Of a stretch of 36,791 bases of DNA, positions 1-36,791 are shown in pieces. The translations under genes and the position numbers were made by a program. This DNA is from an uncultured Clostridia bacterium. Lineage in GTDB: Bacteria > Bacillota > Clostridia > Christensenellales > UBA1242. Below the pieces are notes generated by a model. It searched no databases. It saw only the letters and a list, made by a program, of their open reading frames with translations, and was not told where the DNA came from. The stretch lies in the NCBI GenBank assembly GCA_944349805.1, contig CALVNP010000041.1, positions 1 to 36,791 on the forward strand, in the 5' to 3' direction. Positions within the stretch are counted from its first letter, which is position 1, and the number at the start of each line of letters is the position of its first letter.

Positions 1-690
1 AAAACAAAAGAAGCAAAACGCAGTTTAAAATTTTTATTGACAATAAATCCCGTAAGTGTTGTGGCAAAAATTTTAGAGGCTAAATTAGAAAAAAATGTAA
101 ACTTGGAAAATTACAAGTCAATTTTGATAAGTGCATTTGATTATGCCTATACACAACAGCAGTTCGCTGAAATATATAAAGATTTAAGCTATTACTTTGA
201 GCAAAAGTCAGATCTAGAAACTGCGTATTGTTTAATGAGAGCAAGTGTAAGTTTTTCTGATAGTTTAGAAATTGAAATAGAACAGAAGAAACTTCACGCA
301 AAGTTTAAAGATCTTGGTATGAAACTTCCTGAAATGGAAGCAAAAGATGTAGAGAATAAACTTTTGTCTTTAAACATTCCAATTTTTATAAAAGAAGATA
401 TGTTCTTAGCTGTTTGCGATGGTTATATTTCTTACTTAGAAAGTGGACACGCTAACATCGAAGGTAAAGAACTTTACAGAAACCTTATTTCAAGTATGAC
501 AAACAATCAAAACTTGATTTATGATTTGGAAGATTCTGCAAATTTAAAAGATAATGGTAGCGAAGAAATCGATAATAAAAAAGAAGAAAAAAGTAAAAAG
601 AAAAAAGAAAAACAAAAAGAAGAACAAAACGGCGAATTGAATAAGATTGAAGCTTACAATAAACGAAAGAATAAATCACCAAAAATGTAG
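1..690 (+). CDS. Hypothetical protein, 5' end outside the window
   Basis: The frame is open from base 1, so the TTG at 37 is probably internal and the true start lies upstream. The visible part (about 229 residues) is soluble and largely helical, with many Glu, Lys and Leu. The C-terminal 55 residues form a low-complexity basic/acidic tail rich in KKKEK runs. There is no signal peptide or membrane segment in the visible part. The lipoprotein gene follows after 11 bp, so the two are probably cotranscribed. I do not recognise the family. Confidence 0.7.
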   Translation, partial: KTKEAKRSLKFLLTINPVSVVAKILEAKLEKNVNLENYKSILISAFDYAYTQQQFAEIYKDLSYYFEQKSDLETAYCLMRASVSFSDSLEIEIEQKKLHAKFKDLGMKLPEMEAKDVENKLLSLNIPIFIKEDMFLAVCDGYISYLESGHANIEGKELYRNLISSMTNNQNLIYDLEDSANLKDNGSEEIDNKKEEKSKKKKEKQKEEQNGELNKIEAYNKRKNKSPKM

Positions 691-701
691 AAGGAGTTTT
701 T

Positions 702-1655
702 ATGAAAAAAATTGTTTTGTTGATATGTGCAGTTTTAAGCTTGACTTTTTTTACGGCTTGTGGGGAAAGTGGAATTGTGTTTACAACGCAAAAATTTGAA
801 GAAAGTAACATTTTTGATGAGTATGTAAATATATCATCAAAGTATAATAACTTTATTTCTAATTTTGAATCAGTTTATAACACCTCAGTAACAACGGAAG
901 CAATGATTTTTACGAATAATATGATGAATTATAAAATCTTGCAAGATTTAATATTGTTCACAATGCCCGTTTTTGAAATTGGACAACCAACAAGTGATCA
1001 AGTGGTATATTATCAAGATATCAACTTTAATTGCTTTTCAACACAGTCACCACTATGTTTTAGATATTTTGCAAATAATGGGCAAAAATTGGGGGAAGAA
1101 TATAGGTATAGCGTAGAATGCGATAATGCAGTTTGGGTTGATAATAATGAAACTAAAACACTTGATAATTTGCTTATAGAATATTCCTTAGTGGTTAATG
1201 TTAATGATAGTACAGGGTTGAACGAATATACCATAATAACTTCTTGTGAGCAGGAAGATGATTTTTCAAATACATATATTATAAGTTTTGATGACAAAAC
1301 ATCTTATATTTTTGTTGATGTAAAAAATAATATAGATGAGACAGTAAATATGCAAGTTGAATATTATTCCCTTTCAGATGATTACCAAATTGCAAGATTA
1401 ATTTCTTATAAGTATGTAAATTTTATGCCCAATTATAATGTAATTGATTTTATGTTCAAGGATTATAATGGTAGAGTTAAACTATCAAAAGAAGGAACGG
1501 TTAAACCTTCACGAATTAAAGGACTTGCAAATGTGACATATTCCGATTTTGCTAGAATTTTAGACAAAGAAAAACAAAATGAAACACTAGGTAAATATAG
1601 TTATGAAATTATGCAGGGAAGGGTTTCAGTAGATAAGTTTGGGAGCTTGATTTAA
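702..1655 (+). CDS. Putative lipoprotein of unknown function
   Basis: This 317-aa protein starts with a lipoprotein signal peptide: a basic MKK start, a hydrophobic core and a lipobox reading FTAC, so Cys20 would be lipidated and the mature protein tethered to the outer face of the membrane. The rest is a soluble, Asn/Asp/Tyr-rich domain that I do not recognise. An AAGGAG ribosome binding site lies just upstream. The stop overlaps the start of the next gene by one base (TAATG), so it is probably cotranslated with the HelD-like gene. No link between the two functions is evident. Confidence 0.8.
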   Translation: MKKIVLLICAVLSLTFFTACGESGIVFTTQKFEESNIFDEYVNISSKYNNFISNFESVYNTSVTTEAMIFTNNMMNYKILQDLILFTMPVFEIGQPTSDQVVYYQDINFNCFSTQSPLCFRYFANNGQKLGEEYRYSVECDNAVWVDNNETKTLDNLLIEYSLVVNVNDSTGLNEYTIITSCEQEDDFSNTYIISFDDKTSYIFVDVKNNIDETVNMQVEYYSLSDDYQIARLISYKYVNFMPNYNVIDFMFKDYNGRVKLSKEGTVKPSRIKGLANVTYSDFARILDKEKQNETLGKYSYEIMQGRVSVDKFGSLI

Positions 1656-3655
1656 TGTTGGAAAAAGATGAATTAGATAAAGAAAAATTGTATCTACAAA
1701 ATGTTTCTAATGCTTTAAAAAACAAGTTGGATTTTTTAAATAAAACATATCAAAATTATAGTGAGAGAACTCACGAACTTTCAAAGTTTATAGCAGATAA
1801 TTTTTACGATATGGATGCTCAAGAAGCTGCCGTGCAAAGAAATTTGCTTGACAATTTAAATCTTGAAAAAGAGGGTGTTGGTCAAGCAATTTTTAAAACT
1901 TCAAAACAGAGCGAAAGAGCATATTTTGGAAGAGTGGATTTTAAGGCTGATAATGATGTTTCTTATCAAAGTTGTTATATTGGTATTTCTTATTTAGAAA
2001 ATATCAATGGATTTCCTTATGTTTTAGATTGGCGAGCTCCTATTTCTAGTATTTATTATGATTATGAGTTGGGACAAGCTGAGTATTTAGCTCCTGATGG
2101 ATTAATAAAGGGAAATATAAACCTTAAAAGGCAGTACAAAGTTGAAGGAGAAAAGCTCGTTTATGCTTTTGACAGTTCGCTAACAATTAATGATGAAATT
2201 TTGCAAAACACATTAGGGCAAAATTCTAGTTCCAAAATGAAACAAATTGTTTCAACAATACAAAAAGAACAAAATCAAATTATAAGAAGTTCAGATTTTG
2301 AAAATATTTTGGTTCAGGGAATTGCAGGTTCGGGTAAAACTTCAATAGCTCTTCATAGAGTTGCCTACTTACTCTATAAAAATAAAATTTCTTCAAAAGA
2401 TATTGTTATTGTTTCGCCAAGTCCACTTTTTTCGGACTATATTTCAGATGTTTTGCCAGAGCTTGGAGAACAAAATGTTCAGTCTACAACATTTGAGGAA
2501 ATTGCAAAAGAAAAACTTAAAAGTATAATCAATTTTGAAAGCAGGACCGATATGATTGAAGATTTGCTTTTGGGTAATGTTGAAAGAGCAAAGGAAGTTA
2601 GCTATAAAGAAGGACAAGAATTTTTTGAAAGCTTAAAAACATTTTTGAACAATGTTACAAGCTTGAGTTTTGAAGCAAAAGATATTAATTTGGGTGACAA
2701 AAAAATAAAGGCAGATGTAATAAATAATCTTTACAATGAAAGGTACAAAAGTAAGGTTCCTTCCATCAGAATAGAATGGATTGCTGACTATATTATAGAC
2801 CAAATTGAGCTTGAACAAAAAAATGTGGAAGCTTTGTCGACTAGAATAAAAAAAGTGCTTTTAGGGATGTTTAAAATCACAAATATTACGGAAATTTATT
2901 TAACATTTTTAAATGCTATTGGTATGAGTTTAAATATTTTTGCAGGCAAGAATGTTTTACACTTTGAAGATGTTGCTCCTATCTTATATATTAAGGATTT
3001 TCTTTTGGGTACTGCTCAGTTTAAAGAAGTAAAATTTGCTCTTATTGATGAAATGCAAGATTATAGTGAAATTGCTTTAAGCTTAATTTCAAAGAGATTC
3101 CCTTGTCCAAAAACCATATTGGGCGATATATATCAGAGTGTAGAAAGAATATTAAATCATCAATATTTAGAAATTTTAGCAAAGGAATTAAATGATGCTA
3201 AGCTTGTAAAACTTGCAAAAACATATCGTTCGACTAAGGAAATTACAGAGTATTGTCAAAATTTGATAGGTCTTAAAGGGGCAATCAATTTTGATAGACA
3301 CGGAGATGAAGTTAAGGTTATTGATAGCAAAAATTTAAATTCGGAACTTAATGAAGAAATTAAAGAATGCAAGGAAAAAGGGTTTAAACATATTGCAATT
3401 ATAACTCCAACAATGAAAGAAGCAGAAAATTTATATATAAATAATTCTGACTTAGAAAATGCAATTTTAGTTTCTGATTCTACAAGTGAGTTGCCAGAAG
3501 GTACTATAATACTACCTTCAACGATATGTAAAGGGTTGGAGTTTGATTGTGTTATTTCCGTAAGAAAGCAACCTATAAACTATTTGCAAAAAAACACCGA
3601 ATATATAACTGCAACAAGGGCTTTACATAGGCTTTGTGTTATTAACATTAAGTAG
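1655..3655 (+). CDS. helD: HelD-like UvrD-family ATPase (RNA polymerase recycling factor)
   Basis: This 666-aa superfamily 1 ATPase has HelD features: an N-terminal coiled-coil arm (about residues 1-80), then a Walker A motif GIAGSGKTS near residue 222 followed by ALHRVAYLLY, which is typical of HelD. A Walker B motif (LIDEMQD) lies near residue 465, a TYRST motif near 522 and a C-terminal TATRALHRL motif. Known HelD proteins bind RNA polymerase and use ATP to release it from stalled or post-termination complexes. At 666 aa it is a little shorter than the Bacillus protein (about 770). A general UvrD/PcrA DNA helicase is less likely because of the coiled-coil N-terminus and the wording of motif I. 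Confidence 0.85.
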   Translation: MLEKDELDKEKLYLQNVSNALKNKLDFLNKTYQNYSERTHELSKFIADNFYDMDAQEAAVQRNLLDNLNLEKEGVGQAIFKTSKQSERAYFGRVDFKADNDVSYQSCYIGISYLENINGFPYVLDWRAPISSIYYDYELGQAEYLAPDGLIKGNINLKRQYKVEGEKLVYAFDSSLTINDEILQNTLGQNSSSKMKQIVSTIQKEQNQIIRSSDFENILVQGIAGSGKTSIALHRVAYLLYKNKISSKDIVIVSPSPLFSDYISDVLPELGEQNVQSTTFEEIAKEKLKSIINFESRTDMIEDLLLGNVERAKEVSYKEGQEFFESLKTFLNNVTSLSFEAKDINLGDKKIKADVINNLYNERYKSKVPSIRIEWIADYIIDQIELEQKNVEALSTRIKKVLLGMFKITNITEIYLTFLNAIGMSLNIFAGKNVLHFEDVAPILYIKDFLLGTAQFKEVKFALIDEMQDYSEIALSLISKRFPCPKTILGDIYQSVERILNHQYLEILAKELNDAKLVKLAKTYRSTKEITEYCQNLIGLKGAINFDRHGDEVKVIDSKNLNSELNEEIKECKEKGFKHIAIITPTMKEAENLYINNSDLENAILVSDSTSELPEGTIILPSTICKGLEFDCVISVRKQPINYLQKNTEYITATRALHRLCVINIK

Positions 3656-3672
3656 ATTTTTAAGGGGGTAAT

Positions 3673-5034
3673 ATGGTTTTTGATTATGCCGTTATTGGTG
3701 GTGGCATTGTTGGAACTTCCATTTTTAATAAAATTATAAGAAAAGGAAAATCTTGTGTTTTAATTGAAAGAGAACTTGACTTATCAACAGGTTCCACAAA
3801 GGCAAATAGTGGGCTTATACACGCAGGATTTGATGCCAAAACAGGTAGTTTAAAAGCTAGATTCAATGTTAGAGGGAACGACCTTGTTGAAGACCTTGCA
3901 AAACAATTAAAAATTCCATTTAAAAGGACGGGAGCTGTTGTTGTCGGAAATGACATTGAAAAGCTCAATGCCCTTTATGAAAGGGGAATAAATAATGGAG
4001 TAAAGGATTTAAAAATTGTAAGTACTGAAGAACTTAGAATGCTTGTTCCAAATCTTAGTGAAGATATAAAATATGGGCTTTATGCAAAGACGGCAGGCTT
4101 GATTTCACCTTATATGTTTGCTATTGCTCTTGCAGAAGAGGGGGTAAAGAATGGTGGAGTTGTAAAACTAGACTTTAACATTAATAAATTTACATTTAGT
4201 GATGGTATTTTTACTATGTGTGGGGAAGATGATGAGGTTGCTTGCAAGAAAGTTGTAAACTGTGCTGGAGCAGGATTTAATGAAGTTTCTAAGCTTTTAA
4301 ATGTGGAAGAATTTCCGATTAAGTTTAGACGAGGAGAATATATTGTAATAGACAAATCAGACTTTGTTAAATTGTCTGTTTTTCCACTTCCAACGGCATT
4401 AGGAAAGGGTATTTTAGCAACTCCTACAATTGATGGTAACATACTTTTAGGCCCAACGGCAGAAGATATTGATGATTACGATACAGAGACAACAAATAAT
4501 GGTATTGATAAAATTTTAAGCTATATTAAAAGTACTTTTAAAAATGTTCCTTTAAATAAAAATATTCGTCAATTTTCTGGAATAAGAGTTAGTGTGGGAG
4601 ATGATTTTATTGTCAAAAAAAGTGATAAAAATGAAAATGTTGTTTTAATTGCTGGAATAAATTCACCTGGACTGACATCTGCTCCAGCAATTGCTGAGTA
4701 TGTTGTTGAAGAGCTTTTTTGTGAAAAGAATAAAGATATAAACTTAATTCCAAGAGACAGTTATTTCCAAGGCGATAGTGGGCGCATTGTGTGTAGATGT
4801 GAAAAAATTGGGGAGAATGAAATTATAAGAGCTTTAAACTCTCCCGTTCCTTGTTATACCGTTGATGCTGTAAAGAGAAGAGTGAGAGCTGGTATGGGAA
4901 GATGTCAAGGTGGACAATGTATGATTGAAGTTTGCAAGCTGATTGCAAAAAGATATGGACTAAAACTTGAAGATGTAAAAAAAGAAAGTAAAAATAGTTT
5001 TGTTATGTTTAATGGAGGTACCTATGAAAACTGA
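3673..5034 (+). CDS. glpA: FAD-dependent glycerol-3-phosphate dehydrogenase, GlpA-like, with BFD-type [2Fe-2S] domain
   Basis: This 453-aa protein has an N-terminal Rossmann FAD-binding motif (VIGGGIVGTSI, residues 8-18), a DAO-family oxidoreductase body, and a C-terminal Cys-rich BFD-like domain (VCRCEK ... GMGRCQGGQC, about residues 375-420) that would bind a [2Fe-2S] cluster. This layout matches anaerobic glycerol-3-phosphate dehydrogenase subunit A and its Bacillota relatives, which oxidise glycerol-3-phosphate to dihydroxyacetone phosphate. The start has an AAGGGGGT ribosome binding site. It overlaps the next oxidoreductase by 11 bp, and a DUF1667 gene completes the operon. No glycerol kinase is nearby, so the exact substrate is inferred from family and context. 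Confidence 0.85.
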   Translation: MVFDYAVIGGGIVGTSIFNKIIRKGKSCVLIERELDLSTGSTKANSGLIHAGFDAKTGSLKARFNVRGNDLVEDLAKQLKIPFKRTGAVVVGNDIEKLNALYERGINNGVKDLKIVSTEELRMLVPNLSEDIKYGLYAKTAGLISPYMFAIALAEEGVKNGGVVKLDFNINKFTFSDGIFTMCGEDDEVACKKVVNCAGAGFNEVSKLLNVEEFPIKFRRGEYIVIDKSDFVKLSVFPLPTALGKGILATPTIDGNILLGPTAEDIDDYDTETTNNGIDKILSYIKSTFKNVPLNKNIRQFSGIRVSVGDDFIVKKSDKNENVVLIAGINSPGLTSAPAIAEYVVEELFCEKNKDINLIPRDSYFQGDSGRIVCRCEKIGENEIIRALNSPVPCYTVDAVKRRVRAGMGRCQGGQCMIEVCKLIAKRYGLKLEDVKKESKNSFVMFNGGTYEN

Positions 5035-6238
5035 TGTTGTTGTAATTGGTGGTGGACCTTCTGGAATGTCTGCAAGTTTGGAGGCAAGAAAACAAGGGGC
5101 AAAGGTTGTACTTATTGATGTAGAATCAAGATTGGGTGGAATCTTGAATCAGTGTATACACAATGGGTTTGGATTAAAGCATTTTAAAGAAGAGTTAACG
5201 GGTCCAGAGTTCGCAAATAAACTTGCAGAAAAAGTATATCAATCAGATATAACTGTTTTATTAAAAAGCTATGTTAATTTTATTGGTAAAAATATAGTTT
5301 ATGCTATAACTCCAAACGGTCAAGAAAAAATCGAATGCAAGGCTATTGTGTTATGTTGTGGGGCAAGAGAAAGAACTGCTGGTGAAATTTATTTAAAAGG
5401 CAAAAGGCTTGCAGGAGTTTACACTGCTGGAACAGTTCAAAAAATGATCAATTTCTATGGAAAACTACCTGGTAAAAATGCAGTAATTTTGGGCAGTGGA
5501 GATATCGGTCTTATAATGGCAAGAAGGTTGACCCTTGAAGGCGTGAAAGTTAAAAGTATTTTTGAAATTATGGGGCATTCATCTGGACTTAGAAGAAATA
5601 TAAGACAATGCGTTGAAGATTTTGAAATACCACTTTTGTATAATCATACAATTACAAGAGTTGTTGGAAAGGAAAGGGTTGAAGGTGTTTACTATGCAGA
5701 AGTTGATGAAAATAGGAATCCAAAACCTGAAACAGAAAAGTTTATTGAATGTGACTGTGTATTGCTTTCCGTTGGGCTGATTCCAGAAAATTCACTTTTA
5801 CCAGAAGAAACTAAAAGAGAAAAATTTGTTTTAGTGGACGATGAACGACAGACGAGTGTAGAAGGAATTTTTATTTCTGGTAATGTTCTTCATATTCACG
5901 ACCTTGCCGACAATGCAACAGAAGAAGGTGAAATTGCAGGTAAGTTTGCAGGATTAAAAGCTTTAAATATGTCAAAGAGATATGAAAAAGTTAAAGTTTA
6001 TTTTTCTGCCAAAATTTCCTATTGTATGCCCCAGCTTATAAACAAAAAGGAAGATGGTAAGTTTACAATTTATTTAAGGGCAAACGATAACTTCTTAAAA
6101 AAATATATTGTAGTAAAATGTGGAGATGTGGACATTGCTAGAAAATTTTGTATTGGTATAACAACAGGTGAAATGCAAGAAATTGAAGTTGAATATGAAA
6201 AAATCAAAGGTGATTTATTTGTTGACATAGGAGATTAA
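5024..6238 (+). CDS. NAD(P)/FAD-dependent oxidoreductase, GlpB-like partner of the upstream dehydrogenase
   Basis: This 404-aa pyridine-nucleotide-disulphide-type oxidoreductase has an FAD motif (VVIGGGPSGMSA) at the N-terminus, a second dinucleotide-binding motif (VILGSGDIGLIMARR, mid-protein) and a final FAD motif around SVEGIFISGN. The ATG at 5024 is preferred over an in-frame TTG at 5000 because GGAGG at 5014-5018 is correctly spaced for it. Together with the upstream GlpA-like and downstream DUF1667 proteins it forms the anaerobic Bacillota version of a glycerol-3-phosphate oxidising complex. It probably passes electrons from the FAD/[2Fe-2S] subunit to a nicotinamide or other carrier. 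It is often annotated simply as FAD-dependent oxidoreductase. Confidence 0.85.
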   Translation: MKTDVVVIGGGPSGMSASLEARKQGAKVVLIDVESRLGGILNQCIHNGFGLKHFKEELTGPEFANKLAEKVYQSDITVLLKSYVNFIGKNIVYAITPNGQEKIECKAIVLCCGARERTAGEIYLKGKRLAGVYTAGTVQKMINFYGKLPGKNAVILGSGDIGLIMARRLTLEGVKVKSIFEIMGHSSGLRRNIRQCVEDFEIPLLYNHTITRVVGKERVEGVYYAEVDENRNPKPETEKFIECDCVLLSVGLIPENSLLPEETKREKFVLVDDERQTSVEGIFISGNVLHIHDLADNATEEGEIAGKFAGLKALNMSKRYEKVKVYFSAKISYCMPQLINKKEDGKFTIYLRANDNFLKKYIVVKCGDVDIARKFCIGITTGEMQEIEVEYEKIKGDLFVDIGD

Positions 6239-6239
6239 A

Positions 6240-6581
6240 ATGGAAACGATATGTATTTGTTGCCCTATTGGTTGCAGGCTTAGTGTAAAAAAAGAAAATG
6301 GTGAAATTGTTGTAACAGGAAACACTTGTCCTAGAGGAAAGGAATATGGCATAAGTGAGTTTACTTTGCCCAAACGAGTTTTAACAACTTCTGTTGTTTT
6401 TAATGATTTTACTTTGACAATGAAGACAAATATTGCAATCGATAAAAAATTGCAAAATGAAGCTTTGAAGCAAATTAAAAGCATTTATAAAAAGGAATAT
6501 AAAATTGGCGATGTTGTAATAAAAAATATATTAGATACGGGTGCTGATGTTGTAATTACGGGCAAACTCTTGAATGTGTGA
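6240..6581 (+). CDS. DUF1667 domain protein, small Cys-rich partner of the GlpA/B pair
   Basis: This 113-aa protein opens with a Cys cluster (CICCPIGC, residues 5-12) and a further NTCPRG motif near residue 29, the pattern of DUF1667 proteins. These are found next to GlpA/GlpB-type oxidoreductases and probably carry an iron-sulfur cluster or metal. It starts one base after the upstream stop and ends shortly before a strong hairpin terminator, so it is the last gene of the operon. An electron-transfer role is inferred from the cysteines and the neighbours. Confidence 0.85.
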   Translation: METICICCPIGCRLSVKKENGEIVVTGNTCPRGKEYGISEFTLPKRVLTTSVVFNDFTLTMKTNIAIDKKLQNEALKQIKSIYKKEYKIGDVVIKNILDTGADVVITGKLLNV

Positions 6582-6603
6582 ATTAAAAGAAAATTTCTAA
6601 ACA

Positions 6604-6640
6604 AAAACATTCAAAGGGAAGTTGTCCTTTGAATGTTTTA
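6604..6640. terminator. Bidirectional rho-independent terminator
   Basis: A perfect 14-bp stem (6604-6617 with 6626-6639, left arm AAAACATTCAAAGG) with an 8-base loop. A/T runs on both sides let it serve both the glycerol-3-phosphate operon on the plus strand and the DUF378 gene on the minus strand. Confidence 0.9.
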
Positions 6641-6648
6641 AGTTAGCT

Positions 6649-7140
6649 TTATTTATCTAAATCTTCTTCATTAAAATCCTTGTACCCAAGTTTTTTATAA
6701 TCGACAAAAGTGTTCTCTTCTTTTTTTGTTGGTTCTTCGTATCTAGAAAAATCTCTTGGAAATCTTCTTCCATTATCTTCATAAACATCGTATTGCGATG
6801 TGTCTTTATAGTGCGTTGTTTCATAATGATTATTTGTGTTTTGTCTTTGTATAAAGTCTTTTTCTGCTTCTACATTGGATTTCTGATAAGATTTTTCATC
6901 ATTTTTCAATTTCTTTGATTTATCAAATCCGTCATCATTAATCTTAATTTTACCTTTTCCACGAATAAGCTGTATAACAATCCACACTGAAGCAATACCA
7001 ATAAAAAAATAGACTATTCTAGAAAACATACTCGCTTGAGTCCCAAAAAGTCCAGCAACAAAATCGTATTGAAGGGCGCCAATGGAAAGCCAATTTAAAG
7101 CACCTACAATAATTAAGGCAAAAGATATAAAGGTTATCAT
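6649..7140 (-). CDS. DUF378 family membrane protein with long hydrophilic tail
   Basis: This 163-aa protein has two membrane helices in the first 65 residues, with the DUF378 hallmark IVGALNWLSIGALQYDFVA and SRIVYFFIGIASVWIV (YuzA-like). The remaining 100 residues are a charged, probably disordered cytoplasmic tail with many Lys, Glu, Tyr and Asn. The ribosome binding site is AAGGAG at 7144-7149 on the minus strand. A TATAAT box upstream lies next to a half-site shared with the Spo0A-like locus (7175-7184). The function of DUF378 proteins is unknown. Confidence 0.8.
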   Translation of the reverse strand: MITFISFALIIVGALNWLSIGALQYDFVAGLFGTQASMFSRIVYFFIGIASVWIVIQLIRGKGKIKINDDGFDKSKKLKNDEKSYQKSNVEAEKDFIQRQNTNNHYETTHYKDTSQYDVYEDNGRRFPRDFSRYEEPTKKEENTFVDYKKLGYKDFNEEDLDK

Positions 7141-7227
7141 AAATTCTCCTTGATTTGAAATTTATGAATATTTTGTCTAAATTTTCATATTATATGCAAG
7201 TGAGTCAAAAAAATTTTAACATTTTTC

Positions 7228-7256
7228 TTGACAAAAAAATATTATATGACTATAAT
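7228..7256 (+). promoter_or_regulatory. Consensus sigma-A promoter of greA
   Basis: TTGACA at 7228-7233 and TATAAT at 7251-7256 are separated by 17 bp, a perfect consensus. The predicted transcript starts near 7263 and would begin with a hairpin (TTTGTTTA 7261-7268 with TAAACAAA 7274-7281), leaving a leader of about 75 nt before greA. Such a 5' hairpin usually stabilises an mRNA. Confidence 0.85.
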
Positions 7257-7338
7257 CTCGTTTGTTTATTTAGTAAACAAAACTGTTAAAAAGTTATGGT
7301 CTTTGCAAAAAGATTGATTTTTTTATAAGGAGGGCAAT

Positions 7339-7809
7339 ATGACAGCAACATTTTTAACACCAGAAGGGAAAAAACAACTTGAAGAAAAATTGGAATATTA
7401 CAAAACAGTTAGAAGACCAGAAATCTCAGCAAAAATCGGCGTTGCAAGGGAATATGGCGATCTTAGTGAAAATGCAGAGTATGACGCTGCAAAGGAAGAA
7501 CAGGCTCTTTTAGAATCTGAAATTCTTGAAATGGAAAATAAACTTCGCAATGCAGTTATTATAAATAAAGATAAAATCAACACAGACAAAGTAAGTATTG
7601 GTTGTACTGTTAAAATATATGATACGGATTTTGATGAAGAAGTTGAATATCAAATTATCGGGTCAACAGAAAGCAATCCACTTAAAGGATTAATAAGCAA
7701 TGAGTCACCTGTTGGTAGAGCATTGATAGGTAAAAAGGTTGGTGAAACCGTTGTTGTGGAAACACCTGCAGGACCTAGTACATTAAAAATTTTAGAAATT
7801 AAGGCTTAA
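7339..7809 (+). CDS. greA: Transcription elongation factor GreA
   Basis: This 156-aa protein is full length for GreA. The N-terminal coiled coil carries the acidic tip motif GDLSENAEYDAAKEEQ (about residues 36-51), which reaches into the RNA polymerase secondary channel and triggers cleavage of backtracked RNA. The C-terminal globular domain includes SPVGRALIGKKVGE. A strong AAGGAGGGC ribosome binding site precedes the ATG. It is monocistronic, with its own promoter and terminator. Confidence 0.97.
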   Translation: MTATFLTPEGKKQLEEKLEYYKTVRRPEISAKIGVAREYGDLSENAEYDAAKEEQALLESEILEMENKLRNAVIINKDKINTDKVSIGCTVKIYDTDFDEEVEYQIIGSTESNPLKGLISNESPVGRALIGKKVGETVVVETPAGPSTLKILEIKA

Positions 7810-7843
7810 AATATTGTAATTCAATGTTTTTTACAAGAATAAT

Positions 7844-7871
7844 GACCTTGCGTAGCAAGGTCGTTTTTTTA
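7844..7871 (+). terminator. greA terminator
   Basis: Stem GACCTTG / CAAGGTC (7844-7850 with 7856-7862) around the loop CGTAG, then G and a run of eight T. Confidence 0.92.
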
Positions 7872-7905
7872 ATACAAAAAATGTAAATTTATATAAACAT
7901 TTAGA

Positions 7906-7922
7906 AAATTTAGTCTAAATTT
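7906..7922. promoter_or_regulatory. 17-bp perfect palindrome upstream of the Spo0A-like gene, possible operator
   Basis: AAATTTAG-T-CTAAATTT is a perfect inverted repeat. The half GTCTAAATTT recurs at 7175-7184 just upstream of the DUF378 gene. The rest of 7810-8091 holds only the greA terminator and AT-rich DNA; I see no clear promoter for the downstream gene. Confidence 0.4.
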
Positions 7923-8091
7923 GTAATAAAATAGATAAAATAAGTCAACCCATTTATTTTGTATGCTATGGTGTTTTATGCTACTATATGTATGTTTTGA
8001 AAACAAAACAAAAACTGCTTTTTTAAGTGCGTAATTATAATTTCGCGAGTTATAAAAATGTGCAAAAGGCGTAAAAATTAAAGGGGATAAA

Positions 8092-8448
8092 ATGGAAAAC
8101 AAATCGTTAGAGCAGACGCTTTCAGATATAATAACCGTAGTTGGAGTGCCTGCAAATATTAAGGGATATAAATATTTAAGAGATGCAATAGTAAAAGTTA
8201 TAGGAAATCAAAAGTTGGCTAGTAGTATCACAAAGACGCTTTATCCAATGGTTGCAGAAGAAAATAATACAAGTGCTAGCAAAGTTGAAAGAGCAATTCG
8301 TCACGCAATTGATGTTGGTTACAATGCAGGAAAGATAATAAATTTAAACAGCTTTTTTGGCTTAAAAATTTTCGACACTTATGATAAACCAAGCAATGGA
8401 GAATTTATTGCACTAGTTGCAGATAGAATGATGTTAAAAGGGTATTAA
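8092..8448 (+). CDS. Stand-alone Spo0A C-terminal (DNA-binding) domain protein
   Basis: This 118-aa protein matches the effector domain of the sporulation master regulator Spo0A along its whole length: VGVPANIKGYKYLRDAI, LYPMVAEENNTSASKVERA, IRHAIDVGYNAG, and a closing SNGEFIALVADRM. It lacks the phosphoacceptor receiver domain that makes up the first half of Spo0A (about 267 aa), and there is no receiver frame upstream. An AAAGGGGAT ribosome binding site precedes the ATG. It should still bind 0A-box-like DNA but cannot be switched by phosphorelay. It could be a constitutive regulator, a competitor of full-length Spo0A, or a domesticated regulator in a non-sporulating lineage. Confidence 0.85.
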   Translation: MENKSLEQTLSDIITVVGVPANIKGYKYLRDAIVKVIGNQKLASSITKTLYPMVAEENNTSASKVERAIRHAIDVGYNAGKIINLNSFFGLKIFDTYDKPSNGEFIALVADRMMLKGY

Positions 8449-8476
8449 AATATTTATGTCTAATAATAAAAAATAA

Positions 8477-8514
8477 TAAAAATCTTTGAGTTTTTTTGCT
8501 TGAAGATTTTTTTT
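8477..8514 (+). terminator. Weak terminator after the Spo0A-like gene
   Basis: AAAAATCTT can pair with AAGATTTTT around a T-rich loop, and the 3' arm runs into a longer T tract. The stem is AT-rich and the loop large, so this is a tentative call. Confidence 0.5.
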
Positions 8515-8527
8515 AAAGTTAAATTTA

Positions 8528-8556
8528 TTGTAAAAAAAAAATATTTATGATATCAT
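8528..8556 (+). promoter_or_regulatory. dnaX promoter placing the transcript start at the start codon
   Basis: TTGTAA (8528-8533), a 17-bp spacer and TATCAT (8551-8556). Only 8 bases separate the -10 box from the ATG at 8565, and there is no ribosome binding site, so the mRNA would be leaderless or nearly so. TATGAT at 8546-8551 is an alternative -10 but is poorly spaced. Confidence 0.55.
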
Positions 8557-8564
8557 ACTTGTGT

Positions 8565-9671
8565 ATGGAATATCAGGCACTATATAGAAAATATCGACCA
8601 AAAGACTTCTCTGAAATTGTGGGGCAGGAGCATATTACTAAGACGCTAGAAAATCAAGTTATTTCTGGCAAAATTTCTCACGCATATCTTTTTACAGGAA
8701 GCAGGGGAACAGGAAAAACCAGCACTGCAAAAATATTTGCAAAGGCGATAAATTGCGAACATAATAAAAATGGTTCACCTTGTATGAGTTGTGATGTTTG
8801 CAAGGCTCTTGAACAACCGTCAAACATTGACATAGTGGAAATTGATGCAGCTTCAAACAACAGAGTTGATGAAATTAGAGAATTAAGAGAAAATGTAAAA
8901 TTTTTACCTGTAAGTTGTAAGTATAAAGTCTATATTATAGACGAAGTTCATATGCTGACCGATAGTGCTTTTAATGCTCTTTTAAAAACACTTGAAGAAC
9001 CTCCAAAACATATTGTTTTTATTCTGGCAACAACGGAGGTTCATAAAATACCTGCAACAATATTGTCTAGGTGTATGAGGTTTGATTTTAAGCTTGTTCC
9101 TTTAAATGTTTTAAAAAACCATTTAAAATACATTTTTGACAAGGAACATATTTTATATGAGGAGGAAGCATTAACGGCAATAGCTTCGGCTGGACAAGGC
9201 AGTGTAAGGGACACGCTTTCTGTTGCAGATTGTATTGTGGCTTATACAAATGGAAATATAACTTTAAAGGCTGTGATGGAAATTTTAGGGCTTAATGATT
9301 ATAAAAGTATCTTAAGCTTAACTTATAAGCTATATGAAAAGAATCTTGGAGAATGTTTTGAAATTGTTAACAGTGTTGTGGAAAGTGGAAAAAATATGAG
9401 CGTATTTGCAAAGGACATAAGTGTCCATTTTAGAAATTTGCTTGTTATTAAAACACTATCTGACCCAAATTCCATTTTGGGATTGCCAACGGAAATTTTT
9501 GAAATGTACAAAAATCAAGCAGATAAAATTGAAGCATCTTGGTTGATTGAAAATTTAAAAATTTTTAGTTCTATTGAAGCTGATTTAAGATATTCATTAT
9601 CTCCAAAAATTTTGGTAGAAACGGCAATAATAAAGGCACTTGGTGAGTTTGATGTAAAAAAAAACGAATAA
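8565..9671 (+). CDS. dnaX: DNA polymerase III gamma subunit (unshifted product of dnaX)
   Basis: The zero-frame product from ATG 8565 is 368 aa. It carries the clamp-loader ATPase: YRKYRPKDFSEIVGQ at the N-terminus, Walker A GSRGTGKT at residues 45-52, zinc cysteines C64, C73, C76 and C79, Walker B YIIDEVHML near 120 and an SRC arginine-finger motif. It ends just after the collar/oligomerisation domain, at a TAA next to an A9 tract. That is where gamma ends in organisms that make gamma and tau from one gene. ATG 8547 lies inside the promoter and is rejected. The tau-specific domain continues in the -1 frame (next entries). ybaB and recR follow, the classic dnaX-ybaB-recR order. Confidence 0.93.
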   Translation: MEYQALYRKYRPKDFSEIVGQEHITKTLENQVISGKISHAYLFTGSRGTGKTSTAKIFAKAINCEHNKNGSPCMSCDVCKALEQPSNIDIVEIDAASNNRVDEIRELRENVKFLPVSCKYKVYIIDEVHMLTDSAFNALLKTLEEPPKHIVFILATTEVHKIPATILSRCMRFDFKLVPLNVLKNHLKYIFDKEHILYEEEALTAIASAGQGSVRDTLSVADCIVAYTNGNITLKAVMEILGLNDYKSILSLTYKLYEKNLGECFEIVNSVVESGKNMSVFAKDISVHFRNLLVIKTLSDPNSILGLPTEIFEMYKNQADKIEASWLIENLKIFSSIEADLRYSLSPKILVETAIIKALGEFDVKKNE

Positions 9672-9691
9672 TTCAGTCTGAAAAACTGAGT
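9642..9691 (+). promoter_or_regulatory. Programmed -1 frameshift / slippage signal in dnaX
   Basis: Three parts line up. An SD-like GGTGA lies at 9642-9646. An uninterrupted A9 run at 9656-9664 is read GTA AAA AAA AAC in frame 0, so A AAA AAA and A AAA AAC heptamers are both present. Six bases later comes a hairpin, ATTCAGT (9671-9677) with ACTGAGT (9685-9691). The gamma stop codon is at 9669-9671. A -1 shift, or one extra A in the RNA, joins frame 0 to the tau frame. Confidence 0.8.
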
Positions 9692-9997
9692 GTTAAAACA
9701 ATTTGGGGGAAGGTGGTTCTCTATTTAAGAGAAAACAAAAATGTTGCATTGCACGTTATATGTGGAGACATAACAGATGTGTCATTAATTGACGGGCGTC
9801 TTATTATCAAAACAAATGAACAGTATCTTTTTGATATTGTTTCCTCAAAAGAGAATGAGCAGGAAATAAAAAAAGCTATCAGTTGGCAAGGGCTGGATTT
9901 GGAATTAGAATTTGTAAAAACAAAAAAAGAGGAAGAACTTATTCAAGAAGATTTTAATAAGTTAAAAAATTTAGGAATAAAATTTAGAAAGGTTTAA
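9656..9997 (+). CDS. dnaX: tau-specific C-terminal part of DnaX, reached by -1 frameshift
   Basis: This frame is open from 9653 and has no convincing start of its own. From the slip site it reads K-K-K-R-I-I-Q and continues into TIWGKVVLYLRENKNVALH and an LIIKTNEQYLFDI segment. That pattern resembles the C-terminal domain of bacterial DnaX tau (W-x-x-V-x-x-L-K followed by a beta-rich module). Joining 8565-9664 to 9664-9997 gives a tau of 477 aa with almost no linker after the collar domain. The GTG at 9713 is too far into the domain to be a true start. A sequencing indel in the A9 run is the alternative explanation. Confidence 0.8.
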   Translation, partial: KKKRIIQSEKLSVKTIWGKVVLYLRENKNVALHVICGDITDVSLIDGRLIIKTNEQYLFDIVSSKENEQEIKKAISWQGLDLELEFVKTKKEEELIQEDFNKLKNLGIKFRKV

Positions 9998-10009
9998 AAG
10001 GAGTTATGT

Positions 10010-10342
10010 ATGAACGGATATAGAGGTGGATTTGGTGGTGGATTTGCTGGGGGTAATCTTGGCGCACTTATGAAACAAGCTCAAAAAATGCAGGAGGAAA
10101 TGGGAAAGGCTAGGGAAGAAATTAATTCCACTGAATTTACTGCAAGCGCAGGTGGTGGTATGGTGGAAACCATAATGCTTGGAGATAGAACGGTTAAATC
10201 CATAAAACTAAAACCAGAGGTTGTTGATCCAGATGATGTTGAAATGCTTGAAGACTTGATTGTGGCTTCTGTAAACGATTGTTTAAATCAAATTACAAAA
10301 ATGGAAAAAGAAAAATTGCCAGGAGCTAACATTGGATTATGA
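10010..10342 (+). CDS. ybaB: YbaB/EbfC family nucleoid-associated protein
   Basis: This 110-aa protein has the YbaB core (MKQAQKMQEEMGKAREE, then AGGGMVETIMLGDRTVKSI and PDDVEMLEDLIVASVNDC) preceded by a Gly-rich N-terminus of about 17 residues. YbaB proteins form DNA-binding dimers and are almost always encoded between dnaX and recR, as here. An AAAGGAG ribosome binding site precedes the start. The last four bases overlap the recR start (ATGA). Confidence 0.95.
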   Translation: MNGYRGGFGGGFAGGNLGALMKQAQKMQEEMGKAREEINSTEFTASAGGGMVETIMLGDRTVKSIKLKPEVVDPDDVEMLEDLIVASVNDCLNQITKMEKEKLPGANIGL

Positions 10343-10932
10343 GAAATTCTGAACCGATAGAAAAGTTGATTGCATCTTTTAGAGCTCTACCTGGTGTTGG
10401 TTATAAAACAGCAGAAAGATATGCCTATTATGTGGTAGATTCAGATATGAGTGAAGTTAAAGAGCTTGCAGAAAACATTTTAACAGCAAAGACGGAAACA
10501 AAATTTTGTAAGATTTGTGGTAGCTATACAAATAAAGATGTGTGTTCAATTTGTCAAAACAGAAGCGCTCAAACAATTTGTGTTGTTGCTTATCCAAAAG
10601 ATGTTGCAGTTATGGAAAAAGTAAAAAACTATGATGGAGTTTATCATATTTTAGGGGGAACGCTAAGTCCACTAGAAAACAGAGGTCCAGACGATTTAAG
10701 AATAAAAGAATTGTTGTCCAGAATTCGCACAGGAGATACTAAGGAAGTAATTGTTGCAACAAATCCTGATGTAGAGGGCGATGCAACTGCAATGTATATT
10801 GCAAAATTGCTTTCTCCACTTGGTGTTAAGGTTACAAGAATTGCACAAGGCGTTTCAATGGGGACAGACTTAGAGTATGCTGATGAAGTTACTCTTTCTA
10901 AGGCGCTGGAAGGTAGAATTGTTATAAGTTAA
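10339..10932 (+). CDS. recR: Recombination mediator RecR
   Basis: This 197-aa protein is full length for RecR. It has an N-terminal helix-hairpin-helix region (FRALPGVGYKTAERYAYY), a zinc-finger module (CKICGSYTN ... CSIC, residues 54-70), a Toprim domain starting at TICVVAYPKDVAVME, and the LGGTLSPLENRGPDDL and GMDLEYAD-like (here GTDLEYAD) signatures. RecR works with RecO and RecF to load RecA at gaps. It is translationally coupled to ybaB. Confidence 0.97.
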   Translation: MRNSEPIEKLIASFRALPGVGYKTAERYAYYVVDSDMSEVKELAENILTAKTETKFCKICGSYTNKDVCSICQNRSAQTICVVAYPKDVAVMEKVKNYDGVYHILGGTLSPLENRGPDDLRIKELLSRIRTGDTKEVIVATNPDVEGDATAMYIAKLLSPLGVKVTRIAQGVSMGTDLEYADEVTLSKALEGRIVIS

Positions 10933-10975
10933 AAATGTCAATAATGTCGAAAAAAATATTTTTTTAAAAAAGGTA

Positions 10976-11004
10976 TTTACAAATAAAAATTATTGTGTTA
11001 TAGT
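10976..11004 (+). promoter_or_regulatory. Promoter of the 74-aa solitary gene
   Basis: TTTACA (10976-10981), a 17-bp spacer and TATAGT (10999-11004). The transcript would start near 11011, giving a short leader with an AAGGGGG ribosome binding site. Confidence 0.7.
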
Positions 11005-11026
11005 ACTAATACTCGAAGGGGGAAAT

Positions 11027-11251
11027 ATGATTATTGGTTTAATTCCTTGTATGCTTGACATAATTGAAAAAAATGTTTATGCAGAAAATATAATTATTGC
11101 AGGCAATTTATCCTTTGATAAAACAAAAGAAGTTCCTGACTTTGAAAAAACTGCAAAAAAATATCAAAGTGTAAAGCATATTAAAGGTGTAAATGCTGAC
11201 AGAAAGTCTATTTATACCCGTAAAAACAATATTGTATACCCAGAGAGATAA
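11027..11251 (+). CDS. Small hypothetical protein, monocistronic
   Basis: This 74-aa protein follows a strong ribosome binding site (GAAGGGGGAAAT). The first 25 residues are moderately hydrophobic (IIGLIPCMLDII, then NIIIAG); the rest is Lys-rich and hydrophilic and ends in YTRKNNIVYPER. No family is recognised. Its own promoter and terminator make it an independently expressed unit, so a real gene is likely despite its size. Confidence 0.65.
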   Translation: MIIGLIPCMLDIIEKNVYAENIIIAGNLSFDKTKEVPDFEKTAKKYQSVKHIKGVNADRKSIYTRKNNIVYPER

Positions 11252-11281
11252 TTTCTTTTTCATTACTTTTTTTTAGAAAGG

Positions 11282-11305
11282 ACAGCTTTTTTAAGCTGTT
11301 TTTTC
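11282..11305 (+). terminator. Terminator of the 74-aa gene
   Basis: ACAGCTT (11282-11288), loop TTTT, AAGCTGT (11293-11299), then a T-rich run broken by one C. Confidence 0.88.
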
Positions 11306-11381
11306 TTTTTTAAAATCTTTGTTAAATTCTTTGCTTAAAATAAAGCTGGTGTGATATAATATTCAAACAGGAGAGTGTAAA

Positions 11382-11660
11382 GTGAACAAAAAAGAAACTA
11401 TGTATTTTGTTTATCCAGCTTACTTTTTATCAGATAATGGTGAAGTTGTTGTTAGTTTTCCAGACTTAGAGCTTGTTATTGAAGGAGATAGTTATGAGGA
11501 AGCTTTTTTGTTTGCTAAAAACTATTTAAAAGAATTTTTAAAGTATGCTGTAAAAAATGATTATGAAATTCCTAGTCCAACCTTGTATTCTGAATTGATA
11601 AAAGATGGAAGCAATGCAATGCTGGTTGATGCGTATGTATTTCCTGCTGAATTAAAATAA
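11382..11660 (+). CDS. HicB-like (UPF0150 fold) protein without a HicA partner
   Basis: This 92-aa protein uses a GTG start behind an AGGAGAG ribosome binding site. The pattern YPAYFLSDNGEVVVSFPDLE, then EEAFLFAKNYLKEFL and PSPT, is the partial RNase-H fold of the HicB antitoxin family. The C-terminal DNA-binding extension of longer HicB proteins is missing. No HicA toxin frame lies on either side, so it is probably an orphan with a regulatory or RNA-related role. It is flanked by two terminators. Confidence 0.75.
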   Translation: MNKKETMYFVYPAYFLSDNGEVVVSFPDLELVIEGDSYEEAFLFAKNYLKEFLKYAVKNDYEIPSPTLYSELIKDGSNAMLVDAYVFPAELK

Positions 11661-11663
11661 GCA

Positions 11664-11688
11664 AAAATGGACAACTTGTCCATTTTTT
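11664..11688 (+). terminator. Terminator after the HicB-like gene
   Basis: AAAATGGACA pairs with TGTCCATTTT around a 3-base loop, followed by a T run. Confidence 0.88.
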
Positions 11689-11712
11689 TATTTATAAAAC
11701 ACCTTTAATCTT

Positions 11713-11742
11713 TTTACATTTTTATATATTTTTTGTTAAAAT
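11713..11742 (+). promoter_or_regulatory. Hydrogenase promoter, apparently leaderless
   Basis: TTTACA (11713-11718), an 18-bp spacer and TAAAAT (11737-11742), with the ATG only 7 bases further at 11750. No ribosome binding site is present. Confidence 0.55.
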
Positions 11743-11749
11743 TATAACT

Positions 11750-12859
11750 ATGGAAATTAAAGAGCAAGAAAATTCTATAGAGTTAATTTTAAACGCAATC
11801 AACAATCCTAATTTAAGGGTTGTTTCTGCTTGTGCGCCATCAACAAGAGTTGCGATGGGGGAAATGTTTGGAATGGAAATAGGACTCAACTTAAAGGGCA
11901 AGCTTGTTACTGCTTTAAAAAAGTTGGGTTTTGATGATGTTTTTGATTTGGATTTTTCTGCCGATTTAACTGTTATGGAAGAAGCAAACGAGTTTGCACA
12001 TAGAGTTATAACAAATAAAAATTTACCACATTTAACATCTTGTTGTCCTGCCTGGGTTAAGTATGTAGAAAAGTTCTATCCAGAATTTATTAACAATATT
12101 TCCACAACAAAATCTCCACAGCAAATTTTCGGTGCAGTGATTAAAACCTATTATGCTGATATGTTAAAAATAAATCCTGAAAACATTTTTGTTGTATGTG
12201 TTATGCCTTGCTTAGCAAAAAGATTAGAAAGATTAAAAAAGGGAATTAATGTAAGTAAAAAACTTGATGTTGATGCCGTTTTGACAGTAAAAGAGCTTGG
12301 TGCCTTACTAAAGGACAAAAACATAGATTTTCCAAATCTTGAAGAAACTGAGTTTGACAAGGCGTTTGGTCTTGGTTCTGGTGGTGGTGTAATTTTTGGA
12401 ACTAGTGGTGGAGTTCTTAGTTCTGCCTTAAGAACTCTAAGTGCAAAGTTTAATGTTAAAGACATCAAATATTTAGATTATCAGATAAATAGGGGACTTG
12501 ATGGAATTAAAGAAGCAGAAATAAAACTTGGTGAAAAAAATTTAAAAGTCGTTTTAGCAAGTGGTCTTAACAATGCAAAAGAAATTTTAGAAAGAATTAA
12601 AAATGGAGAACATTTTGATTTTGTTGAAGTTATGGCTTGCCCTGGTGGTTGCGTAAACGGAACAGGTATGCCACAATATCCAAAGGAAATAAATAAACAA
12701 GACATAGTCAAAAAGCGTGCTAAAGGACTTTTTGATAGTGATTTAAAAAATCAAATAAAAGGTGCACACGACAATGTGCTTATAAAGAGTATATATTCAA
12801 ACTTTTTTGGTGAACCAAACAGCGAAAAAGCAAAGAAGATTTTGCATATAAAAAGATAA
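11750..12859 (+). CDS. [FeFe]-hydrogenase, H-cluster domain only
   Basis: This 369-aa protein is the catalytic large-subunit domain of [FeFe]-hydrogenase with all H-cluster ligands: L1 TSCCPAW (C98, C99), L2 MPCLAKRLE (C154, K157, E160) and L3 MACPGGC (C297, C301). The N-terminal STRVAMGEMFG motif is also present. C98 corresponds to the proton-relay cysteine. The usual N-terminal ferredoxin-like FeS domains and the small-subunit C-terminal segment are missing, so electrons must arrive from a separate ferredoxin. It could evolve H2, or act as a sensory or regulatory hydrogenase. Maturation genes (hydE, hydF, hydG) are not in the window. The gene is solitary. Confidence 0.88.
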   Translation: MEIKEQENSIELILNAINNPNLRVVSACAPSTRVAMGEMFGMEIGLNLKGKLVTALKKLGFDDVFDLDFSADLTVMEEANEFAHRVITNKNLPHLTSCCPAWVKYVEKFYPEFINNISTTKSPQQIFGAVIKTYYADMLKINPENIFVVCVMPCLAKRLERLKKGINVSKKLDVDAVLTVKELGALLKDKNIDFPNLEETEFDKAFGLGSGGGVIFGTSGGVLSSALRTLSAKFNVKDIKYLDYQINRGLDGIKEAEIKLGEKNLKVVLASGLNNAKEILERIKNGEHFDFVEVMACPGGCVNGTGMPQYPKEINKQDIVKKRAKGLFDSDLKNQIKGAHDNVLIKSIYSNFFGEPNSEKAKKILHIKR

Positions 12860-12864
12860 ATTAT

Positions 12865-12893
12865 TTGTTAATTTGAAGAATATATTATATACT
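12865..12893 (+). promoter_or_regulatory. Promoter of the CPBP-CPBP-tadA operon
   Basis: TTGTTA (12865-12870), a 17-bp spacer and TATACT (12888-12893), 35 bp upstream of the first gene. Confidence 0.6.
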
Positions 12894-12928
12894 GAACATA
12901 TACAATTTTTGCATTCTAAGGAGTTGTT

Positions 12929-13894
12929 TTGAAAAAATTTTATTACACAAAAACAGATAGTGGAAAAATATATTTATGGAGCATTTTAGTGCCTCAAGTT
13001 CTTGGTGCAATTTTTGTTATTTTTCTTTCAATGTTTGCAAAAACAGAGGAAGCTTATAAGTCTTTGTTGGAAAACACCTTTGTAAATATTTTAATTGTTA
13101 TGCTAGCACAAATTGGATTTTTAATTGTTTACACCATTTTCAACTTGAATGTGGACTATATCAAAGCAAGCAAAATAAACTTCAATTTAGGATGGAAAAA
13201 TGTTCTAATTTGTATTGTAATCGCTGTTGTGGGTGTTTTTGGTATAAATCCATTGATTTCTAGTTTTGACATCTTTTTAAATTATATAGGCTATGACCTT
13301 GCAACATCGTTGCCACTTCCACTTTCAAATTTTGGTTGGTTAATTTTAAATATATTGTTGTTGGCTGGTGTACCAGCAATTTTGGAAGAGTTGATTTTTA
13401 GGGGTGTTATTTTCAATGGATATAAAAAGCTAGGATCTATAAAGGCAATATTAATCTCTTCTGCACTTTTTGCACTTATACACGGGTCCCTGCAACAACT
13501 CTTGTTTCCTTTCCTTTTTGGCTTAATTTTAAGCTTTACAGCATACAAAACGGGAAGCGTAATTGCTCCTATGATAATTCATTTTATGAACAATGCAACT
13601 GTTGTTGTTTTAAATTATTTAAATTTCAACTTCGTAATTGATTTACCAACTTGGGCATTTGTGTTAATTTCAATATCAATATGCATAGTTGCATTTGTTG
13701 CTATCTGGTTGCTTGGAAAATTGTTGAAAAATGTTGACAAAGTGTATGTATTTTCGGAAGAAGAACAGTTGGAAATATTAAATATGAAAAATAATGAAGT
13801 TAACTCAAGCTTTCCAATTATTTTAGGAGTTGTTTTAGGAATAATATTTTTACTAATAGACATTTTGAGTGGATTGGGAGTTGTTGCATTATGA
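12929..13894 (+). CDS. CPBP family intramembrane glutamic endopeptidase (first of two)
   Basis: This 321-aa polytopic membrane protein of the CAAX-protease/bacteriocin-processing (CPBP/Abi) family carries the EELIFRG catalytic motif (about residues 155-161), followed by ALIHGSLQQ and HFMNNA, which supply the catalytic Glu and His residues. About eight hydrophobic segments are visible. The TTG start is set by AAGGAG at 12918-12923. It overlaps the second CPBP gene by 4 bp. Family members process prenylated or leader peptides, or act in stress or immunity to bacteriocins; the substrate here is unknown. Confidence 0.88.
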   Translation: MKKFYYTKTDSGKIYLWSILVPQVLGAIFVIFLSMFAKTEEAYKSLLENTFVNILIVMLAQIGFLIVYTIFNLNVDYIKASKINFNLGWKNVLICIVIAVVGVFGINPLISSFDIFLNYIGYDLATSLPLPLSNFGWLILNILLLAGVPAILEELIFRGVIFNGYKKLGSIKAILISSALFALIHGSLQQLLFPFLFGLILSFTAYKTGSVIAPMIIHFMNNATVVVLNYLNFNFVIDLPTWAFVLISISICIVAFVAIWLLGKLLKNVDKVYVFSEEEQLEILNMKNNEVNSSFPIILGVVLGIIFLLIDILSGLGVVAL

Positions 13895-15018
13895 AACAAA
13901 AAACGGATTTTTTTAATACATCAATTACATATTTTACATTAATAGTTTTATTTGTATTGGTAAGAATTTCAACATCGTTAAAACTTTTTGATTTTCTTGG
14001 TAGTGTTGGGAATTATTTGCTTAACGCATTAATTCAAATTGGCTTTATGTTTTTGCTTTCCACATTAATGTTTTCAGGCTTAAAAAAACAAAAACTAAAA
14101 CAAACATTTAAAGATTTTAGATTTAATAAAATAAACTTTAAAAGTGTTTTAATTTGTATTGGAATAGGAATTATTGTCTTTATTTTAAACATAGCAGTAT
14201 CATCATTTTTTAGCTTTATATTACAGCTTTTAGGGTATGGTTATTCCACAGGGGTATCTTCAGGTACAGTTTCTTACCCCTTTTGGCTCTTTATAGTATC
14301 TTTAATAACAACAGCTGTTTTACCAGGTTTTTGTGAAGAGGTCGCTCATAGGGGATTGCTTTTAAATGGTTTTAGGGACTTAGGTATGAAAAAGGCAATT
14401 TTGCTTTCAGCTCTTTTGTTTGGGCTTATGCATTTAAACATAGAACAGTTCTTTTATGCAACTTTAATAGGTGCGCTTTTAGGATTTTTAACAATATCAA
14501 CAAACAGTATTTTCCCTGCAATGATTGTTCATTTTATGAATAATGCAATAAGTGTGTACTTGGAGTTTGCAAGTGTTAATAAATTATTTCTAGGAGACTT
14601 TTTATCTAAAATTGGAGAGTTGGTATCAGGTTCAAATATGATTGTTGCAATGCTCATAATACTTTTGGTTTTAATGTGTGCAATATTTTTACTATGCTGG
14701 CTTGTTTATCTTCTGTTTAAACAAACAACAGGAAGAAAACTTGGAAATTTAGTAAACGATTTAAAAAGCAGTATTTGGGGAAGTCCAGCGCAAGATATAA
14801 ATAAAATACAACATAGTAAAGGGCAGGAAGAAGTTGTTATGGAAGAAAGTTCCTATAATCCCGTAAAGGAATTGTCAATTAAAATACCAACTGAGTATTT
14901 AGGAATAAATATAACGCAAACAAGAAGGCCTGCCTTTGTTGAAAAAATATTTTTGTATAGTACATTAATTTTGAGTATAAGCATAACAATATCAACATTT
15001 ATATGGGGAGTGTTATGA
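13891..15018 (+). CDS. CPBP family intramembrane glutamic endopeptidase (second of two)
   Basis: This 375-aa membrane protein is a paralogue of the preceding one: the catalytic motif is CEEVAHRG, followed by LMHLNIEQF and HFMNNA. After the protease domain it has a hydrophilic region of about 80 residues and a final C-terminal membrane helix, neither present in the first copy. The start overlaps the upstream stop (ATGA), and its own stop overlaps tadA in the same way. The pair probably arose by tandem duplication and may work as a heteromer. Confidence 0.88.
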   Translation: MKQKTDFFNTSITYFTLIVLFVLVRISTSLKLFDFLGSVGNYLLNALIQIGFMFLLSTLMFSGLKKQKLKQTFKDFRFNKINFKSVLICIGIGIIVFILNIAVSSFFSFILQLLGYGYSTGVSSGTVSYPFWLFIVSLITTAVLPGFCEEVAHRGLLLNGFRDLGMKKAILLSALLFGLMHLNIEQFFYATLIGALLGFLTISTNSIFPAMIVHFMNNAISVYLEFASVNKLFLGDFLSKIGELVSGSNMIVAMLIILLVLMCAIFLLCWLVYLLFKQTTGRKLGNLVNDLKSSIWGSPAQDINKIQHSKGQEEVVMEESSYNPVKELSIKIPTEYLGINITQTRRPAFVEKIFLYSTLILSISITISTFIWGVL

Positions 15019-15461
15019 AAGAAGTTTATATGCAACTTGCGTTAAATTTAGCTTTAATAGCTATGAAAAAGGACGAAGTTCCTGTTGGTTGCGTAATAGT
15101 AAAAGATGACAAAATAATTTCTAAAGCTTATAACACAAGGAATAAAACACAAAATGCAACAAATCATGCAGAAATCATAGCAATAAAAAAAGCTTGCAAA
15201 AAACTAAAATCTTGGCGTCTTGACAATGCAGAAATTTATGTAACCCTTGAACCTTGTCCAATGTGTGCTGGGGCGATTGCTAATGCGCGTATAAAAAAAT
15301 GTATTTTTGGAGCTTATGATAAGACATCAAGCAGTAATTTGACCAAAAATATCTTTGAAGATAAAAGATTAAACCATAAGGTTATATGTGAAGGTGGGGT
15401 ATGTCAAGATGAATGTTCAAAATTGCTGACAAGCTTCTTTCAAAACAAAAGAAAAAGTTAA
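15015..15461 (+). CDS. tadA: tRNA-specific adenosine deaminase TadA
   Basis: This 148-aa zinc deaminase has the motifs H51-A-E53 and P80-C81-P-M-C84, which bind zinc and supply the catalytic Glu. It converts A34 to inosine in tRNA-Arg(ACG). The ATG at 15015 is chosen over 15003 because GGGGAG at 15005-15010 is correctly spaced and it overlaps the upstream stop by 4 bp (ATGA). The length is typical. The link to CPBP proteases is positional only. Confidence 0.95.
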   Translation: MKEVYMQLALNLALIAMKKDEVPVGCVIVKDDKIISKAYNTRNKTQNATNHAEIIAIKKACKKLKSWRLDNAEIYVTLEPCPMCAGAIANARIKKCIFGAYDKTSSSNLTKNIFEDKRLNHKVICEGGVCQDECSKLLTSFFQNKRKS

Positions 15462-15517
15462 AGTACTTTACAAATTTGATGAAATATGATTTAATCATAA
15501 CGATATAGGAGAAAATA

Positions 15518-16384
15518 ATGAAAAAAATTGCAATAGCAACAGACTCAAATAGTGGAATAACACAAGTAGAAGCTAAAGAAAACAATATTTTTGTATTACC
15601 AATGCCATTTACAATTGGAGAAGAAGAATATTTTGAAGATATAAATCTTTCACAAGAAGAATTTTATGAAAAGTTAAAGAACAATGAAGATGTGTTTACA
15701 TCTCAGCCATCTTTAGGTGCACTTGAAGATTTTTGGGATTCTATTCTAAAAGAGTATGATGAAATCATATATATACCGATGTCTAGTGGACTTAGCAAAA
15801 GCTGTGAAAGTGCCCTCAATTTTGCGAATGAAGATAAGTATGCTGGAAAAGTGTTTGTAGTTGACAATCAAAGGATTTCTGTAACTCAAAAGGGAAGTGT
15901 TTATGAAGCAAAAAAATTTGCAGAGCTGGGCAAAACTGCTGAAGAAATTAAAGAAATTCTTTTAAATACAAAATTTGATAGCAGTATTTACATAATGGTC
16001 AACACTTTAAAATATTTAAAAAAGGGTGGAAGAGTAACTCCAGCTGGAGCTGCAATTGGAACTCTTTTAAATATAAAACCTGTTTTACAAATACAGGGTG
16101 GAAAACTTGATGCTTATAGAAAAGTTATGAGTGTCAAATCAGCTTGTCAAACAATGATAGAAGCAATAAAAAATGACTTAAATAACAGATTTAAAGATAT
16201 AAAATCAGAGATGAAATTGTGTATGGCATATACACATAACAAAGAAGCAATAGAAAAATTTAAAGAGGAAGTTTTAAGAGCTATACCCGATATACAATTC
16301 AGTTGGTGTGACCCACTATCACTAAGTGTGTCTTGTCATATTGGACCAGGAGCATTGGCTGTTGCACTATACAGAGAAATGTAA
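15518..16384 (+). CDS. DegV family protein (fatty-acid binding)
   Basis: This 288-aa protein has the DegV start MKKIAIATDSNSGIT, the TSQPSLGALEDFW motif near residue 60, IPMSSGLSKS, and the NTLKYLKKGGRV signature. DegV/FakB proteins bind fatty acids and present them to the kinase FakA for phosphorylation, feeding phospholipid synthesis. No FakA is present here. An AGGAGAA ribosome binding site precedes the ATG. Confidence 0.92.
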   Translation: MKKIAIATDSNSGITQVEAKENNIFVLPMPFTIGEEEYFEDINLSQEEFYEKLKNNEDVFTSQPSLGALEDFWDSILKEYDEIIYIPMSSGLSKSCESALNFANEDKYAGKVFVVDNQRISVTQKGSVYEAKKFAELGKTAEEIKEILLNTKFDSSIYIMVNTLKYLKKGGRVTPAGAAIGTLLNIKPVLQIQGGKLDAYRKVMSVKSACQTMIEAIKNDLNNRFKDIKSEMKLCMAYTHNKEAIEKFKEEVLRAIPDIQFSWCDPLSLSVSCHIGPGALAVALYREM

Positions 16385-16457
16385 TCATATTTTTTTAAGA
16401 ATTGGGTATTGACAAATCTTTAAATTTTTGCGACAATTCTTAAAGAAGGTGATTATT

Positions 16458-16811
16458 TTGAATAAAAGAACAGATATAGGTATTTTGATTGGGCTTTACC
16501 TAGTAATAAAAAAAAGAAACATAGGTGTGGATTTTGCCACATTTTCAGAGATTGAAAAATATGTAAAAGAATTAAAAAAAGAAGTAGAGAGTAAAACTGA
16601 TAATACCTTAGAGGTGGCACTAGATAAAGAAAGTATATTATATTATAAGAAATTTTACACAATGCACGAAGGTTATGTAGAAATAAATAAGAAAGTGAAT
16701 TATTTTGATTTTAGATTGCGTTTTGCTGGAGCTTTGGAGCATTCGCTTTTGCCATATGCTTATAAAATTGGAGCAGAAGTTGTAGAAAAAGAGAAGGGAA
16801 AAGAACTATAA
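16458..16811 (+). CDS. Small hypothetical protein
   Basis: This 117-aa protein starts at the TTG at 16458, because AAGAAGGTGATT at 16443-16454 is almost a full match to the anti-SD sequence; the ATG at 16428 has none. A promoter (TTGACA 16409-16414, 17 bp, GACAAT 16432-16437) lies just ahead. One hydrophobic segment (IGILIGLYLVI) is followed by a mixed charged region (FSEIEKYVKELKKEVESKT) and a FRLRFAGALEHSLLPYAYK stretch. No family is recognised. Confidence 0.65.
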   Translation: MNKRTDIGILIGLYLVIKKRNIGVDFATFSEIEKYVKELKKEVESKTDNTLEVALDKESILYYKKFYTMHEGYVEINKKVNYFDFRLRFAGALEHSLLPYAYKIGAEVVEKEKGKEL

Positions 16812-16857
16812 ACAAATAATAAATGTATAATATTTCAAATAAAAAACAAAATAAGCA

Positions 16858-16887
16858 TTGACAAAATGGTTATAAATGAGATATAAT
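16858..16887 (+). promoter_or_regulatory. Initiator tRNA promoter
   Basis: TTGACA (16858-16863), an 18-bp spacer and TATAAT (16882-16887), 14 bp ahead of the mature tRNA. Confidence 0.85.
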
Positions 16888-16901
16888 ACATTTGTTTTTG
16901 A

Positions 16902-16978
16902 CGCGGGGTAGAGCAGTCCGGCAGCTCGTTGGGCTCATAACCCAAAGGTCGTAGGTTCAAATCCTACCCCCGCAACCA
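16902..16978 (+). tRNA. Initiator tRNA-fMet (CAT)
   Basis: This 77-nt cloverleaf has anticodon CAT. The initiator hallmarks are present: the unpaired C1-A72 at the end of the acceptor stem and three G:C pairs (GGG/CCC) next to the anticodon loop. CCA is encoded at 16976-16978. Its 3' end is the integration site of the adjacent element. The element begins inside it and keeps the tRNA sequence intact. The native terminator is now 14 kb away at 31168. Confidence 0.97.
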
Positions 16979-18447
16979 GTAGCATTCGCGACTTCTAAAG
17001 AAGTCGCATTTTTTATGCCTAAAATAATATCAGAGGTTCCATCTTCTTTAACAATAATTTTTAAAACAAAGCTTTTAATTAATTTTTCTATTTTTTCGTC
17101 AGTCAAATCTTTTGAAAATTCTTCAATTATATCTATAACATTATTTTTATAAATTTTCAAAAGCTCTTCTTTGGCCGTTTCTTTTTTTATTATTTTGTCC
17201 AGTTCGCTTTTTCTAGATTTTAGGGCAGATAGTTCTGTTAATAATTCATCATATACTACACCTTTTTTAATTGCAATAGTAATATTAAAGATTTCTTTTT
17301 CAATGTTTAGATACTCATCTTTATAGCTCTTACTATTAACTGCAAGGTTGTGTTTAACAAATTTATCTACGAAATCTTTTTTATTAAAGGTTAGAATAAA
17401 ATTTTTTATAGCTTGCTTAACTTCGTCTTCAATTAATTTTGCAGAAACATTATACATTGAGCAACCGTATTTCTTATTTTTGCAAATATAACTAGTGGTA
17501 ACAATACCTTTTTGATTTTTTGAAGTGTTGCCGAAAAATTTGCCTCCACATTTTTCGCAAACAAGTAACCCACTCAATAAATATTTGTGTCTTGCATTTT
17601 TACTGCTTCTAACTGATTTATCTTTCATTTTTTCTTGAACTCTGTTAAATAGATCTTTATCTATTATTTGTGGAATGGAGTCTTCTATAACTACAATATC
17701 CTTATTTGGAGCTTTTTTCATATAATGATGCATTTCTTTATACAAATGCTCGTTCCAAATATATGTTCCTGTGTATCTTGGGTTTTTAAGTATATAGTAA
17801 AGTGAATTTTTGTTTAAAGCTTTTCCTCTTTTCCCTATAATGTTTAAATGTTTTATACTTGCTAAAATATAGTCATAACTTTTGCCAGAATCATATAAAT
17901 TAAAAATTTGCTTTACAGCTTCGGCTTCTCTATGGTTAATAACATATTTTTGCTCTACTATATCATAACCAAGAGGTGGATAACCACCTAAAAAGACACC
18001 ACTTTTAGCTTTATTATTTCTTCCATCAATAGATTTTTGTCTTCCTTGTAAAACATACTGTTGGCCACTACCAATTTGAATTAATTCAACAAAGAAATCA
18101 GAAGGATTATAAATATCTCCTAATCTTTCTGTAGCACTTAAAACTTCTATTCCAAGTTTTCGCATTTCTTTTCTAAACTCGAACCAATCTACAACATCTC
18201 TGCTACCTCTAGTTATATCGTAAATAACTACACAGTCAAATTGTTTTAATTCAGCAAGAGTTATCATTTTTAAAAACTGTTCACGCTTAGTATTTGTTCC
18301 AGTGGTTTCTTCATCACTAAAAATATTAACAACATCAAGTTTTTTTTCCTTACAAAATTCTAAGCACTTTTGAATTTGTGTTTCAGTGCTATTTTGTGTT
18401 TGTTTAGATGTGGAATAGCGTGTATAAATAACAGCCCTTTTGTTCAT
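16957..18447 (-). CDS. Large serine recombinase (integrase) of the element
   Basis: This 496-aa protein has a resolvase/invertase catalytic domain at the N-terminus (AVIYTRYSTSKQ, nucleophile Ser12; YDITRGSRDVVDW), a recombinase domain, a zinc ribbon (CEKCGG near 296 and a second Cys pair about 30 residues later) and a C-terminal coiled coil. It cuts attP and attB and exchanges strands through a Ser-DNA intermediate. The last codons (ATGCGGRI) are encoded by the attL core and the T-arm of the initiator tRNA, and the stop lies inside the tRNA. In the excised circle the frame would continue 16 residues past the core instead. It is transcribed leftward behind the repressor and a membrane protein. 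Confidence 0.93.
   Translation of the reverse strand: MNKRAVIYTRYSTSKQTQNSTETQIQKCLEFCKEKKLDVVNIFSDEETTGTNTKREQFLKMITLAELKQFDCVVIYDITRGSRDVVDWFEFRKEMRKLGIEVLSATERLGDIYNPSDFFVELIQIGSGQQYVLQGRQKSIDGRNNKAKSGVFLGGYPPLGYDIVEQKYVINHREAEAVKQIFNLYDSGKSYDYILASIKHLNIIGKRGKALNKNSLYYILKNPRYTGTYIWNEHLYKEMHHYMKKAPNKDIVVIEDSIPQIIDKDLFNRVQEKMKDKSVRSSKNARHKYLLSGLLVCEKCGGKFFGNTSKNQKGIVTTSYICKNKKYGCSMYNVSAKLIEDEVKQAIKNFILTFNKKDFVDKFVKHNLAVNSKSYKDEYLNIEKEIFNITIAIKKGVVYDELLTELSALKSRKSELDKIIKKETAKEELLKIYKNNVIDIIEEFSKDLTDEKIEKLIKSFVLKIIVKEDGTSDIILGIKNATSLEVANATGCGGRI
16965..16979 (+). repeat. attL core
   Basis: TACCCCCGCAACCAG, the tRNA-fMet 3' end plus one base, duplicated exactly at 31145-31159. The adjoining arm TAGCATTCGCGAC (16980-16992) is the near-inverted partner of 31123-31135 at the far end of the element. 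Confidence 0.9.
16988..17014 (+). terminator. Element-supplied terminator for the tRNA
   Basis: GCGACTTC (16988-16995), loop TAAA, GAAGTCGC (17000-17007), then A and six T. It starts 10 bases after the tRNA CCA and lies inside the integrase coding sequence on the other strand. Confidence 0.88.
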
Positions 18448-18475
18448 AAAGTGCTCCTAAAATGTTTTTAATTTT

Positions 18476-18937
18476 TTATTTTTTTGGTTTATAAGGAAGT
18501 TTTCCTTCTTGTAAAGTTGTTTTTATCTCAACTTGTTTCATTTCTTTAGATTCTAATAATCTTTCTTGTTCAATTAATCTTAATTTTTCATCGTGTTTTA
18601 CACTGTCGTTATGTATTGCGGTAATTAATAATGATTTTGCAATCCTTATCTGATTTTTTAAATGTGTGCACTTATTTATTTTAACTATTGCGATTATACT
18701 TAAAACAATAAGTGCGATTAATGGTATAGCTACACAAGATATATTTACAAAACAAAATGGAATAGAAATTCCAATTAAAATGCCTATAATAATAAACCAA
18801 ATATTATAAGGCCCAGCCACCTGCAGATATTGACTTGTAAACATATCTATTAACGATTGAATTTCGTTTGTTTCTTTATTTTCTATAGGTGTAAAGTGGA
18901 CTAATTGAATTTGTTCTCCGTCAAAATCTTTATACAT
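18476..18937 (-). CDS. Small membrane protein of the lysogeny module
   Basis: This 153-aa protein has two adjacent membrane helices in the middle (IWFIIIGILIGISIPFCFV and CVAIPLIALIVLSIIAIV), a hydrophilic N-terminus of about 45 residues and a charged coiled-coil-like C-terminus. It lies between the repressor and the integrase in one leftward operon and would be expressed in the prophage state. That position is common for superinfection-exclusion or lysogenic-conversion proteins, but no family is recognised and this role is only a guess. Confidence 0.75.
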   Translation of the reverse strand: MYKDFDGEQIQLVHFTPIENKETNEIQSLIDMFTSQYLQVAGPYNIWFIIIGILIGISIPFCFVNISCVAIPLIALIVLSIIAIVKINKCTHLKNQIRIAKSLLITAIHNDSVKHDEKLRLIEQERLLESKEMKQVEIKTTLQEGKLPYKPKK

Positions 18938-18950
18938 AAATATTTCTCCT

Positions 18951-19547
18951 TTATAAACTTCTTCTAACTTCTACAGCCTTACCAATTACTTTTACTGGCA
19001 AGTGTTCTATTTCATCATTTGAATAAAAAGCAATGTCATAAGCGGGGTTGTTTGGGATAAGTGTAAGACCTTTGAGGTCTTTTTTTATTTTCTTAACTGT
19101 AGCGTCATATCCGTTGACCATAACAACACATATATCTCCAGTATTTGCGTCTTCTTGTTTTCTAATGATTAAAATATCGCCTTCAACAATGTTTGGAGCC
19201 ATAGAATCGCCTTTAACTTTTAATCCAAAATACTCACCACTTTTAGCCATTTCTGGTGTAATTTCTTCATAATCCAACACTTCTTCGATGGCTTCAATAG
19301 GAATACCAGCAGGCACTGTGCCCAAAACTGGTATTTTGATGCCTTTGATTTTTTCTGTTCTACCTAACATGAAGTCAACTGAAACATTGAAAAAATCTGC
19401 AATTTTTTGAATTGTTAAACTGTCAGGAACTCTAAAACCTTTTTCCCAATTAGCAATTGTAGGTTGCTCTACATTTAAACTATGTGCCAATTCGTTTTGT
19501 GTAAGCTTTTTTGCTTTTCTTAATTCTCTTAATCTACTGCTAAACAT
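18951..19547 (-). CDS. LexA/CI-like phage repressor (XRE HTH + S24 peptidase)
   Basis: This 198-aa protein has an N-terminal XRE helix-turn-helix (LTQNELAHSLNVEQPTIANWEKG, residues 15-37) and a C-terminal S24 peptidase domain. The self-cleavage site is A80-G81, the catalytic Ser is S115 (GDSMAP) and the Lys is K152 (DATVKK). Such repressors cleave themselves on RecA filaments, so DNA damage should induce the element. The start has no ribosome binding site and lies 6 bases after a -10 box, so the mRNA is probably leaderless, as for lambda CI from pRM. It is divergent from the Cro-like gene. Confidence 0.93.
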   Translation of the reverse strand: MFSSRLRELRKAKKLTQNELAHSLNVEQPTIANWEKGFRVPDSLTIQKIADFFNVSVDFMLGRTEKIKGIKIPVLGTVPAGIPIEAIEEVLDYEEITPEMAKSGEYFGLKVKGDSMAPNIVEGDILIIRKQEDANTGDICVVMVNGYDATVKKIKKDLKGLTLIPNNPAYDIAFYSNDEIEHLPVKVIGKAVEVRRSL

Positions 19548-19553
19548 AGCATT

Positions 19554-19675
19554 TTTATATCATATTGAAATATTTTTTGCAATATTTATAAAAAATTTTT
19601 AAAAAATATAAAAAAATGAAATATTTTGCTTGACAAATATATTTCGAATGGTTATATTTTAGGTATAAATATTTC
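19554..19675. promoter_or_regulatory. Divergent repressor/Cro control region with four operator-like sites
   Basis: Leftward promoter: TTGCAA (19577-19582) and TATAAA (19554-19559), 17 bp apart. Rightward promoter: TTGACA (19630-19635) and TATATT (19653-19658), 17 bp apart. GAAATATTT occurs at 19567-19575 and 19618-19626. Its inverse AAATATTTC occurs at 19667-19675, with a related copy at 19637-19645 (AATATATTTC region). The sites overlap the -35 boxes, the spacer and the start region, as expected for repressor and Cro operators. Confidence 0.6.
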
Positions 19676-19688
19676 GGAGCGTGATATA

Positions 19689-19883
19689 ATGAAGCTTAAA
19701 GAATTAAGGAAGCTAAACGGCGTAACACAAAAAAATGTTTCTAGTTACTTAAATATTTATCAAGGTAATTATTCTCAAATTGAAAATGGTAAAAGGTTTT
19801 TATTGGCTAGTCAAGTTAGACCATTAGCAAAAGTGCTTAATGTATCAGAAACTGAAATCTTAAACTGTTTGGAGGAAAAATGA
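19689..19883 (+). CDS. Cro-like XRE regulator
   Basis: This 64-aa protein is a single helix-turn-helix domain (LRKLNGVTQKNVSSYLNIYQ, then GNYSQIENGKR). The ATG at 19689 is preferred over 19626 because GGAG at 19676-19679 precedes it and the rightward promoter lies between the two. Its position opposite the S24 repressor suggests a Cro role: shutting off lysogenic transcription and opening the early genes. Confidence 0.85.
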   Translation: MKLKELRKLNGVTQKNVSSYLNIYQGNYSQIENGKRFLLASQVRPLAKVLNVSETEILNCLEEK

Positions 19884-20068
19884 AAAAGAAAATTGAAGTA
19901 AGAATTTCTCCACAAAGTCAGACAATGACAGAGATATTACAGAATGATTATTACTTTTTGGAGTTTATAAAAATTTTAATGGGTGCAAGAAGTCACGAGG
20001 CGGGTTTGATTGAATTAGAAAGAAGAGCAATAGAAAGGGGGTGTGAAAGTGGAAAAGTACATAGCTGA
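19880..20068 (+). CDS. Small early phage protein of unknown function
   Basis: This 62-aa protein overlaps the Cro-like gene by 4 bp (ATGA) and has GGAGG upstream. It is basic at the N-terminus (KKKIEVRIS) with a helical middle (YYFLEFIKILMGARSHEAG). No family is recognised. Confidence 0.65.
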   Translation: MKKKIEVRISPQSQTMTEILQNDYYFLEFIKILMGARSHEAGLIELERRAIERGCESGKVHS

Positions 20069-20138
20069 TTTTGTTCAGTATAACGGCAGAATGCCAAAAA
20101 ATAATGAGCTAGCACTGTTTGTTTTATTTGGAAAATAA
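20049..20138 (+). CDS. Possible 29-aa protein
   Basis: A GTG at 20049 sits behind a strong GAAAGGGGG site (20034-20041) and overlaps the previous gene in another frame. The product begins MEKYIADFVQYNGRMPKNNE and ends LFGK. It is short, but the ribosome binding site and tight packing favour a real gene. Confidence 0.45.
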   Translation: MEKYIADFVQYNGRMPKNNELALFVLFGK

Positions 20139-20147
20139 GAGGTATAT

Positions 20148-20372
20148 ATGAAAAATATTATTTTTGTTTTAAAAGCAAAGGACCAACCAAACAAATTATA
20201 TTTAGACTCTCAAGTTGAAAAAGCTTTTAAAGATTTCCACACAGCAGAATGTCAAAACTTAGAGCCTATTTTATATGTTTACGATTTAGTGACTAAGAAA
20301 AATAATCATTTATTGGGAAGAGTTGACTTGTTTAAAGAAGCAAAAAACATATTGAAAAGCTATGAGGTGTAA
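20148..20372 (+). CDS. Small early phage protein of unknown function
   Basis: This 74-aa protein has an AAGAGGT ribosome binding site and ends directly before the ATG of the HNH gene. It looks like a compact alpha/beta protein (KNIIFVLKAK at the start, LEPILYVYDLV in the middle). No family is recognised. Confidence 0.65.
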   Translation: MKNIIFVLKAKDQPNKLYLDSQVEKAFKDFHTAECQNLEPILYVYDLVTKKNNHLLGRVDLFKEAKNILKSYEV

Positions 20373-20750
20373 ATGCAAAAGCTTTTTGGGGAAGTATTTA
20401 AAGAATATTATCCTGGATATTTATTTAGTAATTTGGGTCGAGTTTATAGTTTAAAAAATAAAAAATTTTTAAAACCTTATCCAAATTCTCACGGATATAT
20501 GAGAGTTGGGATTTATATAAATGGTCGTAAAAAAGATGTATTTATTCATATTACGGTAGTTTATCTTTTTGGTGATTGTAACGGACATTTACCAGAGTCT
20601 AAAGAATTATCAAAACTTGGTCTTAGTATTGACCATCTAAACAGAAATAAATTTGATAATAGTGTTTCAAATTTAGAAATAGTACCAGTTCAAGAGAATT
20701 ACAGTCGATGGCCAAAAGTAGAAAAGGAAGAAGGTTGTCTTCCATATTAA
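20373..20750 (+). CDS. NUMOD4/HNH endonuclease
   Basis: This 125-aa protein has an N-terminal NUMOD4-like motif (YPGYLFSNLGRVYSLKNKKF) that contacts DNA. A HNH nuclease core follows (SIDHLNRNKFDNSVSNLE, about residues 87-104). Proteins of this layout are homing-type or phage nicking nucleases. It lies just before the hairpin chain at 20751-21041, so cleavage or nicking of that region is a reasonable guess. No intron is evident around it. Confidence 0.85.
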   Translation: MQKLFGEVFKEYYPGYLFSNLGRVYSLKNKKFLKPYPNSHGYMRVGIYINGRKKDVFIHITVVYLFGDCNGHLPESKELSKLGLSIDHLNRNKFDNSVSNLEIVPVQENYSRWPKVEKEEGCLPY

Positions 20751-20805
20751 CTCAGCAAAGGGCTTCTCCCTGAGGAAGTATTACAGTTCGATTCTGTATG
20801 CTGAG
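20751..20805 (+). ncRNA. tRNA-like structure 1
   Basis: A 7-bp acceptor-like stem, CTCAGCA (20751-20757) with TGCTGAG (20799-20805), directly abuts a T-arm-like hairpin TACAG-TTCGATT-CTGTA (20782-20798). Only 24 bases lie between, enough for one arm (GCTTC/GAAGT); the D-arm is missing. The 3' extension reads AACA, not ACCA. Confidence 0.5.
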
Positions 20806-20862
20806 AACATTATTCTCTTTTTATATTTCATTAAAGAAAAGGTCAGGGACTTTTCTTTCGGG

Positions 20863-20921
20863 CCTGTGATGTTCAAGTGTTTTTTAAGTCCTAACACTTA
20901 GTGGTTAGATTCCACAACAGG
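20863..20921 (+). ncRNA. tRNA-like structure 2 (degenerate)
   Basis: CCTGT (20863-20867) pairs with ACAGG (20917-20921). A 7-bp arm AAGTGTT/AACACTT (20875-20881, 20893-20899) has an 11-base loop, and GTGG-TTAGATT-CCAC (20901-20915) resembles a T-arm. No D-arm and no CCA. Confidence 0.4.
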
Positions 20922-20979
20922 TAATTGTTCTTTTTCATACAGAACACTCCTTAAAATAAAGAGCTTAAAAGCTCTTTAT

Positions 20980-21041
20980 GGTCAGAGCTTAGAGCACGGT
21001 TGCAGACTTCCGTTAAGGTTCAATTCCTTATCTGACCACCA
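20980..21041 (+). ncRNA. tRNA-like structure 3 with encoded CCA
   Basis: A perfect 7-bp acceptor stem GGTCAGA (20980-20986) with TCTGACC (21031-21037), followed by A and CCA, and a perfect T-arm TAAGG-TTCAATT-CCTTA (21014-21030). The 27 bases between hold a tiny GCT/AGC hairpin in place of the D-arm and an ACGG/CCGT arm with a 10-base loop. At 62 nt it is shorter than any normal bacterial tRNA, and no anticodon can be assigned safely. Confidence 0.6.
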
Positions 21042-21072
21042 ATTAATTGAATTTTTGAAAGGAGAAAATATA

Positions 21073-21279
21073 ATGACAAATTTTTTTAGTTGGATTGCTA
21101 AAGGATTAGAAATCGAGGGAATGACTGTACATAAGTTTTTTGCGTATATTGTTGCTATTTTGATTGTCGTTGCCATTTGTTATTCAATGGTGAAATTTAT
21201 AATTTGGATAATAAATAAAGTTAAGAAAAATGAACACTCAAATAATCATAACTATTACAACAAAAACAGAGGTCGTTAA
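21073..21279 (+). CDS. Small single-span membrane protein, candidate major coat protein
   Basis: This 68-aa protein starts at the ATG at 21073, with AAAGGAG at 21058-21064. Architecture: an amphipathic N-terminus (NFFSWIAKGLEIEGMTVHKF), one membrane helix (FAYIVAILIVVAICYSMVKFI) and a strongly basic, Asn-rich C-terminus that could bind DNA. That is the layout of filamentous-phage major coat proteins. No cleavable signal peptide is evident. It is the first gene of a tightly packed run ending with the Zot-like ATPase. The coat assignment is inference from shape and position. Confidence 0.65.
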   Translation: MTNFFSWIAKGLEIEGMTVHKFFAYIVAILIVVAICYSMVKFIIWIINKVKKNEHSNNHNYYNKNRGR

Positions 21280-21371
21280 TGGCGAAAATTATAAAATGGC
21301 TGATTATAGCTTTTGTGGTTGTTTGGTTAACAGTGGCTTTGGCAAACTGTCAAGTTCCAAAAATCTGGTGA
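21279..21371 (+). CDS. 30-aa single-span membrane protein, candidate minor coat protein
   Basis: A short frame starting on the last base of the upstream stop (TAATG) and ending 7 bp before the next gene. The product is one hydrophobic helix (KIIKWLIIAFVVVWLTVALA) with a short polar end (NCQVPKIW). The size matches the 32-33 aa minor coat proteins pVII and pIX of Ff phages, and it sits between the coat-type and pIII-like genes. No separate strong ribosome binding site is visible, so translational coupling is likely. Confidence 0.55.
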   Translation: MAKIIKWLIIAFVVVWLTVALANCQVPKIW

Positions 21372-21378
21372 GGTGTGA

Positions 21379-23274
21379 ATGAGAAGATTAATGTTTTTAA
21401 TTTTAGCAATTGCTTTGCTTTGTGGTGTTATTCCTACACACAGTGTTTGTGTTTATGCTGAAAATTCTACATCATATATAGAAGCTTATGAAAAAACTAA
21501 TGTTTTTGACGATTTGACATCAGCTGAAAATTTTAATGTAAACAACTATCCAGAAAATAAAAACGGACAGGTTTCCATAATAAATTTTGTAGAATTTGGT
21601 TATTCTTCCACAGGCTCGCAAGATAATTACGGGCTTTTTATCTATTTATACAATCCACAGAAACTTAACATAGATACAAGTTCAGTGCAAAATAAAATTC
21701 AAATGGCAATAGGATATAACAAAGATGGAGTCCCTAACAACTATTTTAAATTTCAATTACAGTTTTTAAATGCTTCTCAGGAAGAATATGAAAACTTATT
21801 TTTAAAATTTAAAGTTGTCGACATAGAAATCGAAGGTAAAACTTTTGTTGATAGAGTAGACAAAGAAGAAAGAAGATATGACATTTCAGGTATTGAAATT
21901 TTACAAAGTTCCCAAAATCTTCCAACAGAATATGGAATTGGTGGAACTTGGAAATTTACAGGATATTCAAATGGTTTTGGTGATGAAGAAGAATCAACTT
22001 TGCAGGCAACAGTAAACGAACTTGAAACAATAGAGTTGGAAGTAAATTCAACTTATTATAGGCCAGATGTGGTTTCAAGCTTAGGAATGTTTCATCAAAA
22101 TACTATAAATTCTGTATATTTTGCTGTTGATAATAGATTAATTGAAGAATACGGAAAATTACAAAAAATAAAAGCAGAATGGTACGAGTACAAAACTACA
22201 CCTATTGCAGTTGTAAAAGACAGTACAGTAAAAGAAGCTTTAACAGAATATTTAGGACAGACAATTGATAATGGTGGAAGATATGATGAAGATATTCCTT
22301 ATGGATTTTATGCAGGAAAAATCAACAATCTTCCTACTTATGATTATTCATACAATGCTTGGACTAGTTCTCTAGGATTAATTTCACCTCAACCTGCAAT
22401 AAATTATCTTGAAAAACTTAATTATATATTTAGTTCTAATAATGCTAGTTTAACAGATTTCGAGATTAAAGAACAGGACTTGCTTAATTACATATATAAT
22501 TACGATTTATCCTATGAAAGTGGTAAACTTCCAATTAATAATATAAGTGCAGATTTATTTCAAGACACTGTTGATGATGGAAGAATTAAAGGTTACAATT
22601 TAAAAGAGATAGATAGCGATGACAAGTTTGATATGCTTTCCTATGATAGTAATCACTCTTGGTGGGACAAACTTTTAAATTATGGGTTTTGGGCACCTGA
22701 AACAGATGGCGATTTAAAAAACATAAGTCCCATTCAAATGGTGAATGAACAAAACTTAGAGCAATCAGATGAAGTTATTTCAGATAGTTTATTGATAAAT
22801 TTAAGCGATGTTCCAGAATTTAAAACATATTTTTTTGAACAAAAATTACTAGGTAAAACAGTTTTTATATTTAGATTTGCTCAAACTGATTATTATTCAG
22901 CAAGTGGGGCTGTAATGTCTAATGGTTCAAAAATTCCAAATGGTGATATGTATTTGGCCATACAAACTGTATTTTTCAATTTTGACATAATACAACTAAC
23001 TTTTAACAGAGAAGGGAATTACACAGTGATACCTGTTGTGGCTGATCCTATAAATGTGATTCCAGACATTACACCACCATTAACAGCTAATTTTGATTGG
23101 CTTAGATTAATTTTAATAATTTTAATTGTTATAGTTTTGATTATAATCTTAGCTCCTTTACTTCCAACAATATTTAAAGGTTTGTGGGAAATAATTAAGC
23201 TATTATTTAAAATAATTTCACTTCCTTTTAAATGGATAGCAAGTTTGATTAACAAGGGAGGCAAGAACAAATGA
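21379..23274 (+). CDS. Secreted, C-terminally anchored 631-aa protein, candidate adsorption (pIII-like) protein
   Basis: The protein has a signal peptide (basic MRR start, hydrophobic core, cleavage near VYAEN at about residue 28), an extracellular region of about 540 residues rich in Asn, Tyr, Asp and Ser, and a membrane helix near 574-597 (IILIVIVLIIILAP). Basic amphipathic helices close the sequence. Signal peptide plus C-terminal anchor is the topology of filamentous-phage pIII, and the gene lies where gene III lies in Ff genomes, downstream of the coat genes. Motifs such as VEFGYSS, YGLFIYLYNP, RRYDISGIE and KAEWYEYKT suggest a conserved family, but I do not recognise a named domain. GAGGTG precedes the ATG; the stop overlaps the next gene (ATGA). 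Confidence 0.75.
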   Translation: MRRLMFLILAIALLCGVIPTHSVCVYAENSTSYIEAYEKTNVFDDLTSAENFNVNNYPENKNGQVSIINFVEFGYSSTGSQDNYGLFIYLYNPQKLNIDTSSVQNKIQMAIGYNKDGVPNNYFKFQLQFLNASQEEYENLFLKFKVVDIEIEGKTFVDRVDKEERRYDISGIEILQSSQNLPTEYGIGGTWKFTGYSNGFGDEEESTLQATVNELETIELEVNSTYYRPDVVSSLGMFHQNTINSVYFAVDNRLIEEYGKLQKIKAEWYEYKTTPIAVVKDSTVKEALTEYLGQTIDNGGRYDEDIPYGFYAGKINNLPTYDYSYNAWTSSLGLISPQPAINYLEKLNYIFSSNNASLTDFEIKEQDLLNYIYNYDLSYESGKLPINNISADLFQDTVDDGRIKGYNLKEIDSDDKFDMLSYDSNHSWWDKLLNYGFWAPETDGDLKNISPIQMVNEQNLEQSDEVISDSLLINLSDVPEFKTYFFEQKLLGKTVFIFRFAQTDYYSASGAVMSNGSKIPNGDMYLAIQTVFFNFDIIQLTFNREGNYTVIPVVADPINVIPDITPPLTANFDWLRLILIILIVIVLIIILAPLLPTIFKGLWEIIKLLFKIISLPFKWIASLINKGGKNK

Positions 23275-24638
23275 AGAAAGTAATAATTTACATTATAGTT
23301 TTAGCTCTTGCAGTAATTTTTTTAGGTGTGGCCATTAATTTTTCCAAACAAGAAGCAATAGAAGATCCAGTTATCACACCTACACAAGAGACTTGTGTAT
23401 TAAATTTAAGTGTTAACGATAGTACATTAGGGAAAATAAAGACTCCATCTGGAATTTATTTAAAAAATAGAGAAGTAGAATTACAAGCTTTTGCAATAAA
23501 CAACTCAACTTTTATGGGGTGGTACATTGATGATGAACTTATAAGCTCAGACATTGAATTTAAGTATATGTTAAAAGAAGATACATTAATAGTTGCGAAA
23601 TTCAAAGGACAAACGATGTATACAAAAGAATATTTAGAAGAACAAATAAAGATTATTGATTTAACTCAGACATTTAGAGATGTGAAATTAACATATGTAA
23701 GAGATTATGCAGAAATTAGATTAGTGATTTCTTTTGACAGAAGTTCAAGCCTATATCCAAATTTTGCAGACTATGTTCCAGAAAATTTAACTATTGGTTA
23801 TTACGATCAAATAGATATAATCTTTGATCTTAGTAGAAAATTTCAAAAAGCATTTTTAAACTGTTTTGATGAAGAATTTTTGTCAAGTCGAGTAGAAATT
23901 TCACAACAAGACTTAACAGATTTATTAAAGAAAATTACTTTTGATAAAGAATTATTTTCTAATTTTGTTTCTGTCTCAGGGAATCCAATAAATGATATTT
24001 TAAACATACTTGAAAACAACTACACACAAAATGGAGAAAAAACTATAAACATTTCATCTGTGTATTTTGTAGAGGTTGATAATTCTGTTCCTGTTTATGA
24101 TATGGAATCCCCCATACTTTTAAATGCTGGGCAGATAAATGTAATTGCAAGCTATGATATTGATGACACAATTCCAGAAGATCCCAACTTAGATGAAGAT
24201 GGTGACTATGTTATAGACGCAACAAGTTTATTTAATCTTAAAGGAATGTTTGAATATAACGAAGGTAATATTGCTTTAGAATATAGAATGCAGTTATATT
24301 TTGAAACTAATGAGCTAGATAATCCAGCATTGTGGCGTGAAAGAGCACAATATGATACTTACCCAGATTCAGATTTTGAAAGACTATATAAATTGTTTAT
24401 TGAAAAACTAGAAGATGTGAATTTTACAAGTGAATCAGCTGTTAAAAGAATAGAGTTGAAAAACAATCAAACAATCTCGTTAGACAATTTATATGATATT
24501 TACTATCGTCAAACTCCACAAATTGAAGGTATACATACCATAGATTTGGCTTCCTTGTTTAACTTTTATAACGAAGGAGGTGATTTGATAACAAACATAA
24601 AATTTAATGTTAAAGTCGAAATAAATTTTTATAATTAA
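23271..24638 (+). CDS. Membrane-anchored surface protein with one InlB-type repeat
   Basis: This 455-aa protein has an N-terminal membrane helix without a cleavage site (MKKVIIYIIVLALAVIFLG). One divergent InlB B-repeat follows (LGKIKTPSG ... FMGWYIDDELISSD ... IVAKFKGQ, about residues 48-112), then about 340 residues of an unrecognised extracellular domain rich in Asp, Asn and Tyr. The orientation should be inside-N, outside-C. It overlaps the pIII-like gene by 4 bp. Likely roles are virion-tip or host-surface adhesion, or a cofactor of the pIII-like protein. Confidence 0.7.
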   Translation: MKKVIIYIIVLALAVIFLGVAINFSKQEAIEDPVITPTQETCVLNLSVNDSTLGKIKTPSGIYLKNREVELQAFAINNSTFMGWYIDDELISSDIEFKYMLKEDTLIVAKFKGQTMYTKEYLEEQIKIIDLTQTFRDVKLTYVRDYAEIRLVISFDRSSSLYPNFADYVPENLTIGYYDQIDIIFDLSRKFQKAFLNCFDEEFLSSRVEISQQDLTDLLKKITFDKELFSNFVSVSGNPINDILNILENNYTQNGEKTINISSVYFVEVDNSVPVYDMESPILLNAGQINVIASYDIDDTIPEDPNLDEDGDYVIDATSLFNLKGMFEYNEGNIALEYRMQLYFETNELDNPALWRERAQYDTYPDSDFERLYKLFIEKLEDVNFTSESAVKRIELKNNQTISLDNLYDIYYRQTPQIEGIHTIDLASLFNFYNEGGDLITNIKFNVKVEINFYN

Positions 24639-24653
24639 AAAGGAGAAAAAAAT

Positions 24654-25271
24654 ATGTCAATAAAATCATTTAAAAATTTAATTTTATTTCTTGTTGCCAC
24701 AGCGATTGTCGTGACAATAGGATTTGGGATTTATCATCATATTAACGATATACAAGCTTTGATAAATCCTGAAAATTATACAACAGTAGAGGTTGAGACT
24801 GAAGAGGGAAAAGGTGCCATTGAAAAAATAGACAATCCAGTTAAGATTGGTGACACTGTTAAAATTACAGCTGTTGCAGAAGAGGGCTATAAATTTTGGG
24901 CATACTTTAATCAAGATGAAAAACTTCTAGCTGTTGAAAATCCATTCGAATACAAAGTAGTTGAAGGCGAAAAAGTTATAGCAAAATTCTATAATCCTGA
25001 AACAGAAGCAGTTGTAACAATACTAAAAGAAGTTGCAAACTTAGATACAGATAGTGTTGAGACAAGTTTAATTTCTAGTGAAAAGAAAGATATTAATTCG
25101 AGTGTTACAATTACAGCTGAAGCTGGTGAAAATGAAGTATTTGTAGGATTTTATAATGAAGCTGGTGAAGAAATAGAAACATTGAATAGTTATAATTTTA
25201 CAGCAAATAAAAATATAACAATTACAATGAAATTCACATACGAAGAACCTACACAAGAAGAGGTTGAATAA
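24654..25271 (+). CDS. Membrane-anchored protein with two InlB-type repeats
   Basis: This 205-aa protein has an N-terminal anchor (LILFLVATAIVVTIGFGIY, about residues 10-28), then two B-repeat-like units (VEVETEEGKGAIEKI ... GYKFWAYF ... VIAKFY, and VTITAEAGENEVFVGFYN ... ITMKF). It ends with an acidic tail. An AAAGGAG ribosome binding site precedes the ATG, and the end overlaps the next gene by one base. It is a short version of its two neighbours, so the three probably arose by duplication. Confidence 0.7.
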   Translation: MSIKSFKNLILFLVATAIVVTIGFGIYHHINDIQALINPENYTTVEVETEEGKGAIEKIDNPVKIGDTVKITAVAEEGYKFWAYFNQDEKLLAVENPFEYKVVEGEKVIAKFYNPETEAVVTILKEVANLDTDSVETSLISSEKKDINSSVTITAEAGENEVFVGFYNEAGEEIETLNSYNFTANKNITITMKFTYEEPTQEEVE

Positions 25272-26593
25272 TGAAGAAAGGAACGATAATTTTAATATCT
25301 TTTCTTTTAGGCTTAATATTGATTGGTGGCTATATATTAATAGATAGTCACCAACCAACACAGGCTGAAACTTATCATACTGTATTATTAAAAACAGAAG
25401 ACGACAAAGCTGGTTCAGTAAATAAGCTAAGCAAAACAGAATATAAGGCTGGAGAAAAGATAGTGTTAAAAGCTATACCAGAAGAAGAATATATTTTTGC
25501 TGGTTGGTATGTAGCAGATGAATTATTGTCTGCAAACAATCCTTATATTTATACAGTTAACGACAATGTTACAATAATAGCAAAATTTACATTAGAAGAA
25601 ATTGTAGAAACACCAAAAGTTTACACAGTAACTCTAACAGCAAGTGAAGGTGGTACTGTGATAGCTCTTGAACAAACAGAGTATGAAGAAAATTGTAAAA
25701 TAGTTTTAGAAGCAACAGCAAACGAAGGTTATAACTTTACGGGTTTTTATGACAGCACTGAGCTTATTTCAACAGAAAATCCTTATACATACACTGTAAC
25801 AAAAAATGTAAATATTGTAGCAAAGTTTGAAAATAATCAAACTGAGCTTGAAACAACATCTGCACAATATTTTACATTTAATGGAAATGCTTGTACAGGT
25901 TATATAGGAGATCAAACTGTACCTGAAATAATAATACCAAGAAGTTATAGTATAGATGATGATGGTAATTTTATTGATGGAAACGATTATGAAGTTACAA
26001 CGATTAGTTATCCTTCAACTTTACCTCCTCGAGACCCAAGTGGTTTTTCAAATTATCAAGGGAATATTATTTGTTTAGAAAATATTTCTGTTGTTACTTC
26101 AAGTGCTTTTTATTCTTGTAGATATGTAAAGAATATTATATTGTCAGAAAATACTAAACTTGATGGAAGTGCCATATTTTATACTTGTTTTCAAATTACA
26201 AAATTTGTTATTCCTAATGTTGAAATAATTCCTGCAGGTTTATTTTATAGTTGTACATCATTAAATGAGGTTGTAATACCAAATTCTGTTAAAGAAATAA
26301 GTTCAACAGCATTTCATAATTGTAGTTCATTAGAAGAAATTATTCTTCCTAATAGTATAGAATTTATTGGTAGTAATGCTTTTTATATGTGTAAAAATTT
26401 AACTTCTGTAACAATATTATCTGAAGTTCCACCTGTTTTAGTGTCTGTTAGTGCAATATCAACAGCAACTGAAACAATATACATACCATTTGGAACATTA
26501 ACTGCATATCAAACAGCTGATGTATGGTGTGATTTAAATGTAACATTTGAAGAACTTCCAGCTGATTATGTAGTGGAAGAATTAGTTGCTTAA
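25271..26593 (+). CDS. Membrane-anchored InlB-repeat / BspA-type leucine-rich-repeat protein
   Basis: This 440-aa protein has an N-terminal anchor (IILISFLLGLILIGGYILI), two divergent InlB B-repeats (residues about 35-115 and 118-190; FAGWYVADELLSA and FTGFYDSTELIST), then BspA-type LRR_5 repeats (about 270-410; FYSCTSLNEVVIPNSVKEIS, FHNCSSLEEIILPNS). BspA-like repeats mediate binding to host matrix or other bacteria in gut and oral species. In a phage context it may be a receptor-binding or lysogenic-conversion protein. The stop overlaps the Zot-like gene (TAATG). Confidence 0.8.
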   Translation: MKKGTIILISFLLGLILIGGYILIDSHQPTQAETYHTVLLKTEDDKAGSVNKLSKTEYKAGEKIVLKAIPEEEYIFAGWYVADELLSANNPYIYTVNDNVTIIAKFTLEEIVETPKVYTVTLTASEGGTVIALEQTEYEENCKIVLEATANEGYNFTGFYDSTELISTENPYTYTVTKNVNIVAKFENNQTELETTSAQYFTFNGNACTGYIGDQTVPEIIIPRSYSIDDDGNFIDGNDYEVTTISYPSTLPPRDPSGFSNYQGNIICLENISVVTSSAFYSCRYVKNIILSENTKLDGSAIFYTCFQITKFVIPNVEIIPAGLFYSCTSLNEVVIPNSVKEISSTAFHNCSSLEEIILPNSIEFIGSNAFYMCKNLTSVTILSEVPPVLVSVSAISTATETIYIPFGTLTAYQTADVWCDLNVTFEELPADYVVEELVA

Positions 26594-27822
26594 TGAAAAA
26601 ATTTGAAATAAATAAAAAATATTTAAAAAAATTTAATAATAACAAAAAAGATTATACAGGCTTAATAAAGTTTTTGGCTAGATATCATCAATGTATATTT
26701 GCTTTATTAAGTCTTGTGATAATCTTGCCAGTATTCTTTACTGTGTGGATAGATAAATCTTTACTTGTTATTCTTTTAACATATATTCCATTAGGTATAT
26801 ATGTATTGTATATTTGGATTCCATTCATAAGAGTATTTTGGTACATATCTCGTGTAAAATTACATAACAATTCAATTGAAACTTCAAAATATATGGTTAC
26901 AAGAAATGGTACACCAGGTGCAGGTAAAACAAGTTCACTTGTATATGACGCAGTTATACTTGCTAAAAAAATGTGGATTGAACTTAGGTTTCAATACTTT
27001 TTAGGTATAGGGAAAGAAGAAAAAATTTATTCTTCTGGCGATGATGAAAAAATATCAAGATGGGAAAAAGTAAAAGAGGCTTATGAATTTTATTCAGCTG
27101 GCGACTGTGTACCTTGCTTATGGTCTAATATACCAATGAAAGTTGGAAATCTTTATACTAATATTTGTACTCGTAGACATTTAGAACAAGCTGACAAAAT
27201 TGCAGAATATACAGTTTTAATTGTTGATGAAATAGGTTCAGTTGTTTCAATTGATGAAACGGGGAGAAAAGAAAGACCAATAGAGATAGGAGAACTTGCT
27301 CGTTGGTGTAGGCATTTTGGAGAATTTCATATTTATTGTACCGAACAAGATAAAAATAACGTTAATAAAGATATTCGTAGATGTGTTTGTGAAAACAAAT
27401 ATATGATTCAGCAAAAAGCAGTTTTAAAGCCACCAATTTTAAATTGGATATTTAAAAGATTAAAAGAATATTTTGTTAAAAAAATATCAAAAACAAAATC
27501 AAAAGTTTTTTCGTCTTTTATGAAAAATTATGAAAATTTTATTAAATTTTGTGGTTATCGTAAATATTATTATAAAGATTTTGCAGGAACAGAAGCTGGT
27601 TTTTCAAATATGATAGCTTATGGTGAAAAAAATATTGCTGATATGAAACAGTTAAAACGAGGTTCTCAAACATTTATTTTGCCAGCAGTTTTAAACGCTG
27701 TTTATGATGATCGTTGTTATAGGAATTTTTATAAAGCTAAAGATATGCCTTTGCAAAAGAATGTATGGAAAAGTTTAGTTATTTCTAGTAATCAAGAAGA
27801 TTTTTTTAGAAAGCAAGCGTAA
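26593..27822 (+). CDS. Zot-like (inovirus pI family) assembly ATPase
   Basis: This 409-aa protein has two membrane helices near residues 30-80 (IFALLSLVIILPVFFTVW and LLVILLTYIPLGIYVLYIW), then a P-loop ATPase. Walker A is GTPGAGKTS (G106 to T113) and Walker B is VLIVDEIG (D212, E213), followed by WCRHFGEFHIYCTEQDKNNV and DIRRCV, as in Zot/pI proteins. pI-family ATPases drive extrusion of filamentous phage through the membrane. In Ff pI the ATPase is N-terminal and the membrane span follows; here the order is reversed and no C-terminal span is visible. An FtsK/VirD4 coupling protein is less likely, given the short ATPase domain and the neighbours. Confidence 0.8.
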   Translation: MKKFEINKKYLKKFNNNKKDYTGLIKFLARYHQCIFALLSLVIILPVFFTVWIDKSLLVILLTYIPLGIYVLYIWIPFIRVFWYISRVKLHNNSIETSKYMVTRNGTPGAGKTSSLVYDAVILAKKMWIELRFQYFLGIGKEEKIYSSGDDEKISRWEKVKEAYEFYSAGDCVPCLWSNIPMKVGNLYTNICTRRHLEQADKIAEYTVLIVDEIGSVVSIDETGRKERPIEIGELARWCRHFGEFHIYCTEQDKNNVNKDIRRCVCENKYMIQQKAVLKPPILNWIFKRLKEYFVKKISKTKSKVFSSFMKNYENFIKFCGYRKYYYKDFAGTEAGFSNMIAYGEKNIADMKQLKRGSQTFILPAVLNAVYDDRCYRNFYKAKDMPLQKNVWKSLVISSNQEDFFRKQA

Positions 27823-28139
27823 AAAAATTTTTTTAGTTAAATTTTAACTGAGTGCATTTGCAAATTGCAAATGCCCTGCAAAATTTCTAAAAAAATTTTA
27901 GCTTGATTTATAAAAAATCTTTAAATCAGAAAAACAATCAAAATAATAATTATGCAAAGGCAAAAGTTTTTCAAATAAAATCATATTGAAAAATTTTTAA
28001 TCAGAAGTATATATAGAATGGCAAAATTAATATGTGTTTGAAATAATATTCAAATAAATATATAAATCCTATTAAACGCACGATAGTGCGTTAAAAAGTC
28101 ACCAAATAACCAAGTAATAGTATAAAAGGAGATGAGATA
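27823..28139. other. Hairpin-rich intergenic region, candidate replication origin
   Basis: There is no gene here. Inverted repeats in order: AGTTAAA/TTTAACT (27835-27849), GCATTTGC/GCAAATGC (27854-27874), CTAAAA/TTTTAG (27887-27901), TGATTTA/TAAATCA (27904-27928), TTTTTCAA/TTGAAAAA (27967-27993), TTTGAA/TTCAAA (28037-28054) and AACGCAC-GATA-GTGCGTT (28075-28092). The last is GC-rich for this genome and lies just before the HTH and replication genes. The first two could also act as a terminator for the upstream operon. Confidence 0.5.
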
Positions 28140-28391
28140 GTGAGAAAAAATGCAAATTTGTTAAGACAGTGGCGAAAATCTAACAATTGGACATTGCAGG
28201 ATGTTGCAGATGAACTTAACACAATGGGACTTAACGAAGGTACAATTTTAAAACAACATATATCGCGTTGGGAACTTGGAACACATATTCCAAACAATGA
28301 AGTTTTGCAAGGGTTGGCAGAACTGACAGAGATACCAGCGATTACGCTTTTAAACAATTTCAGGGCTACACAAAACAAAAAAGTTAGTTAA
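28140..28391 (+). CDS. XRE-type HTH regulator of the replication module
   Basis: This 83-aa protein has a GTG start behind AAAGGAGATGAG. The helix-turn-helix (WTLQDVADELNTMGLNEGTI, then ISRWELGTHIPNN) covers most of the protein. It lies between the hairpin-rich gap and the replication gene and may control copy number or bind the origin. Confidence 0.8.
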   Translation: MRKNANLLRQWRKSNNWTLQDVADELNTMGLNEGTILKQHISRWELGTHIPNNEVLQGLAELTEIPAITLLNNFRATQNKKVS

Positions 28392-28434
28392 TAAATAAAA
28401 TTTCATCACAGAAGTGGTGTACGGAGGTGTTTAA

Positions 28435-29337
28435 ATGGCTTCATATACAAAGCCGTTGTATCTTCGTAGAAATAGACTTTCAGAAACTGAGGGTACTCTA
28501 TATGGTAGGATTGGGGCAAAAGGAATGTTTGCATATTTTCTTTTGCTTGGAATAGTGAATGAAGGGTATTACTTAGAGATAAAAAAAGAGGGTTTTGAGG
28601 GGTTAGCATTTATGTGCCATACTAGTGCTTCAAAACTTTTGGAAATAATAAATCAGGCTGTATATCTTGGAATATTTAACAGAACAAAATATGACAAGTT
28701 TCAAATATTAACCAATGAAGAAATTCAACTAAATCATTTTAAAACAGTTGTTGGTAGAAAGTCTGAGAATATAGAAATTAGAATCCCATTTCTAATATCC
28801 TCTATCATACCTAAAATTATGAAATTTACCAAATATCAGTCTATTTTTACGGAAGTTTTAAAAAATATTAAGGCAAATTTTGAACAAGAAAAGCGAGAGT
28901 TAAAAGTTCAAAATAAAGACTTAGAGAGAGAATATATACTATTCGTTAATGAAGTTCGCTCTCTTCTTCAAAAACAACAAACACTAGTTAAAAAACGAGA
29001 AGATAACGAACAGCTTAAATCCAAATTCAAACAAGCTTTTCCTAATAAAATAGTGGAAGAAGATTTTATAATTCCAGATTATGTAGATATGGACAAACTA
29101 ATTGAAGGTATAAATAACAGTCCAGATTTTCTGCTAGGAGCAAAAAATTTTGGGTTAAAGCTATGCTGTAGAGTAGATATATACGAAAAAATAACAGCTG
29201 GCTATTATGACAAGATTGACCACTCCAGCACGAAAGTAAAAACGGACAAAAAAACAATTTCTCAATATAAAGGCAGAAACTATACCCAACTTGAATTAGA
29301 CGGTTTAATAGATGATATTGAAAATATAGATCTATAA
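28435..29337 (+). CDS. DnaD/DUF4373-like replication initiation protein
   Basis: This 300-aa protein begins with a winged-helix-type domain resembling DUF4373 (Lin1244/Lin1753) proteins: RIGAKGMFAYFLLLGIVNEG, YYLEIKKEGF, then HTSASKLLEIINQAVYLGIF and a short basic VVGRK end. A long charged coiled-coil follows (about 135-200), then an unrecognised C-terminal domain. Such proteins act as replisome organisers in phages and mobile elements of Bacillota. No HUH rolling-circle nickase motif is seen. GGAGGTGT precedes the ATG. Confidence 0.7.
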   Translation: MASYTKPLYLRRNRLSETEGTLYGRIGAKGMFAYFLLLGIVNEGYYLEIKKEGFEGLAFMCHTSASKLLEIINQAVYLGIFNRTKYDKFQILTNEEIQLNHFKTVVGRKSENIEIRIPFLISSIIPKIMKFTKYQSIFTEVLKNIKANFEQEKRELKVQNKDLEREYILFVNEVRSLLQKQQTLVKKREDNEQLKSKFKQAFPNKIVEEDFIIPDYVDMDKLIEGINNSPDFLLGAKNFGLKLCCRVDIYEKITAGYYDKIDHSSTKVKTDKKTISQYKGRNYTQLELDGLIDDIENIDL

Positions 29338-29346
29338 AGGAGAAAA

Positions 29347-29415
29347 ATGACAGCAATAAATGTTTATCAAATTATAAATAAAATAAAAGGGGAAATATGC
29401 AGAGAGAGGAATTAG
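29347..29415 (+). CDS. Possible 22-aa peptide
   Basis: An ATG at 29347 lies 4 bases after AAAGGAG and encodes MTAINVYQIINKIKGEICRE followed by RN. It overlaps the next gene's start in another frame. It may be a real leader or coupling peptide, or a decayed gene. Confidence 0.35.
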   Translation: MTAINVYQIINKIKGEICRERN

Positions 29416-29882
29416 AAAAAGCAATAGAGAACGACCAAAGTATTTGGTATATTTTTATGGATGAAATTTTTGAGATTGAAATTAAAAATCATACAAAACA
29501 ATTCATAAGTATTAATGGTGAATATTGTTATACTGATGAAAATAAAGTAAATAGAGCTTTTCTTTTAAATAAACTATACAAAACCGAAGCCGAAGCCGAA
29601 CACTACCTGCACCACGCAAATGTAACACGCACCATTACACTGCCGTTCTTGACTTGGGAAGAGTTTTTAAAAGAGCAAGAAATTAGGTTTGTTGATAATA
29701 TTGGTGAAGAGTGGCATTTATATTATAGTTACAGTGATGAATTTATATACATATATCTGCAATCTATGTTTGGTTATCACGGTGCAAAAACAAGAAATCC
29801 ACAAAATTTGGGTGAATTAACCGAAGCCAACTTTTACAAAGCCTATGACGAATGCGTGAGGCTGTTTAAGGAGAAAGAATGA
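29397..29882 (+). CDS. Hypothetical phage protein with a mosaic GC-rich patch
   Basis: This 161-aa acidic protein has AGGGGAAAT upstream. A middle segment (KTEAEAEHYLHHANVTRTIT and LPFLTWEEFLKEQ) is encoded by 29582-29645, where 35 of 64 bases are G or C, against about 30% around it. That suggests recombination with a more GC-rich phage. The C-terminus (NFYKAYDECVRLFKEKE) is helical. No function is recognised. Confidence 0.65.
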   Translation: MQREELEKAIENDQSIWYIFMDEIFEIEIKNHTKQFISINGEYCYTDENKVNRAFLLNKLYKTEAEAEHYLHHANVTRTITLPFLTWEEFLKEQEIRFVDNIGEEWHLYYSYSDEFIYIYLQSMFGYHGAKTRNPQNLGELTEANFYKAYDECVRLFKEKE

Positions 29883-30184
29883 AATTGAAGATTCCATATG
29901 AGGTTATTAAAAGTGCTATATACCAAATTGAATCTTACAATAAAAATGTTTATATAGATACTTTATCTTTATACAAAGGTATTGAAGGCTGTGAAATAAA
30001 TTATTTATATGACTTGTGTAATAATGAAAAAGTTTTAAGAGGTTATAAAGATGCTTACAGAGATGTAAAAACAACATTGGATGTTGTGAAGGCAGTATTG
30101 CACATAAAACTGGTGAATTATTGTAACGAGCATAAACTGTCAATCTGGTCGTTTCTTAATGAAATCAAAAACCTTAAAATTTAG
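29879..30184 (+). CDS. Hypothetical small phage protein
   Basis: This 101-aa protein overlaps the previous stop by 4 bp (ATGA), with AAGGAGAAAG upstream. It is mostly helical, rich in Tyr, Lys and Asn, with no membrane segment. It is part of the small-gene cassette at the right end of the element. No family is recognised. Confidence 0.65.
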   Translation: MKLKIPYEVIKSAIYQIESYNKNVYIDTLSLYKGIEGCEINYLYDLCNNEKVLRGYKDAYRDVKTTLDVVKAVLHIKLVNYCNEHKLSIWSFLNEIKNLKI

Positions 30185-30191
30185 GGGGAGT

Positions 30192-30413
30192 ATGAAAACA
30201 AAGAACTTAAATATTAAATACACTTGCGTTGGCGAAAATTTTAAAGAATGTGTAGATGTTGGTTATTGTGGAGATACAAAAACTCTCAAAGAATGGATAG
30301 ACGAATTTTACAACATGCAAAAGAGAGAAAAAATATATAACTGCTGTAATGATTACATAATTGAAATGATTTATTTTACATTTGGAAAAGTATTAAAAAA
30401 GGAGAAGTTATGA
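30192..30413 (+). CDS. Hypothetical small phage protein
   Basis: This 73-aa protein starts at the ATG at 30192, 2 bases after AGGGGGAG; an earlier in-frame ATG at 30159 lies inside the upstream gene and lacks such a site. It has five Cys (including NCC) and a helical C-terminus. It overlaps the next gene by 4 bp. Confidence 0.6.
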   Translation: MKTKNLNIKYTCVGENFKECVDVGYCGDTKTLKEWIDEFYNMQKREKIYNCCNDYIIEMIYFTFGKVLKKEKL

Positions 30414-30643
30414 AATTATACACACCGCTAGGCATAGCAGAACTGCCAGACAATTATGCAGACGAATATAGAGATAAAAGCGACATTGAACTGTTAGAAG
30501 AATTATTAAGGCAAGATAATACGGGAGATGGATTTTTAGACCCAATATTAGTTTCAATTTTGATTGATAAAAAGTTATTATTCAAAGGCGAAAGAGTAAA
30601 TGATATTCAAGCAAAAATTCAAAGATTAAAGGAGCAGTTATGA
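30410..30643 (+). CDS. Hypothetical small phage protein
   Basis: This 77-aa protein starts in an ATGA overlap with an AAAGGAGAAG site. It is acidic and helical, beginning MKLYTPLGIAELPDNYADEY and ending in a KIQRLKEQL helix. It overlaps the following gene by 4 bp. No function is recognised. Confidence 0.6.
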   Translation: MKLYTPLGIAELPDNYADEYRDKSDIELLEELLRQDNTGDGFLDPILVSILIDKKLLFKGERVNDIQAKIQRLKEQL

Positions 30644-30975
30644 AAATCTATGTAGAAAAGTTACCTAAAAGTTGTAAATATTGTCCTATGAATGCTTATG
30701 GAGTTGAAAAAAACTATTGCAGTTTATATTCAATAAATAATATTGGACAGTACATAGATTGCTGGAATAGTAAGCGGCATAAAAAATGCCCACTTGTCAA
30801 CATTAAAATCCATGACCGAGAACTTGTCAAGGAAGTGTTAAAGAAAGTTAAGAAAATTGCATTTAAGTCAAAAGTAATATGTGATAAGACGGGGTTACCT
30901 TGTTTTGGTGAGATGAGACAGATATACGGTATTTATGATTATGAGTTAGACCATATTCAAAAGGAGAAAGAATGA
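30640..30975 (+). CDS. Cys-rich small phage protein
   Basis: This 111-aa protein has an N-terminal Cys set (SCKYCPMNAYG, NYCSLYS, DCWNSKRHKKCPL) that looks like a zinc-binding module, then a basic helix and a second pair (VICDKTGLPCFGE). Small proteins with this pattern are common in gut phages. It has AAAGGAGCAG upstream and couples to the next short gene. No activity can be assigned. Confidence 0.65.
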   Translation: MKIYVEKLPKSCKYCPMNAYGVEKNYCSLYSINNIGQYIDCWNSKRHKKCPLVNIKIHDRELVKEVLKKVKKIAFKSKVICDKTGLPCFGEMRQIYGIYDYELDHIQKEKE

Positions 30976-31064
30976 AATCAAACAATACAAGCAAAACTCG
31001 AAACAATTCAAGACTTAATCTTGTTAAAGGTGCAGAGCTCGAAGGCAAATATGAATTTCTTTAA
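30972..31064 (+). CDS. Possible 30-aa terminal protein of the element
   Basis: An ATGA-overlapping frame with AAAGGAGAAAG upstream, encoding a basic peptide (MKSNNTSKTRNNSRLN at the start, GAELEGKYEFL at the end). It is followed directly by a terminator, so it is the last gene before attR. It may be a remnant of a longer gene. Confidence 0.45.
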   Translation: MKSNNTSKTRNNSRLNLVKGAELEGKYEFL

Positions 31065-31081
31065 AATTAACACAACACAAA

Positions 31082-31107
31082 AGAACTACAAACGCTAGTT
31101 CTTTTTA
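31082..31107 (+). terminator. Right-end terminator of the element
   Basis: AGAACTA (31082-31088), a 7-base loop and TAGTTCT (31096-31102), then a T run. It ends the rightward operon just inside attR. Confidence 0.85.
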
Positions 31108-31144
31108 CTTTTAATTTTTAATGTCGCGAATGTTATATGTGGCG

Positions 31145-31159
31145 TACCCCCGCAACCAG
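31145..31159 (+). repeat. attR core
   Basis: An exact 15-bp copy of the tRNA-fMet 3' end (TACCCCCGCAACCAG). The inner flank GTCGCGAATGTTA (31123-31135) matches the inverse of 16980-16992 in 12 of 13 positions. Joined, the two ends make a 50-bp attP-like site with dyad symmetry. Confidence 0.9.
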
Positions 31160-31161
31160 AA

Positions 31162-31295
31162 AAAATTATCACGCTTTTGGGCGTGATTTTTTTTAAAAAT
31201 CATCGCCTTTATGCGTGTAATTTTTTCCAGATACGCACCAAACGAAAACTCTAAGCATTTGCTTAGAGTTTTGTGCGTACTTCAATGAAAGCAAT
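31162..31295 (+). repeat. 134-bp structured repeat, copy 1, holding the displaced tRNA terminator
   Basis: This copy contains a terminator (ATCACGC 31168-31174, GCGTGAT 31181-31187, then T7), which would follow tRNA-fMet directly if the element were absent. A long hairpin follows: AAAACTCTAAGC with GCTTAGAGTTTT, extended by TACGCAC/GTGCGTA. Copy 2 differs at only two positions that I can see. Between the copies (31296-31367) I see no gene. Confidence 0.8.
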
Positions 31296-31367
31296 GCTAC
31301 GAAGGATTAAAAAATCTTTGGGTTAGCATAATAACCTCATTTGTGTTGGAGGTTTTAGTTTAGCATT

Positions 31368-31501
31368 AAAATTATCACGCTTTTGGGCGTGATTTTTTTT
31401 AAAAATCATCGCCTTTATGCGTGTAATTTTTTCTAGATACGCACCAAACGAAAACTCTAAGCATTTGCTTAGAGTTTTGTGCGTACTTTAATGAAAGCAA
31501 T
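31368..31501 (+). repeat. 134-bp structured repeat, copy 2
   Basis: A direct copy of 31162-31295 with the same terminator and 12-bp hairpin; the differences are C to T in the CCAGAT segment and in ACTTCAATG. The following 31502-31616 is AT-rich without a visible gene. Confidence 0.8.
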
Positions 31502-31616
31502 TTAACTAAGAAATAAAAAGTTTTGGGTGTTTTTATGTTTATTATAATTTTTTTTCTTTTTTAATTAGACATTTAAAAGTTAAATATTTAATTAAAAAAT
31601 GTTTTGTTATTTTGTT

Positions 31617-32225
31617 TTATTTTTTACTTTTAATATTTTTAGAATATAATTTTGACCAAAGAAATACAACCACCTGTCCAGGAATGCCCAAAAAATATAA
31701 TGGATATAAATCATACTGTAAAAATTGCAAATAAAAAGCTGTTATAAAGGTCCAAATAAAAATTGAAATTAATATGTAAGTATACAACGGTTTTCCCCAA
31801 ATACAATTAAAAACAAGAAGTACGATGGCAGATGCTGGAATACTCCATATGAAAATTTGCCAAAAATTAACATTTAAAAACATTTGGAGATAAACATAAC
31901 AAAAAGTTGAAATTCCCCAAATAACTGAAACTCCTAAAAGAGCAATAATGAGTTTGTTTATTCTTTTGCTTTTATTTGTTTCTATAACATCTTCAATTTT
32001 TGCTTCTGGTGAAATTAAATCATTAATTGTAACATTAAAAAAATTTGCAATTTGGATTAATGTTTCAATGTTAGGGGTTGCTTCACCATTTTCCCATTTA
32101 CTAACGGCCTTATCTGAATAATTCAACAAATTGGCAAATTCCATTTGTGTTAATTTTTTCGACTTTCTAAGTTTTGATATGTTGTTTCCTATAATCTTGC
32201 TTAACTCTATATTAACTTTATCCAT
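31617..32225 (-). CDS. XRE regulator fused to a four-helix membrane domain
   Basis: This 202-aa protein from the ATG at 32225 has an N-terminal XRE helix-turn-helix (LTQMEFANLLNYSDKAVSKWENG), the typical NVTINDLIS linker, then a membrane domain of about four helices. A longer in-frame start at 32348 would add 41 residues with no homology and would include the promoter, so it is rejected. The ATG lies 6 bases from a perfect -10 box with no ribosome binding site. Membrane-bound XRE regulators of this kind often sense envelope stress; the ligand is unknown. Confidence 0.85.
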   Translation of the reverse strand: MDKVNIELSKIIGNNISKLRKSKKLTQMEFANLLNYSDKAVSKWENGEATPNIETLIQIANFFNVTINDLISPEAKIEDVIETNKSKRINKLIIALLGVSVIWGISTFCYVYLQMFLNVNFWQIFIWSIPASAIVLLVFNCIWGKPLYTYILISIFIWTFITAFYLQFLQYDLYPLYFLGIPGQVVVFLWSKLYSKNIKSKK

Positions 32226-32231
32226 ATAGGA

Positions 32232-32260
32232 ATTATAATTAAAAAAAATTGATATGTCAA
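32232..32260 (-). promoter_or_regulatory. Perfect consensus promoter giving a leaderless mRNA
   Basis: On the minus strand TTGACA (32255-32260), a 17-bp spacer and TATAAT (32232-32237), then TCCTAT and the ATG. The predicted start of transcription falls on the start codon. Confidence 0.8.
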
Positions 32261-32402
32261 ACCGATTATATACAATTCTCTTTCTGGTAGAGAGATATTT
32301 TTTTTGTATAATTAAAAGAATTTTAAGTGTAGAAAACAATTTTGTCAATTCTCTTTAATAGTTGAGCATATTTTGTTATTGTGATATTGCAAAGGGGGAG
32401 AT

Positions 32403-33587
32403 ATGAAAAAAGTTTCAATAATAATTCCTTGTTATAATTGTGAAAAAACATTAAAAAGATGTTTAAACAGTGTATTTTCACAGACATATAAAAACATTGA
32501 AGTGATTGCTGTTAATGATGGGTCGAAGGACAACAGTCTTGCATTATTAAAAGCATTTCAGTTAAAGCATAAAAACTTGTATATATTTGATAAACTAAAC
32601 GAAGGTGTTTCTGCAACTAGAAATTTCGGATTATCAAAAGCAACAGGAGATTATATTCAGTTTATGGACAGCGATGATAATTTTACAAAAAAAACAGTGA
32701 TATCAACATTGTGTAATATTATGGACAAAAACAAAGTTGATGTTGTCATTTTTAATTTTAAACATAAATGTTTTGAGACTTATTTGAATTCAGGCATTTA
32801 TAATTTGCAATGTGAAGAAGATTTTTTTAAAGTGTATTGTGATTTTTTTGTTTGTTCTATGCCTTGGAATAAAATGTTTAAAAGAGAAGTCATTAAAACA
32901 AAATTTGATATAACAATGAATTTTGCAGAAGATGAAATTTTCTGTTTAGCAAATTTAAAAAATGCAAAGCGCATTTATTACACTAGTAAGGTTTTTTACA
33001 ATTACTATTGTGCGCCTACTTCAAAAAAAGGGAATGCATCACTTATTAATAAATTATACGAAGACAAAAATTTTTCAAATAACGAGAAAACAATATGGTA
33101 TGGTTCAATAAAAAATATGTCTAAGCGATATGAGATCTTCAATAAAGAATATTCTGAAATAAAATCGAAAATGGAATTTATAAGATTGTTTGATTTCTAT
33201 TTTTTTGATTTTGCATTTATGAACAATTTGAATGTTTCTCGAGAAAATCAAAAACATCACTTAGAAAATATGTTAAACAATAAAATGTTTTGGGTTATGT
33301 TAAAGTTCTTTGAAAAATATGGACTAAAAATGAAGAAAGACAAAAATTACAAGGATTTGGTTGAAAGTTTTGTAGATTTAGGAGCTAAAGCATATTCGGA
33401 TATAAAACATATAAAGAAGCTAAAATTGTACAAGGTGTTGTTTACGCTTTTTGGTGTGTTATTTTTTGATAAAGAAGAAAAATCTAAAACCTACAACATT
33501 TTGGTTGAATGTTTAGATGAATATGATAGACAACTTACAAGTGAAGCAATTTTTTGTAAGGACTTAATACTTTCACAAGGAGTGTAA
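32403..33587 (+). CDS. Family 2 glycosyltransferase
   Basis: This 394-aa protein has the GT-A fold signatures VSIIIPCYNCEKTLKRCLNS, NDGSKDNS, a GVSATRNFGL motif and the metal-binding D89-S-D91-D92 (FMDSDD). It should transfer a sugar from a nucleotide donor to a lipid or polysaccharide acceptor at the membrane. The C-terminal third is helical and unrecognised. An AAAGGGGGAG ribosome binding site precedes it. It is followed after one base by an acyltransferase, so the acceptor is probably a glycolipid or an acylated sugar. Confidence 0.9.
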   Translation: MKKVSIIIPCYNCEKTLKRCLNSVFSQTYKNIEVIAVNDGSKDNSLALLKAFQLKHKNLYIFDKLNEGVSATRNFGLSKATGDYIQFMDSDDNFTKKTVISTLCNIMDKNKVDVVIFNFKHKCFETYLNSGIYNLQCEEDFFKVYCDFFVCSMPWNKMFKREVIKTKFDITMNFAEDEIFCLANLKNAKRIYYTSKVFYNYYCAPTSKKGNASLINKLYEDKNFSNNEKTIWYGSIKNMSKRYEIFNKEYSEIKSKMEFIRLFDFYFFDFAFMNNLNVSRENQKHHLENMLNNKMFWVMLKFFEKYGLKMKKDKNYKDLVESFVDLGAKAYSDIKHIKKLKLYKVLFTLFGVLFFDKEEKSKTYNILVECLDEYDRQLTSEAIFCKDLILSQGV

Positions 33588-33588
33588 A

Positions 33589-34401
33589 ATGACAATTAAA
33601 GAACATATAGAAAAATGTAAAGAATATGAAAAAGATGGAAAGTTCAATGAAGATATAAATCCTGTTGATTGGAATCAGTGTTATCCTGTGACAGAAAATT
33701 TTGAATATATACCAAGGTCAATGGGAGCAAAATTTTCCAATTGGTTTAAACGAACTTTTATAATTTCTCCATTTTCTTGGAAACAAAATAAGTTTATATA
33801 CAAAACAAAAGTAAATGGAAGAGAAAATTTAAAAGGTATTAAAAGTGCAATACTAACTTCTAATCACATTGATATTTTTGATTGTTTAGCAATAAAGTAC
33901 GCTACAAGAAAAAAGAAAATAAAATATGTCGTTGCCGAATATAACAACAGAAAAGGTTTATTGGGAGATATGATGAGAGCACAAGGAATTTTGCCATTAA
34001 GCAAAAAGCTAAGTGTTATGAAATATTTTTCCAATGCCATTGAACATTATCTTTTAAATGACAATTTTGTGGTTTTTTATCCAGAGCAATCAATGTGGTA
34101 TATGTATGAAAAACCAAGACCATTAAGAGATGGAGCTTTTCACTATGCAAAAAAATTTAATGTTCCTATCGTGCCCATATTTATTACATTTCGTGATAGT
34201 GGTAAATTAAATAAAGATGGAATAAAAATCAAGTATCTTACAGTGAATATATTTAAACCAATATATCCCGATGAAAGTGTGGTAAAAAATGACGACATAG
34301 AAAGAATGAGACTTGAAAATGAAAGTGTTTGTAAAGATTGTTATGAAAAATTTTATAGTAAAAAATTAATATATGGTGGAAAAGAAGATGAAATTTTATA
34401 G
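33589..34401 (+). CDS. PlsC-like 1-acylglycerol-3-phosphate-type acyltransferase
   Basis: This 270-aa protein has the acyltransferase HX4D motif (NHIDIFD, H93 and D98), a second block LGDMMRAQGILPLSK, and the block III motif VVFYPEQSMW near residue 165. A PIVPIFITF strand follows. It should move an acyl chain from acyl-ACP or acyl phosphate to a glycerol or sugar hydroxyl. The N-terminal 45 residues are an extra hydrophilic region. It is cotranscribed with the glycosyltransferase and the CrtO-like gene. Confidence 0.88.
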   Translation: MTIKEHIEKCKEYEKDGKFNEDINPVDWNQCYPVTENFEYIPRSMGAKFSNWFKRTFIISPFSWKQNKFIYKTKVNGRENLKGIKSAILTSNHIDIFDCLAIKYATRKKKIKYVVAEYNNRKGLLGDMMRAQGILPLSKKLSVMKYFSNAIEHYLLNDNFVVFYPEQSMWYMYEKPRPLRDGAFHYAKKFNVPIVPIFITFRDSGKLNKDGIKIKYLTVNIFKPIYPDESVVKNDDIERMRLENESVCKDCYEKFYSKKLIYGGKEDEIL

Positions 34402-34963
34402 TTTAATTCTTTCTACATTTGCACTTATTTGGGGTGGGTTAAATTTAATTTTTTGGTTTGATTTCTATGATAGCAATTTCCTTTACTTTTTATTACTTTT
34501 TATTGGTTCAATAGCGTTTATATTTGTGGTCGATTTAATTATTTCAGCAATGATATTCATAACACCTGACAGATGGTATAAAAAAGAGAATAAATTGTTT
34601 AAAGTTGGTAAATGGGAAAAAAGATTTTATGAAAAAATTAAAATAAAATCTTGGAAAGATATAATCCCAATTGGCGCAGGACCTTTTGGTGTGGGGTTTA
34701 AAAAAGATAAAATATACAAAAAAAATGACATTAACTATCTAAACAAGTTTTATGTTGAAAGTTGTAAAGCAGAAGTGATGCATTTTTTATCATTGTTATC
34801 TGGATTGTTAACATTAACATATTTGCCAATAAAGTATTTATATTTAATTGTAATTCCTTTTACTTTAATAAACTTGTTTTTTCAAATTCTGCCAATTTTT
34901 GTACAAAGATATATAAGGCCAAAATTATTGATAGCTATTAAATATCAAGAAAAGCATTTATAA
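34388..34963 (+). CDS. CrtO-like membrane acyltransferase (glycosyl-diaponeurosporenoate acyltransferase family)
   Basis: This 191-aa membrane protein starts at the ATG at 34388 (GGTGGA just ahead); the ATG at 34373 is possible. Two helices lie at the N-terminus, a central soluble part reads KWEKRFYEKIKIKSWKDIIP, and two C-terminal helices end in FVQRYIRPKLL. The W-K-D-x-x-P, FYVESCKAEVMHF and QRYxRP motifs match the CrtO family, which acylates the sugar of staphyloxanthin. No carotenoid genes are present, so the acceptor is more likely a glycolipid made by the two upstream enzymes. Confidence 0.7.
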   Translation: MKFYSLILSTFALIWGGLNLIFWFDFYDSNFLYFLLLFIGSIAFIFVVDLIISAMIFITPDRWYKKENKLFKVGKWEKRFYEKIKIKSWKDIIPIGAGPFGVGFKKDKIYKKNDINYLNKFYVESCKAEVMHFLSLLSGLLTLTYLPIKYLYLIVIPFTLINLFFQILPIFVQRYIRPKLLIAIKYQEKHL

Positions 34964-34974
34964 AAGTAAATTTT

Positions 34975-35007
34975 AAAAAGCATCTATGTACTAGACGCTT
35001 TTTATTT
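34975..35007 (+). terminator. Terminator of the glycolipid-type operon
   Basis: AAAAAGC (34975-34981) pairs with GCTTTTT (34997-35003), with inner TCTA/TAGA pairing across one mismatch, followed by a T-rich end. Confidence 0.8.
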
Positions 35008-35095
35008 ATTAAAGAATTTTACTATTTTATATATAGTCTTATATTTCAACATCTTGAAAATTAATATAATAATTTTATTTTTTTTATAAAAATAT

Positions 35096-35404
35096 TTATT
35101 CCATATAGAAAACTTTTTTACCTGTTTTGATTGCGTATTCTATTTCGGATTTTGTACTTAATCCTATATACCCATTTTTGTTAATAACAAAAATTTCATC
35201 TGCCATATCTATTTTTCTTTTATGCATATCATCAAGCATTTCTTTTGTGTTTTCTTTCCAAACCTCATTGTCCCCACTGTGACCAAACAATCCGACCGAA
35301 ATTACAATATTTCCTTCCAAAGTCAACCTTTTCTGTTCTCGCATAAAATCATCTTTGAATTTAGTACTTCCACATAAAGTTATAACTTTATATTTTCCAA
35401 CCAT
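35096..35404 (-). CDS. Small nucleoside 2-deoxyribosyltransferase-like protein
   Basis: This 102-aa protein begins with a beta-strand and Ser/Gly-rich loop (VITLCGSTKFKDDFM) and contains DMHKRKIDMADEIFVINKNG and GLSTKSEIEYAIKTGKKVFY. This is the pattern of the short Rossmann-like proteins related to nucleoside 2-deoxyribosyltransferase and DUF4406. AAAAAGGAG lies upstream. Nucleotide or nucleoside binding is expected; the catalytic activity is unproven. 35405-35545 upstream holds no gene. Confidence 0.7.
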   Translation of the reverse strand: MVGKYKVITLCGSTKFKDDFMREQKRLTLEGNIVISVGLFGHSGDNEVWKENTKEMLDDMHKRKIDMADEIFVINKNGYIGLSTKSEIEYAIKTGKKVFYME

Positions 35405-35545
35405 TAATTTACTCCTTTTTCATAAAACCTTTTAATTTGTTTCGTGGATTAGGTGATATAGTTCTAAATAAAATCATCAGATTTCCACAATTTGAGTGTA
35501 ATATAATTGTGATTGTTGATTATACAATCTTTACATTTTTGAAAT

Positions 35546-35580
35546 AAAAAAACAGTTAAGTTATATCATCAACTGTTTTT
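35546..35580 (-). terminator. Terminator of the minus-strand tRNA operon
   Basis: AAAAAAACAGTT (35546-35557) pairs with AACTGTTTTT (35571-35580). Read on the minus strand the stem runs into a T tract, 8 bp beyond the tRNA-Glu CCA end. Confidence 0.85.
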
Positions 35581-35588
35581 TGTTTTAT

Positions 35589-35663
35589 TGGTGATCCCGA
35601 GGGGAATCGAACCCCTGATACCGCCGTGAAAGGGCGATGTCTTAACCGCTTGACCACGGGACC
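35589..35663 (-). tRNA. tRNA-Glu (TTC)
   Basis: A 75-nt cloverleaf on the minus strand, acceptor GGTCCCG/CGGGATC, anticodon loop CTTTCAC-type with TTC, T-arm GGGTTCGAATCCC and encoded CCA (35589-35591). It is the last tRNA of the operon. Confidence 0.95.
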
Positions 35664-35670
35664 ATAAAAA

Positions 35671-36130
35671 TTTGTTGGCCTTTTGGGCTCGTTTTGCCCT
35701 TCGGTCAAAATCTTCGCTTATCGGCCACAAATTTTTATTCAACGGCCAGACGCAAACTCCATTTCATTGGGAGTTTGGCCGTTACTCTCGTGCGAAGAAT
35801 GTTCTGCGAAGAGTAACTGATTTTTATTTGTTGGCCTTTGGGCTCGTTTTGCCCTTCGGTCAAAATCTTCGCTTATCGGCCACAAATTTTTATTTAACGG
35901 CCAGACGCAAACTCCATTTCATTGGGAGTTTGGCCGTTACTCTCGTGCGAAGAATGTTCTACGAAGAGTAACTGATGTTTTTTTATTTGTTGGCCTTTTG
36001 GGCTCGTTTTGCCTTTCGGTCAAAATCTTCGCTTGTCGGCCACAAATTTTTATTTAACGGCCAGACGCAAACTCCATTTATTTAAAAGTCTGCTATTACC
36101 TTTGAGCGAAGAAATTTCAAAAGTAACTAC
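35671..36130 (-). repeat. Three tandem copies of a structured repeat of about 157 bp
   Basis: Copies start at TTTGTTGGCC at 35671, 35827 and 35986 (periods 156 and 159). Each holds AACGGCC / GGCCGTT enclosing AAACTCC / GGAGTTT, a TTTTGnnCnCTTCGGnCAAAA-type hairpin and, in copies 1 and 2, TTACTCT / AGAGTAA. Copy 3 diverges after the first 100 bases. The G+C is far above the rest of the window. Open frames on the plus strand here are by-products of the repeat. The array lies between tRNA-Gln and tRNA-Glu and should be part of their transcript. 36131-36186 shows nothing else. Confidence 0.85.
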
Positions 36131-36186
36131 CCTACTTCTTTTTATCGCTATATGGCTTCAAATCTTACCGATTTTTGCTATAAAGC

Positions 36187-36261
36187 TGGCTGGGGTGGCA
36201 GGATTTGAACCTACGCGTGCGAGAGTCAAAGTCTCGTGCCTTACCACTTGGCGACACCCCA
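36187..36261 (-). tRNA. tRNA-Gln (TTG)
   Basis: A 75-nt cloverleaf on the minus strand, acceptor TGGGGTG/CACCCCA, anticodon loop CTTTGAC with TTG, T-arm GGTTCAAATCC and encoded CCA (36187-36189). Confidence 0.95.
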
Positions 36262-36319
36262 TTGTTTGGGGAGGGTGATTTTAAGCATTTGTAAACTTCA
36301 TTGAAATTCACAAATGCAT

Positions 36320-36396
36320 TGGTGGACCTTCTAGGACTCGAACCTAGGACCGACCGGTTATGAGCCGGTTGCTCTAACCAACTGAGCTAAAGGTCC
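36320..36396 (-). tRNA. tRNA with CAT anticodon (elongator Met, or Ile2)
   Basis: A 77-nt cloverleaf on the minus strand, acceptor GGACCTT/AAGGTCC, anticodon stem CCGG with loop CTCATAA, encoded CCA. It has none of the initiator features seen at 16902. The body resembles tRNAs annotated both as elongator Met and as lysidine-modified Ile2, so the charging identity is uncertain. A hairpin (CATTTGT with ACAAATG, about 36293-36316) separates it from tRNA-Gln. Confidence 0.9.
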
Positions 36397-36401
36397 ACAA
36401 C

Positions 36402-36477
36402 TGGTCGGGGTGAAGAGACTCGAACTCCCGGCCCCATGGTCCCAAACCACGTGCGCTACCAACTGCGCTACACCCCG
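36402..36477 (-). tRNA. tRNA-Pro (TGG)
   Basis: A 76-nt cloverleaf on the minus strand, acceptor CGGGGTG/CACCCCG, anticodon loop TTTGGGA with TGG, T-arm GAGTTCGAGTCTC and encoded CCA. It is the first tRNA of the operon, about 6 bp after the predicted transcription start. Confidence 0.95.
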
Positions 36478-36489
36478 CCAGACTTTGCC

Positions 36490-36518
36490 ATTTTATAATA
36501 TTAATTTTTATGTGTCAA
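36490..36518 (-). promoter_or_regulatory. Promoter of the tRNA operon
   Basis: On the minus strand TTGACA (36513-36518), a 17-bp spacer and TAAAAT (36490-36495). 36519-36683 beyond it contains a plus-strand TTGACA-17-TATTAT promoter-like pair (36656-36684) but no convincing gene. Confidence 0.7.
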
Positions 36519-36683
36519 GTATTTTTATGAAATTTTTAAAATTTTTGTCAAAATCTTATAAGGATAATTTAATAACTATTGCATCACTTCTTCTGTTATT
36601 GTACTTTTATTTACATTTTTATACAAACTTTTTTAAAATTATTGAAGTTTACTTATTGACAAATAAGAATTTAAGTACTATTA

Positions 36684-36791
36684 TCAATTTATAGGACTTT
36701 CTTGGGAGTTGTATGAATTTGCAGCTTGAATTGCAAGTTCATTAATTCTTTGCATATTTTCCTGAATAAGTCCTAAGGTATCATATGACTG
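36684..36791 (-). CDS. 3' end of a minus-strand gene, flagellin-like helix (partial)
   Basis: The minus-strand frame is open from the window edge to a TGA at 36684-36686 (35 residues). It contains LGLIQENMQRINELAIQAAN, close to the heptad pattern of the flagellin N-terminal helix (LQRMRELAVQAAN), but then stops after SQESPIN, where a full flagellin would continue. It may be a truncated flagellin-like protein or an unrelated helical protein. Confidence 0.4.
   Translation of the reverse strand, partial: QSYDTLGLIQENMQRINELAIQAANSYNSQESPIN

Follow-up and report, generated by a model that had tools for sequence, protein, structure and literature searches.

A predicted membrane-anchored XRE regulator with a very likely leaderless transcript and a putative operator of its own in an uncultured Clostridia bacterium

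Leaderless XRE-type autoregulators are already known from phages and from restriction-modification systems. PaaR2, a cI-like protein of an E. coli O157:H7 prophage, was characterised by 5ʹ RACE and N-terminal sequencing, in a paper that also calls cI leaderless (PMC8630535), and the restriction-modification protein C.Csp231I is described with a C-box of two palindromes and a leaderless transcript (PMC4824078). Transmembrane transcription regulators (TTRs) join a DNA-binding domain and predicted membrane helices in one component, and the words XRE and HTH_3 are absent from the main text of the TTR paper (PMC10269533). Among Firmicutes, leaderless genes preceded by a TATAAT-type signal were found in 56 of 209 genomes, at a mean of 4.2% of genes, and concentrate in Lactobacillales and Mycoplasma, according to that survey (PMC3160421). 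Transcription start site mapping in three solventogenic clostridia gave about 2–3% leaderless transcripts (PMC9045289), and a comparative study of genes without a Shine-Dalgarno (SD) sequence names leaderless mRNA as one route (PMC5397173).

The window studied here is a stretch of 36,791 nucleotides from the 0.93 Mb genome (30% G+C) of an uncultured Clostridia bacterium. Its minus strand carries a gene (31617–32225) for an XRE regulator of 202 aa, in which an HTH_3 domain (residues 16–70; PF01381, 54.8 bits against a cut-off of 23) is followed by four predicted helices. In the AlphaFold2 model (mean pLDDT 91.9) these helices span residues 77–117, 123–143, 146–167, and 174–201. On the Kyte-Doolittle scale, three 19-residue segments of the tail scored 2.05–2.24 and the fourth 1.25, so three helices are clearly hydrophobic and the fourth weakly so; as modelled, this tail of about four helices should anchor the regulator in the membrane. 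All 24 aligned family members matched HTH_3 at E ≤ 0.01. The Pfam matches of the regulator covered the HTH region only, with no S24-type C-terminal domain, and the Foldseek and VIA-align matches likewise covered the HTH (residues ~3–76) and essentially not the membrane part; C.BclI, C.AhdI, and C.Esp1396I were among these structural matches, and matches in Streptococcus were confined to the HTH. In NCBIfam no specific name was found for the window protein, all models listed being below their cut-offs. The ten longest-matching named relatives (L039–L048) come from metagenome-assembled genomes (MAGs) or from genomes of uncultured bacteria, and their labels are Clostridiales, Clostridia, Bacilli, Firmicutes, or Eubacteriales. 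No paper on this regulator family or its operator was recognised in the literature searched, which covered few subscription journals.

The locus shares with lambda cI, expressed from PRM, and with PaaR2 a phage-type HTH, an mRNA that begins without a leader at AUG (here predicted), and operators (here putative) in a divergent intergenic region. Those proteins, however, belong to a phage and a prophage, whereas the family of the window regulator occurs across its order beside lipid and envelope genes, and where cI has its C-terminal domain the window regulator has a hydrophobic tail. The C proteins of restriction-modification systems are also small autoregulators with leaderless transcripts, autoregulation being predicted from sequence in the present case, but the window regulator differs from them in its predicted membrane tail and its putative operator and targets; no restriction-modification family was found among the 7 window proteins and 20 homologue neighbours scanned with Pfam. 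Like the TTRs, the regulator would be a one-component protein with a DNA-binding domain and predicted membrane helices, and it fits the broad notion of such regulators, although the family has a putative operator of its own and is mostly restricted to the order. By analogy, the regulator may work like lambda cI, PaaR2, and the C proteins but, on the domains and neighbours scanned, is a member of neither group.

Directly upstream of the gene lies a sigma-A-type promoter, P1 (32232–32260, minus strand), with the −35 element TTGACA at 32260–32255, a spacer of 17 nt, and the −10 element TATAAT at 32237–32232, a 12/12 match to the consensus. Read on the minus strand, the order is TTGACA-17-TATAAT-TCCTAT-ATG, leaving 6 nt between the −10 element and the start codon (32223–32225), whose A at 32225, 7 nt past the −10 element, is the predicted +1. 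No SD of at least 4 nt was found ahead of this ATG in the window sequence. The first-pass annotation had reported such a promoter 6 bases from an ATG without a ribosome binding site, and both statements proved correct; its remark that the neighbouring genes have strong ribosome binding sites holds for the glycosyltransferase gene starting at 32403 and the acyltransferase gene starting at 33589 but, by the SD criterion applied here, fails for five other window ORFs. Perfect TTGACA/TATAAT pairs with a spacer of 15–19 nt occur three times in the window, compared to 0.21 expected by shuffling, and TTGACA-16 to 18-TATAAT-3 to 9-ATG occurs three times genome-wide, compared to once for the reversed control. 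We rejected the perfect consensus promoter as the surprise in itself, since the genome holds others; the telling feature is the exact distance of 6 nt between the −10 element and the ATG, not the perfection of the promoter.

To follow this layout through the family, a profile built from 24 homologues was applied at a threshold of E ≤ 1e-25. Of the 396 genomes sampled from the order, 135 gave a match; among 398 drawn from the phylum there were two, the genome that holds the window and another from its class; within the sampled relatives of the own genus (G001–G006), one close homologue was present, in G003. The upstream regions of 146 loci, reduced to 136 distinct homologues after the removal of repeats and of the partial L045, were then compared, with start codons picked by rule; in a small number of cases (e.g., L040, L151, L191, and L192) this rule clearly chose the wrong codon, and these were kept in the counts as not leaderless, and the homologues are related, so these counts are not independent. 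A −10 box stood 5–8 nt before the ATG in 83 of the 136 homologues, at a distance of 6 nt in 63, 7 nt in 13, 8 nt in 5, and 5 nt in 2, and was missing there in 53, while an SD was present in 23 of the 136. Of the 83, which we call leaderless, 71 have their best −35 element at a distance of 17 nt, 47 have an extended TG, and 67 have an A at +1, 7 nt after the −10 box. The family consensus reads TTGnnn-17-TGnTATAAT-6-ATG, of which the window copy lacks the TG. Transcription starts favour a pyrimidine followed by a purine, and, as this preference predicts, 97% of the 63 homologues with exactly 6 nt have a T or a C just ahead of the ATG. The start proposed in the first reading, at the A of the ATG, is strongly supported by the −10/ATG spacing across the family, the absence of an SD, and this pyrimidine. 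The first two of these traits are shared by many members of the family, which makes leaderless expression of the regulator very likely.

The distribution of the layout was mapped for 127 of the 136 members (labels copied by hand; nine from named contigs were not mapped). Of the 22 families and 68 genera covered, 11 and 36, respectively, included leaderless members, with 21/22 in f15, 10/11 in f20, 20/32 in the own family f1, and 0/6 in f4, and the remaining 11 of the 22 families had no leaderless member among those mapped. As a comparison set we used 87 DegV genes, taken from the same loci and from loci around operator copies and treated with the same start-picking rule. A close −10 box preceded 90 of 146 regulator genes and none of the 87 DegV genes (Fisher P ~9e-26), and an SD preceded 25 of 146 regulator genes and 80 of 87 DegV genes (P ~3e-31), both P values ignoring relatedness. 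Some homologues with an SD (e.g., L122 and L187) show, by eye, promoter-like sequence further up and then a leader, which suggests that the leader has been gained or lost within the family.

On one side, the regulator gene adjoins a stretch (16902–31530) that looks like a prophage-like element of inovirus type. A separate cluster of four tRNA genes (Glu, Gln, Met, and Pro) occupies 35589–36477 on the minus strand of the window. The prophage-like element lies beside a tRNA-Met gene and encodes a large serine integrase (phrog_95), a LexA/CI-like repressor (phrog_4), a replication initiation protein (phrog_2562), a weak match to a Zot-like ATPase (phrog_197, E 4.6e-5), and secreted- or membrane-looking ORFs. 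At the end of the element is a direct repeat of 160 nt (31162–31321 and 31368–31527; 93% identity, spacing 206), each copy with a terminator-like hairpin, thereby duplicated, and a 13-nt inverted repeat. The gene of the LexA/CI-like repressor (18951–19547, minus strand) also lacks an SD and has a TATAAA ending 6 nt before its ATG, and is thus a second leaderless-looking HTH repressor in the window, as with lambda cI. That the XRE regulator itself is part of this element was considered and rejected, because the divergent pair of XRE and glycosyltransferase genes recurs in L007, L009, and L105, where the divergent neighbour clusters with the window glycosyltransferase, and the family is widely spread in the order.

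Upstream of P1 lies an operator-like dyad, CTCTACCAGAAAGAGAA, at 32276–32292 (minus strand), with its centre (32284) at −59 relative to +1. It matches YTCTACN5GTAGAR at 10 of 12 positions, and CTCTACTCACAGTAGAA is the form of the site in a relative. As a sequence feature, such a site of the cI/C-protein type beside the −35 element of the own leaderless promoter recurs at 10/12 or better in 57 of the 83 leaderless homologues, compared to 1.2 in shuffles, and an inverted repeat of at least 7/8 was present in 52 of the 83, compared to 11.2 in shuffles. Sixteen of 151 genomes of the order contain the perfect form CTCTACTNNNAGTAGAR, with 18 different sites in all (reversed control, two matches), and 13 of the 18 sites lie directly upstream of a regulator gene. 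In the own genome, a search with the pattern of the window dyad, allowing one mismatch, found this site and no other copy, whereas the reversed control gave four matches, so the pattern is not beyond chance on its own; conservation and position are what support the dyad as the putative operator of the regulator itself. In one further case, L251 (G043:C1), a perfect operator faces a protein of 386 aa without a Pfam family, behind an extended TGGTATAAT promoter.

The operators of the 57 homologues are not placed at random distances. Their centres relative to +1 lie at −47/−48 (10 cases), −53 (1), −55 to −60 (19), −67 to −71 (18), −77 to −84 (5), and −91 to −96 (4), in classes about 11 bp apart with gaps between them; the homologues behind these classes are not independent. 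Steps of ~11 bp keep a site on the same face of the helix, which we read as contact with RNA polymerase, although common descent or cooperative repression could account for the phasing as well.

The genes around the regulator point to lipid and envelope functions, with exceptions. In the window, it is divergent from a gene for a family 2 glycosyltransferase (GT2; 32403–33587, plus strand) with a strong SD, followed on the same strand by genes that Pfam assigns to a PlsC-type acyltransferase (PF01553; 33589–34401) and a CrtO-type acyltransferase (PF18927; 34373–34963). The upstream neighbour is divergent in 93 of the 136 loci. By cluster, and with one representative of each cluster scanned with Pfam in 20 of 30 clusters, these neighbours were DegV (32), GDSL lipase (11), GT8 (8), GT2 (4 and 4), acyltransferase (5), and CrtO (2), and then rarer or single types, among them a condensation-domain protein, a YpsA-like protein, a GT4-type glycosyltransferase, and a mechanosensitive channel, with some familyless; the classes vary and include non-lipid genes. 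One DegV neighbour, L137, resembles the FakB1/FakB2 chains, subunits of fatty-acid kinase, and we class the DegV proteins as the fatty-acid-binding type.

Copies of the operator also occur away from the regulator. With a relaxed form of the family operator, 96 of 396 genomes of the order matched, compared to 55 of 396 for the reversed control, so many single relaxed sites are noise and the claim of a regulon is weakened to that extent. The stretches examined around operator copies comprised 39 away from a regulator and one at the regulator of G043, among the matches listed. Likewise among the matches listed, 86 distinct relaxed sites were classed by the genes facing them within 400 nt: 14 face a regulator and a DegV gene, 9 a regulator alone, 28 a DegV gene alone, and 35 neither, giving 42 sites with DegV, compared to a background of 2 DegV genes in 516 ORFs. 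In 3 of the 28 (L254, L258, and L259), a regulator is present elsewhere in the locus. Twenty further facing proteins were scanned, among them five HlyIII, four GT8, one BioY (opposite a DegV gene), and one thioesterase with an alpha/beta hydrolase opposite; the rest include three HTH proteins, a sporulation protein, a pyridoxamine-oxidase-like protein, an acetyltransferase, AbiH, and one familyless protein. Separately, genome G265 (L276 and L318–L322) has 26 strand matches to the relaxed operator (19 forward and 7 reverse), far above other genomes, which suggests a spread of the motif in this genome, possibly in the form of a repeat.

The promoters of 61 DegV genes carry more than a palindrome. 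Half-sites cluster near +24, +45, and +66 relative to the palindrome centre, in steps of ~21 bp, and the predicted transcription start lies ~106 nt (22 genes), 116 nt (5), or 126 nt (9) from the palindrome, three phased classes that take in 36 of the 61 genes, with the other 25 outside them; the tally was made by eye on the best-scoring promoter of each gene. A similar array in the GT2 promoter of the window was sought by eye, and none is claimed.

Our preferred reading, to which we give a probability of about 0.62, is that the gene encodes an autoregulated membrane XRE regulator of lipid and envelope genes that is expressed leaderless and acts mainly as an activator. It would be a one-component regulator, with a DNA-binding domain of the XRE/Cro-cI type and a hydrophobic tail that anchors it in the membrane. 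Its near-ideal sigma-A promoter, with the predicted +1 on the A of its own ATG, would produce a leaderless mRNA, a step well supported by the sequence comparisons. The protein would bind, as a dimer or an array, the putative operator related to CTCTAC-N5-GTAGAG just upstream of the −35 element, and so control both its own promoter and the divergent lipid or envelope gene, as the operator positions suggest. This target would be the GT2-acyltransferase-CrtO genes in the window and, most often, DegV in relatives, and further copies of the operator would act in trans at DegV, HlyIII, and GT8 genes. Operator distances in steps of ~11 bp and DegV half-sites every ~21 bp up to the −35 element suggest a protein that works chiefly by activation, from a single face of the helix: a membrane-anchored dimer would nucleate on the palindrome and activate its own promoter and the target through the phased array. 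Judging from its location and the target genes, the membrane domain would most likely report the lipid or fatty-acid state of the membrane.

The main rival keeps the leaderless transcript and reverses the sign of control. The regulator would then be an autorepressor: bound to the dyad, it would keep its own promoter and the divergent gene shut down until released by a signal. The dyad does sit between two divergent genes, and XRE regulators with divergent operators are often repressors. However, most sites are centred upstream of the −35 element (−47 to −84), in classes ~11 bp apart, and not over the promoter, and at the DegV promoters the palindrome is remote while the half-sites extend as far as the −35 element, which speaks against repression, and we consider autorepression possible but rather unlikely. 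A bolder extension of the activator reading, which we offer tentatively and hold to be doubtful as a whole, makes the regulator a chromosomal, membrane-embedded counterpart of lambda cI/PRM: an XRE protein sensing lipids or fatty acids that, by assembling on half-sites arrayed in helical phase, would switch on both its leaderless promoter and a small regulon of lipid and envelope genes. The absence of a leader would keep the sensor translated when ordinary initiation fails; in the first-pass annotation, such translation was conjectured to make the regulator insensitive to the controls on normal initiation. If true, that regulon would comprise DegV/FakB-like proteins, HlyIII/PAQR proteins, GT8 glycosyltransferases, and acyltransferases.

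A different objection concerns the leaderless layout itself, which might be a general habit of the lineage and nothing special to the regulator. In a sample of 292,977 bases of the own genome, made up of the window and 20 further stretches (L072–L091) with 206 usable ORFs, 16 ORFs had a −10-like hexamer ending exactly 6 nt ahead of their first ATG, whereas 1 ORF had it at 5 nt and 4 had it at 7 nt, and internal ATGs gave about 2.2 (Poisson P ~2.5e-7 for the 6-nt peak against the mean of the other distances from 0 to 12). Fifteen of these 16 are among the 109 ORFs without an SD and one among the 97 with an SD. Because the peak falls at exactly 6 nt and nearly all of it in ORFs without an SD, leaderless genes appear to be a general class in this genome, in which the regulator is not alone; the class includes ORFs that we take, from their N-termini, to be UvrB-, HflX-, and SpoIIGA-like. 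G026, of the same family, had the hexamer at 6 nt in 6 of 59 ORFs, and the remaining eight sampled genomes had it in 0–1 ORF each. These figures for the own genome and G026 favour a lineage habit, whereas one sampled genome each of f15, f20, and f32 had 0–1 such genes per 42–55 ORFs although 42 of 51 regulator homologues in these three families are leaderless, and the DegV genes of the system are not. A habit of the lineage is a doubtful account of the layout at the regulator.

The main transcript might alternatively start further up, at a second promoter-like site (TTGACA-17-TAAAAT, 11/12; 32320–32348, minus strand) ~90 nt upstream of the ATG, which would give an mRNA with a leader but without an SD and leave the promoter next to the ATG a minor one. 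A start well upstream was what the first-pass annotation had named as evidence against its proposal, and the 11/12 site makes such a start conceivable. The region is indeed duplicated: the promoter/operator stretch 32234–32283 has a diverged second copy at 32307–32356 (minus strand; 70% identical, repeat family D2) with the same AAAGAGAATTG element. In the family, however, second upstream promoters are not enriched, being present in 3 of the 83 leaderless homologues compared to 3.0 in shuffles, while the promoter next to the ATG is conserved, and this account is improbable. The weakest alternative, a chance arrangement in AT-rich DNA or a miscalled start codon with translation from another start, can appeal to the low G+C content of the genome (30% in the sample, too) and to the reading frame, which stays open for 43 codons upstream of the ATG, but is scarcely credible, since the homologues begin at about the matching residue, in many of them an in-frame stop stands only a few codons ahead of the start, the pattern recurs in f15, f20, and f32, whose sampled genomes have ~50% G+C, and a close −10 box precedes none of the 87 DegV genes from loci of the regulator system.

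For annotation, the layout means that gene finders and promoter annotators that depend on an SD could misplace the start of the regulator. The leaderless start is kept in about half of the sampled families while the DegV genes of the same system use an SD, which suggests that it has been selected for in the regulator. The putative operator, in turn, defines a candidate regulon of fatty-acid and envelope genes that is open to testing, in a group represented here by genomes and MAGs.
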